A model generated the notes under the pieces. That model made no database searches. It was not told the DNA's origin and saw only the letters and a program-made list of their open reading frames with translations. A stretch of 64,000 nucleotides of DNA from Erythrobacteraceae bacterium WH01K (lineage in GTDB: Bacteria; Pseudomonadota; Alphaproteobacteria; Sphingomonadales; Sphingomonadaceae): positions 806,001 to 870,000 of the forward strand of contig CP115966.1 in assembly GCA_027941995.1 (NCBI GenBank), in the 5' to 3' direction. Shown piece by piece: positions 1 through 64,000 of the stretch. Position numbers and translations under genes: made by a program. Every line of letters starts with the position of its first letter. The stretch's first letter is position 1.

Positions 1-786
1 CTGGTCGCAAATGCCGGGATCCGTTTTGACGATGTAACCAACGGCGTCGAGAACGGCGTGGTCCAGGAAGACGACGCGACCAGCCTCAGTTTCGGGCTGC
101 TATGGCGCGGACCTGCGGGCATATCGCCCTATGCCAGCTATGCCGAGAGTTTCGAGCCGGTTGTGGGCGTCGACACGAAAACCGGCAGTCAGCTTCTGCC
201 GCAGGAAGGCCGCCAGTACGAGGTCGGCGTGAAGTACCAGCCACCGGGCGTGAACGCGCTGGTCACCGTCAGCGCGTTCGATATCGAGGTGTCGAACCTG
301 CCCAACCCGGCGGCGCTGGTCGGCGGAAACAGCCAGCAGGAAGGCGTCTCCAAGGTGCGCGGAGTCGAACTGGAGGCCAATGCGCTGCTCGGCGGGCTGA
401 GGCTGGACGGTAATGTCAGCTATCTCGATGCAGAGGACCCCAACGGCCTGCCCCTGACCTCTATCGCCGACTGGCAGGCGTCGCTTTTCGCGCTTTATAC
501 GTTTTCGGGCGCACTGGAAGGTCTCAGCCTCGGTGGCGGCGTGCGCTATGTCGGCGGAAATGAGAGCAACGGCATTTCCGCGCTGGACGGCAGCCTGCTG
601 ACCTACCGTGTCGACGGGCGAACCGTGGGGGACCTGTCGGCGGGATATGATTTCGGCCCGTTCGAACTGCGGATCACCGCGCGTAACGTGACGAACGAGG
701 AATATTATTCCGTCTGCCTCGTGCGGGGCGACTGTTTCCCGGGCGAGAAGCGGAGCATCAACGGCTCGCTCACCTACAACTTCTGA
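1..786 (+). CDS. TonB-dependent siderophore receptor, C-terminal part (5' end outside window)
   Basis: Frame 1 is open from the first base to the TGA at 784-786, so this is the last 261 residues of an outer-membrane receptor whose plug and first strands lie upstream. What is visible is beta-barrel sequence with alternating aromatic and polar residues. It ends in the classic terminal signal: a paired-cysteine stretch (SVCLVRGDCFPGEKR) followed by a last strand closing in Asn-Phe. The Cys-Arg motif and final strand are typical of FhuA/FoxA-type ferric-siderophore receptors. It imports an Fe(III)-siderophore using TonB energy. Its stop overlaps the ATG of the next membrane gene (TGATG), and a PepSY membrane protein follows, a common iron-uptake arrangement. 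The exact ligand cannot be told. Confidence 0.9.
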   Translation: MVANAGIRFDDVTNGVENGVVQEDDATSLSFGLLWRGPAGISPYASYAESFEPVVGVDTKTGSQLLPQEGRQYEVGVKYQPPGVNALVTVSAFDIEVSNLPNPAALVGGNSQQEGVSKVRGVELEANALLGGLRLDGNVSYLDAEDPNGLPLTSIADWQASLFALYTFSGALEGLSLGGGVRYVGGNESNGISALDGSLLTYRVDGRTVGDLSAGYDFGPFELRITARNVTNEEYYSVCLVRGDCFPGEKRSINGSLTYNF

Positions 787-1370
787 TGACCGGGACTGCC
801 ATCATCGCGCTCGCTCTCGTGCTCGCCGTCGCCGGGATTTTCACCTTGCGCATATCCTGGGGCCGGGTTGGGCGGGACGTTCACCTGAACCTCATCGGAT
901 GGAGTCTGTTGGCTGCGGGGACCATCGTAGGCGCGATGAAAGCCGGTGCGTGGGGAATGGCCGTCACAGCAGCGGCCGCGATGATTGCGGCGATCGCCCT
1001 GCTGCTGGTTGCGGCAGCGCGGTCCGATGCCAAGGGGCGGAGCGCCCGGCGGTTGCCACGGCCTGCCTGTGCGGCTTCTCTGCAAAACACTGCGCCGGCA
1101 TGGAGGGGGGCAATCACCTTTGCACTGGCCGGACCAGTGTCGCTGCTGGCGGTCGTTGCGCTGGCGCTCGCGGTGCGGACCAGGATTGTCGGTGCGGGCG
1201 GCGAAGAAGCCGATGCCAATGTCGCGGTCCTCGGTCTCGTCCCGCTTCTCTGGCCGTTCGCTGCGCTGGCGGTGACCATGCCGGCGGGCAGGCTGAAGGG
1301 GGCTGCGGCGCTTCTCGCCATCGGTCTGTGTTCGCTGCCGCTCGCCATGACCGGGGGAGCATCGCTGTGA
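786..1370 (+). CDS. Small multi-pass membrane protein of the siderophore-uptake operon
   Basis: This 194-residue, strongly hydrophobic protein has about five to six predicted membrane segments (around residues 3-20, 35-75, 107-130, 145-165 and 170-190). I recognise no catalytic motif and cannot name a family with confidence. The ATG at 786 overlaps the receptor stop (TGATG), and its own TGA overlaps the GTG start of the PepSY gene (GTGA). The three genes therefore form a translationally coupled unit. Inference: an inner-membrane accessory of siderophore uptake or reduction. Confidence 0.75.
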   Translation: MTGTAIIALALVLAVAGIFTLRISWGRVGRDVHLNLIGWSLLAAGTIVGAMKAGAWGMAVTAAAAMIAAIALLLVAAARSDAKGRSARRLPRPACAASLQNTAPAWRGAITFALAGPVSLLAVVALALAVRTRIVGAGGEEADANVAVLGLVPLLWPFAALAVTMPAGRLKGAAALLAIGLCSLPLAMTGGASL

Positions 1371-2668
1371 GAAAGGGACAAACTGCAGGCCTGGTGCAGG
1401 CATCGCTGCGGGCGCATTCGTCCATCGCCCTTGTCTGCTGCGCGCTCCTTTACCTGATCTGCGTCAGCGGCACGGCCATCGTCCTTTACGAGGAATGGCA
1501 GCGGTTCGAGCAGTCGGAAGCGCCGGAGATGGCATCGATCGATGCTCCGACCGTGCAGCGTGCTGCCGAGAATGTGCTGGCGCACGAAAGCGACCGCGAT
1601 ACGACGACGCATCTCTATGTTCACCTGCCGACGGACGCCTTGCCGCGCACCACGGTCACGACCGATACGCAGGCCTTCCACGTCGACGACAGCGGCGCGA
1701 TCGCGATGCCGGAAGAGAATGCCTGGGCGGAATTCGTTCTTGCCCTGCATTACCGGCTGAACCTGCCGGCGGTCATCGGCATGTCGCTGGTGGGTGCATT
1801 CGGCGCGATGATCGTCGCGCTGTCCATTTCCGGCATCCTTGCCCATCCACGGGTGTTCCGCGATGCGTTTCGCCTTCGTGCGCGGCGGCGCGGCGATGTT
1901 TCGACCATCGACTGGCACAACCGGTTGGCCGTCTGGACCCTGCCGTTCGCACTGGCAACGGCGCTCACCGGATCGATGATCGGCCTGTTCTATGTGAGCG
2001 GGGGCAGCATGGCAGCTGCGGCCTATGGCGGAGACAGCGAAGCGGCGATCGCGCCCATCTTCGGAAGCGAGCCGGAACCCGATGCGGCCCCGGCCGCGCT
2101 TGCCAATACCGTTCCGGCCCTGGAATACATGGCGCGCGAATATCCGGAGGTGCGCCCGTCCTACGTCATCGTCCACGATCCGCAGACGGCCGGCCAGCAT
2201 ATCCAGATCGTCGGGATCCATGCACAGCGGCTGATCTTCGGCGAGTATTACGCATTCGACGGCGATGGCACGTTCACCGGCACGGCGGGCATGGCGGACG
2301 GGACGGTCGGCCAGCAGCTGGCGGCATCGACCTACAACCTGCATTTCGGCAATTACGGCGGGCTGCCGGTGAAGGTCGCCTATATCGTGTTCGGCATCGC
2401 TCTCACCATCGTCGTGGCGACCGGCACGTTCATTTGGCTGAACAAGCGCGAGCGGCGCGGACAGCCCTCCGGCGGCTTACGCGCGGCGTGGTGGGGCATC
2501 GTCGCCGGGGTTCCGGCCGGGCTCGTCACCACGCTTGCAGCGCGGCTTGCGGCCGGAAACGACGCGCCTTTCACGGCGATTTTCTGGCTGACCTGCCTGC
2601 TGGCCGTCGGTTTGGCGCTGGCGGTGCGGAGAAGGGCGGGCGGCTCGCTGTCCCCCTCCCGCGCCTGA
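1367..2668 (+). CDS. PepSY-associated transmembrane protein (putative ferric-siderophore reductase)
   Basis: This 433-residue protein begins at GTG 1367, which overlaps the preceding stop; the frame is open further upstream, but that part would lie inside the previous gene. It shows an N-terminal helix after basic residues (about 22-42), a large periplasmic loop, two helices around residues 130-155 and 185-210 (the second with the HNRLAVW...LTGSMIG pattern of PepSY_TM proteins), another periplasmic domain, and two C-terminal helices. This is the usual layout of PepSY-associated TM proteins encoded next to siderophore receptors. In characterised examples these reduce Fe(III)-siderophore complexes at the inner membrane. 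The context agrees, but the reductase role is inferred. It converges on virB11 with only 12 bases between stops. Confidence 0.85.
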   Translation: MRKGQTAGLVQASLRAHSSIALVCCALLYLICVSGTAIVLYEEWQRFEQSEAPEMASIDAPTVQRAAENVLAHESDRDTTTHLYVHLPTDALPRTTVTTDTQAFHVDDSGAIAMPEENAWAEFVLALHYRLNLPAVIGMSLVGAFGAMIVALSISGILAHPRVFRDAFRLRARRRGDVSTIDWHNRLAVWTLPFALATALTGSMIGLFYVSGGSMAAAAYGGDSEAAIAPIFGSEPEPDAAPAALANTVPALEYMAREYPEVRPSYVIVHDPQTAGQHIQIVGIHAQRLIFGEYYAFDGDGTFTGTAGMADGTVGQQLAASTYNLHFGNYGGLPVKVAYIVFGIALTIVVATGTFIWLNKRERRGQPSGGLRAAWWGIVAGVPAGLVTTLAARLAAGNDAPFTAIFWLTCLLAVGLALAVRRRAGGSLSPSRA

Positions 2669-2680
2669 GCCAACAGGGCG

Positions 2681-3667
2681 TCAGGCGGCACAATCCATGA
2701 TGTCGGTAATGACCCGCTTGCCGTCGCCGTCGCGGCCCAGCTGGACGATGATGTCGATGACGCTGGCCGCGTAATTGCGGGTGTCGTCCAGCGTCAGCCC
2801 GATCCCGGTCTGCATCGCCATGAGCGCCAGTTGGTCGAGCGCCCCGCGCGGTGAATTGGCGTGGATGGTCGAAAAACTGCCGGGATGCCCGGTATTGATG
2901 GCGCGCAGGAACGATATGCATTCCGACCCGCGCAATTCGCCAAGGACCAGCCGGTCGGGACGCAGGCGCAGGGCCGCCTGCAGCAAGTCGTTCGCAGTCA
3001 CCTTGGCCGCGCCGAGTTCGCCCTTCACTGCGACGAGGCCTGCACCGTTTTCTCCCGGCAGGCGCAGTTCCGGCGTATCCTCGACCACGATGACGCGCTC
3101 TCCTGCCGGGATTTCGCCCAGCATCGCATTGAGGAAGGTCGTCTTTCCGGTGCTGGTCCCGCCCGACACGAGGACGGTGCGCCGCTGGCGTATGGCCTCG
3201 CGAAGGAACGCGATCGGCTCTGCCTGCGGATCGGGCACCGGGCCCCGTGTGGCCGAGGCGATCGCGCCGTGATCATAGGCGTCGAGCGGCAGCTCAAGCC
3301 GCCGGTGGCGGCGGATCGCCATGACCCAGTTCTTGCGCGCGGCAGGAGGGCCGCAGAACTGGACGCGGGCCCCGTCAGGCAGGGTTGCACCCAGCAGCGG
3401 ATGCTCGCGGTTGATGCCCTGGTGGCTGACCCGCGCCACCTGCTCCGCCAACCGCTGAACGAGCGTGTCGGTAATGTCCGGTGTCTCGATCCGCTGCATT
3501 CCCTTGCCCGCTTCCTCGACCCAGACTTCGCCCGGGCGATTGACCAGGATTTCGGTTACCGTGTCGCGGTCGAGCCATTCGCGGAACGGGGCGAGGTAAG
3601 CGTCGAGATAGACGCTGCGCTGCTCCGACTGCGGAACGGTGGGGGCTGGATGCAGGTCGCCGGACAT
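2681..3667 (-). CDS. virB11: Type IV secretion ATPase VirB11
   Basis: This 328-residue hexameric traffic ATPase of the T4SS powers pilus assembly and substrate transfer from the cytoplasmic face. The N-terminal domain (about 15-150) carries the INREHP...PDGARVQ signature. The RecA-like domain has Walker A GGTSTGKT at 169-176, an Asp box near 196 (VVEDTPEL), Walker B-like RLVLGELRG at 239-247 and the His box GHPGSFSTIHA at 260-270. Length is normal for VirB11/TrbB. It is the last gene of the virB cluster, 9 bases after virB10. Confidence 0.95.
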   Translation of the reverse strand: MSGDLHPAPTVPQSEQRSVYLDAYLAPFREWLDRDTVTEILVNRPGEVWVEEAGKGMQRIETPDITDTLVQRLAEQVARVSHQGINREHPLLGATLPDGARVQFCGPPAARKNWVMAIRRHRRLELPLDAYDHGAIASATRGPVPDPQAEPIAFLREAIRQRRTVLVSGGTSTGKTTFLNAMLGEIPAGERVIVVEDTPELRLPGENGAGLVAVKGELGAAKVTANDLLQAALRLRPDRLVLGELRGSECISFLRAINTGHPGSFSTIHANSPRGALDQLALMAMQTGIGLTLDDTRNYAASVIDIIVQLGRDGDGKRVITDIMDCAA

Positions 3668-3676
3668 CGGATTGCC

Positions 3677-4849
3677 TCAGCGCGCCACGGCAGCGACGGT
3701 TGAGAAATCCAGATCGCGCGCGGTGAAGACCCGGATCGGTTCGCCCTGCCGCACCCGGATGGTGGGGCCGATCTGGCTGTCCTGCTGCGCGGCGATACCG
3801 GCTGCCGACTGGCTTGCGCCGCCGATGACGACCGACGCGCCGCCCGAACCGACAGCCGACAGGCCGCCGATGACCGACAGCAGCATGGCCGAACCGAAAC
3901 GCTTGAAGAACTTGGAATCCACCTCGCCCGGAAGGCCGGTCGTGCCATCGAAGCCTATGGCGGGCGATTGCAGGTTCACCGACGCTCCGTCGGGACGGAT
4001 GACGCGGGTCCACACGACATAGGCCCGCTTCTGCCCGCCTTGCACGCCGGACTGGTACTGGCCGATCAGACGGCTGGAACGCGGGACGAGGACATTCTTG
4101 CCATCGAAGCTGCGCACGTCCTGGCTGATCACAGCGCGGACATAGCCCGGCACGTCGGTATCGATGGCGGTCTCCAGAATGGCCGGGATCAGCGTCCCTT
4201 GCGTGACGGTGGTCGCGGGATCGGTCATTGCCGTCGCCTGCGCCGGGCCGCCACCGACACCGCCGATGCGGCTGGCAAATTCGGAGGCCGAACCGGCGAC
4301 GCCGCCCGGACTACCCTCGGCTGCGGCTTCTGCCATGGCGGCGACCGGGCCGCTGGCGATGGCGCGGCCGGTGCTGGCATCGAACACCATGGTCGGGCTG
4401 GAATAGGGATTGACCTGCGGAGCGGGAACGCCGCCCGTGCGTGGCATGGCCGACAGGACGGGCTGCGGCGCGGGATCGGCGCGCCGGGGGGCGGCCGCCG
4501 GTCCCGCGGGGCGCGGTCCGGGCTGCGCGATTACGGCTTCCCGAGGCGGCTGCGTCGCCTGCGGAGCCGGAACGGTATCGGCATTGCCGACGCTGGCGGG
4601 CGGTTCCATCCGGGCGCTGTTCATGCTCCACAGGGTGACGGCGCCCAATGCCGCGACAATGGCGATCCCGGCGACCAGGCCCGCCGCATCGGATTTGCCC
4701 TGCTTGCGCGCGACGGCCGGGAAGCTGTTGCGGCTGGCGAGATCGATGATCTCCGCACTCTCACGTTCGCGCGGATCGAAGTCCTCGTCGTTCGCGGCGG
4801 ATGCGTTGCCCGGGTTCTTGCCGGAGGGAAGTCTGGTGGCGAGAGGCAT
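3677..4849 (-). CDS. virB10: Type IV secretion core protein VirB10
   Basis: This protein is 390 residues when started at the ATG at 4849, the first Met after a long open stretch that covers virB9 in another frame. It has a short cytoplasmic N-terminus, one membrane helix near residues 55-75, a Pro/Ala-rich periplasmic linker (about 80-170), and a TrbI/VirB10 beta-barrel domain from about residue 200. That domain includes GTLIPAILETAIDTDVPG, the antenna-like Ala/Ser/Gly-rich helical pair near 310-350, and a C-terminal RQGEPIRVF segment. VirB10 spans the envelope and senses ATP use by VirB4/VirB11 to gate the channel. It lies between virB9 (29-base gap) and virB11. Confidence 0.93.
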   Translation of the reverse strand: MPLATRLPSGKNPGNASAANDEDFDPRERESAEIIDLASRNSFPAVARKQGKSDAAGLVAGIAIVAALGAVTLWSMNSARMEPPASVGNADTVPAPQATQPPREAVIAQPGPRPAGPAAAPRRADPAPQPVLSAMPRTGGVPAPQVNPYSSPTMVFDASTGRAIASGPVAAMAEAAAEGSPGGVAGSASEFASRIGGVGGGPAQATAMTDPATTVTQGTLIPAILETAIDTDVPGYVRAVISQDVRSFDGKNVLVPRSSRLIGQYQSGVQGGQKRAYVVWTRVIRPDGASVNLQSPAIGFDGTTGLPGEVDSKFFKRFGSAMLLSVIGGLSAVGSGGASVVIGGASQSAAGIAAQQDSQIGPTIRVRQGEPIRVFTARDLDFSTVAAVAR

Positions 4850-4878
4850 GATGCGTGGACCTTGAAGGGGAAAGTTCG

Positions 4879-5709
4879 TCAGCGGCGATTGGCGAGGGAC
4901 GCGGAGCCCCGGCCGCCCGGCCTTTGCGTGGCGGTGGAAGGCGGCGCGGCATTCACCAGAGTCGCGCTGTCGTCGCCCAGCCGAAGCACGATTTCCGCCG
5001 GGGTCCCGTCGATCACGATGGTATCGCCGCGTACGGTGAAATTGACCGGTCCCTCGGTGCCTTCGTAATCCTTGACCAGGATGGCGGGGACCGCAGCTCC
5101 GGAAGGCCAGGTGAGATAGGTCGTCTCGCCGTCGTCGAAGGTCTCGCTGGGAAGCAGGCTGGCATCGCCGCTGCCGACCCATGCCGTGTTGACCTTCGCA
5201 GGATCTATGACTGCATAGGGATCGCTGGCCGCCTGCGTTTCGACGGCATTGGGTGATAGCGCCAGCTGTGCGCCGCTGGCCTCCGCACCCGGAGCGGTGT
5301 TCGCTTCGGGTTCTTCGGGATAGGTGAAGGCGAGCAAATAGAGCGGTTTCGCCTTGGGCGCAGCGACCAGGTCGAACAGGTAGGTGTGCTTGTTCGTGAC
5401 CACTGTCATGTTGGTGCGTGCGGTCGGCGTCAGCGGTTTGACGAACAGCAGGTTGGCCCGTTTGTTCGGGGTGACCTGCCATGCCATGGAATCGCCGATC
5501 GCGACATTCTCGATGCTTTCGTCCTCGCCGAAACGGATGGTCGCCTGCACCTTCACCCGCCCTTCGAGACGGACGACTTCCATGGGGTCGTACAGCCGCT
5601 CCACAAGGCGGGCATCCTGCGCCGTGGCGGGCACGGCCGTGGCCGCCGCCGCAAGCGCGAGAGCAGCCATTACCGGGCGGAGCGTTGACGGACGGCCGAC
5701 GCTGATCAT
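4879..5709 (-). CDS. virB9: Type IV secretion core protein VirB9
   Basis: This 276-residue periplasmic/outer-membrane core protein has a clear Sec signal peptide (residues 1-30, ending ATAVPATAQ before DARLVE). The N-terminal VirB9 domain contains the YDPMEVVRLEGR and MAWQVTPNKRANLLFVKP stretches typical of VirB9/TrbG. The C-terminal domain holds FDDGETTYLTWPSGAAVPAI, the usual VirB9 motif. VirB9 normally binds the lipoprotein VirB7, and no virB7 is seen next to it here. The start ATG overlaps the virB6 stop by 4 bases. Confidence 0.93.
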   Translation of the reverse strand: MISVGRPSTLRPVMAALALAAAATAVPATAQDARLVERLYDPMEVVRLEGRVKVQATIRFGEDESIENVAIGDSMAWQVTPNKRANLLFVKPLTPTARTNMTVVTNKHTYLFDLVAAPKAKPLYLLAFTYPEEPEANTAPGAEASGAQLALSPNAVETQAASDPYAVIDPAKVNTAWVGSGDASLLPSETFDDGETTYLTWPSGAAVPAILVKDYEGTEGPVNFTVRGDTIVIDGTPAEIVLRLGDDSATLVNAAPPSTATQRPGGRGSASLANRR

Positions 5710-6929
5710 TTCACTTTCTCCGACATTCGCTGCGGGGCAGGCTTGAACCGCGTTCCGATGCCGGAGGTGCGCTGCACCCCCTTGCTTGCCGGACGAGGGG
5801 TGCTGCCACCGGGATTGTTCGTGATATTGGTAATGCGGGTGCCGCTGCCGCCGTGGCTTATGCCCGGATCATTGGCGGGCATGAGCGGTGCGGCATGAGC
5901 AGGGGAGCCGGCGGCGATCGCCGTACGGCTTGCCAGTGCCTCGTGCGGGGTGCTGGCGACAGGGGTTCTGGGCGATCCGTCCGCCTGCCGCGTTACCTGC
6001 ACGGGCGGGGGAGCGGGGGCGGCCTGCGACTGCCCTTCCGATACATCCTGCACCAGTCCGAACACGCGCCAACCGGCCACCATCGTACCGGTGATCTTCA
6101 GCACCATGACCATCAGCGCGACATGGACCGCGCCGAGCATGAAGAAGGCCATGGCAGGGCGCGCCTCGATCTGGCCCGGCACGGCGGCCAGCGCGCCGAG
6201 GACGGGAACCGCCAGTTCCAGCATGATCGTGCCGGTCAGCACGGCGAACAGCGGGACGAGCGCCAGCATCACCGCGGCCTTCAGCCAGCCGGTGAACAGG
6301 CCGCGCGTGCCATTGAACAGCGCCATGACGACGAAGATCGGCCCCAACGCGACCAGTACGGCCAGCGCAATGCGCGCAGTCACCAGCACACCCACCGTGC
6401 CCAGCATGAACAGCATCGCGCCCAGCCACAGCATGCCCTCGGGCGAAAATGCGGAGACGTCTGCGGTTTCGCCCTGCGCCGCCTCGACCGCGCCGAAGAC
6501 GACATCGACCTTGCCCGCAAAGGTGGCCGTCGCCGAACCGCTGTCGCCGGTCAGGACGCCTGCCAGCCAGTCGGGCGCGCCGATGGTCAGGTTCCACACC
6601 ACGCTCTGATAGGCGACCCAGCTGGTCGCGAAGGTAAGCACCAGGCCGAGCGTGATCATGCGCGGCGTCAATGCGCGCACGCCCAAGGCGGATCGACCGG
6701 TCAGCAGGTTGATGGCGAAGAAGGCGACGTAGAGGGTCAGCAGGATCGTCAGGACGGTAATCAGCGCCCCGTCCGATCCGAACAGGCGGGCAAAGGCATC
6801 GCCCGTGACCTCGGCCGCAACGCAGTCGACGGCGCGCAGGGCAGAGGCTACGCCGCCCGCGGCCTCGTTCACCGCATACTGGCACTGTGCCGGATCGGCC
6901 GCGCCGGGGAAGGATGCGCCCGTGGTCAC
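5706..6929 (-). CDS. virB6: Type IV secretion inner-membrane protein VirB6
   Basis: This 407-residue polytopic protein starts with GTG at 6929, overlapping the virB4 stop (GTGA). A periplasmic N-terminus holds two cysteines (C17, C36). About six to seven hydrophobic segments lie between residues 55 and 300, including a conserved W/GxxD-like stretch near 190-215. The C-terminal 100 residues are low-complexity Pro/Ser/Thr/Gly-rich and cytoplasmic or periplasmic. The pattern and position between virB4 and virB9 identify VirB6/TrbL, the inner-membrane translocation platform. Its last codons overlap virB9 (ATGA). Confidence 0.9.
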   Translation of the reverse strand: MTTGASFPGAADPAQCQYAVNEAAGGVASALRAVDCVAAEVTGDAFARLFGSDGALITVLTILLTLYVAFFAINLLTGRSALGVRALTPRMITLGLVLTFATSWVAYQSVVWNLTIGAPDWLAGVLTGDSGSATATFAGKVDVVFGAVEAAQGETADVSAFSPEGMLWLGAMLFMLGTVGVLVTARIALAVLVALGPIFVVMALFNGTRGLFTGWLKAAVMLALVPLFAVLTGTIMLELAVPVLGALAAVPGQIEARPAMAFFMLGAVHVALMVMVLKITGTMVAGWRVFGLVQDVSEGQSQAAPAPPPVQVTRQADGSPRTPVASTPHEALASRTAIAAGSPAHAAPLMPANDPGISHGGSGTRITNITNNPGGSTPRPASKGVQRTSGIGTRFKPAPQRMSEKVK

Positions 6930-9376
6930 TCTGCCGCCTCGGCAAAGCGTGACGGGGCAGGCGCAGTGCCTGCAGGGAAGTGATCTTCCTGTCCCGGCCA
7001 GTCATAGCCTGTGAGTTCGGGATACCAGTGAGCCGGTTCGTCGCCCGCATAGGCGCGGATCGTATCGAGCTTGCGCACGGTGCTTTCCCGGCCCGAAAGG
7101 ATGGTGAGCACCTCAGGTGCGCCTGAGAGGTCGAGCCGGACGACGACGCTGGCGTCGGGCTGGCGGACCAGGAAACAGCGGCTGTGCGCGGGCAGCGTGC
7201 GGATCAGCGTCAGCTCGTGCGCGGTCAGGCCGAAACCGTCGCAGTAATCTTCCGGCCGGGCGCGGCTATTGGGCATGAACACCATCGTCGCGGTCTGTTC
7301 GACCAGCGCGGTGGAGATGCGGCTGTCCAGCGCGTCGCGGGCGCTTTGGGTGGCAAAGCCGACCAGCGCATTGCGCTTCCTCAGCGTCTTCAGCCAGTCG
7401 CGAATGCGCGCGGCGAAAACCTCGTCGTCCAGAGCCTTCCAACCCTCGTCGATCAGGATCATGGTCGGCTGGCCGTCCAGCCGTTCCTCGATCCGGTGGA
7501 AGAGATACATCATGGTCGGCGTGCGCAGGGCCGGGTTTTCCAGCAGTGCCGTCATGTCGAAGCCGAGCGTGCGGTTCGTCAGGTCCAGCTCGTCGCGCGG
7601 ATTGTCGAACAGCCAGCTATGTTCGCCGCCTTCTATCCAGGCGCTCAGCCGGTCCGCAAGGTCGCCCGGTTCGGGCCGCCGCGCGCCGGACAGCAGTTCG
7701 CGGAAGTTCTTAAGCCGACGAAGGCTGCCGTCGTTTTCGTAGGCGGCGTCCACCGCATGGGCGACGGTCTGCAATTCCTCCGGCCCGTCCGCCTTCAGCA
7801 GCACGCCGAGCCAGCTGCGCAGGAACGCGCGGTTGGCAGCGCTGTCGGGCAGGGCGAGCGGGTTGAAGCCGGTCGGCTCGCCGGCGGAAATCCGGTCGTA
7901 GCGCCCGCCAATGCCGCGTACGAACAGCTCCGCACCGCGGTCCTTGTCGAACAGGATGGTGCGCGGTTTGAACTTCTGCGCCTGCGCGGCGAGGTAGTTC
8001 ATGACCACGGTCTTGCCCGATCCGCTGGGCCCGATGACCGAGAAATTGCCGAGGTCGCCGTGATGGAAATTGAAGAAGAACGGCGTGGAACTGGTCGTTT
8101 CCAGCAGCGTCACCGCGTCGCCCCAGTGATTGCCTTCCGCCTGTCCGAGCGCGAAACCGTGCAAGCTGCCGAAGCTGGCCATGTTGGCCGACGAAATCAT
8201 CGCGCGGCGCACGATGTAATGCTCGTTGCCCGGGAACTGCGCCCAGAAGGCAGGCTCCAGGTTTGTATCCTCGCGCACGACGATGGCGCCGGTATCGGCC
8301 AGTGCAGCGGCGCAGGAGGCGGCTGCGTCGTCGAGCGCGGGCAGCGTATCCTCGCGCACGAGGATCGAGAGGTGATGGTCGCCGAAACCGACCGCCCCAT
8401 TGCCCAGCGCATCGCGGGCCGACAGCATGTCGGCGCGTTCGGCCCGCGCTTCCTCGTCGGCGCTGCGCAGGCGACGCAGGGCCAGGTCCATGCGTTCCCG
8501 AGCAGTCGTGCGTTCGGTCGGCGCGTAGCTTTCCGATACGATCATTTCGTGCGGCAGCCGCAGCATTGCATCGAGCAGGCCCGGGCTGGTTGCGTCGGGA
8601 TAATCCTTCAGGCTGAGGATGGCGGAGAAATCGGGATCGCCCGACCCGCGAAGTTCCATCGCGTCGAGCCCGAAACTGGCGCGGCGATAAGGCAGCATCT
8701 GGCCGATATCGATGCCCTCCGCCGGGCGTCGCACGGGGCGCATCTCGCCGTTGTAGAGCGCCGAAAGCAGTTCCAGGATCTCGTTATTCGTCTTGCCGGC
8801 GGACCCGGCATAGTCCCCCAGCAGGCTGGCGCCATAGGCCTGCAACGAGGCGACGAGGCCTGACGCTGCAGCTTTCAGCGTCCGCAAATCCTTCGCGTCG
8901 GGCTCCGCCACCATTTCCTCGCCTCGGTGGGTGAGCCCCTTCCACTTGCGCGAGGCCTTCTCGGCCCAACCCGCCTTGCCGCGTGCAGGACGGCGGATGA
9001 GGGTGACGAACTGGTCGTTGACGAAAAGCGGCCTTGCGGCGCGGCCCTGGCTCGATCGGTCGTCGATATGCTGGCTCAGCGGGTCGGGAAAGCGCGCATT
9101 GAGATCGACCGACACGCGCCTGCGAACGACGTGATGGACCATGACGAAACGTGCATCGAGGGTGGAGCGAAGAACCACCTCGCGGGTCGCGGCATGGGCG
9201 TTCAGCGCGGCGGTATCTTCCGTCTCGAACAGCAGGCCGGGGACCTGCAGCACGGTCATCAGAGAGCCGTCGCGCAATTGCATCGTATGTTCGTCGACAA
9301 GGCGCAGATAGGGCAGGCGATCCCCGGCCCGCACTTCCTTGTCGCTCCATGCGGCAGCGCCGATCCACTTCTTCAT
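6926..9376 (-). CDS. virB4: Type IV secretion ATPase VirB4
   Basis: This 816-residue ATPase is at the family's usual length. The N-terminal CagE/TrbE/VirB domain runs to about residue 420. The RecA-like domain has Walker A GPSGSGKT at 449-456 and Walker B MILIDEGW with Asp643-Glu644, followed by the conserved TQSARDALDS segment. VirB4 recruits pilin and powers channel assembly from the inner membrane. It ends in an overlap with virB6, and 51 bases separate its start from the virB3 stop. Confidence 0.95.
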   Translation of the reverse strand: MKKWIGAAAWSDKEVRAGDRLPYLRLVDEHTMQLRDGSLMTVLQVPGLLFETEDTAALNAHAATREVVLRSTLDARFVMVHHVVRRRVSVDLNARFPDPLSQHIDDRSSQGRAARPLFVNDQFVTLIRRPARGKAGWAEKASRKWKGLTHRGEEMVAEPDAKDLRTLKAAASGLVASLQAYGASLLGDYAGSAGKTNNEILELLSALYNGEMRPVRRPAEGIDIGQMLPYRRASFGLDAMELRGSGDPDFSAILSLKDYPDATSPGLLDAMLRLPHEMIVSESYAPTERTTARERMDLALRRLRSADEEARAERADMLSARDALGNGAVGFGDHHLSILVREDTLPALDDAAASCAAALADTGAIVVREDTNLEPAFWAQFPGNEHYIVRRAMISSANMASFGSLHGFALGQAEGNHWGDAVTLLETTSSTPFFFNFHHGDLGNFSVIGPSGSGKTVVMNYLAAQAQKFKPRTILFDKDRGAELFVRGIGGRYDRISAGEPTGFNPLALPDSAANRAFLRSWLGVLLKADGPEELQTVAHAVDAAYENDGSLRRLKNFRELLSGARRPEPGDLADRLSAWIEGGEHSWLFDNPRDELDLTNRTLGFDMTALLENPALRTPTMMYLFHRIEERLDGQPTMILIDEGWKALDDEVFAARIRDWLKTLRKRNALVGFATQSARDALDSRISTALVEQTATMVFMPNSRARPEDYCDGFGLTAHELTLIRTLPAHSRCFLVRQPDASVVVRLDLSGAPEVLTILSGRESTVRKLDTIRAYAGDEPAHWYPELTGYDWPGQEDHFPAGTAPAPSRFAEAAE

Positions 9377-9427
9377 GTCTCGCGACCCTCCATCAGGTCT
9401 GGCCGGTGAGGCCGTTAACGGCGCGCA

Positions 9428-9712
9428 TCACGGCGCGTAGCTGTTGCAGCCCCACTGCTTGTGGTTCTTCACCCGCGGGCACTTGCTGACCTTCGTGATC
9501 CAGAGGTCGAAGATGCGCGGTTCGCGCAGGCAGGCGAAATAGCCGATCCCGTGCATGACGGCGGCGGCGGGTAGGGCCAGCCAGCTGCCGGTAATCAGGA
9601 ACACCTCGGTCGTGACCGCGGCGTTGATGATGAAATAATTGTAGGTCACGCCCGCGAACATCTGCGGCCTCGTCAGCGCGCGGTGCACGGGGTGACGGAC
9701 GAGCTGGTCCAT
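9428..9712 (-). CDS. virB3: Type IV secretion protein VirB3
   Basis: This 94-residue inner-membrane protein begins MDQLVRHPVHRALTRPQMFAG and has a hydrophobic region (about 22-60) interpretable as one or two helices, as in VirB3. The ATG at 9712 overlaps the virB2 stop (TGATG); the frame is open upstream but only through virB2. The ...HPVHRALTRP... N-terminus is the VirB3 hallmark. It works with VirB4 in pilus assembly. Confidence 0.9.
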   Translation of the reverse strand: MDQLVRHPVHRALTRPQMFAGVTYNYFIINAAVTTEVFLITGSWLALPAAAVMHGIGYFACLREPRIFDLWITKVSKCPRVKNHKQWGCNSYAP

Positions 9713-10026
9713 CAGCCGGCCGCCGCGCCCTGGATGCCCGCGACGATCGAGGCGGAGCCGAACAGGATGAACGTGCCGATGATGACGGTCGCGCCGAACC
9801 GCCAGTTCAGGCGGCCGGTCAGCATCATGAACCCGACCGCCGCCACGGCCATCACGGCGACGGCGGTGGCCACATTGCCGAGCAGCGTGCCCTGCAGCCA
9901 GCCGAGCGCAGCGACGATCGGGCCCGATCCGGCGGGGTCGTTCTGCTGGACCTGCGCGAAGGCGGCGGTGGGCGAAGCCAGCGCGGCAAGGGCGGACAGG
10001 GCTGCGAGGCGGGCGGGGGTCTTCAT
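9712..10026 (-). CDS. virB2: Type IV secretion pilin VirB2
   Basis: This 104-residue pre-pilin has a long signal peptide (about 1-25, cut after AAFA before QVQQ). The mature part contains two hydrophobic helices (about 40-65 and 75-100) joined by a short polar loop GRLNWRFGA, the standard VirB2/TrbC layout. It forms the conjugative-type pilus. The ATG overlaps the virB1 stop (TAATG) and its stop overlaps the virB3 start, so it is tightly coupled on both sides. Confidence 0.92.
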   Translation of the reverse strand: MKTPARLAALSALAALASPTAAFAQVQQNDPAGSGPIVAALGWLQGTLLGNVATAVAVMAVAAVGFMMLTGRLNWRFGATVIIGTFILFGSASIVAGIQGAAAG

Positions 10027-10658
10027 TACGGTAGGTCCTGACGAGAATGATTGGAAAGACGCCCCATGATGGAGGCGACATAGGTCTGGGTTTCACGGAT
10101 GCGGGGGACGCCGCCGGCACGGATGACGCGGCCCGGGCCGGCATTGTAGGCCGCCAGCGCCTTTTCGAGGTCGCCATCGAACCGGTCGAGTTGTTCGCGT
10201 AAGTAACGCGCGCCGCCTTCGAGATTCTGGAATGCGTCGCGGGGATCGACCCCGAGATCGCGCGCAGTGCCGGGCATCAGCTGCGCAAGCCCCCGCGCGC
10301 CTACCGGCGAGACGGCATTCTGCCGCCAACGGCTTTCCTGCCAGACAAGCGCTTCTATGAGGCTGGGACTAAGGTCGAAGCGCTGGGAGAGTTCCGCAAC
10401 CTTGGCCGCATATTGCCCCGGAATGCCTGTGGCGGTGCGCGACTGGTCGGACTGGGCGGAGAGAGGAAACAGCGTGGAGAGCGAATCGGATTGCGAACCG
10501 TCCTGCATATCGGTGGACGCGGCAGGCATCGAGGCGTGGTCGCCGGAAACCCAGCGCGCGCCGTCATCGTCGATTTGCAAGACATCCGCCCGTGCAGGGG
10601 CGGAGAGGACCAGCAGCGCGAATCCGGTCGCCGCCAGCCCGTGTTTCATTGAAGTCAT
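10026..10658 (-). CDS. virB1: Lytic transglycosylase VirB1
   Basis: This 210-residue periplasmic enzyme opens peptidoglycan for T4SS assembly. It has a signal peptide (1-23, ...SAPARA), a variable linker, then an SLT domain from about residue 80: SPSLIEALVWQESRW holds the catalytic Glu, followed by GARGLAQLMPGTARDLG and LAAYNAGPGRV. The ATG at 10658 is chosen because GGAGGG sits 5 bases upstream; a TTG four codons earlier would bury that ribosome site. It is the first gene of the virB cluster and has a palindrome just upstream. Confidence 0.9.
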   Translation of the reverse strand: MTSMKHGLAATGFALLVLSAPARADVLQIDDDGARWVSGDHASMPAASTDMQDGSQSDSLSTLFPLSAQSDQSRTATGIPGQYAAKVAELSQRFDLSPSLIEALVWQESRWRQNAVSPVGARGLAQLMPGTARDLGVDPRDAFQNLEGGARYLREQLDRFDGDLEKALAAYNAGPGRVIRAGGVPRIRETQTYVASIMGRLSNHSRQDLP

Positions 10659-10685
10659 CGGACCCTCCAACGAGGGCCGATAGCC

Positions 10686-10710
10686 ATGTCACATTACACA
10701 TCCGTGACAT
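10686..10710 (-). promoter_or_regulatory. Inverted repeat upstream of virB1 (candidate operator)
   Basis: The sequence ATGTCAC (10686-10692), an 11-base spacer, and GTGACAT (10704-10710) form a perfect inverted repeat. It lies 28-52 bases upstream of the virB1 start, where a promoter for the virB operon would be expected. A TAATGT stretch inside it on the minus strand could be a -10. This suggests a dimeric regulator site, but no regulator is identified. Confidence 0.45.
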
Positions 10711-10765
10711 CGGTGCGCCCGGCAGGGCTCACATGTCCGCGAGCTCTTTCAGGTCTGCTTCGCGG

Positions 10766-11092
10766 TCAGTCCCGCAGCGCGAGGCTTGCGGTCCGGAACT
10801 CGCCGCGATCCAGGCTTTTCAAGGCTGCCCGTGCGAGGTCGGGGGGATAGACCCAGCGCCCGTCGCGCGTTTCCAGCGTGTAATCGACCTTGGTCCGGCG
10901 CACTTCCTCGAACAGGGCGCGGGCTTCTGCCTCGCGGCCCTGCATCGCCAGCGTCACCCCGCGATTGATCAGGACTGCGGGCTGCGTTTCCTGGGCTGCG
11001 ACCACGTCGATGGCGGCATTTGCGGGCGAGCCATCGGCGGCCGAAGGGGCCTGCGTTGCTGCTGCCATCGCCAATAAAATTGCGCCAACCAT
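10766..11092 (-). CDS. Small secreted TPR-like protein
   Basis: This 108-residue protein starts at ATG 11092, which has AGGAG 7 bases upstream; longer starts would run through the regulatory region. The first about 20 residues (MVGAILLAMAAATQAPSAA) resemble a signal peptide. The rest includes one TPR-like helical pair (AVLINRGVTLAMQGREAEARALF) and a WVYPPDLARAALKSLDRGEF tail. Its function is unknown. It diverges from the beta-helix lipoprotein gene across a 219-base region with a Pho-box-like repeat, so a joint role with the neighbouring receptor system is likely but unproven. It lies 107 bases upstream of virB1 on the same strand. Confidence 0.75.
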   Translation of the reverse strand: MVGAILLAMAAATQAPSAADGSPANAAIDVVAAQETQPAVLINRGVTLAMQGREAEARALFEEVRRTKVDYTLETRDGRWVYPPDLARAALKSLDRGEFRTASLALRD

Positions 11093-11109
11093 CTCGTCTC
11101 TCCTCTTCC

Positions 11110-11137
11110 GTGACAGTTTTATGACATTTCCATGACG
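11110..11137 (-). promoter_or_regulatory. Pho-box-like triple direct repeat
   Basis: Read on the minus strand, positions 11127 to 11110 give ATGTCATAAAACTGTCAC, which differs at two positions from the enteric Pho-box consensus (CTGTCATAAATCTGTCAC). A third half-site (CGTCAT) precedes it with the same 11-base spacing, ending at 11137. PhoB binds such repeats under phosphate starvation. The site sits only 18 bases from the ATG of the TPR-like gene, so a standard -10 does not fit well on that strand. It may control the divergent lipoprotein gene or act differently. Confidence 0.5.
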
Positions 11138-11311
11138 CAAAATCAAGAAAGCGTCATAATCGGTCGCGAGAGAGGCAGCGAAGCTAATTTTCACAAATGG
11201 TCACAGGGCCGAAATACAGAAATCAAACTGTCACAGACCCCCCGTAGCTGGCGATTCGTGACGAGACAGTCGCAGCCAGTTTCTTCCCGGATATGTAAGG
11301 GGTCTATCCAA

Positions 11312-12901
11312 GTGAAAACGCCAATCCGTATGCTCGCGCTCTCCTGCAGCGCACTCGCTCTTGCCAGTTGCGGAGGCGACGAGATCGTCTCGCCCGGCAC
11401 CGGCGGCAATGTGACGATCAACAATCCGGCCCCGGCCCCGGCGCCTACGCCCACGCCGCCGGCCACCGGCGGTTCGGTGACCCCGGCTGCGGGCTGCCCC
11501 ACCATCTCCGACCCGCAGGGCCTGACCGACAGCGGCACGATCACCGGCCCGACCGGCGAATACCGCGTCTGCACCCTTCCGAGCCAGTTCACCGCATCGA
11601 GCACGCTGCGCCAGATCGACGGCCTGCTCTATCGCATCGACGGACAGGTAGATGTCGGATCGGATGGCGGTCCGTCTGCCGACGATTCCGACGGGGCATC
11701 GGACACCAATGTCACGCTGTCGATCGAACCCGGCGTCATCCTGTATGCCTCGGGCTCCAGCTACCTGAACGTAAACCGCGGCAACCAGATCAATGCCGTG
11801 GGTTCGGCCAGCGCTCCCATCATCTTCACCAGCCAGGACAACGTGCTGGGCCTGAACGATGCGAACTCCAGCGGCCAGTGGGGCGGCGTGATCCTGAACG
11901 GCCGCGCGCCGGTCACCGATTGCGAAGCACCCGGCGCTGCCCCGGGTACGGTCGATTGCGAACGCCTTGTCGAAGGCGCGACCACGCCTCCGCGTTACGG
12001 CGGCGCAACGCCGGACGACAGCTCGGGCCGCATGTCCTACGTCCAGATCCGCTATTCCGGCTTCATCCTGTCGAACGGCGACGAATTGCAGTCGCTTACC
12101 ACCGGCGGCGTCGGCAGCGGCACGCAGTTCGACCACATCATGAGCTACAACAGCTCGGATGACGGCGTCGAATTCTTCGGCGGCGAAGTGAACGTGAACC
12201 GCCTCGTCGTGGTCGGCGCGGAAGACGATTCGCTGGATACCGACACCGGCGTCCAGGCCAACCTGTTCGAAGTCATCGCGGTCCAGCGCCCCGGCGCCGG
12301 CGACACCATCCTGGAAGGCGACTCCAACAACTCCGTCAGCGACGACACGCCGCGCCAGCAGACCAACATCGTCAATGCGACCTTCCTCGCCAACGGCGTC
12401 GAAGGTGACCAGGTCCTGCGCCTGCGCGGAGAGGCCGATTTCAGCATCGCCAACACGGTGATCGTGGACCAGACGGGCAACACCCCCTGTATCCGCATCG
12501 ACCTGCCGGGCACGCTGGCAGCCGCAGGATCGCAGGCCGACGAGAACGGCCCGCCGACCTTCGATTCGGTCGTGCTCGATTGCGCCACCGATTTCCGCGA
12601 CGGCAGCGAAGGCGTAACCGCAGCGCAGGCCCAGGCGGCCTTCGATGCAGGTTCGAACAACGATGCCGGTTTCGTGAACACGCTGATGACGCTGGGCGGC
12701 GCGCCCTTCATCAACGGTTCGAACGAGAACGGCGTATCGGTCTTCGATCCGACCGCCCTTTCCAGCTTCTTCGCCACCCGCAGCTATATCGGTGCGGTGA
12801 CCGACCAGGCTTCCAACTGGGCCGAAGGCTGGACCTGTAATTCGGCAACCATCACGCTGGGCAGCGCCAATACCGGTGCCTGCGAAAGTCTGCCGATCTG
12901 A
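11312..12901 (+). CDS. Beta-helix-type surface lipoprotein beside a TonB receptor
   Basis: The GTG at 11312 is chosen because it yields a perfect lipoprotein signal (K2 and R6, a hydrophobic core, lipobox LASC with Cys20) and follows AAGGGG at a suitable distance. The mature 510-residue protein starts with a Gly/Asn/Pro/Thr-rich tether (about 21-65). It then shows repeating short beta-strand turns such as LSIEPGVILYAS, APIIFTSQDN and GQWGGVILNG, as in right-handed parallel beta-helix proteins. No catalytic motif is evident. Sphingomonads often encode such proteins next to a large TonB receptor, as here. Inference: a substrate-binding or extracellular partner of the next receptor, possibly phosphorus-related. 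Confidence 0.8.
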   Translation: MKTPIRMLALSCSALALASCGGDEIVSPGTGGNVTINNPAPAPAPTPTPPATGGSVTPAAGCPTISDPQGLTDSGTITGPTGEYRVCTLPSQFTASSTLRQIDGLLYRIDGQVDVGSDGGPSADDSDGASDTNVTLSIEPGVILYASGSSYLNVNRGNQINAVGSASAPIIFTSQDNVLGLNDANSSGQWGGVILNGRAPVTDCEAPGAAPGTVDCERLVEGATTPPRYGGATPDDSSGRMSYVQIRYSGFILSNGDELQSLTTGGVGSGTQFDHIMSYNSSDDGVEFFGGEVNVNRLVVVGAEDDSLDTDTGVQANLFEVIAVQRPGAGDTILEGDSNNSVSDDTPRQQTNIVNATFLANGVEGDQVLRLRGEADFSIANTVIVDQTGNTPCIRIDLPGTLAAAGSQADENGPPTFDSVVLDCATDFRDGSEGVTAAQAQAAFDAGSNNDAGFVNTLMTLGGAPFINGSNENGVSVFDPTALSSFFATRSYIGAVTDQASNWAEGWTCNSATITLGSANTGACESLPI

Positions 12902-13041
12902 CCATGAGTGCGGACGGGCGGCGCGCGGGCAAAATGCCCGGCGTCGCCCGGCGCCCGGCAGGCAGCACACACAATTATTCTGGGGCCTTCACAGGCCCGT
13001 GACGCCGTCAGGCGCACAGCATTTTCAAGGGATCACCATCG

Positions 13042-15798
13042 ATGGCACAGCGCATCAGGACGGGCATGGGCGCGGACACCTCCACCGGCAGGCGATTGGC
13101 AGGGCTGCTCCTGCTGACGACCGCCCTTTCCTTTCCAGTCGTGGCGCAGGCGCAGGGCACGACCAGCCCGCCCAACGCAGCCGCCTCTCCCGATCCAAAG
13201 CGTGAAGCCGATGCGCTGATCGAGGAACCGGCAACCCCGGCCGACATCGCCGCTGCCGAAGAAGCGGCCCCGGACGAAGTGGACGTGTCCGTCCCCGGCG
13301 GCGTCATCGTGGTGACCGGTCGCCGCGGCCCGCGCGACGTGGCGCGCAGTTCCAGCCAGGTCGTCTCCGTCCTGTCGGCAGAGGATATCGCCCGCACCGG
13401 CGAAGGCGACATTGCCGGGGCGCTCAGCCGCGTGACCGGTCTCAGCGACAATGGCGACGGGCGCGTTTTCGTTCGCGGCCTTGGCGATCGCTATTCGCTT
13501 GCGCTGCTGAACGGCCTGCCGCTGCCTTCGCCGCAGCCGCTCAGCCGCGTCGTTCCGCTAGACATCTTCCCGACCAACATCGTCGCCTCCAGCCTGGTCC
13601 AGAAGACCTATTCCGCGAACTTCCCCGGTGAATTCGGCGGCGGCGTCATCAACCTGACCACCACGGCCGTGCCCGACGAAACCTTCGTCAAGTTGAGCGC
13701 CGGGACCAGCATGGACAGCGTGACCACCTTCTCGCCCAGCGTGCAGCATTACGGATCGGACTACGACTGGTTCGGCTTCGACGACGGGCGCCGCGATGTG
13801 CCGGGTGAACTGGCGAATTTCTTCGCCGGTGACACGCAGCTTTCCGATCTGGGCGCGGACGCGCAGCGGGTTATCGCGAAAGACCTGATCTCGCCCAACC
13901 TCATCGTGCTCCAAAGCGTCGATGCGCGGCCGAATTTCAGCGGCGGTATCACGGCGGGGACCAGCTTCTTCGTCGGCGAGGATACGGAAGTCGGCGTCAT
14001 CGCGACCGCCAATCTCAGCAATTCGCTGCGTACACGCAACGTCCAGTCGCAGACGCCCGGCAGCCTCGACCTCGCGCTGCGGACCGATTTCGACGAGTTC
14101 ATCACCGACAACAAGATCCTGGCGAACGCCCTGCTGGGCTTCGGCGTGGAAACCGGCGACCACAAGTTCCGCTGGACCAATCTGTTCATTCGCGACGTGC
14201 TGAAACAGTCGGTGCTGGCGACGGGAGAGGACCTGGAAAACGGGGATACCGAGGTTCAGCAGCGCACCGGCTGGTTCGAGCGCCAGCTGATCGACAGCCA
14301 GTTCGTGGGCGAGTTGGAATTCGGCGATCTCGGCATCGATTTGCGCGGCGGCTTCGCGCAGACGGACCGAGAATCGCCTTACGAATACGCGTTCGAATAT
14401 GTCCGCACGAACAATGAGAACGACCCGTTCGGCGATCAGTTCGTCAATCCGCTGAACCGTATCCGCGGCGACCTCGCCAGCGTTGCGTTTTCCGACCTGA
14501 CCGAGAAATTGTGGTTCGGCGGTGTCGACCTCAGCTACCCAGTCGCGGATTTCGCACAGATCACCGTCGGCTATGCCTATACCGACACGGACCGGCGCAG
14601 CTCGCGGCGCGAGTTCATTTTCGATTCCGACAGTTCCTTCCCGACCGGTGTCGGCCTTTTGCGGCCCGACCTCCTGCTGGGTGACGCCATCATCGAGGCA
14701 TTCGATGTGCGCCTGTTCGAGACGACCCAGACCTTCCCAGAATTCCAGGCCGACCTCGAAGTCAACGCGGGCTATGCGAAGACCATACTGACGCCTGCCA
14801 CCGGCCTGACGGTCGATCTGGGCGTGCGCTACGAAGATGCGGTGCAGGCAGTCACGCCGGTCCGGATCTTCACCAACCAGCAGAACCTGGATGCGGTGAC
14901 GAATATCGCGAACGATTACTGGCTGCCGGCCGGGACGATCACCTATGAATTCGACAGCGGCCTGCAATTGCGCGCCAGCGCGTCGAAGACCATCGCCCGC
15001 CCGCAGTTCCGGGAGCTGATATTCCAGCCTTTCACCGATCCGGAATCGAACCGGCAATTCGTCGGCAACCCGGCATTGCAGGACAGCGAACTCGTCAACG
15101 CCGAGGCGCGTGCCGAATACTACTTCGGCGGCAACCGCGCGTCGCTGGCCGGGTTCTACAAGAAGATCGACAACCCGATCGAGCCGTTCTCCAGCTTCAC
15201 CGACAACAGCCAGATTACCCAGTTCGCCAACGCCCCCTCTGCCACCCTGTGGGGTGCGGAACTGGAGACCCAGTTCAATTACGAACTGTATGACTGGGGC
15301 GGCTGGTTCGAGACCAAGCAGCTCGTGCTGGTTGCCAACTACACCTACACCCAGTCCGAACTGAAGGTCGATGCCGCGGACGAGACCTTCACCTTCACCC
15401 CGGGCGTCGGCGCCGTGCCCCGTCCCGCTGCCGGTTTCTTCGTCGACGGTGCGCCGCTGACAGGCCAGTCGGACCACCTGGTGAACTTCCAGTTGGGGAT
15501 CGAGGATACCGACAAGCTGCAGCAGCTGACTCTGCTGGTGTCCTATGCCAGCGAGCGGGTGACCAGTCGCGGGTCCGGCGGCCTGCCCGATATCGTGGAG
15601 GACCCGGGGCTCGCCATCGACCTGGTGGGCCGCGCCGAAGTCGGCGTCTTCGGACAGCCGTTCGAAATCAGCCTGGAAGCACGCAACCTGACCGGGCGCG
15701 ACAATTTCGAATTCCAGTCGAACGGCACCAACCGGATCGAGCTCAACACCTACGAAGTCGGACGCACATTCGCCATCGGCGTGTCGACCGAATTCTGA
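13042..15798 (+). CDS. TonB-dependent outer-membrane receptor
   Basis: This 918-residue receptor has a signal peptide (about 1-39, ending VVAQAQG) and an acidic, Ala/Pro-rich N-terminal extension to about residue 88. A TonB-box-like GGVIVVTGRR is followed by a plug domain (DIARTGEGDIAGALSRVTG, VFVRGLGDRYS, ALLNGLPLPSP). A 22-strand-type barrel ends in ...GVSTEF with terminal Phe. ATG 13042 follows AAGGGA. Two small hairpins (12926-12940 and 12983-12998) lie between the lipoprotein gene and this start; without T-runs they are more likely attenuating or mRNA-stability elements than terminators. The substrate is unknown. The phytase-linked receptor downstream and the Pho-like box upstream hint at phosphorus compounds. 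Confidence 0.9.
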   Translation: MAQRIRTGMGADTSTGRRLAGLLLLTTALSFPVVAQAQGTTSPPNAAASPDPKREADALIEEPATPADIAAAEEAAPDEVDVSVPGGVIVVTGRRGPRDVARSSSQVVSVLSAEDIARTGEGDIAGALSRVTGLSDNGDGRVFVRGLGDRYSLALLNGLPLPSPQPLSRVVPLDIFPTNIVASSLVQKTYSANFPGEFGGGVINLTTTAVPDETFVKLSAGTSMDSVTTFSPSVQHYGSDYDWFGFDDGRRDVPGELANFFAGDTQLSDLGADAQRVIAKDLISPNLIVLQSVDARPNFSGGITAGTSFFVGEDTEVGVIATANLSNSLRTRNVQSQTPGSLDLALRTDFDEFITDNKILANALLGFGVETGDHKFRWTNLFIRDVLKQSVLATGEDLENGDTEVQQRTGWFERQLIDSQFVGELEFGDLGIDLRGGFAQTDRESPYEYAFEYVRTNNENDPFGDQFVNPLNRIRGDLASVAFSDLTEKLWFGGVDLSYPVADFAQITVGYAYTDTDRRSSRREFIFDSDSSFPTGVGLLRPDLLLGDAIIEAFDVRLFETTQTFPEFQADLEVNAGYAKTILTPATGLTVDLGVRYEDAVQAVTPVRIFTNQQNLDAVTNIANDYWLPAGTITYEFDSGLQLRASASKTIARPQFRELIFQPFTDPESNRQFVGNPALQDSELVNAEARAEYYFGGNRASLAGFYKKIDNPIEPFSSFTDNSQITQFANAPSATLWGAELETQFNYELYDWGGWFETKQLVLVANYTYTQSELKVDAADETFTFTPGVGAVPRPAAGFFVDGAPLTGQSDHLVNFQLGIEDTDKLQQLTLLVSYASERVTSRGSGGLPDIVEDPGLAIDLVGRAEVGVFGQPFEISLEARNLTGRDNFEFQSNGTNRIELNTYEVGRTFAIGVSTEF

Positions 15799-15831
15799 CA
15801 GTTACCGCAGCGCTGGAGACAGCGCAGCGGC

Positions 15832-15902
15832 GGCGGCCCGTGGCGATCCAAACACGGGCCGCCAACCCCCGTCACGGGGGCTGGCCCGGGCAGGATGCCC
15901 GG
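15832..15902. terminator. Three consecutive inverted repeats after the TonB receptor
   Basis: First hairpin: 11-bp perfect stem 15832-15842 / 15853-15863 (GGCGGCCCGTG) with a 10-base loop. Second: CCCCCGTCACGGGGG at 15866-15880. Third: CCGGGCA/TGCCCGG at 15886-15902 with loop GGA. There is no clear T-run, so a strong structured 3' end or attenuator is more certain than a classical terminator. They separate the two receptor transcription units. Confidence 0.55.
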
Positions 15903-16025
15903 CATGTTGTTTGCGGCAAGTCCGTGACGCTCGGCTCACGTAATTCTTTGTTCTGAAACACCGGCGAAGATCGCCTGTCACAATCCGCATCTACGCGGCG
16001 CCTGTACACTTTCGAGGGGGCTTCG

Positions 16026-18839
16026 ATGCCGATTTCAAAAACGTTTCTCGCCGGTGCCAGCGTGCTGGCAATCTGTCTTCCGTCGGCAGCAGTCGCCGGC
16101 ACGCTGACCGGCAATGTGGTCGATGCGACCGACACCGTTGCCCTGCGCGCGGCGCAGGTCCGCATCGTCGAGCTGGACCGGTCGGCCAGTACGGAGCGGG
16201 ACGGCTCCTTCTACTTCGCCGACGTTCCGGAAGGCACCTACACGCTGGAAGTCAGCTATGTCGGCGCGCCGACCACCACGCAGACGGTCGCCATCACGCA
16301 GACCGGCACGGCCCGCGTGGTCGTTCCCGTCGGCACGGCGGGCACGGCGAACGAGATCCTTGTCGTCGGGCAGGCGGCCAACCTAGCCAGCGCGCTGTCG
16401 CGCAAGCGTAATGCCGACGGCGTCTCCGACGTCCTGACCCGAGATGCCATCGGCCAGTTCCCTGATCAGAACGTCGCGGAAAGCCTGCGCCGCCTGCCGG
16501 GTGTCAACGTGCTGAACGACCAGGGCGAGGGGCGCTTCGTATCGGTCCGCGGCCTCAGCCCCGATCTCAATGCGACGTCGCTCAACGGCGTTCGCCTGCC
16601 TTCACCCGAAAGCGACACGCGCGGCGTGGCGCTGGACGTCATTTCCAGCGACATCATCGAATCCATCGAGGTGAAGAAATCGCTGACCCCGGACATGGAC
16701 GGCGACACGGTCGGCGCGTCGATCGAGATCGAGACCACCAGCGCGTTCGACCGGCGCAAGGACCTGCTGACGGTGAAAGCGGAAGGCAGCTACAACGAAC
16801 TGGCGGACAAGCTTTCGCCCAAGGCCAGCCTCGATTTCTCCACTAGGCTCAGCGACAGCTTCGGCGTGTCGGGCGGTCTTTCCTACTACAACCGCGAATT
16901 CGAAACCGACAATATCGAAGCCGATGACTGGGACCAGGACGGCGACCTGATCTTTGCCGAGGAGTTCCAGTACCGCGACTACGATGTGGAGCGCGAGCGG
17001 ATCAGCGCCACGCTGGGCCTCGACTTCCGGGCGGGCGACACGACCGAACTCTATGTCCGCGGCATCTACAGCCAGTTCGACGACCAGGAATTCCGCCGTC
17101 GCCTGACTTTCGACCTCGGCGATGCGGATATTTCCGGCACGTCGCAGGCGCTTGTCTATGCCGATGACGAGGCCATCACCGTCGAGCGCGATGTGAAGGA
17201 CCGGTTCGAAAGCCAGAAGATCCGCAGCCTGACCTTCGGCGGGGAAAGCCGCTGGGGCGGCTGGTTCGCGGATTATTCCGCCAGTTGGGCCAAATCCACG
17301 GAACTGGAGAACGGCAGCATCGACCCGGCCCTGTTCGAACGGGAATACGAGGCCGAGGGCCTGCAACTGGGCTTCGACCTGTCGGACCCGCGCGTCCCGC
17401 TATACTCCGTCCTTGCCGACCCGGGCGATTTCTTCGATCCATCGGTCTACGAACTGGGCGATATCGAATTCGTGGCCCTGTCGTCTGCGAAGGACGAGGA
17501 ATATGGCGCGCAGTTCGACCTGGGCCATGAATTCCTGGCCGGTTCCGGAACGTTCACCGTGCAGGGCGGGTTCAAGGGCCGCTGGCGGACCAAGTCCTTC
17601 GACGGGACGGTCGAGTTCTACGAAGCGGACGACTTCACCCTGGCCGACGCGCTGGGCACCCCGGCGACCTATCGCCTGGCCGACCTGGCCCCGCTCCCCG
17701 GCTACACCGCGGCCACCGAGTATTTCGAAGCCAATTTCGATGCGTTCGAATTGCAGCCGGTCGACAGCCGGTTCGATTCCGCCGTGTCCGATTTCTCGGT
17801 CGATGAGGATATCCTGGCAGGCTATCTGCTGGGCCGGTGGGACACGTCGGACCTGTCGGTGATTGCCGGTGTCCGCTACGAGAACACGTCCAACACCCTG
17901 CGCGGCAACGACGTGTTGCTGGTGGAAGAGGACGGCATCCTGCCCGGCGGCGCGGTCGCTGCGGAGGACACTGTCATCGTGACCCCCATCGCCATCGACA
18001 AGGATTACGATCACTGGCTGCCCAGCATCAATATCCGTTACGAGGCGGCGCCCGACCTCGTGCTGCGCGCAGCGGCCTATCGGTCCATCGTCCGGCCGGG
18101 CCCGTTCCAGCAGGCCCCCCGCATCGCCGTGGAGGAAGCCGACGATGGCGAGCGCGAGGGTGAGTTCGGCAATCCCGACCTGCGCCCGGCAGAGGCATGG
18201 AATGTCGACGCGGCGGCGGAATATTACTTCAATACGAACGGGGCGGTCTTCGCATCGGTGTTCTACAAGGACCTGAAGGACTTCATCTACGAACAGAACA
18301 GCGACGATGGCGGCATTTTCCGCGGCGTGGCGTTCGACGAGGCGACCATTTTCGCCAACGGGCAGGATGGCGAGATCTTCGGCATCGAGCTCGGTTTCGC
18401 CCAGACCCTTACCGGCGCGCTGGACGGGGTCGTGCTGCAGGCGAACTACACCTTCACCGACAGCAGCGGCGAAGTGACCACGGTGGCCAGCGAAGGTCCG
18501 CGCGCCATCACGCTGCCCACCACGTCGCGCCATACGGCCAATGTCTCGGTCGGCTACGACAAGGGGCCGGTCGATATCCGCCTGTCGGGAACCTACCGCG
18601 ACCGCTATCTGGACGAGCTGTCCGATGTCGCCGCGCTGGACCGGTATGTGGACGATCACTTCCAGCTCGACCTGAGCGCGAAATACCGCCTGTCGGACGG
18701 GCTCCAGCTCTATTACGAGTGGGTCAACATCAACGATGCGAAGTATTTCGCCTATAACCGGCTGGGCGGGCGGCAGAACATCTACCAGTACGAGGAATAC
18801 AACTGGACCATGAAATTCGGCGCACGGGTGACGTTCTGA
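16026..18839 (+). CDS. TonB-dependent receptor coupled to phytase
   Basis: This 937-residue receptor has a signal peptide (1-24, ...PSAAVA), then a carboxypeptidase-regulatory-like beta-sandwich (GTLTGNVVDATD... GSFYFADVPEGTYTLEV, about 25-110). The TonB-box-like EILVVGQ is followed by a plug with FPDQNVAESLRRLPGVNV and FVSVRGLSPDLN. This plug pattern belongs to the Caulobacter/sphingomonad family of large receptors. The barrel ends in KFGARVTF. GAGGGG lies about 6 bases before the ATG. Its stop overlaps the phytase start (TGATG), so the two proteins are made together. Pairing of beta-propeller phytases with TonB receptors is known in related bacteria. Likely role: uptake of inositol phosphates or phytase products. 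Confidence 0.92.
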   Translation: MPISKTFLAGASVLAICLPSAAVAGTLTGNVVDATDTVALRAAQVRIVELDRSASTERDGSFYFADVPEGTYTLEVSYVGAPTTTQTVAITQTGTARVVVPVGTAGTANEILVVGQAANLASALSRKRNADGVSDVLTRDAIGQFPDQNVAESLRRLPGVNVLNDQGEGRFVSVRGLSPDLNATSLNGVRLPSPESDTRGVALDVISSDIIESIEVKKSLTPDMDGDTVGASIEIETTSAFDRRKDLLTVKAEGSYNELADKLSPKASLDFSTRLSDSFGVSGGLSYYNREFETDNIEADDWDQDGDLIFAEEFQYRDYDVERERISATLGLDFRAGDTTELYVRGIYSQFDDQEFRRRLTFDLGDADISGTSQALVYADDEAITVERDVKDRFESQKIRSLTFGGESRWGGWFADYSASWAKSTELENGSIDPALFEREYEAEGLQLGFDLSDPRVPLYSVLADPGDFFDPSVYELGDIEFVALSSAKDEEYGAQFDLGHEFLAGSGTFTVQGGFKGRWRTKSFDGTVEFYEADDFTLADALGTPATYRLADLAPLPGYTAATEYFEANFDAFELQPVDSRFDSAVSDFSVDEDILAGYLLGRWDTSDLSVIAGVRYENTSNTLRGNDVLLVEEDGILPGGAVAAEDTVIVTPIAIDKDYDHWLPSINIRYEAAPDLVLRAAAYRSIVRPGPFQQAPRIAVEEADDGEREGEFGNPDLRPAEAWNVDAAAEYYFNTNGAVFASVFYKDLKDFIYEQNSDDGGIFRGVAFDEATIFANGQDGEIFGIELGFAQTLTGALDGVVLQANYTFTDSSGEVTTVASEGPRAITLPTTSRHTANVSVGYDKGPVDIRLSGTYRDRYLDELSDVAALDRYVDDHFQLDLSAKYRLSDGLQLYYEWVNINDAKYFAYNRLGGRQNIYQYEEYNWTMKFGARVTF

Positions 18840-19912
18840 TGCGGCCGCTGTTCATTACTCCGGTGGCGGTCGCCGCAGCAGCCATGTTGCTCGGTTGCAC
18901 GACCATTCCAGTCAGCGGCGATCCCGCCGTGCCCGTCTATGCAGTGGCGGAAACGGCGCCCGTGGGCACTGCGAACGAAGACGCGGCGGACGATCCGGCC
19001 ATCTGGCGCAATGCAGTGGACCCGGCGGCCAGCCTGATCGTGGCGACCGACAAGAAAGGCGGGCTCTACGTCTACGACCTGACCGGATCGGTGCGTCACT
19101 TCCTGTCCCGCCCCGCGCTCAACAATGTCGATCTGGCGCAAATGCCGGGGGCGGACGGGGGAAGCGAGGTCATCGTCTTTGCCAGCGACCGCAGCGACCT
19201 CGCGAATGCCGCCATCGCGCTGTTCCGGCTGGACACGGCAAGCGGGCAGCTGTCGGAAATCGCCACCCTGCCTTCGGGCACGGGCGAGGCCTATGGCATT
19301 TGCGGCTATCGGCGCGGGGACGATCTGATCGTCTATACCGCGCCCAAGCAGGGCAATATCGGCGAATGGCGCATCACCCTGTCTCCGGCCCCGGGCATTG
19401 AGGCCCTGCGCATGATACAGGTGCCCAGCCAGCCGGAGGGGTGCGCCGTCGATCCGCGTGACGGCACGCTCTATATCGGGGAGGAGGCCGGCGGCATCTG
19501 GCGCTTTGCCGCAGGCGCGGTCGCGGGCGAGCTGGTCGCCGCGGTCGACAATCGCAACCTTGTGGCCGACCTGGAGGGGCTGGCGTTGGTTCCCGAAGGG
19601 GCGGACGGCGGCTGGCTCTACGCATCCAGCCAGGGCGACAACACCTATATGCGCTACGCCCTGCCGGGGATGGAACCTGCAGGCCGGTTCCGCATCGCGG
19701 CGGGCCGGTTCGGCAGTACGGAGGAGACGGACGGGATCGAGGCGCAGGCCGGCGATTTCGGGTCGGACTTCCCCGGCGGGCTGTTCATCGCGCAGGACGG
19801 CCAGAACGGGGCCCGGGCGCAGAACTTCAAGATCGTGCCGCTGGGCGCAGTGGAAGAAGCGCTGGACGCTGCCGCCGCTTCAGGGCCACCGGCCGCGCCC
19901 GACCGGGACTGA
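18839..19912 (+). CDS. Beta-propeller 3-phytase lipoprotein
   Basis: This 357-residue protein has a lipoprotein signal (MRPLFITPVAVAAAAMLLGC, Cys20). The mature part carries beta-propeller phytase hallmarks: DDPAIW near 49-54, ATDKKGGLYVYDL, NNVD, the E(G/A)YGIC blade motif, QPEGCAVD, YIGEEAGGIWRF, DLEGLALV, SSQGDNTYMRY and FPGGLFIAQDGQN. The acidic residues in these motifs bind the calcium ions used for catalysis in this family. It releases phosphate from phytate, here probably at the outer membrane. It is translationally coupled to the upstream TonB receptor. Length and motifs are complete. Confidence 0.93.
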   Translation: MRPLFITPVAVAAAAMLLGCTTIPVSGDPAVPVYAVAETAPVGTANEDAADDPAIWRNAVDPAASLIVATDKKGGLYVYDLTGSVRHFLSRPALNNVDLAQMPGADGGSEVIVFASDRSDLANAAIALFRLDTASGQLSEIATLPSGTGEAYGICGYRRGDDLIVYTAPKQGNIGEWRITLSPAPGIEALRMIQVPSQPEGCAVDPRDGTLYIGEEAGGIWRFAAGAVAGELVAAVDNRNLVADLEGLALVPEGADGGWLYASSQGDNTYMRYALPGMEPAGRFRIAAGRFGSTEETDGIEAQAGDFGSDFPGGLFIAQDGQNGARAQNFKIVPLGAVEEALDAAAASGPPAAPDRD

Positions 19913-19960
19913 ACCCTCCGCGCAAGGCAAAGGGACCGGCCCGCACGAAATGGCGGCCCG

Positions 19961-20599
19961 TCAGCAGGCGATGGCGTAATTGGGTGCAGGTTGCACCGCT
20001 GTGCCGAAAGCCGCGACTGGCAAGATGGCGGGCGCGGCAGACTGGTCGCATGAATCCAGTTCGCTGTTGCCGAGCGCCTTCCTCAAGACCTTGCGCGCAT
20101 AGTGCAGCCGGGTCTTGACCGTGCCGACCGGCACGCCGGTCGCATCGGCGATATCCTGCACCGACAATTCGTTGAAATAGGCGAGCGTGACGCATTCGCG
20201 ATGCGCCGGTGACAGGCTGCCCAAGGCGAAGGCGATGCGCGATGCCATGTCCCGGGCATGGGAACGGGCATCGGGCCGGGGGCCTGTATCGACGATTTCG
20301 GAAAAGCTTTCGGGCGGCAGGATGCTGACCCGGCGGCCTTCCCTGCGCAGCCGGTCGATGGCCTTGTTGCGCACGATCCGGCGGATCCAGCCCGCCGCCG
20401 CGCCGTGACCGGCATACCGGTCCGCATTCTGCCAGATATGCAGGAAGGCTTCGTCCACGGCATCTTCTGCCGCCGCCATGTCGCCCGCCAGGATTGCCTG
20501 CGCCTGTGCGACAAGGCCGCCCTTCATGGTGGAGTAAAGCTGTTCGAATGCGCTCTCGCTACCTTCGGCAATCTCCTGCAGGCAAATGCGGCAGTCCAT
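19961..20599 (-). CDS. ECF-family RNA polymerase sigma factor
   Basis: This 212-residue protein starts at ATG 20599 with AAGGGG 7 bases upstream; the frame is open to 20719 but without such a site. Region 2 spans about 18-88 (DAVDEAFLHIWQNADRYAG, WIRRIVRNKAIDRLRRE). Region 4 spans about 124-177 (LSPAHRECVTLAYFNELS, then the helix-turn-helix VQDIADATGVPVGTVKTRL). A 35-residue C-terminal tail with two Cys follows. It directs polymerase to a stress or signal regulon. No full anti-sigma gene is adjacent; a short anti-sigma-like ORF lies 6.7 kb away at 27255. It diverges from the winged-helix/TPR regulator. Confidence 0.92.
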   Translation of the reverse strand: MDCRICLQEIAEGSESAFEQLYSTMKGGLVAQAQAILAGDMAAAEDAVDEAFLHIWQNADRYAGHGAAAGWIRRIVRNKAIDRLRREGRRVSILPPESFSEIVDTGPRPDARSHARDMASRIAFALGSLSPAHRECVTLAYFNELSVQDIADATGVPVGTVKTRLHYARKVLRKALGNSELDSCDQSAAPAILPVAAFGTAVQPAPNYAIAC

Positions 20600-20878
20600 G
20601 GCGTTACCCCTTTTTCGCCATCCACGTAATCGGGTCCGTCGGGATGGTTGCCCCCGGCTCCGCATAGGCGTGGCTTGCGACGCTGCGAAACCGGTCCATC
20701 CCCGCTGATCACGAGACACTGGCTAGGGAGCACCTGCCCTGCCGGCGGGAAAGCAATGTGACTCCTGCGGGAAAAAAGCGTGAAATACGGGGAGAATGCG
20801 TTAGTCATGGACGCGATCGGGCCTGTGCAGGCCCATCGTAAGGGGGCGCGCAATTGGTGCGCATTGCAAGGGGGCGAG

Positions 20879-22612
20879 ATGACGCAGGACGGTATCTTCG
20901 CGCTCAGGTTGCTGGGGGTTTTCCGCCTCGACGGGCCGGATGGAAAGCGCATCGATATTCGCAGCAAGCGGGGTCAGGCGCTGGTCGCGATGCTCGCCAC
21001 CGCGCCGGGCGGCGAACGTTCGCGCGCATGGTTGCAGAACATGCTGTGGAACGACCGCGCACCCGAACAGGGGCGGGCCAGCCTGCGGCGCGAACTGTCG
21101 AACCTGCGCCCCCTCCTGAATGCCGATACCGAGCTGCTGGCGGTCAACAACCAGACCGCCGCGCTGGACCTCGCCCGGCTGTCGGTCGACGTGAACGCCC
21201 CTGTCGGCCCCGATGGCAAGCCGCCGTCCGGAGAATTTCTCGAAGGGCTGGATATCGCCGGGGAATCGGCGTTCGAGGACTGGCTGCGCGAGGAACGCCA
21301 GTCCCTGTCGGACCGCGCGGAAGCTCTCGCAAAGGACTACGCAGGCGGCTCGCCGGCGGCAGGCCATGCCATTGCGCCGATGCCTGCAGGCCCCGTGCCG
21401 ACGGCGGCACCGGAAGAAGCGATGGACGACAAGGGCGCGCTCGCCGTCCTGCGTTTCACCATTGCGCCGGAGGACGAGGAAGGGCGGATCATGGCCGACG
21501 GCCTCGCCGAAGACCTGATCGAGACCCTGTCGAACACGCGCTGGCTGCCGGTCATTGCGCGCTCCAGCAGCTTTGCCATCAGCGCGGGCGACGCCGAACC
21601 GCGCCGCGTCGCCGGAAGGCTCGGTGCACGATATCTGGTGGAGGGGCGTCTCGTCCGCCAGGGCGAGAAGGCGACATTGCGGATCGACCTGCTGGACGGC
21701 GAAACTGGTCTGACTCTCGGCAGCGAGAAGCACGAATGGAGCAGCGCGGCAGACCGACCGACAACCGACCGGATGATTGCCGACATCGCTGCCGCGCTGG
21801 GCATGGGGGTCGAACAGGCGGAGCAGCAGCGATCCTATCGCAAGGACGGCATGCAGCTGACTGCTGCCGACCTGATCTGGCGCGGGCGGTTCCACCTCAA
21901 TCGCCTGACCGATGGCGACAATGCGCAGGCACGTACCCTTTTCCTGCAGGCGATCGAGGAAGACCCGTCCTCGGTCGAGGCGCGCATCCAGCTGCTGTGG
22001 CTGAACATCCGCGAATTGTGGCTCAATCGCGGATCGGTCGAGGCGATCCGGCAGGCGCGCCGCGATGCGCAGATGGTGATCAAGGCCGATAGCGGCGATG
22101 CACGCGGCTACATGCTGGCCGGTATCGTCGAGCTGTGGCTGGGCAAGGTCATGCGGGCGGAGAGGCTGCTGACACAGGCGATCGGGATCAATCCCAGCCT
22201 GTCGGCGGCCCACGCGCAGCTTGGCGGCGTGCATTATTTCCAGAGCAAGTGGAGCCGGTCCATCGCGGCGCTGGAACGTGCCCGCAGGCTCAGCCCGACG
22301 GATCACGACCTCTTCTTCATCCACGGCCAGCTGGCCATGGCGCACCTGCTGTCCGGCGATTGCGAGCGCGCTGTCGAATGCGCGGAGGAATCGCTCGGCC
22401 TGCGCTCGGGCTACTGGTTCAGCCACATGGTCAAGGTCGTGGCCCTGTCGAACATGGACGAGATGGACCGGGCGCGGGAAGGCTTGCGCGACCTGCTGGA
22501 CGCCAAGCCGGGCTTCTCGCGCCGCTACATAGACTGGCTGCCTTTCGACGATAGCGGCCACCGCGAATTTCTGTGCGAGCATTTGAACCGGGCAGGGCTC
22601 GCACTCGACTGA
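20879..22612 (+). CDS. Winged-helix (SARP/BTAD-like) regulator with TPR repeats
   Basis: This 577-residue protein starts at ATG 20879, just after AAGGGGGCGAG; an earlier ATG at 20780 lacks such a site. Residues about 8-95 resemble the OmpR-type winged helix of SARP-like activators (LRLLGVFRLDGPDGK, ALVAMLATAPGGERSRAWL, LRRELSNLRPLL). Residues about 180-300 resemble the TolB/FlgO-like alpha/beta domain often found in adenylate-cyclase-like regulators (LAVLRFTIAPEDEE...LAEDLIETLS, VEGRL). From about 320 to 550 there are tandem TPR helices. No cyclase catalytic domain is present. It sits 44 bases upstream of the P450-peroxidase fusion on the same strand and is its most likely local regulator. 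Confidence 0.82.
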   Translation: MTQDGIFALRLLGVFRLDGPDGKRIDIRSKRGQALVAMLATAPGGERSRAWLQNMLWNDRAPEQGRASLRRELSNLRPLLNADTELLAVNNQTAALDLARLSVDVNAPVGPDGKPPSGEFLEGLDIAGESAFEDWLREERQSLSDRAEALAKDYAGGSPAAGHAIAPMPAGPVPTAAPEEAMDDKGALAVLRFTIAPEDEEGRIMADGLAEDLIETLSNTRWLPVIARSSSFAISAGDAEPRRVAGRLGARYLVEGRLVRQGEKATLRIDLLDGETGLTLGSEKHEWSSAADRPTTDRMIADIAAALGMGVEQAEQQRSYRKDGMQLTAADLIWRGRFHLNRLTDGDNAQARTLFLQAIEEDPSSVEARIQLLWLNIRELWLNRGSVEAIRQARRDAQMVIKADSGDARGYMLAGIVELWLGKVMRAERLLTQAIGINPSLSAAHAQLGGVHYFQSKWSRSIAALERARRLSPTDHDLFFIHGQLAMAHLLSGDCERAVECAEESLGLRSGYWFSHMVKVVALSNMDEMDRAREGLRDLLDAKPGFSRRYIDWLPFDDSGHREFLCEHLNRAGLALD

Positions 22613-22656
22613 CGACAAGGGGTCGCATCCTCCCGCGTCGCAGGAAAAACAGGGGC

Positions 22657-25600
22657 ATGGCCAGGGCGAAATATTTCGAAGGCATCAGGAAAGCGCAGGA
22701 AGAGGACGCAGCCGGGGGTGATGGCGGGCCGCCTATCCCTTTCTCCATCGATGCGCTGCGCCCGGACAGCTGGCGCGCCCGGGTAACGGGCAGGCTGACG
22801 CAGGCGGCCATTCCCTACGTCTATGCCCTATCGCGGCAATACAGGCCGGTGCTGGACCTTGCCGGGCTGGTTCACGTGACCCGCGCCGAACAGGTCCGCG
22901 ACGTGCTGGCCCGCCCGCAGGACTTCATCGTTCCGTTCGAACCCGAAATGAAGGAGCTGGGCGGGGGATCGACTTTCCTGCTGGGGCTGGACGGGCAGGA
23001 TCACGACCGCCTGCATGCGATATTGACCCGCGTCCTGCTGCCGGGAGACGTCGCGCGCATCGGGGCCATGGCGGAGCAGTTTAGCGACGGCATCCTCGAC
23101 AATGCGCGGGGCGAAATCGACGTCATCGCCGACCTCCTGCGCCGCGTGCCGACCGAGATCTGCCTGCGCTATTTCGGGCTGAGCTGTCCCGACCCCGACC
23201 TGTTTGCCGACTGGACGCTGGCCATATCGGCCCTGCTGTTCGGGGATCCCTATGGCGATCCGGTGACGCGGCGGCTGGCGAAGCACGCGCAGGTCCGCCT
23301 GACGGCCGTCATCGAAGAAGCGATCGCGCGCCACCGGCAGGTCCTGTCCCATGGCAGCCCGCGACTGGAGGCGCGCACCACGCTGGTGGAGCGGTTCCTG
23401 CTGGTGCAGCGGGAGGATCCCTCGCTGACCGATGGCGACATCGGCGCCATGCTGCTGGGCCTTGCCGCAGGCTTCGTGCCGACGAATACATTGGCCGGGG
23501 CCAAGATGCTGGAGGAACTGCTGGACCGCCCGGAGGCGCTGGAGATGGCGCAGGCGGCAGCCCGGTCCGGGGATGCCGAAGCGATGCGACGGATCGTGCT
23601 GGAGGCAGGCCGCCTGAACCCTGCGCTCGCGCCGGGCCAGTGGCGCTATTGCCCGAAGGAGGCGACGTTGTCCGTCGATGGCAAGCCGCGTGTGATCCCC
23701 GCCGGTTCGACGCTGCTGGTATCCACCCAGTCAGCCATGCGCGACCCGCGCGAATGGGACCGCCCGAACGCGTTCCGGATCGACCGGGTCCGGGCCGACG
23801 GGTCGTACCAGGAACCGGACCTGATGTTCGGCATCGGCTCCCATCGCTGTCTCGGCGAACACCATGCCGTGGCCCAGATATCGGGCTGTTTCACCGCATT
23901 GTTCCGCCGTGACCGGGTCGCCCGGGCCCGCTGGTGCAGGGGGCGGGTGAAATATGCCGGGCCCTTCCCGCGCAACCTCGTCCTGACCTATTCTGCGCCG
24001 GACACGAAACAGTCCATGTTCCTGGTGATCGCGCCTGTCACCGACGGCGCATCGAAGGAACAGGTGGAGGAAACAATCGCAGCGCTCGGCCACCCGGCTC
24101 AGGCTGGGATACGCGCCGCGCTCGACCGGACGAACGTGGTTCATTTCGCATCCCTCGTTGCGCTCGAATCCGAACGCGGTCTCGACGTGGTGTTCGAACT
24201 GAGCTGCGACGGCGACATTCCCGGCGCGCTGGCAAGGATCGAGGAGGAGGCGGGTGACTTGCTGCACCCCGTCTTCGCCCATTGCGGCCTGCGCCATGAC
24301 GAGCGGCTGCGGATCTTCCTGGGCGCCCATGTCGTGACGCTGCATGGCAAGCTGTGGGGAGCGACGGGCCTCGATTTCAACGGACTGGGCGAATTCCCGG
24401 TCGAGCGGACTGCGCGGCAGGCGCGGTTCGCGGATTTCGCGGGCCGGACCTTGCGCGATTACGTCGCGACCGAGACCGCGCGGGGCAGCCATCCGACGCT
24501 GACCCTGAACCATTTGCGCCGCATCCTGCGGGGCGATCCTGTGCTGCGGGCAGAGGCGACCGATGCGCAGAAACAGCTGATGGACGAGGCGCAGCGCGAA
24601 GGGTGGGATGCCTTCCATCTCGGCACGGACCGGATGCGACTGCAATTGGCAAAATTCCGGCAGATAAAGGGATGGTGGGCGATCCTGTGGCGCTTTCTCG
24701 GCACGGGCGACGGGCTTTCCGTGTGGTTCCCCGTGCTGGCCGTCGTGCTACTGGCGACCGCCGTCATCCGCTCTGCGCTGGGCGAGGGGATTGCCCTGCC
24801 ATGGCTGGTGGCCCCGCTGCTGGGCATCATCGCAGGGCTGCTGGTGGTGGCGGCGATTGCCGGCCTGTTCGTCTGGCGTTTGCGTGTGCTGGAGACCTCC
24901 GAAGTCCCCAGCACCGAGCGTGCCTCGATGGACCACCTGAAGGCGCTGGCCGCAGCGGAGGATCACCCCGGCTACGCCCAGAACCACGTGCTGGCAGTCG
25001 GGCGGCTGAAAAAAGGGGCATTTCGCACCTTCCTCCACGCCTTGGCGCTGTGGGGCATCCGGATGATCATCACCCACGGCATCCGTCCGGGCTTCGTGTG
25101 GAACATGGGTACGATCCACTATGCCCGCTGGTGGCGCCTGCCGGGGACGCGGGTCGTCGCGTTCTATTCCAATTTCGATGGCAGCTGGGAAAACTACCTG
25201 GAAGATTTCATCGTCCGGGCGAGCGAGGGCCAGACCGCCGCTTGGAGCAATTGGGAAGGCTTCCCGAAATCGCGCCTGATGATGCTTGACGGGGCGCTCG
25301 ATTCCGATGCGTTCAAGCAATTCACCCGGACCGTCCAGCGGGCCGCACCGTTCTGGTATGCGCGCTTCCCGGAACTGACGTCCGACCAGATCCGCAATAA
25401 TGGGCAGATCCATGTGGGGGCCGCGCTGGGACGCACCGCGACCGAGGCGGAGGAATGGGTCCGCTGCTTCAGCTCCATGCCGCGCACCGCGAACATGGTC
25501 GAAACCGACGAGGTGCAGGCACTGGTCTTTCGCGGGATGAAGCGGCTTCCATACTCGGTCGCCCTGGTCGCGAAACTGCCCGGCGATCCGGTCAGTCTGG

Positions 25601-27258
25601 GCAATTGGCTGTGCTGGGTTCGCGGGCGGCCCATGCAGGTCGGCGCGGTGCAGGCCGGCGCTGGCGGGAACGCGGACGAAGTGCTGGAAGAACTGCTGAA
25701 GCACGAGGTCATCACCCCCGTCCCGCGTGCCGGAGGGCGGCGGACCGAATACGCCCTGGCGCATTCGCTCAGCATCACGTTCGGGGATCGCCCGCTGATG
25801 GGTTTCGATGCGTGGTCGGACAAGGCCCGAAAGGAAGAGGGCAAGGACAAGCGCAGCGATGCCGACAGGGCGATGGGGCAGGCGGTATTCCTCGGCCTGA
25901 CGGCGGTGGGCCTGGCGAAGTTCGATGCGCCGAACATGCCGGCCGGCTCTGCTTGGGACGGCCTGCCCGGTGCATTCCGGATGGGCATGGCAGCGCGGCA
26001 CCGGATCAATGGCGACCGCGGCGCGGATTCTCCGAAGCACTGGCGCTGGCATGACGATCCGTCCGGGGACGACCCCGCGGAGGCGACCCTGATGCTCTAT
26101 GCCGCCACGCCCGAGGCCCTGCAGCGCATGGTGACGATCCACGCCGGATTGCTGGAAAACCATGGCGGTTCGGTCCTCCACCAGACCGATTGCGCGCCCG
26201 TTTCCGACCATCCCGACCGCACGGATTTCGAGCATTTCGGTTTTCGCGACGGTATTTCGCAGCCGGTCATGCGGGGCACGACCCGCTCGGTCAGGAACGT
26301 GCCGGAGCGCGACATCGTGGAGCCGGGCGAGTTCGTCATCGGCTATCCCAACGATTCAGGCTACATGCCGGAAAGCCCGCATCTGCCCGCAGACGCCGAC
26401 ATTGCCTGCGCGCTGCCGGTGGTCATCGGCGACAATCTGTCGCGCTATACCGATTTCGGGGACGGCAGCCTCGCCAACGCGCCGCGCGATTTCGGGCGCA
26501 ATGGCACGTTCCTGGTCATCCGCGAACTGGCGCAGGACGTGGACGGGTTCGAGAAAGGTGCTGAAACCGCGGCCGGACAGCTTTCGGAAGGGGCGCTGGG
26601 CGATCTCTACAAGCTGGTCGGGCAGATGCCCGATGCCGAATGGGTGAAGGCCAAGATGATGGGCCGCTGGCCCGACGGACGCCCGCTGATCGGCAATCCG
26701 GTGCGCAGGGAGGGCGACCAGGTTTCGCCCGAGCGATGGGCGGAAAACGATTTCTCTTACGCGCTCGACGATCCGCAAGGCCTCGCCTGCCCCTTCGCCG
26801 CGCATATAAGGCGCACCAATCCCCGCGACAGCAAGCATCCGGACGACCCGCACGAACAGGCGATTTCCAACCGCCACCGCCTGCTGCGAAGGGGGCGGCC
26901 ATACACGCGTGCCGATGGCGAGAAGGGGCTGCTGTTCGCGTGCTTCTGCACCGATATCGAGCGGCAATTCGAATTCGTGCAGCAGCACTGGGCCGATGCG
27001 CCCGCCTTTCACGGGCTAGACAACGAACCCGATCCGATCATCGGGGCCGATCCGGTCGCGGTCCGGGACGGCGAGACGCGCGAGCGCGGGTTCACCATTC
27101 CGACGGCGGCAGGCCCGGTCCGGCTTGGCGGCCTGCGGAAATACGTGACGATGAAAGGCGGCGGCTATTTCTTCATGCCCAGCCGTTCGGCCCTGGGCTG
27201 GCTTGCCGACATATCCCTGAGGAAGGGCAACATCTTTCGCAGCGATCCCTCGCGATGA
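22657..27258 (+). CDS. Cytochrome P450 / membrane hairpin / DyP-type peroxidase fusion
   Basis: This is one continuous 1533-residue protein with two haem enzyme domains. Residues 1 to about 445 are a cytochrome P450: K-helix ExxR at E316-R319 (EAGRLNP) and haem-thiolate loop FGIGSHRCLGE at 391-401 with ligand Cys398. The I-helix reads AAGFVPTNT (270-278) and lacks the usual acid-Thr pair. Residues about 450-680 form an alpha/beta region of unknown family. Two helices at about 689-708 and 714-742 form a membrane hairpin. A further alpha/beta stretch (TIHYARWW near 818, NFDGSWENYLEDFI) precedes a DyP peroxidase domain from about 950. That domain has GFRDG at 1195-1199 with Asp1198, CPFAAHIRRTNPR with probable proximal His1383, and HRLLRRG with Arg1411/1412. 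Because the hairpin crosses twice, both haem domains should face the same side. Function unknown; see findings. Confidence 0.88.
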   Translation: MARAKYFEGIRKAQEEDAAGGDGGPPIPFSIDALRPDSWRARVTGRLTQAAIPYVYALSRQYRPVLDLAGLVHVTRAEQVRDVLARPQDFIVPFEPEMKELGGGSTFLLGLDGQDHDRLHAILTRVLLPGDVARIGAMAEQFSDGILDNARGEIDVIADLLRRVPTEICLRYFGLSCPDPDLFADWTLAISALLFGDPYGDPVTRRLAKHAQVRLTAVIEEAIARHRQVLSHGSPRLEARTTLVERFLLVQREDPSLTDGDIGAMLLGLAAGFVPTNTLAGAKMLEELLDRPEALEMAQAAARSGDAEAMRRIVLEAGRLNPALAPGQWRYCPKEATLSVDGKPRVIPAGSTLLVSTQSAMRDPREWDRPNAFRIDRVRADGSYQEPDLMFGIGSHRCLGEHHAVAQISGCFTALFRRDRVARARWCRGRVKYAGPFPRNLVLTYSAPDTKQSMFLVIAPVTDGASKEQVEETIAALGHPAQAGIRAALDRTNVVHFASLVALESERGLDVVFELSCDGDIPGALARIEEEAGDLLHPVFAHCGLRHDERLRIFLGAHVVTLHGKLWGATGLDFNGLGEFPVERTARQARFADFAGRTLRDYVATETARGSHPTLTLNHLRRILRGDPVLRAEATDAQKQLMDEAQREGWDAFHLGTDRMRLQLAKFRQIKGWWAILWRFLGTGDGLSVWFPVLAVVLLATAVIRSALGEGIALPWLVAPLLGIIAGLLVVAAIAGLFVWRLRVLETSEVPSTERASMDHLKALAAAEDHPGYAQNHVLAVGRLKKGAFRTFLHALALWGIRMIITHGIRPGFVWNMGTIHYARWWRLPGTRVVAFYSNFDGSWENYLEDFIVRASEGQTAAWSNWEGFPKSRLMMLDGALDSDAFKQFTRTVQRAAPFWYARFPELTSDQIRNNGQIHVGAALGRTATEAEEWVRCFSSMPRTANMVETDEVQALVFRGMKRLPYSVALVAKLPGDPVSLGNWLCWVRGRPMQVGAVQAGAGGNADEVLEELLKHEVITPVPRAGGRRTEYALAHSLSITFGDRPLMGFDAWSDKARKEEGKDKRSDADRAMGQAVFLGLTAVGLAKFDAPNMPAGSAWDGLPGAFRMGMAARHRINGDRGADSPKHWRWHDDPSGDDPAEATLMLYAATPEALQRMVTIHAGLLENHGGSVLHQTDCAPVSDHPDRTDFEHFGFRDGISQPVMRGTTRSVRNVPERDIVEPGEFVIGYPNDSGYMPESPHLPADADIACALPVVIGDNLSRYTDFGDGSLANAPRDFGRNGTFLVIRELAQDVDGFEKGAETAAGQLSEGALGDLYKLVGQMPDAEWVKAKMMGRWPDGRPLIGNPVRREGDQVSPERWAENDFSYALDDPQGLACPFAAHIRRTNPRDSKHPDDPHEQAISNRHRLLRRGRPYTRADGEKGLLFACFCTDIERQFEFVQQHWADAPAFHGLDNEPDPIIGADPVAVRDGETRERGFTIPTAAGPVRLGGLRKYVTMKGGGYFFMPSRSALGWLADISLRKGNIFRSDPSR

Positions 27259-27473
27259 GCGGCGGCGAAGCATCGGAGCGGCTGGCGGCCATGCTTCCCT
27301 TCTACGTCAACGGGACGCTGGATGCGGCCTCGCGGCGCGAGGTCGATGCGGCGCTCGAGGCCTCGCCCCGATTGCGCGCGCTGCTGGCGCAGGAACGGGA
27401 ACTGGCGGCCGCCGTACGGCGCGACACGGCTGGCCGGCTGGAGGAATGGGAGAAGCGCAGGAAGGACGATTGA
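27255..27473 (+). CDS. Short anti-sigma-factor-like protein
   Basis: This 72-residue protein has an ATG overlapping the stop of the P450-peroxidase fusion (ATGA). It begins with the pattern of the N-terminal anti-sigma domain (ERLAAMLPFYVNGTLDAASRREVDAAL, then ASPRLRALLAQER), but lacks the zinc-binding His/Cys residues and has no membrane helix. It may be a minimal anti-sigma protein, possibly for the ECF factor at 19961-20599, or a remnant of a longer one. Assignment rests on pattern only. Confidence 0.6.
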   Translation: MSGGEASERLAAMLPFYVNGTLDAASRREVDAALEASPRLRALLAQERELAAAVRRDTAGRLEEWEKRRKDD

Positions 27474-27565
27474 ACCTTCCGCCAGGGCGCGGCGACCTAG
27501 CCCTGCCGGTCTGGCTTGCACCGGCGCTTTCCGCCCTGCCGATCCCTTTTCCGGCAGACGCGCGA

Positions 27566-27603
27566 TCCCGGCTGCGCTTTTGCTCTCGATAGTGCAGCCG
27601 GGA
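27566..27603. terminator. Inverted repeat between converging genes
   Basis: A 10-bp perfect stem TCCCGGCTGC (27566-27575) / GCAGCCGGGA (27594-27603) with an 18-base T-rich loop lies between the anti-sigma-like gene and the converging transporter. Either strand could use it for termination; the T-tract is weak. Confidence 0.55.
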
Positions 27604-27616
27604 CAGGCGTGCCCGC

Positions 27617-28306
27617 TCAGCCCAGCCGGCGGGCGATGCGCACGAACAGGGCAATCAGCGGCGGGACCAGGACAAGCGACAGCACGACCTTCGCGATGAC
27701 CTGTCCGATCAGCAGGTTGGTGATGTCGAACTCGCCATAGAAGGCGAGCGTCACGAAGATGACCGAATCGATCGCCTGGCTGAGCGCGGACGCGATGGCG
27801 CCGCGGATCATCAGGCCGGTGGTGGTGCCCTCGCCGCTCGTCTTGCCGCGCAGGCGGGAGAACAGCCAGACATTGAGCAGCAGCGATACCAGATAGGCCG
27901 CCGGACCCGCCGCCATGATGCGCGGGGTCTGCGACAATACCGTCTCGAACGCGGCAAGGTCGCTGGCGCGATATTCCAGCATTTCCGGCGAAGCGGGCAG
28001 CGACAGCACCAGGAAGATCAGGACCGCCGACACGGCCAGCGGCAGGAAACCCCACCACACCAGCCTGCGCGCGGTGGCATCCCCGTACACCTGCGCGATC
28101 GTGCTGGAGACGACGACCAGGATCAGGAAGGCGAAAATGCCTGCCTCCACCGCCAGGTTGGTGAAGGGCAGTTGCACCTGCTTGAACGCCAGGAACCCGG
28201 CCAGAACGGCCATCCCGCCATAAAGCAGGGACAGGACGAACAGGCCGCGGGGCATCGCATGCGGGGACGGGGTGCCCGAAGGTGCGGTGGTGAAGTCGGT
28301 ATCCAT
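27617..28306 (-). CDS. yhhQ: Queuosine precursor transporter (YhhQ/VUT family)
   Basis: This 229-residue membrane protein has about six hydrophobic segments. It carries the family's IAQVYGDATARRLVWWGF-type motif near residues 69-86 and the AIDSVIFVTLAFYG stretch near 177-190. These match the DUF165/COG1738 family, whose E. coli member YhhQ imports the queuosine precursor preQ0. The 12-residue polar N-terminus is variable. No preQ1 riboswitch pattern was seen in the 200-base upstream region, which is shared with nupC. Substrate assignment is by family. Confidence 0.85.
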   Translation of the reverse strand: MDTDFTTAPSGTPSPHAMPRGLFVLSLLYGGMAVLAGFLAFKQVQLPFTNLAVEAGIFAFLILVVVSSTIAQVYGDATARRLVWWGFLPLAVSAVLIFLVLSLPASPEMLEYRASDLAAFETVLSQTPRIMAAGPAAYLVSLLLNVWLFSRLRGKTSGEGTTTGLMIRGAIASALSQAIDSVIFVTLAFYGEFDITNLLIGQVIAKVVLSLVLVPPLIALFVRIARRLG

Positions 28307-28433
28307 GGACGCTGACTATGCAGCCTGCCGGGAAAAGGGAAGGGTGCCTGCGCTGTCTGTCCGCAAGACGTCTGACAAGCCGTGTGCGCAGGTTTGACTC
28401 GTCCGGACCGGTCGGCAATGGGCAAATGTGTGG

Positions 28434-28482
28434 ATTCGCGGGGCAAGCGCCCCCGCGAATGAGATGCGCGGCCGTCGGCCGC
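28434..28482 (+). other. Two strong hairpins in the nupC 5' leader
   Basis: The first is a 10-bp perfect stem ATTCGCGGGG (28434-28443) / CCCCGCGAAT (28451-28460) with a 7-base loop. It is followed at about 28467-28482 by a palindromic GCGGCCGTCGGCCGC element. Both precede the NupC start by 27 to 75 bases. They may form an mRNA leader structure or a bidirectional boundary. No known riboswitch is recognised. Confidence 0.5.
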
Positions 28483-28508
28483 GACCGACGACGGGGAACC
28501 TGCCGACA

Positions 28509-29852
28509 ATGCATCCGATCCTGACCAGCCTGTGCGGCATCATCGCGATCCTGCTGGTTGCCTTCCTGTTGTCCACGGGCAAGCGCCGCATTTCGCTCAG
28601 GGTCGTGGGCGCCGCCTTCGCGCTGCAGGCCATCACCGCGCTGCTGGTGCTAAGGACTCCGTTCGGGGTGCAGGCGATCCAAGGGCTGTCCAACGGGGTC
28701 ATCGCCCTGCTGGATTATTCCAAGGTGGGGATCGAGGCGGTGTTCGGCCCGATGGATGCCAACCCGTTCACCAATACCTTCGTCATTGCAGCCCTGCCGG
28801 TCATCATCTTCTTCGCCGCGCTGGTTTCGATCCTCTATCACTGGGGCATCATGCAGCGGCTGGTGCGCTGGGTCGGCGGGGCGATCGGCTGGATTACCGG
28901 TATCAGCAAGGTCGAGGCGCTGGGCAGCGCCGCCAATATCTTCGTTGGCCAGTCGGAAAGCCCGCTGGTTGTGCGCCCCTATCTCGCGTCCCTGTCGCCC
29001 AGTCGCCTGTTCACGCTGATGAGCGTGGGCATGGCCGGCGTCGCAGGCACGATCCTGGCGGCCTATGCCAGCTTCATCGGGGAAGAGGCGGTGCCGTTCC
29101 TGCTGGCAGCGGCCTTCATGTCCGCGCCGGGCGGTATCCTGATGGCGAAGATCATCATGCCCGACGACGAGAGCGACCTGGCGCGCGGCGCGGCGGAACT
29201 GGCCGGGCTGGAAGAAGAGGATATTCACCTGCCCAAGTCGCGCATCAGCGCGGAAGGTCCGGGCGCGCTGGTCGAAGGCGGCGTCCCGCACGAGGTGGAA
29301 ATCGCCCAGACATTCGAGGAAGGGCACGTCCCTGCCAACGTGATCGAGGCTGCGGCACAGGGCACGCAGACCGGGGTGAAGCTGGCCGTTGCGGTCGGCG
29401 CGATGGTGCTGACCTTCGTGGCGCTGGTGGCGCTGGCCAATGGGGTGCTGGGCGGAATCGGCGGCCTGTTCGGCTATCCCGAACTCTCGTTCCAGCAGCT
29501 GCTCGGCTTCATCTTCGCCCCCGTCATGTTCCTGATCGGCGTGCCGTGGGAAGATGCAGGTGTCGCGGGCGGATTGTTCGGCACGAAGATCGTCCTCAAC
29601 GAATTCGTCGCCTTCATCGAACTTGGCGCTCTGGGGGACGGTACGTTCAGCCAGCGCACGACCGCCATCGTCACTTTCGCGCTGTGCGGCTTTGCCAATT
29701 TCAGCTCGATCGCGATCCAGATGGCGGTGACGGGCGGCCTTGCCCCGAACCAGCGCCCCGTGATCGCCCGGCTCGGCCTGCGGGCGCTTGCGGCCGGCAG
29801 TCTCGCCAACCTGATGAGCGCGGCGCTGGCGGGCCTCTTCCTGCCCTATTAA
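28509..29852 (+). CDS. nupC: NupC-family concentrative nucleoside transporter
   Basis: This 447-residue protein starts at ATG 28509. It shows the CNT family order: an N-terminal three-helix Nuc_trans N-domain (1-75), the gate region with LGSAANIFVGQSESPLVVRPY (about 135-155), a central part with a long cytoplasmic acidic loop (about 220-285), and a C-terminal domain with GTKIVLNEFVAF and CGFANFSSIAIQ. It imports nucleosides with protons or sodium across the inner membrane. The acidic loop between helices is longer than in E. coli NupC. It diverges from yhhQ. Confidence 0.93.
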   Translation: MHPILTSLCGIIAILLVAFLLSTGKRRISLRVVGAAFALQAITALLVLRTPFGVQAIQGLSNGVIALLDYSKVGIEAVFGPMDANPFTNTFVIAALPVIIFFAALVSILYHWGIMQRLVRWVGGAIGWITGISKVEALGSAANIFVGQSESPLVVRPYLASLSPSRLFTLMSVGMAGVAGTILAAYASFIGEEAVPFLLAAAFMSAPGGILMAKIIMPDDESDLARGAAELAGLEEEDIHLPKSRISAEGPGALVEGGVPHEVEIAQTFEEGHVPANVIEAAAQGTQTGVKLAVAVGAMVLTFVALVALANGVLGGIGGLFGYPELSFQQLLGFIFAPVMFLIGVPWEDAGVAGGLFGTKIVLNEFVAFIELGALGDGTFSQRTTAIVTFALCGFANFSSIAIQMAVTGGLAPNQRPVIARLGLRALAAGSLANLMSAALAGLFLPY

Positions 29853-29883
29853 GTCGCGGCGAGCCGTATTAAGGGGATCGGCC

Positions 29884-30870
29884 ATGACCGAATCCCGCAC
29901 CGCAGACACCGCCCGGGCAGGCGCCATCGCCTCCGTTTCCCTCGACCGTCCTCTGGACGACATTGCCGACGAATTGGGACGCAGCTTCGCCGAATTCGGC
30001 TTCGGCGTCATCCGCGACCACGGGATCGACGCCGGACTGATCGCGCGGGCGGAAGAGATGTCGAAGGCGTTCTTCGCGTTGCCGGATGCGACCAAGCGCG
30101 CCTACAAGATCGAGGGCGGCGGCGGTGCGCGCGGCTACACCCCTTTCGGGACCGAGAAAGCCAAGGATGCGAAGGTCCATGACCTGAAGGAATTCTGGCA
30201 TGTCGGGCGCGACCTGCCCGAAGGGCACGCGCTGTCCGATTTCATGGCGCCCAATATCTGGCCGTCGGAGGTCGATGGTTTCCGCGAGACGTTCGAAGAC
30301 CTCTACGCCGCATTCGAGATGGCCGGCGCGCGCGTGCTGAAAGCCATCGCCCTGCATCTGGGGCTGGAGCGGGATTTCTTCGAGCCGACGATTGCGGACG
30401 GAAATTCGGTGATGCGCCTGCTGCATTACCCGCCGATGGACAGCGCCGATGCCGAAGGCGCCATCCGCGCCGCCGCGCATGGCGACATCAACACCATTAC
30501 CCTGCTGCTGGGGGCGGAGGAAGCCGGGCTGGAATTGCTGACGAAGCAGGGCGAGTGGCTGGCGGTCGATCCCCCGGCGGGCGCGCTGGTCGTCAATATC
30601 GGCGACATGCTGGAACGCCTGACTGCCGGACGCCTGCGTTCCACCACCCACCGCGTGGTCAATCCCCGCGGGGAAGCGGCGGGCCGGGCGCGCTATTCCA
30701 TGCCCTTCTTCCTGCATTTCCGCCCGGACTACCTGATCGACCCGGCCAGCCTTGCTGCGGCTAGCTATTCCGAGTCGGGCGCTGGAATTGCAGCAGATTC
30801 CGCCAGCTACACGCCCATCACGGCCCACGATTTCCTGATGCAGCGCCTGCGAGAGATAAATCTCGCCTGA
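29884..30870 (+). CDS. 2-oxoglutarate/Fe(II) oxygenase, isopenicillin-N-synthase-like
   Basis: This 328-residue cytoplasmic enzyme has an N-terminal DIOX_N region (SFAEFGFGVIRDHGID, about 33-48) and the GYTPFG loop. Its jelly-roll has the iron triad His199-x-Asp201 (AAHGDINTITLLL) and His256 (STTHRVVNP), plus the 2-oxoglutarate-binding RxS at Arg270/Ser272 (RYSMPFF). These are the hallmarks of the isopenicillin N synthase family. The substrate is unknown; there is no biosynthetic cluster around it. Spacing of 31 bases after nupC suggests co-transcription. Confidence 0.9.
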   Translation: MTESRTADTARAGAIASVSLDRPLDDIADELGRSFAEFGFGVIRDHGIDAGLIARAEEMSKAFFALPDATKRAYKIEGGGGARGYTPFGTEKAKDAKVHDLKEFWHVGRDLPEGHALSDFMAPNIWPSEVDGFRETFEDLYAAFEMAGARVLKAIALHLGLERDFFEPTIADGNSVMRLLHYPPMDSADAEGAIRAAAHGDINTITLLLGAEEAGLELLTKQGEWLAVDPPAGALVVNIGDMLERLTAGRLRSTTHRVVNPRGEAAGRARYSMPFFLHFRPDYLIDPASLAAASYSESGAGIAADSASYTPITAHDFLMQRLREINLA

Positions 30871-31146
30871 CGAAAGCGCCGCTTTCGCGGGCAAAAAGGC
30901 AGTTTCGCGGTTTTTCCCGGGATGTTGCAATGCAGCAACAGGCGATTTCCGCTACGGAAAGCAAAGCTTTGCGGCCATGCTCGCGATAAGCTGTGACTGC
31001 GCTGTCGCACTGTAATATTGCCGCAACAATCAGGCGCGCTAGGGGGCGGCGAGCCGCGTGCAAGGGATCGTGCGCCGCCCGCAATCGAAATTCTTCGACC
31101 CACACATTTTGACCACCAAGCGAACATTCCGAGAAGGAACGTCCCC
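30871..31146 (+). promoter_or_regulatory. Intergenic region upstream of the Oar-like receptor
   Basis: This 276-base non-coding region contains a 7-bp hairpin CGAAAGC/GCTTTCG (30871-30887) at the end of the oxygenase gene, a 12-base palindrome GCAAAGCTTTGC (30961-30972), and a TAATAT stretch (31013-31018) that could be a -10 box. An AAGGA ribosome site precedes the ATG at 31147. The promoter for the receptor is presumably here. Confidence 0.4.
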
Positions 31147-34100
31147 ATGAAGATCAAATATCTCCTCGCTGCCAGCGTCGCCACGATCGGCACCGCTGTC
31201 GCCATGCCTGCCCCGCTTGCGGCGCAGCAGATTACCTCCGGCATCGAAGGTACCGTTTCCGGCGCCGACGGCGTTCCGCTTTCGGGTGCGACCGTGGTCG
31301 TCACTGATACGCGTACCGGCCAGGTCAGCACGCTGCGCACCGACACCGACGGTTCGTTCCGCGCCGGTTCGCTCGTCCCGGGCGGCCCCTACACCGTGAC
31401 CGTCACGGCGGCCGGCTTCGAAGGCCAGTCGGTCGAAGACCAGTTCATCACGATTTCGGGCAACACGTCCTACGATTTCGAACTGACCGCTGCATCTGCC
31501 GCAAACAATGCCGATGTCATCGTCGTCACCGCGCAGCGCGCCGGCGTGCAGCAGCTTGCCGTCGGACCGGGCACGGCCTTCGGCGAAGCCACGCTGGAAG
31601 CATTCCCGTCGCTGACCCGCGACGTTCGCGACATCATCCGTCTCGACCCGCGCGTCAGCCTCGACCGCGCCAACGAAGTCGACCGTATCTCGTGCCTCGG
31701 CGGCAACGACCGTTCGAACACCTTCACCGTCGACGGCATCGTCCAGGCCGACGTCTTCGGCCTCAACGGCACGCCGTTCGCAGCGCGTAACGCCCTGCCG
31801 CTGCCGTTCGACGTGATCCGCGAAACCTCGGTCGAGTTCGCACCGTTCGACGTCGAATATTCCGACTTCACCGGCTGTCTCGTCAACGTCGTGACCAAGT
31901 CCGGCCAGAACGAATTCCACGGCTCGGCCTTCTTCACCTTCCGCAATGACGACCTGCGCGGCGACTCGCTGGAAGGCGTCGACAACATCGCTTCGCCGTT
32001 CGAGGAAAAGCGCTGGGGCGCCACGCTTGGCGGCCCGATCGTCAAGGACCGCCTGTTCTTCTACGCCGGTTACGAGGAAACCGATCTTGGCAACGCCAAC
32101 GAATTCGGTCCCTTCGGCGGCGGCTTCGCCAACGAAGCGGCCTTCGTGACGCAGGCCCAGTTCGACCGTTTCGCGCAGATCGCGCGTGACGTGTACGGCC
32201 AGGATGTCGGCGGCTACCCGGTTACCCTGCCGGAATCGAGCGTGCGCTATTTCGGCCGCGTCGATGCCTACATCACCGACGACCACCGCCTCGAAGGCAC
32301 GTATCAGCGCCTGGAAGAAACCAATGTCGAATCCGATACCGGCGACCAGGAGCTGACGGGCCTCAACTCGTTCGAGGACGAAGGCACGGTCTCCGACTAC
32401 TACTCCGCACGTCTCTACTCCGACTGGTCCGACACGATCTCGACCGAGATCCGCGTCAGCCGTTCGGAAGTAGCAGACGTCCAGGGCCCGGTGGGGTTCG
32501 GTGAAGCGCAGTCGGACAACCCGACCGTGCGCCTGTCGGTTCTCGTTCCCAACGAAACCAGCGGCCTGATCCCGGGGGGCCAGAACGGCCTGCTCAGCAC
32601 CGGTCCCGGCATCTTCCGTTCGGCCAACGCGCTCAACACGAAGGTCGACCAGGCCAAGGTCCAGATGAATATCGACGGCGGCGATCACCTGTTCAAGATC
32701 GGCGCAGAGGTGAACGACCTGGAAGTCTTCAACCTGTTTGCCATCAACGCGACCGGTACGCTGTTCTTCAGCAGCCTGGACGATTTCGCGGCTGGCCGCG
32801 TTGCTCCGGGTGCCTTCTCCAGCGTGTTCGGCGGCGGCGCCGATGCGGTTGCCGGCGGCGCTCTTGGCGGCGGCGACATCTCGGCCACGCCGAGCGGCGA
32901 CATCAACGAAGCGGCGGCATCTTTCGGCCGCACCATCTGGTCGTTCTACGCCCAGGACGAATGGCAGGCGACCAGCCACCTTTCGATCACGGCCGGCCTT
33001 CGTGCCCAGCTGTATGACGGCGACGCCCCGCGTCCCAACCCGCAGTTCGCTGCCCGTTACGGCTTCACCAACGCCAACGCGTTCAGCAAGCTCGACACCG
33101 TGCTGCTGCCGCGCCTGTCGGCGACCTACGAATTCGACAATGACGGTTTCTTCTCGAACAGCCGCTTCACCGCGGGTTACGGCAAGTTCTCCGGCGGCGA
33201 CCCGATCGTGTACTTCTCCAACGCGTTCTCCAACAACGGTTTCTCGACCGGCCAGGAAGACACGTTCGGTCCGTGCGACGCGATCACCAATACCGATGGT
33301 TCGATCACCGTTGTCGAGAACGGCCAGTTCACCGGCTTCCCGGAATGCGCCCGTATCGCGGCGTCTGCCGAAGCGGCTGCCGGCCTGTCGGACACCCAGT
33401 CGACCGATCCGGACTTCGACGTGCCCACCGTGTCGCGCTTCAACGCAAGCTTCACGACCGATTTCGGCACGCCGACCGGCTTCTTCAGCGGCTGGCGCCT
33501 GAACCTCGACTACATCTACTCGCGGTTCCACGACACGCTGAACTTCGTCGACCTGGCGCAGACCCCGGACATTCGCACCAATGGCGGTTTCACCGTCGAC
33601 GGTCGTCCGATCTACGCTGCAATCGACCCGACGGCCGCTGGCTGCGGTGCGACCCTGGTCGGTTCGGGCGGCACCCCGCCGGTGTACAACAACGTCACGC
33701 CTGCCTGTTTCGCGACCGGCCGGGACGACGAGATCCAGCTGACAAACGGCCCGTCCTATGACAGCCACGTCGCCTCGATCAGCCTTGCGAAGAACTTCAA
33801 TGGCGGCATCATCACCGATGGCGGCAATGTGAACTTCCGTCTCGGCTACGCCTTCACCGACTCCAACAACAACCGGAATGTCGGTTCGTCGACTGCAACC
33901 TCGTCCTACGACGTGACGGCAGCCTTCGACCGCCAGAACCCGGCGATCTCGACGTCGAACTACGAGACGCGGCACAATTTCTCCGCCGCCCTCAACCTGC
34001 GCGAGCAGTTCATCGACGGCTATGACACCTCGCTGGGCATCTTCTTCCGTGCGTATGAAGGCAGGCCCTACAGCCTGACCTTCGACGGTGGCGGCGTGTT

Positions 34101-34587
34101 CAACGACAGCTCGTCGGGCAGCGACAACGCGGTTCTCTACATCCCGACCGGTGTGAACGACCCGAACGTGTCGCCCCTGTCGGATGCCGGTGCCGTGGCC
34201 GATCTGCTCAACTACCTGAACACCAGCGAAGTTGGTGAGCAGTGCAGCTTCACCGCCGGTCAGTCGATCGCCCGTAATTCCTGCCGCAACGACTGGAACT
34301 ACGACCTCGACCTGCGCCTGAGCCAGGAAGTTCCGTTCATCGGTTCCTTCACCGGGATCGCCAACGACCGGCTCGAGCTGTTCGCGGACTTCGACAACTT
34401 CCTGAACTTCATCGACGACGGGGCGAACATCATCGCTTCGCGCGGTGACTTCGTGGACCTCGTCGATGGCGGCGTGGACGACCAGGGCCGGTACATCATC
34501 TCGGGCTTCAACCCGGACGATACCGAATTCGTCGGCACGACCAGCTCGATCTGGCGCATCCAGGTCGGCGTTCGCTACGAGTTCTGA
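31147..34587 (+). CDS. Large Oar-like TonB-dependent receptor
   Basis: This 1146-residue protein starts at ATG 31147. It has a signal peptide (1-27, ...PAPLAAQ), a carboxypeptidase-regulatory-like domain (about 30-115: GIEGTVSGADGVPLSGATV, GSFRAGSLVPGGPYTVTV), a TonB-box-like ADVIVVTAQR, then a plug with the motif CLGGNDRSNTFTVDG, FDVIRETSVEFAPFDVEYS and VNVVTKSGQNEFHGSAFF. This plug pattern is that of OmpA-related Oar/cell-adhesion TonB receptors. The barrel ends in IQVGVRYEF. Codon use is very regular, with strongly preferred GGC/GTC/ACC-type codons, suggesting high expression. It is a single gene followed by a strong hairpin. The substrate is unknown; relatives import peptides or proteins or act in adhesion. 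Confidence 0.9.
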   Translation: MKIKYLLAASVATIGTAVAMPAPLAAQQITSGIEGTVSGADGVPLSGATVVVTDTRTGQVSTLRTDTDGSFRAGSLVPGGPYTVTVTAAGFEGQSVEDQFITISGNTSYDFELTAASAANNADVIVVTAQRAGVQQLAVGPGTAFGEATLEAFPSLTRDVRDIIRLDPRVSLDRANEVDRISCLGGNDRSNTFTVDGIVQADVFGLNGTPFAARNALPLPFDVIRETSVEFAPFDVEYSDFTGCLVNVVTKSGQNEFHGSAFFTFRNDDLRGDSLEGVDNIASPFEEKRWGATLGGPIVKDRLFFYAGYEETDLGNANEFGPFGGGFANEAAFVTQAQFDRFAQIARDVYGQDVGGYPVTLPESSVRYFGRVDAYITDDHRLEGTYQRLEETNVESDTGDQELTGLNSFEDEGTVSDYYSARLYSDWSDTISTEIRVSRSEVADVQGPVGFGEAQSDNPTVRLSVLVPNETSGLIPGGQNGLLSTGPGIFRSANALNTKVDQAKVQMNIDGGDHLFKIGAEVNDLEVFNLFAINATGTLFFSSLDDFAAGRVAPGAFSSVFGGGADAVAGGALGGGDISATPSGDINEAAASFGRTIWSFYAQDEWQATSHLSITAGLRAQLYDGDAPRPNPQFAARYGFTNANAFSKLDTVLLPRLSATYEFDNDGFFSNSRFTAGYGKFSGGDPIVYFSNAFSNNGFSTGQEDTFGPCDAITNTDGSITVVENGQFTGFPECARIAASAEAAAGLSDTQSTDPDFDVPTVSRFNASFTTDFGTPTGFFSGWRLNLDYIYSRFHDTLNFVDLAQTPDIRTNGGFTVDGRPIYAAIDPTAAGCGATLVGSGGTPPVYNNVTPACFATGRDDEIQLTNGPSYDSHVASISLAKNFNGGIITDGGNVNFRLGYAFTDSNNNRNVGSSTATSSYDVTAAFDRQNPAISTSNYETRHNFSAALNLREQFIDGYDTSLGIFFRAYEGRPYSLTFDGGGVFNDSSSGSDNAVLYIPTGVNDPNVSPLSDAGAVADLLNYLNTSEVGEQCSFTAGQSIARNSCRNDWNYDLDLRLSQEVPFIGSFTGIANDRLELFADFDNFLNFIDDGANIIASRGDFVDLVDGGVDDQGRYIISGFNPDDTEFVGTTSSIWRIQVGVRYEF

Positions 34588-34624
34588 TCGAACCTGACAT
34601 TGCGATCCCGCGGGATCGCACAGG

Positions 34625-34658
34625 CGGCGGCCCTTCCACCATGGAAGGGCCGCCGTTT
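34625..34658. terminator. Bidirectional rho-independent terminator
   Basis: A 14-bp perfect stem CGGCGGCCCTTCCA (34625-34638) / 34642-34655 with a 3-base loop is followed by TTT. It lies between the Oar-like receptor and the converging histidine kinase. An 18-base palindrome GCGATCCCGCGGGATCGC lies just before it. Confidence 0.85.
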
Positions 34659-34666
34659 GCGTTTCC

Positions 34667-37462
34667 TCATGCCGCCTGCAGCAATTGCCGGGCGATCTGG
34701 CGACTGGCGGCGACGGGCTCGCCCGATTTCAGGGCCCGCTCCAGCGCGCCCGCGTGCTGCCCCAGTTCGTCCTCGCCGAACATCCCTGCCGTTCCGGCCA
34801 GCTTGTGCACGATGCGCGCCAGGTCTTCCCGTGCGCGGTCGTCCATGCGGTCCTGCGCCACCAGCGCGCGTACCGCCTCGACCGCCTCGCGCCGCCTCTC
34901 CAGCCATCTCTCCCGCGCGCTTTCGGCCACGGGGGAGGGGCGGGGCGCGAAGGAAAGCGTGGCCCCTGCCTCGTCGGCCGATGCAGGCAGCCACCGGTGC
35001 AGGGCTTTCAGCAATTCGCCGAAAACCAGCGGTTTCGCGAGATGCGACTGCATCCCGGCCTGCTGCGAGGCGGCGATATCCTCGGGAAAGGCATTCGCCG
35101 TCAGCGCGATGATGGGAAGCGCGGCCCCGTCGATCCCGTCCGCCCTGATCCGCCGGGTTGCGGCGTATCCGTCCATGCCCGGCATCTGGACGTCCATCAG
35201 CACCAGGTCATAAGGCGCGCCCCCGGCCCGGGCCGCCAGCACCTTCTCGACCGCCTGCGCGCCGTCCACGGCAATGTCCGGGGTGAGGCCGCATCGCTCC
35301 AGCATGGCGCCCACGAGCAGGCGATTGACGTCGTGATCCTCTGCCAAGAGGATGCGCGCATCCCGGCGCAGGATCGGCTCGGGCGAGGGGGCAGCGTCCT
35401 CGGGCCGGGCGATGCTGCGTTCGCGCGCGCAGACCAGCGGTACGCGCAAGGTGAAGCAGGAGCCTGCGCCTGGCGTGCTCGAACAGCTGAGCGTGCCGCC
35501 GAGCAACTCTGCCAGTTGGCGCGAAATAGAAAGGCCAAGGCCGGTTCCGCCATATTTGCGGGAGGTCTTGCCATCCGCCTGCTGGAACGGGTTGAAGATA
35601 TCGTCCAGCCGCTCGCGCGAGATACCGATGCCGGTATCCTTGACCGCGACGACCAGTTCGCTTTTCGCCGCCCTCGCGGTCACGGAAATGCGCCCCGTTT
35701 CCGTGAATTTCACCGCATTGCCGATCAGGTTCAGGATGATCTGCCGCAGGCGCAACTGGTCGATCAGGATTTCCGGCGGCAGGCCCGGTTCGACCGAGGC
35801 GGACAGCGCGATATCCTTTTGCTGCGCATGGGCCGCGTGCAGCCGGACACAGCCCTGCAGCAGGTGCGACACGTCGACATTCTCCGGCGTGATGACAATC
35901 TGGCCGGCCTCGATCTTGGAAATGTCGAGTATGTCGTTCAGCAGCAGCATCATCGACCGCCCGGACTCGTAGATCAGGTTCGCATAGCGGCGTTCTTCCT
36001 CCTGCAGGTCCGCCTTGCGCAGCAATTCGGCAAAGCCCAGCACGCCGTTCATGGGAGTGCGGATCTCATGGCTCATATTGGCGAGGAATTCCGATTTCGC
36101 GCGGGCGGCGTTTTCCGCGTGGCGGCGCGCGCGAACCAGTTGCCGCTCCAGGATGACCCGGTCGGTCACGTCGCGGGCGGAAAACAGGATGCCCTCGTGG
36201 CTGCCGGTCACAGGGTTCTTCGCGACCACGCAATCCGCCTCGATGAAGACAGGGCTGCCATTCTCGTCGTCGAGCAGCCGGCGATAGGTAAAGCGTTCCT
36301 TGGCCGACTGGCCGGACATCAGCCGCTCGTGGGCCGCAAGGATCGTCTCGCGCGCCTCGTCATGCATCCGGTCGGTGGTCTTTTGGCCGAGGAACTCCTC
36401 CGGTCCCGCACCCAGGACATCGGCCACCGACGGGGACACATAGGTGCAGATGCCGTCCGCATCGAAGCGCAGGATGGCATCGCTGATATTGCTGGTCAGC
36501 AGGTCCAGTTCCTCGCGCCGGGCGGCCAGGGCTTCGGTCATCTGGCGGCGTCCGTGCAGCACGGCGGCCACCGGCAGGCCGATCAGGAAAGCGGACGCGA
36601 TGAAGGCCTGCAGGACGATCAGCTGCTCGGTCAGCCCGCCATCGATCAGCGTGATGGGGCCCTGCCCGTTCCAGGTGAATACCGTGGCGATGACCGAGAC
36701 CTTGATGGTCGAGAACGCGGTGCCCAGATTGCCCAGCCTGAAGGCGTAGAGCACGATAACGGGCAGCACCAGGAACAGCAGCGGATAGCCATTCTGCGCA
36801 AATACCGCGACCGTCGCGCCCGTGCCCAGCGTCGTCAGCAGCAGCCAGTCGCGCCGCTCCTGAACATCGGGCCAGCGCGGGCGGGACAGGCTGTCGGCGA
36901 TGACCAGCAGGCAGGGGGTCAGGATCACGATGCCCAGCGCATCGGTCAGCCACCATTTCAGGAACCCGGCCACAGGCGCGGCGCCGTCTGCAAAAAGTGC
37001 CGCAGTCGCGACCAGTGCGCTGGCGAGCGGTGCCAGCGTTCCCGCCAACAGGGCGACCATGATCAGTGCGCGGATGTCGCGCATATCCGCAGTCGGCCCG
37101 CAAAGGCGGCGCACCAGCGTCACCGCCAGGAATATCTCGATCGAATTGGCACTCGACAGCGCCAGCGCCTTTGCCAGCGTGTCGCCCACTGCCAGGTTGG
37201 CCGCGATGCTCCCGGCAAACAGGCAGGCATAGAGCATCGGCTCCAGCGACCTTTTCCGGCGCAGGAGGTATGCGATGGCGAAAGCGTTGGGCACCCAGAC
37301 CGCCGCGATCCGCCCGCTGCCGCGCGATGTCTCGATACTGGCATAGGCGAGGCAGCCGAATAGGACGCCCCATGCCAGCGCGGTCAGCGCTGCGCGTATA
37401 TTGGACGGTCGGTCCGCTCTTTTTTTGGTCCAGCCCCTGTCTTGCACCCGGTTTTCCTGCAT
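34667..37462 (-). CDS. Hybrid sensor histidine kinase (MASE1-PAS-HisKA-HATPase-REC-Hpt)
   Basis: This 931-residue inner-membrane kinase starts at ATG 37462 after AAGGGG. An eight-helix MASE1 sensor spans about 22-300 (VWVPNAFAIAYLLR, FLKWWLTDALGIVILTP). A PAS domain (about 318-440: ISDAILRFDADGICTYVSP) leads to HisKA with phospho-His465 (FLANMSHEIRTPMNG). The HATPase domain has KYGGTGLGLSISRQL. The receiver has Asp757 (LMDVQMPGMDG), and a C-terminal Hpt has His886 (IVHKLAGTAGMFG). It thus carries a whole His-Asp-His relay in one chain. The final response regulator is not adjacent. The signal is unknown; MASE1 domains occur in membrane-embedded sensors of many kinds. Confidence 0.93.
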   Translation of the reverse strand: MQENRVQDRGWTKKRADRPSNIRAALTALAWGVLFGCLAYASIETSRGSGRIAAVWVPNAFAIAYLLRRKRSLEPMLYACLFAGSIAANLAVGDTLAKALALSSANSIEIFLAVTLVRRLCGPTADMRDIRALIMVALLAGTLAPLASALVATAALFADGAAPVAGFLKWWLTDALGIVILTPCLLVIADSLSRPRWPDVQERRDWLLLTTLGTGATVAVFAQNGYPLLFLVLPVIVLYAFRLGNLGTAFSTIKVSVIATVFTWNGQGPITLIDGGLTEQLIVLQAFIASAFLIGLPVAAVLHGRRQMTEALAARREELDLLTSNISDAILRFDADGICTYVSPSVADVLGAGPEEFLGQKTTDRMHDEARETILAAHERLMSGQSAKERFTYRRLLDDENGSPVFIEADCVVAKNPVTGSHEGILFSARDVTDRVILERQLVRARRHAENAARAKSEFLANMSHEIRTPMNGVLGFAELLRKADLQEEERRYANLIYESGRSMMLLLNDILDISKIEAGQIVITPENVDVSHLLQGCVRLHAAHAQQKDIALSASVEPGLPPEILIDQLRLRQIILNLIGNAVKFTETGRISVTARAAKSELVVAVKDTGIGISRERLDDIFNPFQQADGKTSRKYGGTGLGLSISRQLAELLGGTLSCSSTPGAGSCFTLRVPLVCARERSIARPEDAAPSPEPILRRDARILLAEDHDVNRLLVGAMLERCGLTPDIAVDGAQAVEKVLAARAGGAPYDLVLMDVQMPGMDGYAATRRIRADGIDGAALPIIALTANAFPEDIAASQQAGMQSHLAKPLVFGELLKALHRWLPASADEAGATLSFAPRPSPVAESARERWLERRREAVEAVRALVAQDRMDDRAREDLARIVHKLAGTAGMFGEDELGQHAGALERALKSGEPVAASRQIARQLLQAA

Positions 37463-37574
37463 ATTTCGCCCCTTCGCGGTAATTGTAGAGAGCGAAGAGG
37501 GTTTGCGGGCGGCACGGCCATCGGTTTAGGGTCCCAAGACAGATTGGCGCCCATCGACGAGGGGATTTGCGACA

Positions 37575-38315
37575 ATGGCCGAGGGCGAGAATTTCATCAG
37601 CAGGAAACGGCGGCCGCGCGTCCCCGTGCTGATCGCCATCGCCCTTCTGCATGTCGCCATTTTCTATGGCCTCATACGTGCGCTGGCGCCCGATTTCACG
37701 GCCGGGGTGGAGCAGTCGGTGACCGAGGCCTTCACCGTGACAATCACCGCGCCGCCCGAGGAAGAGCCTCCCCCGCCGCCGGAACCCCGGCCCGAACCGG
37801 ATGAAGGCGCGCAGGGCGATCCGGGGCGCGAGGCTGTGCCGCGCGACACCGCCACACCCACTCCGCGTATCCGCGTGCGCGAGGATCCGCCTGCACCGCG
37901 CGCCACCTCCACCGGCAGCGCGGTAAACAGCGGGGCGGCAGACAGCGGTTCGGGCACGGGTGCAGGAGGCTCAGGCGATGGCACGGGCAGCGGCCGAGGC
38001 GGCGAAGGGCAGGGCGGCCCCCCGGTCCAGGTGGCTCCGCCCCGCCTGGTGGAAAGCATTTCCGATTCCTCGCTGTTTCCCATTCCCCCCGGCGGCCGGG
38101 AAGCGCGGGTGGGCAGGCGGGCCGTCGCCATCCTCAACGTATCGGCCGAAGGCCAGGTGACCGGGTGCCGCATCCGGGAATCGAGCGGCTTCCCGGAAAC
38201 GGATGCGGCCCTGTGCCGGCTGGCCCCGCAATATATCCGCTTCGAACCGGCGCGAGACCAGAACGGCGAGCCGATGGCCTCTGTCTTCGGTTACCAGCAG
38301 AGGTTCTTCAATTGA
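37575..38315 (+). CDS. tonB: TonB energy-transducer protein
   Basis: This 246-residue protein has a short basic cytoplasmic tail, one membrane anchor (about 17-38), a Pro/Glu-rich stretch (about 60-80), a Gly/Ser-rich linker (about 112-150) and a C-terminal TonB domain (about 180-246: AVAILNVSAEGQVTGCRI, FPETDAALCRL, IRFEPARD). It transmits proton-motive force to outer-membrane receptors, of which this window has several. No exbB/exbD is adjacent. The linker is Gly-rich rather than Lys-Pro-rich along its second half. Confidence 0.88.
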   Translation: MAEGENFISRKRRPRVPVLIAIALLHVAIFYGLIRALAPDFTAGVEQSVTEAFTVTITAPPEEEPPPPPEPRPEPDEGAQGDPGREAVPRDTATPTPRIRVREDPPAPRATSTGSAVNSGAADSGSGTGAGGSGDGTGSGRGGEGQGGPPVQVAPPRLVESISDSSLFPIPPGGREARVGRRAVAILNVSAEGQVTGCRIRESSGFPETDAALCRLAPQYIRFEPARDQNGEPMASVFGYQQRFFN

Positions 38316-38373
38316 TGCCGGCGTTTTGCAGCCGGTGACGGAATATCAGGAAACGGCTGGTAGGCATCGCATC

Positions 38374-39414
38374 ATGAGCGAACTGATCCATCCCGTGATC
38401 CTGTGCGGAGGCGGCGGAACGCGCCTGTGGCCGATGAGCCGGCCGGCGCGTGCCAAGCCGTTCCTGCCGCTGCTTGGCGAGCGAACGCTGTTCCAGCAGG
38501 CGCTGGACCGGGTGTCCGGTGGAGGCATCTTCGCAGGGCCGACCGTGGTCGCCGGGGAAGCGCATGTCGGCCATATCCGCGAACAGGGCGGCGATGCCCT
38601 GTCCCTGATCGTCGAACCGTGCGGCCGAAACACCGCGCCTGCCATTGCCCTGGCCGCAGCCCGGCTCCCCGTTGATGCGGTGATGCTCGTCTGCCCGAGC
38701 GACCATCACATCGGCGACGTGCCTGCCTTCGTTACCGGAGCGCAGGCTGCGGCGCATCTCGCGAAGTCCGGATGCCTCGTGGCCTTCGGTATCGCGCCGG
38801 ACCGCCCCGAAACGGGCTACGGATACCTCCAGCGGGGCGAGCCCATGGAGGGCGGCTTCGTGCTGGACCGCTTCGTGGAGAAGCCGGACCGTGCGCGGGC
38901 CGAGCAGTTCCTCGCCGATGGCCGCTTTAGCTGGAATGGCGGAATTTTCGCGTTCACGGCCGGGCGCTTCATGGAGGAATTGTCGCGCCATCGGCCCGAC
39001 ATGGCCGTGGCGGTGCGGCAGGCGGTTGCCGCTGGCGCATCGGACGGCGCGACGTTCCGCCCGGATGCCGGACCGTTCGAGGGGATCGCCGGAGAATCGG
39101 TCGATTATGCCGTGATGGAAAACACGGACAGGGCCGCCATGGTGCCGGTGTCGATGGGATGGTCGGATATCGGAAACTGGCAGGCCCTGCACGAAGCGCG
39201 GGCGGCAGGCGGTGCGGATGCGCAGGGCAATGTTGCAGACCCGCGGCACGAACTTGCCTTTTGCTCCAACGTGATGGCCTTCAGCGACGGGCCCCGCATC
39301 TCGGTCGTCGGACTGGACGGAGTGATTGTGGTCGTCGACGGCGACGAGGTGCTGGTGACCAGCGCCGACGGGGCACAGGCTGTCGGCCAGCTGGCCGGAG
39401 CGAAGGGAAAATGA
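38374..39414 (+). CDS. manC: Mannose-1-phosphate guanylyltransferase
   Basis: This 346-residue nucleotidyltransferase makes GDP-mannose. It has the pyrophosphorylase signature GGGGTRLWPMSRPARAKPF at residues 12-30, then EPCGRNTAPAIALAA, PSDHHI (metal/NDP site), the FVEKP motif and WNGGIFAF. ATG 38374 is the first Met after the intergenic region. It is the short form without a fused phosphomannose isomerase. That enzyme is encoded by the next gene, which overlaps by 4 bases (ATGA), so the pair makes GDP-mannose precursor for polysaccharide or glycoconjugates. Confidence 0.92.
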   Translation: MSELIHPVILCGGGGTRLWPMSRPARAKPFLPLLGERTLFQQALDRVSGGGIFAGPTVVAGEAHVGHIREQGGDALSLIVEPCGRNTAPAIALAAARLPVDAVMLVCPSDHHIGDVPAFVTGAQAAAHLAKSGCLVAFGIAPDRPETGYGYLQRGEPMEGGFVLDRFVEKPDRARAEQFLADGRFSWNGGIFAFTAGRFMEELSRHRPDMAVAVRQAVAAGASDGATFRPDAGPFEGIAGESVDYAVMENTDRAAMVPVSMGWSDIGNWQALHEARAAGGADAQGNVADPRHELAFCSNVMAFSDGPRISVVGLDGVIVVVDGDEVLVTSADGAQAVGQLAGAKGK

Positions 39415-40211
39415 GTGCCCGCCTGAAAACGCGCACGGTCGAGAAGGTGTGGGGACGGCGCGAATTGCCGGACCCCTTTTCCAACCCCTCCGGCAACCCG
39501 ATCGGCGAAATCTGGTTCGAGCCTCCGCCCGAACTGGAGCAGTTGCTGGTCAAGTATCTCTTCACCAACGAGAAACTCTCGGTCCAGTGCCACCCCGGGG
39601 ACGGCAACGCACCGCCGGGCGAGCGGGGGAAGGAAGAGTGCTGGTACGTACTGGATGCACAGCTGGGCGCGAAACTGGCCATCGGGCTGCAGCAGGAGGT
39701 TTCGGAAGGCCATTTGCGAGCCGCCGCGCTCGACGGATCGATCGAGAGCCTGCTGGCATGGCACGAGGTTGCGGCGGGCGATTTCTTCTACCTGCCGGCA
39801 GGAACGATCCACGCCATCGGGCCGGGACTGTCGCTGATCGAAGTGCAGCAGAACAGCGACATAACCTACCGCCTGTACGATTACGGCCGCCCGCGCGAGC
39901 TGCATCTCGATGCCGCGCTGGAAGTCGCCATCCGCGCACCCTACGATGCGGGGCTGTCTCGCAAATTGCCGGAAACGGGCGATGCCGTGCTGGTAGAAGG
40001 CCCGCATTTCCGGCTCGAGCGGATTTGCGGTGCGCCCGGTACCGAGCAATGCGAGCGCCTGGCCGCGCGCGCCCTTATCATCCCGCTTTCGGGGGAATAC
40101 GCGGTCGGTGAAGAGCCGGTTCTCGCCGGGGCGTGCGCGTGGACGCCGGGAATGGACAGGGTGGCCTGGCCGGATGACGGCGTCGCCCTGGTTGCGGCGC
40201 CCCTGGACTGA
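39411..40211 (+). CDS. manA: Class I mannose-6-phosphate isomerase
   Basis: This 266-residue cupin-type isomerase interconverts fructose-6-P and mannose-6-P. The motifs seen are KVWGRRELP, IGEIWFEPP, LSVQCHPGDG (zinc ligands), GKEECWYVLDA, FFYLPAGTIHAIGPGLSLIEVQQNSD (catalytic cupin region, split here for reading) and TYRLYDYGR. It is shorter than E. coli ManA (about 390) but typical for the alphaproteobacterial short form. It starts inside the manC stop codon. It converges on the bacteriophytochrome gene, 3 bases apart. Confidence 0.9.
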   Translation: MSARLKTRTVEKVWGRRELPDPFSNPSGNPIGEIWFEPPPELEQLLVKYLFTNEKLSVQCHPGDGNAPPGERGKEECWYVLDAQLGAKLAIGLQQEVSEGHLRAAALDGSIESLLAWHEVAAGDFFYLPAGTIHAIGPGLSLIEVQQNSDITYRLYDYGRPRELHLDAALEVAIRAPYDAGLSRKLPETGDAVLVEGPHFRLERICGAPGTEQCERLAARALIIPLSGEYAVGEEPVLAGACAWTPGMDRVAWPDDGVALVAAPLD

Positions 40212-40214
40212 CGC

Positions 40215-42773
40215 TCAAGGTCGATAATCGGCGAGAGCCTTCTCCAGTTCGTCCTTGCCGTAAGGCTTCTGCAGCACGCCGCTGGCGCCGGTTTCCCCGT
40301 ATCGGTCGGCCATCTCGCCATAACCGGTGGCGAGGACGAAAGGCACGCCCGATGCCGCCAGCTTTTCGGCCACGGGTTCGCTGGTCGTTTCGCCCAGGTT
40401 GAAGTCGAGAATGGCCCAGTCGGGCTTTTTCTCGTCCAGCATTGCCAGGGCCTGGTCGACGGACGACGCAACGCGGACCTTGGCGACGCCGAGGTCGCCC
40501 AGCAGGCCTTCCACGTCGAGCGCGATGATCAGGCTGTCTTCCACCAGCAGCACGTCGCCCGGAGTATCCTGTGAAGCCTCCTGGACGACGCTGCCCGGCT
40601 CGACCGTAGGTGCAGCGCCCGTGCGGTCCGGTGCATCATCCGGCACTTCGCGCAGGTGGGTCGCAGGGATGACGAACCGCGCGACCACGCCTGCGGGGTC
40701 GTAGGTGATGTCCGCTTCGCCATTCAGCTCGTGCGGGATGGAGCGGTGGATGATCGTGCTGCCGAACCCCTGTCTCTTGGGTTCCCTGACTTCCGGTCCG
40801 CCCGCCTCGCGCCATTCGATTTCGAGGCCGGCGGCTGCATTGCGCGTCAGGGTGACGGTCAGCGTTCCGGTCCCGTCCGACAGGCTGCCATATTTCGCCG
40901 AATTGGTCGTCATCTCGTGGATGACCAGCGCAATGACGGTGTAGGCCTCGGGCGTGACATACATGTCCTCCCCGACGACGGAGAAACGCGACCGCTTCGC
41001 ACCGAGATAGGCTTCCGCCTCGTTCTCGATCAGGCCGGTCAGCGATGCCGGGGACCAGTTTTCGCGGGTGATGTTGTCATGGGCCGATGCCAGCGCGCCG
41101 ATCCGCCCGCCGATCAGTTCGGCCAGTTCCTTGCCGTCGCGCGTCTCGCGGCTCGACTGGTTCACGAGTCCGCGAATGAGGTTCAGGATGTTGCGGACGC
41201 GGTGGTTCAGCTCCGCAATCAGCAATTCGTGCTTTTCCTGCGCCTTCTTGCGTTCGACCGCGACCTCGTCGGTCATTTTGAGCACGACTTCGAGCAGGGC
41301 GACGCGCAGCGATTCCGCCAGCCGGATTTCCGAATCGGAGAAATCCGCACTGCGATTGGCAACCGTTTCCTGCCACGCGGCAAAGCTCTTGCGCGGGCTG
41401 ATGCGAAGGCCCTTCTCTTCCTCGATCAGGACCTTTTCGGGATTGCCCGCCCAGGTCACGACCTGCGGCAGGGGGCGCCGCCAGAGGATGAAGTAATCGC
41501 GCGGCGTGCGCGAAATGGGCAGCATCAATGCGCCGGCGGCCTTGCGGGCGAATCCGGCCGCTTCGGGCAACGTGCCGGACAGGTTCTCGCTCACCACCAC
41601 GCGGCCGCCATTGCTGGCATTGAGCGCGGGCAGGATTGCGCGAAACTCTTCCTCGTTCGGGCCATAGCCTTCCAGCCGGTATTCGCCGTCCACGAAATAG
41701 GCTATGCCGTCATGCGGGATGGCCTTGTTGATCGGCTGCCGCAGGGCGAACAGCTGTTCGCTCAGATTGCCGCCATCGGCGACGCTGCGCAGCAGGCGCT
41801 GGCGCAAATCGTCACCCAGCGTCTGGACCCCGCGCGCCTCGGCATTGAGCAGCCGCTCGACCGATAGCGAGAACAGTTCGGAAAATAGTTCCGCCATCGT
41901 ACGCTGGTCGAAACCCGGCAGGCGCGGCGTCATGTGGTGGCACGAGAACATGCCCCACAGTTGCCCGTCGATCACCAGTGAGATCGTGAGCGAAGCGCGG
42001 ACGTTCATGTTGCGCATGTATTCGACATGCATTTTCGAATGCGCGCGCAGCACGCTCATCGACAGGTCCAGCACGGCTCCGTCGACCGACCGTTCGGGCA
42101 GGACGGGAACCTCTTCCGCTTCCATGTCGGCGATGACGCGGAACCGGTTGCGCACCATCAGGGCGCGGGCCTGCTGCGGAATGTCGGAGGTGGGGTATCG
42201 CAGCCCGAGGAACGAATCGACCTGGGAATGCCGCTCCTCCGCGACCACTTCGCCGCTGCCGTCGGGATGGAAGCGGTAGAGCATGACGCGGTCATAGCCG
42301 AGGATGTCGCGCACCTGGCGCGTGCCTTCCTCCAGCAGGTCCTGCAATTTCGCCTTCTTCTCGAAGCGGGAAAGCAGCGGGCGCAGGGATGACGGGCCGG
42401 AAACGTCGTTATCGGAATGCGGTTCGAACTCGACGACGATGGTGGATGCGCTGTCATGCACCGCGACATCGAACAGCTTTCCATTGCCCGTCAGGTCGAC
42501 ACCGAAAATCCGCTCCACGATATCGCCCGAAATCGAGGCGGACATTGTGCGCAGCCGGGCGAAGACCTCTTCTGTCATGACCTGTCGAAGCGGTGTGCCG
42601 AGAGCGACCGGGCCATCCTTGCCCAGCATTTCACCGGCATTCGCGCTCGCATTGCTGACGGTCCAGTCATCGGCAAAGGCCAGCAGGGCGCCGAAGGGCT
42701 GGATGCAGCCGATGAGGTGAATGGGCTCGCGGTCGCAATTGGTCAGGTCGACCTTTGGATAGCGCTGGATCAT
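40215..42773 (-). CDS. bphP: Bacteriophytochrome HWE-type histidine kinase with receiver domain
   Basis: This 852-residue red/far-red photoreceptor kinase binds biliverdin at Cys13 (LTNCDREPIHLIG), the usual BphP ligand position. The PAS-GAF-PHY module runs to about 500. The GAF contains YDRVMLYRFHPDGSGEVVAE and LRYPTSDIPQQAR, a PxSDIP variant with Thr in place of Ala. The output kinase is HWE/HisKA_2-like with His524 (AELNHRVRNILNL), and a C-terminal receiver has Asp790 (WAILDFNLGE). Its ATG overlaps the stop of the haem oxygenase gene, which makes the chromophore. The light response cannot be read from sequence. Confidence 0.95.
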   Translation of the reverse strand: MIQRYPKVDLTNCDREPIHLIGCIQPFGALLAFADDWTVSNASANAGEMLGKDGPVALGTPLRQVMTEEVFARLRTMSASISGDIVERIFGVDLTGNGKLFDVAVHDSASTIVVEFEPHSDNDVSGPSSLRPLLSRFEKKAKLQDLLEEGTRQVRDILGYDRVMLYRFHPDGSGEVVAEERHSQVDSFLGLRYPTSDIPQQARALMVRNRFRVIADMEAEEVPVLPERSVDGAVLDLSMSVLRAHSKMHVEYMRNMNVRASLTISLVIDGQLWGMFSCHHMTPRLPGFDQRTMAELFSELFSLSVERLLNAEARGVQTLGDDLRQRLLRSVADGGNLSEQLFALRQPINKAIPHDGIAYFVDGEYRLEGYGPNEEEFRAILPALNASNGGRVVVSENLSGTLPEAAGFARKAAGALMLPISRTPRDYFILWRRPLPQVVTWAGNPEKVLIEEEKGLRISPRKSFAAWQETVANRSADFSDSEIRLAESLRVALLEVVLKMTDEVAVERKKAQEKHELLIAELNHRVRNILNLIRGLVNQSSRETRDGKELAELIGGRIGALASAHDNITRENWSPASLTGLIENEAEAYLGAKRSRFSVVGEDMYVTPEAYTVIALVIHEMTTNSAKYGSLSDGTGTLTVTLTRNAAAGLEIEWREAGGPEVREPKRQGFGSTIIHRSIPHELNGEADITYDPAGVVARFVIPATHLREVPDDAPDRTGAAPTVEPGSVVQEASQDTPGDVLLVEDSLIIALDVEGLLGDLGVAKVRVASSVDQALAMLDEKKPDWAILDFNLGETTSEPVAEKLAASGVPFVLATGYGEMADRYGETGASGVLQKPYGKDELEKALADYRP

Positions 42774-43396
42774 GCCGCCATCTCACGGATGCGCGCAGGC
42801 AGCATCGTCTCGCACACGGCGCGGAAGTGCCCGAAACACGCCACCGCGCCTGCTATCGCGGCAGTCGCGTCCGCAGGATCCGGGCAAGGCACTTCGATGG
42901 CGCGTCGCAATTCGGCAAAATAGGCGATCATGTCGGGCGAGGACAGGAACCGGACTGCAGCTGGCAGAGCCTCGCGCTTGCCGAGGTCGGCGAGCATGGC
43001 CCGGTTGCCGAGCGACGATCCGGCCAGGACCCATGCCGCGCCCAGCGGGTCGGCACCGGCAGGAGGATGGAACGCAAGCCCGGCGTCATCTTGTGTATCG
43101 GCAGGCGCTTGCATCAGTTCGCCAAGGTCGGCCGCGATGAGCGGGGACATGGCAGGCGGTGCCGGAATCGACATTTGGCTTGTCGCCAGCCAGCCTTCGA
43201 CCGGGCGGCGCGCTCCGTACTGGACCTGGAGAAACGTGCGGTACTGAGCGGGATCGGCCAGGTCGAGAGCGCCCAGCATGGCATCGAGCAGGTCATGCTC
43301 CGCCCGCGTCGCGGCTTTCAGGCGCGAACGAAGCGTCGGAACTCGTCTGTCTATGCTTACGTCGAATCTCCACCAATACGCGACATGGTCACGCAC
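42770..43396 (-). CDS. bphO: Biliverdin-producing haem oxygenase (BphO-type)
   Basis: With a GTG start at 43396 this is a 208-residue enzyme that cleaves haem to biliverdin. The GTG follows AAGGG by 7 bases; a further 31 codons upstream are open from an ATG at 43489, so the start is uncertain. The haem-binding helix LKAATRAEHDLLDAML carries proximal His34, and the distal GSSLGNRAML segment is typical of bacterial HO proteins. Its TGA overlaps the bphP ATG, so apoprotein and chromophore synthesis are coupled. Confidence 0.85.
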   Translation of the reverse strand: MRDHVAYWWRFDVSIDRRVPTLRSRLKAATRAEHDLLDAMLGALDLADPAQYRTFLQVQYGARRPVEGWLATSQMSIPAPPAMSPLIAADLGELMQAPADTQDDAGLAFHPPAGADPLGAAWVLAGSSLGNRAMLADLGKREALPAAVRFLSSPDMIAYFAELRRAIEVPCPDPADATAAIAGAVACFGHFRAVCETMLPARIREMAA

Positions 43397-43520
43397 CCTT
43401 CGACCCTTGGCCGGGCCTCCAGGGACTCCAATGGCGAAAGGTCGGTCCTGCCGCAAGCCCCGAGGTGCCGCCAACCATACCCGGCACACGAAACTAAGGT
43501 TTTGTGATGCCTAACAAATG

Positions 43521-43823
43521 TTAGACGGGGCCGAGAAGCTTCTGGCCCTTCTGCTGCAGAGCGCCCTTCACGATCGGTTCGAAGAAAGACAGGGCAGCCG
43601 GCAGCGTCAGGTCCACCACCACGCGGGCATCCTCGATTTCCACGAAACCGGCCACGGTCTGCCCCATCGCGCCGACCGACAGGGTCATCCGGTCCTCGCT
43701 GGGCCAGCCTGTCTCGACCTCGGCCATGCCGCCCGGGATATGGTCGGCCAGTTCATGACTGCGTTCGCGCAGGCGGCGGCGGACTTCTTCCTTGGGCAGG
43801 GAATGGGGGATCGGAACGCGCAT
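43521..43823 (-). CDS. Polyhydroxyalkanoate-system family protein
   Basis: This 100-residue protein matches the PHA granule-associated (PHA_gran_rgn) small protein family. The N-terminus reads MRVPIPHSLPKEEVRRRL, and a central beta part (MTLSVGAMGQTVAGFVEIED) is followed by FFEPIVKGALQQKGQKLL. It lies four bases downstream of the XpaC-like gene, as the last gene of the TelA cluster. The physiological role of the family is poorly defined; no PHA synthase is nearby. Confidence 0.8.
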   Translation of the reverse strand: MRVPIPHSLPKEEVRRRLRERSHELADHIPGGMAEVETGWPSEDRMTLSVGAMGQTVAGFVEIEDARVVVDLTLPAALSFFEPIVKGALQQKGQKLLGPV

Positions 43824-43827
43824 GGTC

Positions 43828-44598
43828 TCAGCCTTCCTTTGCCGGGTCCGCAGCGACGGGATCGGCAGGATCGCCGTATTTGTAGTCGAGATAGCGGTGT
43901 TTCACGGCAAGGTCGTCCAGCGAGCCTTCGGCCAGTTGCCGTGTCACGTGGTCGATTTCCTTGCTGATCTTGCCCAGCCCTTCGGTCAGCTGGCGGTCCG
44001 GCGTGGCCCCGGCCCTTTCTTCGCGCCGCAGGTGGTCGGGAATGCCGCGATAGCTGTCGATCATGTCGGGCAGCGTCTCTCCCACCAATTGCCGCACCTC
44101 GCGCGTGGCGGGATGGTCGGCCGGAACCCGTTCCAGCTGCATGCCCAGCGCGTCGAGCTGCACGCCCATATCGGCCACGATCTTCGCGGCCGGAGGGGGC
44201 AGGGCGGGGCGCTGGCTTTCCAGCCACAGCTCGGTCCTGCCGACCAGCTGGCGCGCATCGCCCTTGGCCGCAGATGCGCTGATGTCAGCCCGGCCCGGGA
44301 CCTTTACCTTGGGGAAGCTGGAGAAGACGGCGATGGCGATGACGGTGGCGAGCAGCACGCTCATCACGCCGATAAAGCCGATACCGTTCAGGATCGCGCC
44401 CGCTATGCCGCCCGCGACCCAGATGGCGAAGACCGCAATCAGCACGTTGCGGATGCGCTTCACCCAGTTCGCGCGCTTTATCCGGCGCGATCCCTGGCCA
44501 ATGGATTCACGCCTGTGCCGGCCGCCCGAACGATTGTCGTCGCGCACGATGCTGGCTTCCTGGATCAGCCGGTCGGAATTGCGGGTGAGGTCGTTCAT
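43828..44598 (-). CDS. Membrane protein of the TelA cluster (XpaC-like)
   Basis: This 256-residue protein has a basic N-terminus, two membrane helices (about 50-70 and 73-92), and a long helical cytoplasmic or periplasmic domain ending in EIDHVTRQLAEGSLDDLAVKHRYLDYKYG. Proteins with this layout (XpaC, 5-bromo-4-chloroindolyl phosphate hydrolysis family) are usually encoded next to telA. It lies 10 bases after telA. The function is unknown, and the family assignment rests mainly on context. Confidence 0.7.
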   Translation of the reverse strand: MNDLTRNSDRLIQEASIVRDDNRSGGRHRRESIGQGSRRIKRANWVKRIRNVLIAVFAIWVAGGIAGAILNGIGFIGVMSVLLATVIAIAVFSSFPKVKVPGRADISASAAKGDARQLVGRTELWLESQRPALPPPAAKIVADMGVQLDALGMQLERVPADHPATREVRQLVGETLPDMIDSYRGIPDHLRREERAGATPDRQLTEGLGKISKEIDHVTRQLAEGSLDDLAVKHRYLDYKYGDPADPVAADPAKEG

Positions 44599-44608
44599 CC
44601 TCCCGCGC

Positions 44609-45817
44609 TCAGCCTTCGATGCTCAGCAGGTCGCTGGTGGCCACCTGCCGCGATGCCTGCGCCTGCCCTTCGGCCCGGGCGATGTAGCCTTTCGACCGCT
44701 CGACCTCGTCCGACAGGGTGTCGACCGTCTGCTTCATGCTGTCGAGCGCGCGCAGCTTGAACGAATCGACCTCGTCCATCGTGTCGTAGATGTTCTGGAA
44801 GGCGCGCTGCAGCGTCTCCAGCGGAATGGTGCTGCTGGCGGCCTGTTCGTGGATCTTGCCGGTCTGGTCGCGCAGCAGGGTGGACGTGCTGTCGATAATG
44901 CCCGCCGTCGTATCGTTGAGCGCGGTGATCTGGCCCAGGACCAGCTTCTGGTTGGTCATCGCCTCGGCCACCGTCACGGCCGTGCGCAGCGCGCCGACAG
45001 TGGTGGTGCTGGCGCGGTCGACGCCCTTCACCAGCTCGACATTGTTCTTCTTCACCAGGTCCAGCGCCAGATAGCCCTGAACGCTGACCGCCATCTGGGT
45101 CAGGAGATCCTGCGTGCGCTGGCGGACGTAGAACAGCGCGGTCTCGCGCACGGCCTTGGCCTTGGCCGGGTCGACCGCGTCGAGTTCGCTCGCCTTTTCC
45201 TCCAGCCGGGTATCCAGCGTCCTGGAGATGTGGATCATCTGTTCGAGGTTGCCCATCGCCTCCCACAGCTTCTTGCGCTCAACATCGATGGCGGCATTGT
45301 CCATCAGCAGCTCGTCCTTGCCGCTGGCGAGGTTTTCCAGGATGGACTGGATATGCGTCTGCGCGCTCTGGTAGCTGCGGAAATAGCCGTTGAGCTTGTT
45401 GCCGAAGGGGATGATGCCCAGCAGCTTGCGCCCCTTGCTCAGCTTACCCTTCTTGCCGGGATCGAGCTGTTCCACCACGCTGCGCAGTTCGGCAAGGTCG
45501 GCGCCAACGCCGTTATCCTTGTCCATCGCGCGCACGGGGCGGTCGAGAAAGCGGTTGGAATGCGAGGCCGCCGCCATGATTTCCTTGCGGCCCATATTGG
45601 TCAGCTGGTCGACCTTCTCCCCGAATTCGGGGGAATTGGCATCGGCCGAGACGAGGTCCGCGACGAAGCCTTCGACCTTCTGCGCCAGCTTGTCCTTCAC
45701 CTCTTCCGACACGGGAACCAGGCCGGCGGCCTTTTCCGGCGCGATGTCGGGCACGGGGTCGGGCGGTGTCAGGTCGAATGCGGGCTTCGTCTGGGTTGTC
45801 GTCTCGTTCGTCGCCAT
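44609..45817 (-). CDS. telA: TelA-family toxic-anion/tellurite resistance protein
   Basis: This 402-residue, largely helical protein matches TelA (PF05816): a variable N-terminus, then GRKEIMAAASHSNRFLDRPV, GIIPFGNKLNGYFRSYQSAQ (about 134-153), LMDNAAIDVERKKLWEAMG and VGALRTAVTVAEAM. There is no signal peptide or membrane helix. TelA proteins are linked to tellurite, colicin or cell-envelope-stress resistance, though the mechanism is unclear. Its neighbour is the XpaC-like membrane protein, its usual partner. Confidence 0.92.
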   Translation of the reverse strand: MATNETTTQTKPAFDLTPPDPVPDIAPEKAAGLVPVSEEVKDKLAQKVEGFVADLVSADANSPEFGEKVDQLTNMGRKEIMAAASHSNRFLDRPVRAMDKDNGVGADLAELRSVVEQLDPGKKGKLSKGRKLLGIIPFGNKLNGYFRSYQSAQTHIQSILENLASGKDELLMDNAAIDVERKKLWEAMGNLEQMIHISRTLDTRLEEKASELDAVDPAKAKAVRETALFYVRQRTQDLLTQMAVSVQGYLALDLVKKNNVELVKGVDRASTTTVGALRTAVTVAEAMTNQKLVLGQITALNDTTAGIIDSTSTLLRDQTGKIHEQAASSTIPLETLQRAFQNIYDTMDEVDSFKLRALDSMKQTVDTLSDEVERSKGYIARAEGQAQASRQVATSDLLSIEG

Positions 45818-45898
45818 ATGCGCGTCTGTCCAGCCTCCTCGTCACCGCCCGGGGATGGGCCGTGCATACAACTGTATTAAGGGGCTAAGACACGCTTT

Positions 45899-47644
45899 TC
45901 AAGCAGCCAGCTCGTAAGGTTCGATCTCGCCCGAGAGGTAGAGGCGCTTGGCCTTCGCGCGGCTCAGCTTGCCGGACGAGGTGCGGGGCAGGGTGCGCGG
46001 CGGCACCAGTTCCACGACGCAGTTCATGCCGGTGACCGCCTGCACCTTCTCGCGGATGGTATTGCGCAGGCGAACGCGCTCTTCCTCTTCCGAAACGCGG
46101 CAGTGGACCAGCACGGCAGGCGCTTCCTCGCCGCCTTCGTCTTCGATGCTGAAGGCCGCGATGTCGCCGTGGTTGAAACCGGGCAGCTGCTCCACCGCCC
46201 ATTCGATATCCTGCGGCCAGTGGTTCTTGCCGTTGATGATGATCATGTCCTTGGCGCGGCCCACGATATAGAGATAGCCGTCCGCCATGTAGCCCATGTC
46301 GCCGGTGTCCAGCCATCCGTCGACCAGCGCTTCGGCGGTGGCTTCGGGATTGCGGAAATAGGAGTGCATAATGCTGGGCCCGGCGCACCAGACCGTGCCG
46401 ATCTGGTGATCGCCGCGGACATTGCCGCGTTCGTCCCTGATCTCGACCTTCATGTCGGGCATCGGCTTGCCGCAATTGACGATCGCGCGGTAGCGGGCCG
46501 GGCGGTCGAGATTGCGCGGACTGCCCGACAGGCGCTCCTCCTCCACCAGTTCCACGCGGATACCTTCGCCCGGCGGCATGACGGTGACGCCAAGCGTCGC
46601 CTCGGCCAGCCCGTAGCTCGGCGTGAAGGCGCTGGCCCGGAAGCCGGCATCAGCAAAGGCGTTGATGAAATGCTGCATCACGTCGGGGCGGATCATGTCC
46701 GCGCCGTTGCCCGCCGTGCGCCAGCGCGACAGGTCGAACCGTTCGGCCACATTGCTCTGGCTGGAAATGCGGCGCGCGCAGATGTCGTAGCCGAAGGTCG
46801 GCGAATAGCTGAGCGTCGTGCCCTGATTGCGGCTGATCAGGTCCAGCCAGGCGAGCGGGCGGCGCGCGAAATGTTCGGTCTTGAGATAGTCGATCGAGAC
46901 CTGGTTGGCGATGGGCGACAGGAAGCAGCCGACCAGCCCCATGTCGTGATACCACGGCAGCCAGCTGACCACGCGGTCGCCGGGGCCGACCGCCATGGAT
47001 GCGGCGTGACCGTAGAGATTGTGCAGCAGCGCCTTGTGGGTGACCGCGACCCCGGTGGGAAAACGCGTCGAGCCGCTCGAATATTGCAGGTAGCAGATGT
47101 CGTCGGGGCTGGCCTGCGGCAGGTCCACCACCGGTCCGTCGCGCGTTGCCAGCGTTGCCCAGTCGATGCCTTCGCATCCCTGCGCCTGCGCGGCCGCAGC
47201 GGCCATCTCGCCGATTTCCGGCGGATAGATGAGCATTTTCGGATCGGAGCTTTGCAACTGGTTCGACAATTGCTCGACATAGGAATCGCGCCCGCCGAAA
47301 GTGGTGGGCAGGGGCAGCGGCACCGGCCATGCGCCGACATAGCTGCAGGCGCAGAACAGGGCGGCGAAATCGGGGCCGGTTTCCGCGATCAGGGCGATGC
47401 GGTCTTCCTTCTCCACCCCGCTCGCGATCAGGCGATAGGCCATGGCCAGCGCGTCCTCGCGCATTTCGGCATAGGGATAGGGGCGCACCAGCGTGCCCCG
47501 CATATCGTGGAAATTCAGCCCCTTCTCGCTCCGCGCCGCGTAATCGACGGCGTCGTTGAAGGTCGCGAAATCGGCCAGCTTGCGTGGCAGCGGGCAGTCG
47601 TTCGGCGTCGGAACGAGATCGGCGGTCGGCGTGGTGTCAGTCAT
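45899..47644 (-). CDS. Fatty acyl-AMP ligase
   Basis: This 581-residue ANL-superfamily adenylating enzyme starts at ATG 47644; an ATG 12 codons upstream is possible and no strong ribosome site distinguishes them. The P-loop-like YLQYSSGSTRFPTGV (about 177-191), WLPWYHDMGLVGCFLSPI, FTPSYGLAEATLGV, WLDTGDMGYMADGYLYIVGR and KDMIIINGKNHWPQDIE are characteristic of FAAL rather than CoA ligases. FAALs activate fatty acids as acyl-AMP and load them onto carrier proteins, but no ACP, PKS or NRPS gene is in the window. It diverges from recX. Confidence 0.92.
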   Translation of the reverse strand: MTDTTPTADLVPTPNDCPLPRKLADFATFNDAVDYAARSEKGLNFHDMRGTLVRPYPYAEMREDALAMAYRLIASGVEKEDRIALIAETGPDFAALFCACSYVGAWPVPLPLPTTFGGRDSYVEQLSNQLQSSDPKMLIYPPEIGEMAAAAAQAQGCEGIDWATLATRDGPVVDLPQASPDDICYLQYSSGSTRFPTGVAVTHKALLHNLYGHAASMAVGPGDRVVSWLPWYHDMGLVGCFLSPIANQVSIDYLKTEHFARRPLAWLDLISRNQGTTLSYSPTFGYDICARRISSQSNVAERFDLSRWRTAGNGADMIRPDVMQHFINAFADAGFRASAFTPSYGLAEATLGVTVMPPGEGIRVELVEEERLSGSPRNLDRPARYRAIVNCGKPMPDMKVEIRDERGNVRGDHQIGTVWCAGPSIMHSYFRNPEATAEALVDGWLDTGDMGYMADGYLYIVGRAKDMIIINGKNHWPQDIEWAVEQLPGFNHGDIAAFSIEDEGGEEAPAVLVHCRVSEEEERVRLRNTIREKVQAVTGMNCVVELVPPRTLPRTSSGKLSRAKAKRLYLSGEIEPYELAA

Positions 47645-47789
47645 GTCAGGAAAAGGCGAAACCCGTATATAGCGCGCCATCGCAGCGCATCCCCTGCGGG
47701 GTGCATACATTTCTTTTGTTGTAATCGCACCGTCACACTTTCCCATTTGATGCCGAGTGTGGCACGAATAAGGCGAAAGGGGGTCAGCC

Positions 47790-48383
47790 GTGCCCGGCCA
47801 GCGACCGCAGACAGACCGCAAGACGCGCCGAGAGAAGAGGCCGCCAAAGCCCCTCGACGGCGACCGGCTGGAAGAACTCGCCCTGCATTATGTCTCGCGC
47901 TACGCCACGACGAAGGCGAAACTGGTGCGCTATCTCGACCGCAAGCTCCATGCCCGCGGCTGGGACCTGGAGGCGAGCGGGGGCGAACCTGCCGATCCTG
48001 CGGAAATCGCCGAACGCTTCGCCGCGCGCGGCTATCTCGACGACGAGGCCTATGCCCGGATGCGCAAGCGCGACCTGCTGCGCCGCGGATACGGGCCCCG
48101 CCGCGTAGGCGAGGCCCTGCGCGAGGCCGGGGTGGCGGAAACCATCCGCGAGGACATGGACACGGGCGCGCCCGCGCGGGCGAAGGCCGCGATCCTGATG
48201 GCACGCAAGAAACGCATCGGCCCCTTCGCGCTGGACGAAGCCGATCCCAGGACCCGCGAGAAGCACCTTGCCGCCATGCTGCGGGCAGGCCATGGTTTTT
48301 CCGAAGCGCGCCGCGTGCTGGATGCCGGCAGCGAAGAGGAACTGGACGCATGGCTGGACGAATTGACCGAATGGGAAGAATGA
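47790..48383 (+). CDS. recX: RecX-family RecA regulator
   Basis: This 197-residue protein starts with GTG at 47790 after AAAGGGGG. Helical triplets typical of RecX are present: LEELALHYVSRYATTKAKLVRYLDRKL, the EIAERFAARGYLDDEAYARM signature, and LLRRGYGPRRVGEALREAGV. RecX binds RecA filaments. recA is not adjacent. Its last codons overlap the DUF192 gene (ATGA). Confidence 0.88.
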   Translation: MPGQRPQTDRKTRREKRPPKPLDGDRLEELALHYVSRYATTKAKLVRYLDRKLHARGWDLEASGGEPADPAEIAERFAARGYLDDEAYARMRKRDLLRRGYGPRRVGEALREAGVAETIREDMDTGAPARAKAAILMARKKRIGPFALDEADPRTREKHLAAMLRAGHGFSEARRVLDAGSEEELDAWLDELTEWEE

Positions 48384-48895
48384 TCGCCGCGCGCGCCACC
48401 GGGGGCACCCGGCTGCGCCTGTCGCTGGTCCTTGCAGCGCCCGCACTGGCCCTCGCCGCCTGCTCGCCCCAGCCGGCGGCCGAAGCGACGCCCGCCGCGG
48501 CAACCCAGATGCGCCATCCCGTTTCCAACCTGCCGCTGGTGCCGGTGACGGTGACGGCGGATGGCGAGGCGCATGTCTTCACCTCGGAAGTCGCCACCAC
48601 GCCGGAGGCGCAGGCGCAGGGCCTGATGTTCCGCACCGAACTGGCCGACGACGAGGCGATGCTGTTCCCGCGCAGCGACCTTGGCATCGCCAGTTTCTGG
48701 ATGAAGAACACGCCCATACCGCTCGACATCATCTTCATCGGGCAGGACCGCCGCATCCTGAACATCGCGGCGATGACGACGCCCTATTCGCTCGAATCGG
48801 TTTCCGCGATCGGACCCACGGCTGCGGTGCTGGAAATTCGCGGGGGCCTGGCAGAGGAACTGGGGATCGAAGCCGGCGACCGCGTCGAATGGTGA
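48380..48895 (+). CDS. DUF192 lipoprotein
   Basis: This 171-residue protein has a lipoprotein signal (LALAACS, Cys28) and a DUF192 domain. The domain holds FTSEVATTPEAQAQGLMFR, MLFPRSDLGIASFWMKNTPIPLDIIFI and a C-terminal LEIRGGLAEELGIEAGDRVEW. The family is common in bacteria and archaea, and its function is unknown. The start codon is inside the recX stop (ATGA); an ATG 9 bases earlier is also possible. Confidence 0.88.
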   Translation: MIAARATGGTRLRLSLVLAAPALALAACSPQPAAEATPAAATQMRHPVSNLPLVPVTVTADGEAHVFTSEVATTPEAQAQGLMFRTELADDEAMLFPRSDLGIASFWMKNTPIPLDIIFIGQDRRILNIAAMTTPYSLESVSAIGPTAAVLEIRGGLAEELGIEAGDRVEW

Positions 48896-48963
48896 TAGGG
48901 GGCGATGCGCACCACAAGCATTTGCTTGCCTCGCCACGTGGCTAGACGCTATCGGCTGGCGCC

Positions 48964-49386
48964 ATGAGCTTCCTTGGCAAGATTTTCACCTGGTGGGACG
49001 GTGCCACCATCGGCACCAGCCTGTTCACCGCGCGCCGCGGCGAGCATGTCGGCACCGATGCGCAGGGCAACAAGTATTACCGCGCGAAGAACAAGCGGTC
49101 CGACCTTCCCACCGGCGGGTCCTATTCCGGGCGCGAGAGGCGCTGGGTCATCTATGACGGTGCGAACGATTCCAGCCGCGTGCCTCCCGAATGGCATGGC
49201 TGGCTGCACGGATCGTTCGACGGGGTGCCCGAAAGCCACCTGCCGCCGGCAAAGATCTGGGAAACCGACTATACGCCCAACGCGACCGGCACGGCGGGCG
49301 CCTATCGCCCGCAAGGCGCTCTGGAACGCGGGGGCAAGCGTGCCCGCGCGGTCGGCGATTACGAAGCGTGGACCCCCGGCGACTGA
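48964..49386 (+). CDS. NDUFA12-type complex I accessory protein
   Basis: This 140-residue protein matches the NDUFA12/B17.2 family found in alphaproteobacteria and mitochondria: MSFLGKIFTWWDGATIGTSL, GEHVGTDAQGNKYYRAK, RRWVIYDGANDSSRVPPEWHGWLH and YRPQGALERGGKRARAVGDY. It is an accessory subunit of NADH:ubiquinone oxidoreductase on the matrix/cytoplasmic side. The other nuo genes are not here. It lies two bases before the DUF2155 gene. Confidence 0.93.
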   Translation: MSFLGKIFTWWDGATIGTSLFTARRGEHVGTDAQGNKYYRAKNKRSDLPTGGSYSGRERRWVIYDGANDSSRVPPEWHGWLHGSFDGVPESHLPPAKIWETDYTPNATGTAGAYRPQGALERGGKRARAVGDYEAWTPGD

Positions 49387-49388
49387 TC

Positions 49389-49985
49389 ATGGGGATTGCC
49401 CGTCCGCTGTTCCCGGTCCTTGTTGCCGCCCTCGGCCTGGCCGCGTGTTCCGACGAGGCGCCCCAGCCGGGCGCGCTGGAAACGGAAATTCCCGACGACC
49501 TGCAGACGACCGACGCCGATCAGGATGCCATCCTGTCGGAAGACGGAACCGATGCGGGCGAGGACGTGGACGAGACGGTGGTGTCGGCAGACGTCGCGCG
49601 CGCAGCCGAGATCGGCAGCCCGATGGAAGAGCGTGTCGCGACGCTGGGCCTGCTGAACAAGCGTAACAATGTCTCGCAGGATATCGAGCTGAGCCCCGGC
49701 GAATCGCGCCGCATCGGCAATATCATCATCCGCCTGTCCGCCTGCGAGCGGACCGCACCGTGGGAATTGCCGCGCGAGACGGGCGCATTCGTCCAGGTGC
49801 TGGTGCAGAATGCCGAGAACGAGGACGAGTGGGCCCGCATCTTCTCCGGCTGGCTGTTCAAGCAGACGCCGAGCGTCAATGTCGTGGAGCACCCGGTCTA
49901 CAACGTCTGGGTCAAGGACTGCGCGATGAGCTTCCCCGGCGAGGAAGAGGGATCGGCTGCCGCATCGTCCAGCAGCGATTCGTAA
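49389..49985 (+). CDS. DUF2155 lipoprotein
   Basis: This 198-residue protein has a lipobox-type signal (LGLAACS, Cys20), an acidic linker (about 30-75), and the DUF2155 domain: ATLGLLNKRNN, LSPGESRRIGNIIIRLSACERTAPWE, ARIFSGWLFKQTPSVNVVEHPVYNVWVKDC. The family sits next to NDUFA12 and aat in many alphaproteobacteria; the function is unknown. The last 88 bases overlap the 3' end of aat on the other strand. Confidence 0.9.
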   Translation: MGIARPLFPVLVAALGLAACSDEAPQPGALETEIPDDLQTTDADQDAILSEDGTDAGEDVDETVVSADVARAAEIGSPMEERVATLGLLNKRNNVSQDIELSPGESRRIGNIIIRLSACERTAPWELPRETGAFVQVLVQNAENEDEWARIFSGWLFKQTPSVNVVEHPVYNVWVKDCAMSFPGEEEGSAAASSSSDS

Positions 49986-50599
49986 GCCCCCACCAGGCTT
50001 TGCCGCTGGGGAATGCGGGCGGCTGCGATTTTCTCCAGATAGTCCGCCTGCGACAGCGGGACTGCCCCCAGTGATTTCAGATGCGATGTCATGAACTGGC
50101 AGTCGAAGACCCGGCAGCCCGCGCGGCGCAGCAGGCCGACCAGCCATGCCAGCGCAACCTTCGAGGCATCGGTGGTGCGGCTGAACATGCTTTCGCCGCA
50201 GAACACGCTGTCGAAGGCAACGCCATAGACCCCGCCGACGAGCCTGCCATCCTCCCGGCATTCGATGGAGTGCGCGTGCCCCGCCTCGTGCAGGCCGGCA
50301 TAGCTCAACTCGATGCGCCGGCTGATCCATGTCCCCTCGGCATCGTCGCGCGGCCCCGCGCATTCGCGCACGACATCGCGAAAGGCGGTATTGCAGGTGA
50401 CCTCGAACCTGCCCCGCCGGATCGTGCGGGACAGCGAGCGGGACAGGTGGAAACCGTCCAGAGGGATAATCGCCCGCTCGCGCGGCTCGACCCAGAAAAC
50501 CTCGCTGTCGTCGCGCGCATCGGCCATCGGGAAAATGCCCTGCCGGTATGCCGACAGCAGCAGGTCGGGCGGAATGATGGAGGGCAGGGGAGCGTGCAC
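49898..50599 (-). CDS. aat: Leucyl/phenylalanyl-tRNA-protein transferase
   Basis: This 233-residue enzyme starts with GTG at 50599. It adds Leu or Phe to proteins with N-terminal Lys/Arg, marking them for ClpAP. The motifs are complete: LLLSAYRQGIFPMADAR, FWVEPRERAIIPLD, GTWISRRIELSYAGLHEAGHAHSIE and GGVYGVAFDSVFCGESMFSR, followed by FDCQFMTSHLKSLGA. Its 3' end converges on and overlaps DUF2155 by 88 bases. Confidence 0.95.
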   Translation of the reverse strand: MHAPLPSIIPPDLLLSAYRQGIFPMADARDDSEVFWVEPRERAIIPLDGFHLSRSLSRTIRRGRFEVTCNTAFRDVVRECAGPRDDAEGTWISRRIELSYAGLHEAGHAHSIECREDGRLVGGVYGVAFDSVFCGESMFSRTTDASKVALAWLVGLLRRAGCRVFDCQFMTSHLKSLGAVPLSQADYLEKIAAARIPQRQSLVGAYESLLDDAAADPSSSPGKLIAQSLTQTL

Positions 50600-50713
50600 C
50601 GCCGCATGATGCCGCCACCCGGCACAGGCGGCAAGCGATCAATTCATCGGCAGGCGCGTGCATTGTCTCTTGCGAAAGGGGGCAATGCTACACTAGAGGC
50701 GAGGCCGCCCTGC

Positions 50714-50789
50714 AGGGGTGTAGCTCAGTTGGTAGAGCATCGGTCTCCAAAACCGAGGGCCACGGGTTCGAATCCTGTCACCCCTGCCA
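50714..50789 (+). tRNA. trpT: tRNA-Trp (CCA)
   Basis: The cloverleaf is complete: acceptor stem AGGGGTG / CACCCCT, D arm with AGCTCAGTTGGTAGAGC, anticodon stem CGGT/ACCG around CCA at 50747-50749, T arm with GGTTCGAATCC, discriminator G and an encoded CCA end. It lies upstream of secE/nusG, a typical position. A TACACT stretch near 50690 could be a -10 box; no well-spaced -35 is clear. Confidence 0.98.
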
Positions 50790-51035
50790 GGGCCGTTTTT
50801 CCGGTCCGCATCGTTTTACCGTTCGCTCCGCCCAACATGGCGCGGGCGCGATGGGCGTTGGTTCGATCGTGGGCCTGGTCGTGGGCCTAGTCGCAGTCGT
50901 GGCCGGTGCATGAAAGCCACACTCGCTGCAGTTAACTGGTCGGCCCCGCCGGCCCACCCCGTCTCGTGGGAACACTTGCGCCCACTCGTGCATTACTGTC
51001 GCCGGATGGAGGGCATTTTTTTGATGGAGGTTTCC

Positions 51036-51185
51036 ATGTCGAGTTTGTCCTTCCGCAGCAGCCGTCCGGACAAGTGGGTCAGCCCGCGGTCCCATCAGGA
51101 CGCATCGCTGCGGTATATGCAGCACGGGCCCGTGCAGCCGATGGAAGAGCCGGGCTTTTTCTCCCGCCTTTTCGGCCAGCGCTGA
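51036..51185 (+). CDS. Small conserved-looking protein (49 aa)
   Basis: The ATG at 51036 has GGAGG 5 bases upstream. The 49 residues are polar: MSSLSFRSSRPDKWVSPRSH, then YMQHGPVQPMEEPGFFSRLFG. The context favours a real gene: an ideal ribosome site and a strong terminator 18 bases after the stop. The function is unknown. Confidence 0.65.
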   Translation: MSSLSFRSSRPDKWVSPRSHQDASLRYMQHGPVQPMEEPGFFSRLFGQR

Positions 51186-51203
51186 AGGCGGCCTGATACA
51201 CGC

Positions 51204-51242
51204 AAGAAGGGGCCGGATGCTGCGTGCATCCGGCCCCTTCTT
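51204..51242. terminator. Strong bidirectional terminator
   Basis: A 17-bp perfect stem (51204-51220 / 51226-51242) with a 5-base loop is flanked by AA on the left and TT on the right. It lies between the 49-residue gene and the converging symporter. Confidence 0.9.
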
Positions 51243-51281
51243 CGTTCGTGCCGCTGGTACGCGGGGAAGCGGTGTGGGCCC

Positions 51282-52817
51282 TCAGTATTCCTCGGGTTCT
51301 TCCGGCGTGTCGGCAGTGTGGGTCGGACCGGCATCCTTCTGGCCGCGCGCCAGCTTGAACACCACGCCCGACAGCAGGGCCAGTGCCAGAAGGTTGGGCA
51401 GCGCCATCGCGGCGTTGGAAATGTCGCCCAGGCGCCAGACCAGCTCGCTCGGCTGCGCGGCGCCCAGGAAGATCACGATGCACCACAGCACGCGCCAGGC
51501 TATGTGCAGCTTCTTCTCGCCGCCCCGGCTGGAACCCGGAATGCGGTCATAGATGAAGGTGATGGCGCGTTCGCCGTAATAGCTCCACGTCAGCAGGGTC
51601 GTGAAGACGAACAGGATCAGCGCGACACTGGCAATCAGCACGCCGATGGGAACGCCCAGCACGTCGAGCGGGAAGGCCGCGGCAAACGCGCCGCTGGTCA
51701 TCTCGAAGCCGACGCGGTCGGACTGCCACGCATGGGCCACCGCCTCGCCGCCGCCCACGAATTCGCCGCGCACGGTCAGGATGACGAGCGCGGTCATGGT
51801 GCAGATGACCAGCGTATCGATGAACGTGCCCAGCATCGCCATGCGGCCCTGCTGTTCGGGATCGTTGGTCTGCGCCACGGCGTGGGCGATCGGGGTGGAA
51901 CCCTGTCCCGCCTCGTTCGAGAACAGGCCGCGCGCCACGCCTGCCCTGATCGCGATGATCAGAGCCGCACCGACGAAACCGCCGGTCGCCGCCTGCGGGT
52001 TGAAGGCTCCGTTGAAGATCAGCGAGAACGTTTCCGGCAGGTCGCCCGCATTCAGGATCAGCGCGATGGCGGCCATGACGATGTAGGACGCGGCCATGAA
52101 GGGAATGATGCTTTCGGCGACGCGTCCGATCGACTTGATGCCGCCGATGATGACGATGAAGACCAGCACGGCGGTGATCGCGCCGCCCCAGATTTCCGGC
52201 AGGCCGAACAGTTCGTTCATCCCGTCGGCCATGGCATTGGCCTGGATGGAATTGCCGGTGACCAGCGCGCTGAACAGCGTGCCGAGGCAGAAGACGATGG
52301 CAAGCCAGGTGAATTTCGGACCAAGGCCCATCATGATGTAGGTCATCGGGCCGCCGCGATAGACGCCGTCAGAGGTCTTCTCGCGGTAGCGGATGGCGAG
52401 CGAGCCTTCCGCGAAGGCCAGCGCCATGCCGAACAGCGCCGTCACCCACATCCAGAAGATCGCGCCGGGTCCGCCCAGCGCGATGGCCGTGGCGACGCCC
52501 GCAAGGTTACCCGTGCCCACCTGTCCGGACAGCGCGGTCGAAAGCGCGGCGAAGGGAGAGATTTCGCCGTCGCCTGCACCCTTGCGGCTCTTGAACAGGC
52601 CGGCAAAGGCGCTGCCCAATTTGACGATGGGATAGAAGCGCAGGCCGACCATGATCCACAGGCCGATGCCCAGCAGGATGATCGTCATCGGCGGGAAGGG
52701 CAGGACCTCCACACCGTTCCATGTCCCCGCCCAGATGAAATCCGACACGTTGGTGACAGGTGCGACCAGTCGTTCGCCTAGCGGCAATTCGGCTGGTGTG
52801 GGTGCAGGTGCAGTCAT
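51282..52817 (-). CDS. Alanine/glycine:cation symporter (AgcS family)
   Basis: This 511-residue protein with about eleven to twelve membrane helices starts at ATG 52817, chosen because the longer frame reads through the intergenic region. It has the AgcS signature GQVGTGNLAGVATAIALGGP (about 98-117), the following WMWVTALFGMALAFAEGSLA, and GLFSNEAGQGSTPIAHAVA near 310. It imports Ala/Gly with sodium or protons. It lies between tRNA-Trp and secE on the opposite strand. Confidence 0.93.
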   Translation of the reverse strand: MTAPAPTPAELPLGERLVAPVTNVSDFIWAGTWNGVEVLPFPPMTIILLGIGLWIMVGLRFYPIVKLGSAFAGLFKSRKGAGDGEISPFAALSTALSGQVGTGNLAGVATAIALGGPGAIFWMWVTALFGMALAFAEGSLAIRYREKTSDGVYRGGPMTYIMMGLGPKFTWLAIVFCLGTLFSALVTGNSIQANAMADGMNELFGLPEIWGGAITAVLVFIVIIGGIKSIGRVAESIIPFMAASYIVMAAIALILNAGDLPETFSLIFNGAFNPQAATGGFVGAALIIAIRAGVARGLFSNEAGQGSTPIAHAVAQTNDPEQQGRMAMLGTFIDTLVICTMTALVILTVRGEFVGGGEAVAHAWQSDRVGFEMTSGAFAAAFPLDVLGVPIGVLIASVALILFVFTTLLTWSYYGERAITFIYDRIPGSSRGGEKKLHIAWRVLWCIVIFLGAAQPSELVWRLGDISNAAMALPNLLALALLSGVVFKLARGQKDAGPTHTADTPEEPEEY

Positions 52818-52957
52818 TATCTCTTGTTCCCCCAAAGGATCCCGTTCGGCGCCCAAGGCCGCTGCCGTGCTATAGCGCGCCCGTTTCACCTGCAACGGGT
52901 TTCTGGGACGATTCCGGGCAGCCCGGCGGGCTTTCTGTCCCGCCGCGTTCACTCGGC

Positions 52958-52986
52958 TTGCTTTTGGGGGGCGGTCCCATTAGATG
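52958..52986 (+). promoter_or_regulatory. Candidate secE-nusG promoter
   Basis: TTGCTT (52958-52963), a 17-base spacer, and TAGATG (52981-52986) lie 122 bases upstream of secE. Spacing is ideal, but the -10 is imperfect. Confidence 0.4.
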
Positions 52987-53108
52987 CGAGCGGGTCTTTT
53001 CCGACATCGAAAAGCTTCCCAGCCCTCCCGGACCATCGTTCGGGGCGGCGCGAGGCCCTACCCGGAAGAGACGCGAGAGTTCAACGAAGAGCGAAAGCGG
53101 CAGGACCG

Positions 53109-53339
53109 ATGGCCGAAGACACACAGAAGGCAAGCGCCCCGGCAAAGCGCAAGACGACGCCGGGCGAATTCATCCGCCAGGTGCGGACCGAAAGCAGCAA
53201 GGTCGTGTGGCCCACCCGGCAGGAAACGGTCACGACCGCGATCTTCGTCGGGATCATGGTGGTGGTCATGTCGCTGTTCTTCCTCGGCGTCGATTCGCTG
53301 TTCGGCGCGATCGTCAGCTGGCTGCTCACGCTAGCCTGA
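53109..53339 (+). CDS. secE: Preprotein translocase subunit SecE
   Basis: This 76-residue protein has a short polar N-terminus and the conserved FIRQVRTESSKVVWPTRQETVTT amphipathic helix (about 20-42; split reading), with one C-terminal membrane helix (about 46-72). It is the single-helix form of SecE used in most bacteria and part of SecYEG. ATG 53109 sits at the start of the conserved frame. nusG follows 134 bases later. Confidence 0.94.
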   Translation: MAEDTQKASAPAKRKTTPGEFIRQVRTESSKVVWPTRQETVTTAIFVGIMVVVMSLFFLGVDSLFGAIVSWLLTLA

Positions 53340-53473
53340 TCCCGGGGGCCTGATCCTAACGGCCTGATCCGGGGGGCGATCCGGCCGGGCTTACGCAATT
53401 CACGGGCAGGCGACCTTTCAGGCACGCAATTCCCACAAGACACATCCTCACAAGACACAACGGACTGACACAC

Positions 53474-54010
53474 ATGGCACGCTGGTACATCATCCACGCC
53501 TATTCCGGTTTCGAGAACAAGGTGCGCGAGGCGATCCTCACGGAGGCCGAACGGCTGGGCCTGTCCGACGGCGTGGAAGAGGTCGAAGTGCCGACCGAAA
53601 CCGTGACCGAGGTGAAGCGCGGCAAGAAGCTGCAGGTCGAACGCAAGTTCATGCCGGGCTACGTTCTGGCAAAGCTGAACATGACCGACGATGTCTATCA
53701 CCTGGTCAAGAACACGCCGAAGGTGACCGGATTCCTGGGCACCAACAACAAGCCGCAGGCCATTTCCGAGAAAGAGGCCGCACGCTATTTCGGCGGTGTC
53801 GAGGAAGCGAAGAACGCGCCCAAGAAGGACATCAGCGTCGATTACGAAATCGGCGACCAGATCAAGGTGCTCGACGGCCCCTTCGCCAGCTTCAACGGCG
53901 TTGTGGAGGAGCTCGATTTCGACAAGGCGAAGGTCAAGGTCAGCGTGTCCATCTTCGGCCGCGCGACCCCGGTCGAACTCGACTTCGAACAGGTCGAACT
54001 GGTCAAGTAA
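53474..54010 (+). CDS. nusG: Transcription termination/antitermination factor NusG
   Basis: This 178-residue protein starts [20 protein letters not shown], the NGN-domain signature. It includes [12 protein letters not shown] and [13 protein letters not shown], and has a C-terminal KOW domain ([20 protein letters not shown]). It couples RNA polymerase to Rho or ribosomes. It follows secE as expected, but rplK is displaced about 1.5 kb by an inverted gene. Confidence 0.97.
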
Positions 54011-54061
54011 TCAGGGCCGCTGCGCTCCAGGGAACCGCCCGGCGGGCACGTATGGTTCGCC

Positions 54062-55096
54062 CTAGCGGACGCAGGCGGTTTCTTCCTCGCTCTTGATCCG
54101 GGTGGCGATGGTGTTGGTGCGCAAGGTGACGCCGCGCGCCTCGCATCGCTTGAGCTGGAAGCGCACGCGGCGTTCCCCGAAATCGAGCGATACGCGGCGG
54201 AACTGTTCCATCAGGTCCGTGCCCAGCAGCAGCGACGGCTTGTCGGCGATACCGAATACCTCGAACGGAGGGATGTCGGCAAAGACGATGGGAACCTTCG
54301 TCAGGGTGATGGGGCCGATCTTCAGCTTGTTCACGATGGCGAATTCGACTTCGATCGCCTTGCCCGTCACGCCGTAGACGGTGGCGGTCCGCAGGTCGCG
54401 CGGGCGGCGTGCCTTCAGTTTTTCGCGCAGCAGCGAATTGCCGATCGTGACCTCGGTCCCGGTATCGACCACGGCGTCGACCGCTTCGCGGCCCGCCTTC
54501 ACCTCGGTCAGGATCAACTGTCCGCGCTGCATTCGCGCGGTGACGACGATGATGCCGTCGCGGTCGACAAAGCCTGCGCGTCCGGCCCCGTCATCCACCG
54601 TGATGATGCGTTTCTCGAAATCCAGCATCAGGCGCTGTTCGACCAGCGCGTCCAGCCCGATCATCCCGTCCCCGCCCAAATCCTTTTCCTCCAGCACGGG
54701 CAATTCCAGGTCGGTCGTGACGGTCGGCCCCAGCCGCAGCTCGTCCACCAGCACGCGGTCCACCACCTTGCTTTCCGTGACGGCGTGCAGGAGCACCGGC
54801 GTGCCGTCCTCGAGTGCCAGTTCGCCTGCCAGTTTCCTGCCGATGACGGAGGTGTCGGCGCCGCTGTCGACGACGAAGCGATAGGGTCCCTTGCCGTTCA
54901 CATGGGTGACCACGGTCATGCGGCTGCGCAGCTTGCGCGCCTCGATGTCCTCGCCGCCGATTTCCAGTGCCTCGTCGATCAGGGCCGGGGTGGGCGGCTG
55001 CAGGCGCTCCGATGTCGCGGCCGGGGCGTCTTGCGCGAGCGCAACGGCTGGCAGCAGCGCGGCGAGAAGGCCGGAAAGGGGACGGAAAATCGGCAT
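54062..55096 (-). CDS. Secreted protein with two retropepsin-like aspartic protease domains
   Basis: This 344-residue protein starts at ATG 55096. The signal peptide is about 1-22 (LLPAVALAQ). Two aspartyl-protease motifs are seen: [13 protein letters not shown] near residues 77-89 and [12 protein letters not shown] near 205-216, each followed by a Gly-rich flap-like strand. The pair suggests an internally duplicated, two-lobed retropepsin-like enzyme. Substrate unknown. It is inverted within the otherwise conserved nusG-rplK neighbourhood. Confidence 0.85.
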
Positions 55097-55532
55097 GGCG
55101 GAACGGGTATCATGCGGGGCATGAACCGGAAATGGCCCGGAATGGCAGCCCACTCTCCCTCGGCGCATCATGAGAAAATGCTGTCCTACACGCGCTTTAC
55201 CGCTCATGGGGTTCGGCAGGAGATGAGGGTGTTTTCGCGTCGCCACCCGAGGATGTGTCAACTTCGTAATCGTGGATTTCCGGCTTGTTTTCAATGGGTT
55301 GTAAGGCTTGGGCGGGATCGGGCCGTGTCAACATTGTCAACTTCGCCGAGGGTGGGGGTCGGCCATGGCGGAATCGGTTGATTTTCGTGGCCCCGCCGAC
55401 TATCTGGCGCGCTTCCACGGCACAGCTTTGGAAAACCGCTGCGGGAGGTGTGTTCGTGGATGCACCGCCTGACCGCTTACCATGAGCCTGCAGCCGCCGT
55501 GCGGCAGGCAACAGTGAGAAAAGGAGGCCATC
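55097..55532. other. Intergenic region between the protease gene and rplK
   Basis: No convincing gene is seen in these 436 bases. The region must hold the rplK-rplA promoter and leader. It contains two copies of the direct repeat TGTCAACTTCG (55256-55266 and 55335-55345, 79 bases apart), and AAGGAGG precedes the rplK ATG. A clear -35/-10 pair could not be assigned. Confidence 0.6.
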
Positions 55533-55964
55533 ATGGCCAAGAAGATCGAAGGTTACATCAACCTTCAGGTGCCCGCCGGCGCCGCAAACCCGTCCCCGCC
55601 GATCGGCCCTGCGCTGGGTCAGCGCGGCGTCAACATCATGGAATTCTGCAAGGCGTTCAACGCCGCCACGCAGGACCTCGAGAAGAACGCCCCGATCCCG
55701 ACCAAGATCACGGTTTATGCCGATCGCAGCTTCTCGTTCGAGACGAAGACGCCGCCGGCCAGCTACATGATCAAGAAGGCGATGAAGATCAAATCGGGTT
55801 CGAAGGAGCCGGGCAAGGACATCATCGGTTCGATCAAGACGAGCCAGCTTACCGAAATCGCAGAGGCCAAGATGAAGGACCTCAACGCAAACGACATCGA
55901 ACAGGCGACGAAGATCATCGCCGGTAGCGCCCGTTCCATGGGCCTCGAAGTGGTGGAGGGCTGA
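55533..55964 (+). CDS. rplK: 50S ribosomal protein L11
   Basis: This 143-residue protein is preceded by a strong AAGGAGG. It carries the L11 signature [20 protein letters not shown] with [21 protein letters not shown], and ends with the C-terminal RNA-binding domain [18 protein letters not shown] and [11 protein letters not shown]. It binds 23S rRNA at the GTPase centre. rplA begins two bases after the stop. Confidence 0.98.
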
Positions 55965-55966
55965 TC

Positions 55967-56665
55967 ATGGCGACACTGACCAAGGCACAGAAGGCGCGGG
56001 CCGAGAAGCTCGACCCGGAAGCCGTTTACAGCTTCGATGACGCGCTGGCCCTGCTGCGCGAATACGGTTCCAAGAAGTTCGACGAAACCGTCGAGATCGC
56101 GATGAACCTGGGCGTCGACCCGCGCCATGCCGACCAGATGGTTCGAGGCATGGTCGCCCTGCCGAGCGGCACGGGCAAGGACGTGAAGGTCGCTGTCTTC
56201 GCCAAGGGCGACAACGCAGACAAGGCGCTGGCTGCCGGTGCCGACAAGGTCGGTGCGGAAGACCTGATGGAAGACATGCAGGCAGGCAATCTCGACTACG
56301 ACCGCGTGATCGCCACCCCCGACATGATGGGTGTCGTCGGCCGCCTCGGTAAGGTGCTGGGTCCCAAGGGCCTGATGCCGAACCCGAAGCTGGGCACCGT
56401 GACCCCGAACGTGGAACAGGCCGTGAAGGACGCCAAGGGAGGCCAGGTCGAATTCCGCGTGGAGAAGCAGGGCATCGTGCACTCGGGCATCGGCAAGCTG
56501 TCCTTCAAGGATGCCGACCTGAAGACGAATTTTGACGCCTTCACCAGCGCGATCGTCAAGGCGAAGCCCTCGGGCGCGAAGGGCAAGTATCTTCGCAAGC
56601 TGTCGATCACCTCGACCATGGGTCCGGGCCTGAAGATCGACACCAGCAGCATCGAAGGCGACTGA
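55967..56665 (+). CDS. rplA: 50S ribosomal protein L1
   Basis: This 232-residue protein has the standard L1 order: [67 protein letters not shown] and the C-terminal [13 protein letters not shown]. It is coupled to rplK and followed by a terminator. L1 typically autoregulates the rplK-rplA mRNA. Confidence 0.98.
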
Positions 56666-56703
56666 TACTTTCAGGCTGTCCTACAGGACTGCACATGGAT
56701 TAC

Positions 56704-56735
56704 GGGGCCGGGGGAGCAATCCTCCGGCCCCTTTT
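56704..56735 (+). terminator. Rho-independent terminator after rplA
   Basis: GGGGCCGG (56704-56711) pairs with CCGGCCCC (56724-56731) around a 12-base loop, followed by TTTT. Typical for the end of the rplKA operon. Confidence 0.9.
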
Positions 56736-56825
56736 CCATGGGCCCTGCGGCAGGCGGGACGGGCGTGGGCGGAAAGATTGCCTCTCCCGGGCGTTGAAGG
56801 GGAAAGCAATCGAAAGGAAAATACC

Positions 56826-56996
56826 ATGGGCGCCCTCTGGACAGCCGTCACCATCATCGGACCGATCCTGCTGATCGGCATCATCGTCTTCGCCTGGAAA
56901 AACAACCGCGATGCCTCGCGCGATTCGATCGCAAAGGCCGATCGCGGCGCTCAGAAGCTGCAGGACGAGATCGAGCGGGACCAGACGACTGTGTGA
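56826..56996 (+). CDS. Small single-pass membrane protein (56 aa)
   Basis: ATG 56826 follows AAAGGA. One membrane helix spans about residues 5-24 (TAVTIIGPILLIGIIVFAWK), followed by a charged helical tail (ASRDSIAKADRGAQKLQDEI). Similar short proteins are common in sphingomonads and unnamed. Function unknown. Confidence 0.75.
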   Translation: MGALWTAVTIIGPILLIGIIVFAWKNNRDASRDSIAKADRGAQKLQDEIERDQTTV

Positions 56997-57023
56997 ACGG
57001 AAGTTTGATTTGGAGGGGCGGGC

Positions 57024-60008
57024 CTAACCGGTCTGTCCTTCATCCTCGGCGGCGGTTTTCCGTGTGCCTAATTGCCGGGCATAGAGCCACCCGATGCCGA
57101 GCAGGCTGAAGCCCAGCGCCATGAAGCTGGCAATCCTCAGCAGGCCCTCCAGCGCAGCGGCATCGACCAGGAACACCTTCGCCACGGCCAGCACCATCAG
57201 GACCAGCGAACCGATGCGCCAGCTCTGTTCGTCGCGCATCCGCCCCAGGAGCAGGAATGCAATGGCGAGGACGATGCCCAGCAACGAACGCATCAGGTCC
57301 TCGGTCTGACCGAGGGGCTGCGAGGTCAGCACCGACCCGGCGAACATCTGTCGCAGCAGCGCGAGGGCGACGGCAACGACGATGGTCATTGCTACTGCAT
57401 CGAGTGCCTGCCGCAGTCGGACTTGGGCTCTGCCGACAAGTGCACGCCGGATGATCCAGGTCGCAGCCAGGCCGACAGTGCCTGCGGCGAGGGCAAGGTT
57501 GGCGATCGGAACGGGGCCGACAGCCTGCGCTGTCAGAAGCGGGTTGTGCACTCCGCCTGTGAACCACGTGAAGTGCGCAAGCGACAACGCCGCCACAGCG
57601 GTCCCGAGCATGGGATGCGCGCCGATCCGCGGCAGTGGGCGCGACAGGGCCATCGCGGTGCCCAGCAAAATCGCCTGCCAGAGCGTGCGCTCCGCCAGTG
57701 CCTGCTCCACGAACGCGGTCCGTGTCTCGATGTTGAAGAGCTGCTTGAACGCGATGTGCAGCACGACGAGCAGCGTAGCGGCTGCCACGTATTCCGGGAG
57801 ATTGGCCGGAATCGAGGAAGGCAGTTTCAAGCCCCTTTTCAGTGCCAGCGCTGCAACGGCGAAGGGCAGGATTTTCAGCAGTCCGGTCCGCCAGTCGGGC
57901 CAGTCGAATGCCAGCGGTGCAAGGCCGGCGGCGGCATCCATGCCGGTCGCAAGCCATTCCGCCACCGGGCCGAGTGCCCAGAGCGCGCAGATCGCGACCA
58001 GCACCGCACGGCCTGCAAAGCTTTCGAAACGAGCGGCTGAAAGTCCCGCTGCGGCTACAGCGACGGCCCAAGGCAGCACGCTGTCCGGCATGATTTGCGC
58101 GATCAGCCCATACCCTGCCGCTGCAGCAATGCCTTGCGCGGTACGTGCGATAGGCTGCCGCGCACGCCACGCCCACAGGGCTAGCGCGGCAAAAACGGAA
58201 CCCCAGCGGAGCATGGCCCGCAGGTCGACACCGTCGTCGTTCCCCGCACCGAGGCGAAGGACCTCGCTTTCGGTTCCGTTCGACACGAGCAGGACGATGA
58301 CGGCCAGGGTTGCGAAGCCCGCAGCAAGAATACCGGATGGCCTGTCTGTCCGGCGATGTGTCACCGCGACCGTACCGGCCAGCGCCAGGGCAGCGAAGAG
58401 GGGCGAAACCCATGACGGGGTGACCAGCAAGGCCCCGCCGAACAGCAACAGGATGGCAGATGCAGAGAGGCTCGCGAACCACACGGTCCGGCTCTCATCG
58501 GCTCGGATCAGCCAGGTCCCGGCAGCAGGTATGGCCGCCAGCGCAAAGCACCAGATCGCGGGCAATGGCTCGACGATATCCTCGGCAGGCTGGCCGGTGA
58601 CTGCATAAATACCGGCGGCCAGCGCAATGGGGCCTGCGGCAACCTGCCCGAAATCGGCGAAATCGGCGCGTTGCCGAGCGATATGGACCAGCGGGATCAC
58701 CATGAAGATCGCGGCAATGAATGCAGCGATTACATGGAAGATCGGGGTAATCGGCAGACCATACTGGGTAAGCAAGCCGACCGCGATCACCATGGCGACG
58801 GCGCTGGCCTCTCGCAATTCGCGCCGCGTCCATGCCAGCGCCGCCAGCGCTGCACCCATGAGCAGGTAAAGTCCCCACGCCAGCGCTCCGTCACCCGCCC
58901 GGTCGACCAGGATGGCAAGTTGCAGGCTGGCGAGAAAGGCGGAGGCGAGACGGACAGGGCGCACGAATGACCCGCCCGCCATCAGCGCGGGCAGGACCGC
59001 GCCGAGCGTGACGAGATAGAAACCGAGGGCCAACACCGCTGCGGTCCCGAAATCTTCCGCCAAGAGCAACAGCAGGCCCCAGCCCAGCCCTGCGACCAGG
59101 GCCGCCATCGACAGCCACGGACGGCCCTGGCGGTTGCCAGCCTGCGACAGGCCCGCGGTCACGAGGCCGAGATAGATTGTCAGGAGCGGCAGGTTCGCCT
59201 CTTCCCCGCCGACCAGCAGCGGCGCCGCAAACCCGCCGACCAGTCCGAGGATCGCGCATGGCAGGCCAAAGCGGAAGGACAGGGCAATCGCGCCCGCCGT
59301 CACCGCTGCCAGACCGATAAAGGCGAATGTCTGCCCGATCAGACCATATTGCGTCCCGGCGAGGTAAAACCCGGCATAAAGCGTCGCCAGACCTGCCCCG
59401 GCAAGCGCCTGACGTATCCGGGGATCCCCGATGAGGTCTGGCTTTCGATAGGAAAACTCCGCCCCTGCAAGCAGGCCGAGCCCGAAGACGAAAGCCATAG
59501 CGACGCGCACCGACGGCGTGACCAGTCCGGCTTCGATGGAATATCGCACGAGCAGGATGCCCGCGATGGCCAGGGTGATGCCGCCAACCCAGATCGGCAG
59601 CTTGCGACCGAAAATGTCCTCTATGTCGAAGCGGGGCTTTCGAGCCGGTTCGACCTCTTTTTCAGCCTCGGTCGCATCGCCGAAGAAAGCGCCGTCCTGC
59701 GCGTGCTCTGGAGACGCAGGAACGCTGCCGGGCAGGGATGCCGGCACTTCATCCGTGTCGGAAACAGGCTCTGGCTGCGAGCCCGGGGCTTCCGGTTCGG
59801 TCGGCCGCTCCAGAGGTTCGGAGCGAATGGCGGCGGCCGGCTGTTCACTGCTGACAATAGTAACGGAGGGCGGTGCACTCGCGGCATCCGACTGGTCGCG
59901 GACCAGTAGCCCGTCTTCCAGCAGTTCCATGCGGCGCTTGAGCTCGCGGACCTGGTTCATGAGCCAGCCGACCGCGCCCACAAGGGCGAGTATGATCAGA
60001 ACTTCCAC
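57024..60008 (-). CDS. DUF2339 polytopic membrane protein
   Basis: This 994-residue protein starts with GTG at 60008. A single N-terminal helix with a coiled-coil segment (LMNQVRELKRRMELLEDGLL, about 15-35) is followed by a disordered Pro/Glu/Ser-rich stretch (about 40-125). The hallmark FGRKLPIWVGGITLAIAGILLVRYSIEAGL comes next (about 133-162; helix start), and more than twenty predicted membrane helices run to the C-terminus. This is the layout of DUF2339 giants found in many Gram-negatives. Function unknown. Confidence 0.92.
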   Translation of the reverse strand: MEVLIILALVGAVGWLMNQVRELKRRMELLEDGLLVRDQSDAASAPPSVTIVSSEQPAAAIRSEPLERPTEPEAPGSQPEPVSDTDEVPASLPGSVPASPEHAQDGAFFGDATEAEKEVEPARKPRFDIEDIFGRKLPIWVGGITLAIAGILLVRYSIEAGLVTPSVRVAMAFVFGLGLLAGAEFSYRKPDLIGDPRIRQALAGAGLATLYAGFYLAGTQYGLIGQTFAFIGLAAVTAGAIALSFRFGLPCAILGLVGGFAAPLLVGGEEANLPLLTIYLGLVTAGLSQAGNRQGRPWLSMAALVAGLGWGLLLLLAEDFGTAAVLALGFYLVTLGAVLPALMAGGSFVRPVRLASAFLASLQLAILVDRAGDGALAWGLYLLMGAALAALAWTRRELREASAVAMVIAVGLLTQYGLPITPIFHVIAAFIAAIFMVIPLVHIARQRADFADFGQVAAGPIALAAGIYAVTGQPAEDIVEPLPAIWCFALAAIPAAGTWLIRADESRTVWFASLSASAILLLFGGALLVTPSWVSPLFAALALAGTVAVTHRRTDRPSGILAAGFATLAVIVLLVSNGTESEVLRLGAGNDDGVDLRAMLRWGSVFAALALWAWRARQPIARTAQGIAAAAGYGLIAQIMPDSVLPWAVAVAAAGLSAARFESFAGRAVLVAICALWALGPVAEWLATGMDAAAGLAPLAFDWPDWRTGLLKILPFAVAALALKRGLKLPSSIPANLPEYVAAATLLVVLHIAFKQLFNIETRTAFVEQALAERTLWQAILLGTAMALSRPLPRIGAHPMLGTAVAALSLAHFTWFTGGVHNPLLTAQAVGPVPIANLALAAGTVGLAATWIIRRALVGRAQVRLRQALDAVAMTIVVAVALALLRQMFAGSVLTSQPLGQTEDLMRSLLGIVLAIAFLLLGRMRDEQSWRIGSLVLMVLAVAKVFLVDAAALEGLLRIASFMALGFSLLGIGWLYARQLGTRKTAAEDEGQTG

Positions 60009-60081
60009 ACGGCCCCCTTCGCCACTGTCGAACCACTAGGGGGTGCAGGCGGGCAGGAAGTCAAGCCGCCTCGCGGCGGGG

Positions 60082-60852
60082 TCAGATACCGCCCGGCGTG
60101 AAATCGAGCCCGGCAGTGCCCAGCGCATCGCAAAGCGTATGGACGCAGCTCGACAGTTCTTCGGCATCGACGGACCGGATCACGAAATTGGCCCCTACCT
60201 TGCCTTCGCGGAAGAAGGGGTAGCTGCCGATCTGGCATTGTTCGTGCGCAGCTTCCGTCTCGCGCAGGATATCGGCGACTTCGCTTTCGGAGGTCCAGCA
60301 GCCGATCGTCTCGCTTTTCAGCGGCATTCCGCCTTCCAGCGTTCCGGTGAGCGCATCGAGCATTCCAGCCGTGATGTGCGGCACGCCCGCCATCAGAAAG
60401 ACGTTGCCAATCCGGATGCCGGGCGCCCCGGACATACGGTTCGGAATAAGGTCCGCCCCGTCGGGCACGCGTGCCATGCGCAGCCGGGCTTCTGTCAGTC
60501 CGCCCGGCTTGTCGGCATAATAGCGTTCCAGCAAAGCGCGGGCATCGGGATGGATGACGACGCCTGTGCCCAGCGCGCGGGCCACTGCATCGACGGTGAT
60601 ATCGTCGTGGGTCGGCCCGATACCCCCCGTGGTGAAAAGATAGTCGTTCGCCTCGCGCAGGGCGTTCACCGCTTCGACGATACGGTCCTCCACGTCGGGG
60701 ACGACGCGGACTTCGGCCAGCCTGATGCCCTGCATCTGCAGCCAGCTCGCGACCTGCGCGATGTTCTTGTCATGCGTGCGGCCCGACAGGATTTCGTCGC
60801 CGATCACGACGAGACCCGCGGTCCAGATCCGGTTGCTGCCTGTTGCGCTCAT
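60082..60852 (-). CDS. CinA-type molybdopterin-binding domain protein
   Basis: This 256-residue protein has the MoCF_biosynth/CinA N-terminal domain with GDEILSGRTHDKNIAQVASW (about 18-37), FTTGGIGPTHDDITVDAVA (about 73-91) and ALLERYYADKPGG. It lacks the C-terminal nicotinamide-nucleotide amidohydrolase domain of full CinA. Such short forms are often annotated competence/damage-inducible, but the activity is uncertain. Confidence 0.88.
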   Translation of the reverse strand: MSATGSNRIWTAGLVVIGDEILSGRTHDKNIAQVASWLQMQGIRLAEVRVVPDVEDRIVEAVNALREANDYLFTTGGIGPTHDDITVDAVARALGTGVVIHPDARALLERYYADKPGGLTEARLRMARVPDGADLIPNRMSGAPGIRIGNVFLMAGVPHITAGMLDALTGTLEGGMPLKSETIGCWTSESEVADILRETEAAHEQCQIGSYPFFREGKVGANFVIRSVDAEELSSCVHTLCDALGTAGLDFTPGGI

Positions 60853-60906
60853 GTGGTGCGATTAGGGGAGGGCGAAGCTGTTGGCCAGCTTGCCCTTTCG
60901 CCCATG

Positions 60907-62442
60907 CTACTCCGCTGCCTCCAGCCGGTTTTCCTGCCGCCCGGCCTCGCCGCCGGCGCGGCGGAAAACGAGAAGCCCGTCATCGACCAGGTCCGTTTCC
61001 ATGCGCTTCCTGTCGAGCACGTATTCCTGGTTCAGCCGCCAGGGATACTGCACCGCGTTCTTCGGCATGATATGCTTCGACCGCTGGATATAGCCGGAAG
61101 AAAAATCGAAGATGTCGTCTTCCTCGAGCGCGGCTTCCTGCTGCGGGGACAGTCTGGCCACGGCAATGTCGGTGCCCGTTTCCTTCATATGGTTCAGGAC
61201 CCGGCAGACATATTCGGAATTGATGTCGGCGCGCAGGGTCCAGCTGGCATTGAGATAGCCGAACACGACGGCAAGGTTGGGCACGTTGGAGAACATGCAG
61301 CCCTTGTAATAGAACCGTTCGGCAAAGTTGACGGCGCTGCCGTCCACACTGGTGGCGATCTTGCCGCAGACGGCCAGTTTCAGTCCGGTAGCGGTCACGA
61401 TGATGTCGGCATCGAGGCGCTCGCCCGATTCCAGCTCTACACCGCCTCCCACGAAGCGGGCGATGCGACCCGTCTTGATGCTGGCGCGGCCGGCCTTCAT
61501 CGCCTCGAACAGGTCGGCATCGGGGACGAGGCAAAGGCGCTGGTCCCACGGATCGTAAGGCGGGGTGAAGGTGGCCTTGTCGTAATCCGGCCCGAGCGCT
61601 TTCTCGATCCGCTTGTGCAGCCCTTCCTTGACCTTTTCCGGCTTGTTGCGCGCCAGTTTGAAGGCGAAATCCTGCATCCGGATGTTCTTGAACCGGGTGA
61701 TGCGATACGCGGTCTTTTCCGGCAGGATCTTGCGCAGCGTATTGGCCATCCAGTCTTTCGCAGGGCGAGAGAACATCCAGGTCGGCGTACGCTGCAACAT
61801 GGTCACATGGGCCGCCTTGTCCGCCATCGACGGGACAATGGTGACGGCGGTCGCGCCGGACCCGATGACGATCACTTTCTTGCCACTGTAATCGAGATCG
61901 TCGGGCCAGAATTGCGGATGGATGACTTGCCCCGTGTAATCGCCCAGTTCGAATCCGGGGTCATAGGGCTCGTCGTAATCGTAATAGCCGGAGCCGAGAT
62001 AGAGCCAGTTCGCCGTCAGGCGCTTGCGGTCCCCGTCCGGCGTTTCGACGGTCACGGTCCAGCGCGCGTCGGAACTGTCGAAGTCGGCCGAGACCACGCG
62101 GTGGGCATAGCGGATGTGCTGGCGAATGCCGCGCTCGTCCACGATCCGGTTCAGGTACTCCATGATGGCCGGAGCATCGGCGATGGTTTTCTCGTGCTTC
62201 CATGGTTCGAAAGAGAAACCCAGCGTGTGCATGTCGCTGTCGGACCGTATGCCGGGATACCGGAACAGGTCCCACGTCCCGCCCAGGTTCTCCCGCATCT
62301 CCAGGATGCCGTACTCATGCCCCGGGCACTGCATTTCCATGTGTGCGGCCATGCCGATCCCGGAGATCCCGGCACCGACGATCAGGACGTCGAAATCGGT
62401 TTTCCTCTCGTCGCGACTGGCCTGGGTCTTTTCTGTGCCCAT
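60907..62442 (-). CDS. Flavin-binding Baeyer-Villiger-type monooxygenase
   Basis: This 511-residue enzyme starts at ATG 62442 after AGAGGA; the longer start is in the inverted repeat upstream. The FAD fold GAGISGIG is at 23-30. The BVMO fingerprint appears as YTGQVIHPQFWPDD (about 166-179; Tyr replaces the usual Phe). The NADPH fold GSGATAVT follows, and the ATGLKL motif is near 350. It oxidises ketones to esters or oxidises N/S atoms with NADPH and O2. No catabolic cluster identifies the substrate. It diverges from the TonB receptor. Confidence 0.92.
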   Translation of the reverse strand: MGTEKTQASRDERKTDFDVLIVGAGISGIGMAAHMEMQCPGHEYGILEMRENLGGTWDLFRYPGIRSDSDMHTLGFSFEPWKHEKTIADAPAIMEYLNRIVDERGIRQHIRYAHRVVSADFDSSDARWTVTVETPDGDRKRLTANWLYLGSGYYDYDEPYDPGFELGDYTGQVIHPQFWPDDLDYSGKKVIVIGSGATAVTIVPSMADKAAHVTMLQRTPTWMFSRPAKDWMANTLRKILPEKTAYRITRFKNIRMQDFAFKLARNKPEKVKEGLHKRIEKALGPDYDKATFTPPYDPWDQRLCLVPDADLFEAMKAGRASIKTGRIARFVGGGVELESGERLDADIIVTATGLKLAVCGKIATSVDGSAVNFAERFYYKGCMFSNVPNLAVVFGYLNASWTLRADINSEYVCRVLNHMKETGTDIAVARLSPQQEAALEEDDIFDFSSGYIQRSKHIMPKNAVQYPWRLNQEYVLDRKRMETDLVDDGLLVFRRAGGEAGRQENRLEAAE

Positions 62443-62587
62443 TGGTTCGGTCCTCTCTTGCAACCGAACAATGTGTAAGGGACGCATGCCCGATTGGCGA
62501 GTCCCCTGTGCCGAAGGCCATATCGACCGGAAATTCCGGGCGGTTTTAACGGCTGACGCTTTCGCATTGCTGGGCTAGTCGGGCGGC

Positions 62588-64000
62588 ATGACCCGTTACC
62601 TCGCTTCCGCTTCGCTTGTCGTTCTCGTCTCCGCTCCGGCGCTGGCCCAGGAAAATCCGGACGAGGCAACGGCCGAGATCGTGGTCATCGGCAAAGGGCT
62701 GCCGGAGACGCCGTCGACGCCGGCCTACGCCACCCGCACGATCGAGCGAGAAACCATCGTGACGACAGCATCGGGCCGCATCGAGGACGCGCTGTCTTCC
62801 GTGGCCGGGTTCCAGCAATTTCGCCGCTCGGACAGTCGTTCGTCGAACCCAACGGCGCAGGGGGTGACCTTGCGGGCGCTGGGCGGAAACGCGACCAGCC
62901 GGGCGCTGGTCACTCTGGACGGAGTGCCGGTGAACGACCCGTTCTTCGGATATACGCCCTTTGCCGCGCTGGTTCCCGAGCAGCTGTCCGCCATTGCGGT
63001 CACGCGCGGCGGCGGGTCCGGCCCGTTCGGCGCGGGCGCGCTGGCGGGGACGATCGCCATGCAGAGCGCAGGACCGGGCGACCTCCGACCCGTAACCGCG
63101 TCGCTGCTGGTGAACGACCGCGCAGAGACCGAGGCCGCTGCAACCGCACTTGCCGAACTCGGCGCCGGGTTTGTGTCCGTGACCGGACGTTGGGACCGGG
63201 GGCAGGGCTTCTTCACCACGCCCGAAGACCAGCGCGTGCCGGCAACAGCGCGGGCGGCCTTCGATGCGCGGTCCGGACAGGTACGGGCCGTCTTTCCTGT
63301 CGCCGAAACCGTCGACCTGCAGGCGCGCGTTCTTGCGTTCGAGGACAACCGGACCCTTCGGTTCGATGGTGCGGACAGCTCTGCCAGCGGGCAGGATGCG
63401 AGCGTCCGGCTGGTCGGGCGCGGCGACTGGCAGTTCGACGCCCTGGCCTATGTCCAGGCGCGCAACTTCTCCAATGTCGTTATCAGCTCGACCCGCTTCG
63501 TGAAGGTCCTCGACCAGAGCAATACGCCCTCGACCGGGCTGGGCGGCAAGCTGGAAGTGCGGCCCCCGGTCGGCCCGGACAATGTCCTGCGTCTTGGCGT
63601 GGATTACCGCCGCAGCGAGGGCGAGTTGCAGGAACAGCCCTTCAGCGCGTTTTCCGGCAATCTGACCGCGAGGCGCCGTGCCGGGGGTACGACGACCGAT
63701 CTGGGGCTGTTCGCAGAGCATGACTGGACGCGCGGTCCGCTGGTCCTGACGGGCGGCATACGCGCCGATCGCACCACTGTGACCGATGGTTTCTTCAGGG
63801 AAAGCGATCCTGCCGGCAGAGTCGTTTTCGAGAACCGGTTTGCGGATCGAAGCGACTGGACCGTGACCGGCCGCGGCGGCCTCGTATTCGAGGTGTCCGA
63901 CGTGGTGTCCCTGCGCGCGGCTGCCTATAGCGGGCTGCGACTGCCCACGCTCAATGAGCTTTACCGGCCTTTCGTGGTCTTCCCCGTCTTCACTTCGGCC
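62588..64000 (+). CDS. TonB-dependent receptor (BtuB-like), N-terminal part; runs off window
   Basis: ATG 62588 begins a frame that stays open to the last base (471 codons). It has a signal peptide (MTRYLASASLVVLVSAPALA), a TonB box EIVVIG, and a plug with IEDALSSVAGFQQFRRSDSR, PTAQGVTLRALGGNATSR, TLDGVPVNDPFFGY and VTRGGGSGPFGAGALAGTI. The barrel is under way when the sequence stops at ...LNELYRPFVVFPVFTSA. Members of this subfamily carry vitamin B12, sugars or metals; the ligand here is unknown. The gene diverges from the BVMO. Confidence 0.9.
   Translation, partial: MTRYLASASLVVLVSAPALAQENPDEATAEIVVIGKGLPETPSTPAYATRTIERETIVTTASGRIEDALSSVAGFQQFRRSDSRSSNPTAQGVTLRALGGNATSRALVTLDGVPVNDPFFGYTPFAALVPEQLSAIAVTRGGGSGPFGAGALAGTIAMQSAGPGDLRPVTASLLVNDRAETEAAATALAELGAGFVSVTGRWDRGQGFFTTPEDQRVPATARAAFDARSGQVRAVFPVAETVDLQARVLAFEDNRTLRFDGADSSASGQDASVRLVGRGDWQFDALAYVQARNFSNVVISSTRFVKVLDQSNTPSTGLGGKLEVRPPVGPDNVLRLGVDYRRSEGELQEQPFSAFSGNLTARRRAGGTTTDLGLFAEHDWTRGPLVLTGGIRADRTTVTDGFFRESDPAGRVVFENRFADRSDWTVTGRGGLVFEVSDVVSLRAAAYSGLRLPTLNELYRPFVVFPVFTSA

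Follow-up and report, generated by a model that had tools for sequence, protein, structure and literature searches.

A cytochrome P450 and a DyP-type peroxidase joined through a two-part barrel in one bacterial protein: a candidate two-heme enzyme for fatty-acyl hydroperoxides

A cytochrome P450 and a DyP-type peroxidase are joined in a single protein encoded by Erythrobacteraceae bacterium WH01K, in the 64,000-nucleotide stretch of contig CP115966.1 (positions 806,001 to 870,000) that was analyzed here as a whole and is referred to as the window. Between the two heme domains lie the halves, B and A, of a predicted barrel, with a membrane hairpin between them. The pairing recurs, fused or adjacent, in many proteobacteria and is not unique to this genome; the initial annotation had singled the protein out as the best candidate in the window for an undescribed system. 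Judged from sequence, the protein belongs to a recurrent bacterial module consisting of a DyP, the A/B barrel, and a second heme enzyme, which is either a P450 or a catalase-related protein similar to coral allene oxide synthase (cAOS). We hypothesize, with a probability of roughly 0.5, that it is a membrane-tethered two-heme enzyme that processes fatty-acyl hydroperoxides; the substrate, step order, and products in this reading are those we infer. Its architecture, its conserved heme sites, the loss of a P450 motif, the association of the parts, and the lipid-related genes beside some of its cousins together suggest such a function. The features of the locus are as follows.

19961..20719, minus strand: ECF-type sigma factor, divergent (Sigma70 r2 and r4, ECF)
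20780..22612, plus strand: SARP-like TPR regulator, directly upstream of the fusion (TPR matches; cluster conserved)
22657..27258, plus strand: P450-B-hairpin-A-DyP fusion protein, 1533 aa (single open frame; homologs)
22657..24000, plus strand: P450 domain, residues 1-448, with I-helix GFVPTN 272-277, EXXR 316-319, and Cys398 (PF00067, model, motif counts)
24007..24390, plus strand: predicted B half of the barrel, residues 451-578, with His496 and Asp518-Gly519 (alignment, model; no Pfam and no PDB sequence match)
24706..24900, plus strand: predicted membrane hairpin, helices 684-708 and 714-748 (model, hydropathy)
24979..25365, plus strand: predicted A half of the barrel, residues 775-903, with IHYARW and FYSNFDGSW (alignment, model; no significant Pfam or PDB sequence match)
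25483..27228, plus strand: DyP domain at its family-profile extent, residues 943-1524, with Asp1198, His1383, and Arg1411 (family profile, PF20628)
27255..27473, plus strand: 72-aa zf-HC2-like (anti-sigma-like) gene overlapping the fusion stop (PF13490, 24.1 bits; cut-off, 22.2)
27617..34587, mixed strands: right flank with vitamin transporter (minus), nucleoside transporter (plus), 2OG oxygenase (plus), and outer membrane protein (plus) genes (family matches)

The fusion of P450 and DyP in one bacterial protein is a real observation. As initially claimed, the frame is uninterrupted: translation of the open reading frame at 22657-27258 (plus strand) runs from ATG to a single terminal stop and gives 1533 aa, with the parts in the order P450, B, hairpin, A, DyP. 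A GTG at 22573 would provide an alternative upstream start and a 1561-aa product, but ATG 22657 is supported because relatives begin at the same position (MARAKYF in the window and MAKAKYY in genome G118). The 2.9-Mb genome contains no second copy of the fusion, its sole other match being a weak one to another P450. Nothing except the unusual architecture speaks for an assembly join, a frameshift, a chimera, or a dead fusion, and we regard such an artifact as vanishingly improbable. A contig scan with A yielded 327 related stretches, of which the best 80 were kept with names, and P450, B, A, and DyP share one stop-free frame in 59 of these best 80 of 327, a set biased to fusions since the query was derived mainly from fused members; the architecture is therefore not a sequencing accident, and the frameshift or two-gene error named beforehand as a refutation is contradicted by relatives with the same single-frame design. 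Five of the 80 named contigs duplicate loci present in other sets. Hosts of single-frame fusions include Bradyrhizobium, Rhodopseudomonas, Reyranella, Phenylobacterium, Roseobacter, and Sphingomonadales, and in Novosphingobium aromaticivorans DSM 12444 a homolog with 98% coverage (SARO_RS19865) resides on plasmid pNL2, with acyl-CoA dehydrogenase and MaoC genes upstream of it. It is annotated there as a "Dyp-type peroxidase domain-containing protein," and homologs in public databases are annotated by domain or as hypothetical. Conservation of the heme residues across the family further argues against decay.

The N-terminal domain is a member of the cytochrome P450 superfamily by its EXXR motif, Cys loop, and fold. 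PF00067 matches residues 205-418 with 52.5 bits against the Pfam cut-off of 22.8, E316xxR319 is present, and Cys398, correctly recognized in the initial annotation as part of the heme loop, lies within FGIGSHRCLG. In the alignment of the family, all 89 P450s have the Cys and the EXXR Arg, and 88 have the EXXR Glu. The P450 model (pLDDT 91.1) has an I-helix that is unbroken from 259 to 290, and the GFVPTN that it carries departs from the acid-alcohol pattern of a conventional O2-activating monooxygenase, suggesting that the domain may not be one, a pattern that is nonetheless not strictly required of such enzymes. The acid-alcohol motif is kept in 4 of the 89 distinct family P450s versus 17 of 18 control P450s from related genomes (40 matches yielded 30 loci, 18 of which passed the filter). 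A Pro occupies the position of residue 275 of the window protein in 84/89 family members, and which of the two acid-alcohol residues it replaces varies with the aligner. Since the sequence of EryK, a monooxygenase, likewise lacks the acid in the alignment, we treat the loss as suggestive.

The hydroperoxide-using P450s CYP74 and CYP152 also lack the acid-alcohol pair. The structural neighbors listed for the P450 of the fusion are P450BioI, CYP109, and others: the best is 3ejd, P450BioI with a fatty-acyl carrier protein (Z 37.2), and those that follow are tied or nearly tied. CYP74- and CYP152-type structures are absent among the 50 structural matches listed for the model, which excludes nothing. 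This fold proximity, together with EryK, would also fit an ordinary P450 monooxygenase that draws its electrons from an unlinked ferredoxin, while the DyP does no more than remove H2O2 from uncoupling. We consider that arrangement very unlikely, however, given that the motif is lost in 85 of the 89 family members compared with one of the 18 controls, that catalase-related proteins replace the P450 in other loci, and that a nonsystematic look at the neighboring genes revealed no redox-partner gene.

At the other end of the protein, the DyP signature was placed accurately from the outset (GFRDG 1195-1199, His1383, and RRG 1411-1413). On these sequence features, GxxDG together with a proximal His and a distal Arg, the domain belongs to the DyP-type peroxidase superfamily. 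His1383 and Arg1411 are each kept in 124/125 aligned DyPs, and Asp1198 is kept in 123/125, with Glu in the other two. PF20628, the DyP C-terminal family, matches residues 1404-1447 (29.2 bits against the Pfam cut-off of 20), and TIGR01413 matches with an E value of 2.5e-25 but with 89.5 bits, under its curated threshold of 100.5. The nearest solved structure is 8re3 (E 4.6e-39), which shares the GxxDG, proximal His, and distal Arg with the window domain, as do the known DyPs 2d3q and DyP2 (4g2c). Unlike these enzymes, the window DyP resides inside a 1533-aa membrane fusion with a P450 and a barrel and, in relatives, also in an operon. DyP peroxidases are mainly known as dye and lignin oxidases, and their natural roles are debated; the repeated, independent linkage of one group of them to a motif-less P450, alternating with a catalase-related partner and, in some loci, next to lipid-related genes, suggests a testable role for these DyPs in lipid oxidation.

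The two membrane helices proposed at about 689-742 agree with the model, which places them at 684-708 and 714-748. The notion that P450 and DyP are joined simply through this hairpin holds insofar as they form one polypeptide, but the hairpin sits between two domains that had been overlooked, B and A. In the alignment with relatives, each bears H(F/Y)A(R/S) with a DG after it, and profile comparison indicates that they are paralogous (98.4% probability, E 1.1e-14). Searches of Pfam, NCBIfam, PHROGs, and PDB gave no significant sequence match for either, so A/B would represent a two-part barrel family without a Pfam entry. The AlphaFold2 model of residues 444-975, which is confident (pLDDT 84.6, pTM 0.82), shows a pair of ferredoxin-like halves on either side of the hairpin and a helical linker. 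Structural alignment with VIA-align matched it to WhiE-ORFI (Z 12.0 over 225 residues, 4.7 Å) and AbxO (Z 10.6), both alignments spanning B and A (the former over model residues 4-461, with model residue 1 corresponding to residue 444). The model thus depicts B and A as one dimeric α+β barrel, a statement limited to the fold because Foldseek alone gave no match to the barrel model at E <= 0.001. Like B+A by fold are the dimeric α+β barrel proteins WhiE-ORFI (9lmn, ABM/SchA-like) and AbxO (9ltx), from which the module differs in that its halves are separated by a hairpin or encoded by separate genes and have no sequence match to them. A plain linker role for the hairpin was considered and rejected, given that the flanking B and A pair into one barrel. 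No signal peptide is visible by eye in the fusion protein, and this, together with the hairpin, implies that both heme domains are on the same side of the membrane, probably the cytoplasmic one. The barrel itself may serve as an acyl-binding scaffold, a cofactor-free oxygenase, or a third heme site.

Homologs of the fusion were detected in 27 of 196 genomes of the order at E <= 1e-10. Near-complete fusions occur in five genomes of the order, with 35.6-67.5% identity, and others have P450 and DyP as separate neighbors. The split forms vary in organization: four adjacent genes encode P450, A (~217 aa), B (~191 aa), and DyP in L042, L043, L045, and L052; L044 and L046 show the order A, B, DyP, P450 (with the DyP of L046 split over two frames); and a fused B-A precedes DyP and then P450 in L041 and L047. 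A different fusion order also exists. Genome G121 additionally encodes a protein of A-DyP-P450 order (L038), proteins at L110, L268, L273, and L274 look alike in this respect, and L102 is a DyP-P450 fusion; the C-terminal P450s of the A-DyP-P450 kind are very divergent (E ~1e-3), that of L102 being a stronger match. In the DyP tree, which has 97 rows, all 18 P450-first fusions fall inside a single starred clade, 27 rows in size and including split forms, and four of the five P450-last rows fall in a second starred clade of 7, which L102 joins weakly. A single grouping of all fusions was rejected on a 31-row subset (p-AU 3.6e-7), and on the tree of that subset the P450-first fusions alone require two changes. 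The phylogeny thus points to two or more origins of P450-DyP fusion, with the domains in opposite orders.

Profile searches with A gave matches in 12/385 genomes of the class set, 27/398 of the phylum set, and 53/397 of the family set (own genome counted each time). The regions fetched from these searches (34 + 35) make up a set of 69 A-found regions, 67 of which contain a DyP, with the remaining two stopping at a contig edge. At the thresholds used, 33 regions carry a P450 of this family, 15 carry a catalase-related protein, none carries both, and 21 carry neither, the last class including weak catalase matches (L270 and L272) and weak P450 matches (L268 and L273) that fell below the thresholds. 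Mutual exclusion of the two partners has a Fisher's exact p of 1e-5 when kinship is ignored, but a sign test on independent pairs on the tree is not significant (p 0.125-0.25), and we therefore regard the exclusion as a pattern rather than as proof. The partner state changes five times among 74 tree rows. The 69 regions understate the number of P450 fusions, because the family search gave 59 places, of which 35 were fetched; the 24 others comprise 13 lying in the window or in regions covered elsewhere in the analysis, 10 open frames of >1400 aa that are probably fused, and one that was left out (G1057:C1). Of the phylum-search places, those in G000, G071, and G047 were not fetched anew.

The best matches of the catalase-related partner profile are 3e4w (5e-9) and the coral allene oxide synthase 1u5u (1.3e-8), and PF00199 is above its cut-off in one of the four members scanned. 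The proximal motif R360xxxY364 is present in 9/9 of these proteins, and the distal position is His in 5/9, Asn in 3/9, and another residue in 1/9. One copy, in L129, is fused to the DyP. Outside the 69 regions, L051 likewise has a catalase-family neighbor.

Several relatives are flanked by genes related to lipids. Patatin-like phospholipase genes adjoin seven loci (L042, L043, L045, and L052 in one genus, L126 and L127 in another, and L100), and FadL genes adjoin L126 and L127. α-Dioxygenase-like heme proteins, which among solved structures come nearest to plant fatty acid α-dioxygenases, are encoded next to L129 (8e-57) and L050 (1e-24), with a homolog in L246; an oleate hydratase above the NCBIfam cut-off adjoins L112 and has homologs in L262 and L263 (one genome); and GMC oxidoreductase genes adjoin four catalase-type loci. 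Within the 69 regions, the α-dioxygenase-like and hydratase genes are confined to catalase-type loci. Probes for patatin, α-dioxygenase-like, oleate hydratase, GMC, and FadL genes matched 0 of the 80 named, mostly fused, loci; because the probes were seed sequences from cousin loci, dissimilar lipid genes would escape them. These neighbors suggest, for some of the relatives, a role in processing of oxidized fatty acids.

The neighbor census covered 98 of 180 neighbors, picked by hand, the omitted ones being mostly regulators, catalase-related proteins, and neighbors of fused loci. Patatin is the commonest of the 25 families listed for the 98; Pfam counted 8 patatins among them, 7 of which are assigned to named loci, and 74 patatin matches in 23 genomes serve as a rough yardstick of background. 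No polyketide or peptide synthetase is among the 25 families listed. This composition bears against a role in non-lipid specialized metabolism, in which barrel, P450, and DyP would successively transform a small aromatic or polyketide substrate. The best structural matches of the barrel, polyketide ABM/SchA-like and decarboxylase proteins, are in keeping with such a pathway, as are the tyrosinase gene that adjoins L103 and the SARP-like regulator upstream of the fusion. However, the sharing of a barrel fold says little on substrate, and we regard this possibility as distinctly unlikely.

SARP-like regulators are often tied to specialized metabolism. Of the 80 named loci, 52 have a regulator like that of the window immediately upstream and in the same orientation, and the homologous gene adjoining the N. 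aromaticivorans fusion is annotated as a SARP family transcriptional regulator. The ECF sigma cluster is near the fusion in 8 of the 80, including several close relatives. At the position of the zf-HC2-like gene, relatives have a gene for 229-249 aa followed by a subtilase gene. The sigma factor and the zf-HC2-like gene beside the fusion could point instead to detoxification, that is, a stress response in which membrane lipid peroxides and H2O2 are destroyed, with the DyP reducing peroxide and its partner disposing of lipid hydroperoxides, and no signal is made. A peroxidase paired with a hydroperoxide-type heme partner, and a catalase-related protein as the alternative partner, would suit that scheme as well. 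We nevertheless find it unlikely: the sigma factor accompanies few loci compared with the SARP-like regulator, and the oleate hydratase and α-dioxygenase neighbors of the cousins look synthetic.

On the right flank, four genes are 65-73% identical to those at L050 (genome G163), in the same order and on the same strands. The G163 site holds α-dioxygenase-like, catalase-related, B-A, and DyP genes, and its DyP is only 28% identical to that of the window; the shared flank thus places this gene set and the P450 fusion at the same chromosomal address. Lipid genes are absent among the scanned neighbors of the window fusion itself, and two patatins in its genome are located elsewhere, away from the fusion. 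A search of the genome for lipoxygenase gave no match, but the controls matched nowhere either, so absence is not shown.

In the two-heme processing of fatty-acyl hydroperoxides that we favor, the hairpin and barrel would hold both heme domains on one membrane face, and one heme, more likely that of the DyP with H2O2, would make or activate an oxidized acyl intermediate. The P450, without its O2-activating motif, would then rearrange the intermediate or break its O-O bond with no need for NAD(P)H, presumably independently of an electron partner. Alternatively, the DyP may act on a hydroperoxide or supply an oxidized acyl radical; since loci with an α-dioxygenase retain the DyP, the latter need not be the hydroperoxide maker. 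A more specific version is that the module forms a bacterial oxylipin system, with the tethered DyP and barrel as a fatty acid (hydro)peroxide synthase or activator whose product passes to the fused P450 isomerase or to the cAOS-like protein, a proposal that we advance tentatively and consider somewhat doubtful. If true, it would represent an independent invention of a hydroperoxide maker paired with a heme isomerase, distinct from the DOX-P450, LOX-cAOS, and LOX/CYP74 systems, and bacteria would have built an oxylipin-type two-heme enzyme from parts unrelated to the fungal and coral ones.

The closest analogs in working are fungal and coral, and by analogy the window fusion resembles both fungal DOX-P450 and coral AOS-LOX but belongs to neither. 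The fungal DOX-P450 proteins (Ppo; linoleate diol, epoxy alcohol, and allene oxide synthases) likewise combine a heme oxidase and a P450 in one polypeptide. They differ in that their first heme domain is an animal-type peroxidase (PF03098), their order is DOX-P450, they have no A/B barrel, and their activity is known. The initial annotation had pointed to a peroxidase family other than that of Ppo, and indeed PF03098 has no match in the window fusion at E up to 1, with a DyP in its place. The opposite order that it noted is true of the P450-first window protein, but the contrast with Ppo is not constant, as A-DyP-P450 fusions occur. Its broader idea, a bacterial Ppo analog in which one heme forms or consumes a hydroperoxide and the other rearranges it on membrane lipids, gains from the two intact heme sites, the hairpin, the motif loss, and the lipid genes of cousins, and is weakened in that the window's own neighbors give no lipid signal.

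Fungal DOX-P450 proteins are described as having self-sufficient P450 partners, and a Pro in the I-helix motif is reported for fungal 9-AOS domains, as (V/A)PxT and TPxG (PMC13049297). Coral AOS-LOX and HPL-LOX fusions follow a two-step hydroperoxide logic within one protein (PMC5617202). The coral catalase-related AOS group is the nearest to the alternative partner of the module, in which a DyP-catalase-related fusion also exists; the coral protein has a lipoxygenase where the module has DyP and barrel. In the literature searched (titles and abstract starts, with few subscription journals and no bioRxiv), we found no description of a P450-DyP fusion, which the initial annotation had named as a possible refutation, or of a DyP in oxylipin formation. 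The own genome contains one partial PF03098 match above the cut-off, 1.4 Mb from the fusion.

Near the gene for the P450-DyP fusion, a short zf-HC2-like gene is found at its 3' end and a phytase-family gene farther to its left, as follows:

Window 27255-27473: zf-HC2-like gene (72 aa), overlapping the stop codon of the fusion gene
Window 18839-19909: phytase-family protein (PF02333), immediately preceded by a TonB-receptor-like gene and located upstream of the sigma factor gene

In the genomes of three relatives (G118, G182, and G071), the counterpart at the 3' site encodes 229 to 249 aa, and a subtilase gene comes next. Judged from this sequence comparison, the zf-HC2-like gene in the window seems to be a mere stump of a longer gene, and the subtilase protease seems to have been lost.

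Among the loci that pair DyP with A, one of the two ferredoxin-like halves of the predicted barrel, L121 and L103 have neither a P450 nor a catalase-related protein among their neighbors; L121 encodes a 335-aa protein between A and DyP, and a tyrosinase is present in the L103 locus. DyP-A may have further partners besides P450 and the catalase-related protein. In another locus, L106, one DyP is adjoined by three consecutive A-type copies, possibly a homo-oligomeric form of the barrel.

For two bacterial heme proteins, the closest solved structures are plant fatty-acid alpha-dioxygenases:

L129 5775-8795: heme protein, 1007 aa
L050 (in G163) 2133-5603: heme protein, 1157 aa, with TPR matches at its N terminus

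B-A-DyP and P450 genes of the alphaproteobacterial type also occur in L193, on the same contig as L104, in a record titled Candidatus Kuenenia stuttgartiensis. Since the identical 16,759-base contig is found in G456, a genome assigned to the same class as WH01K, this title is probably wrong.
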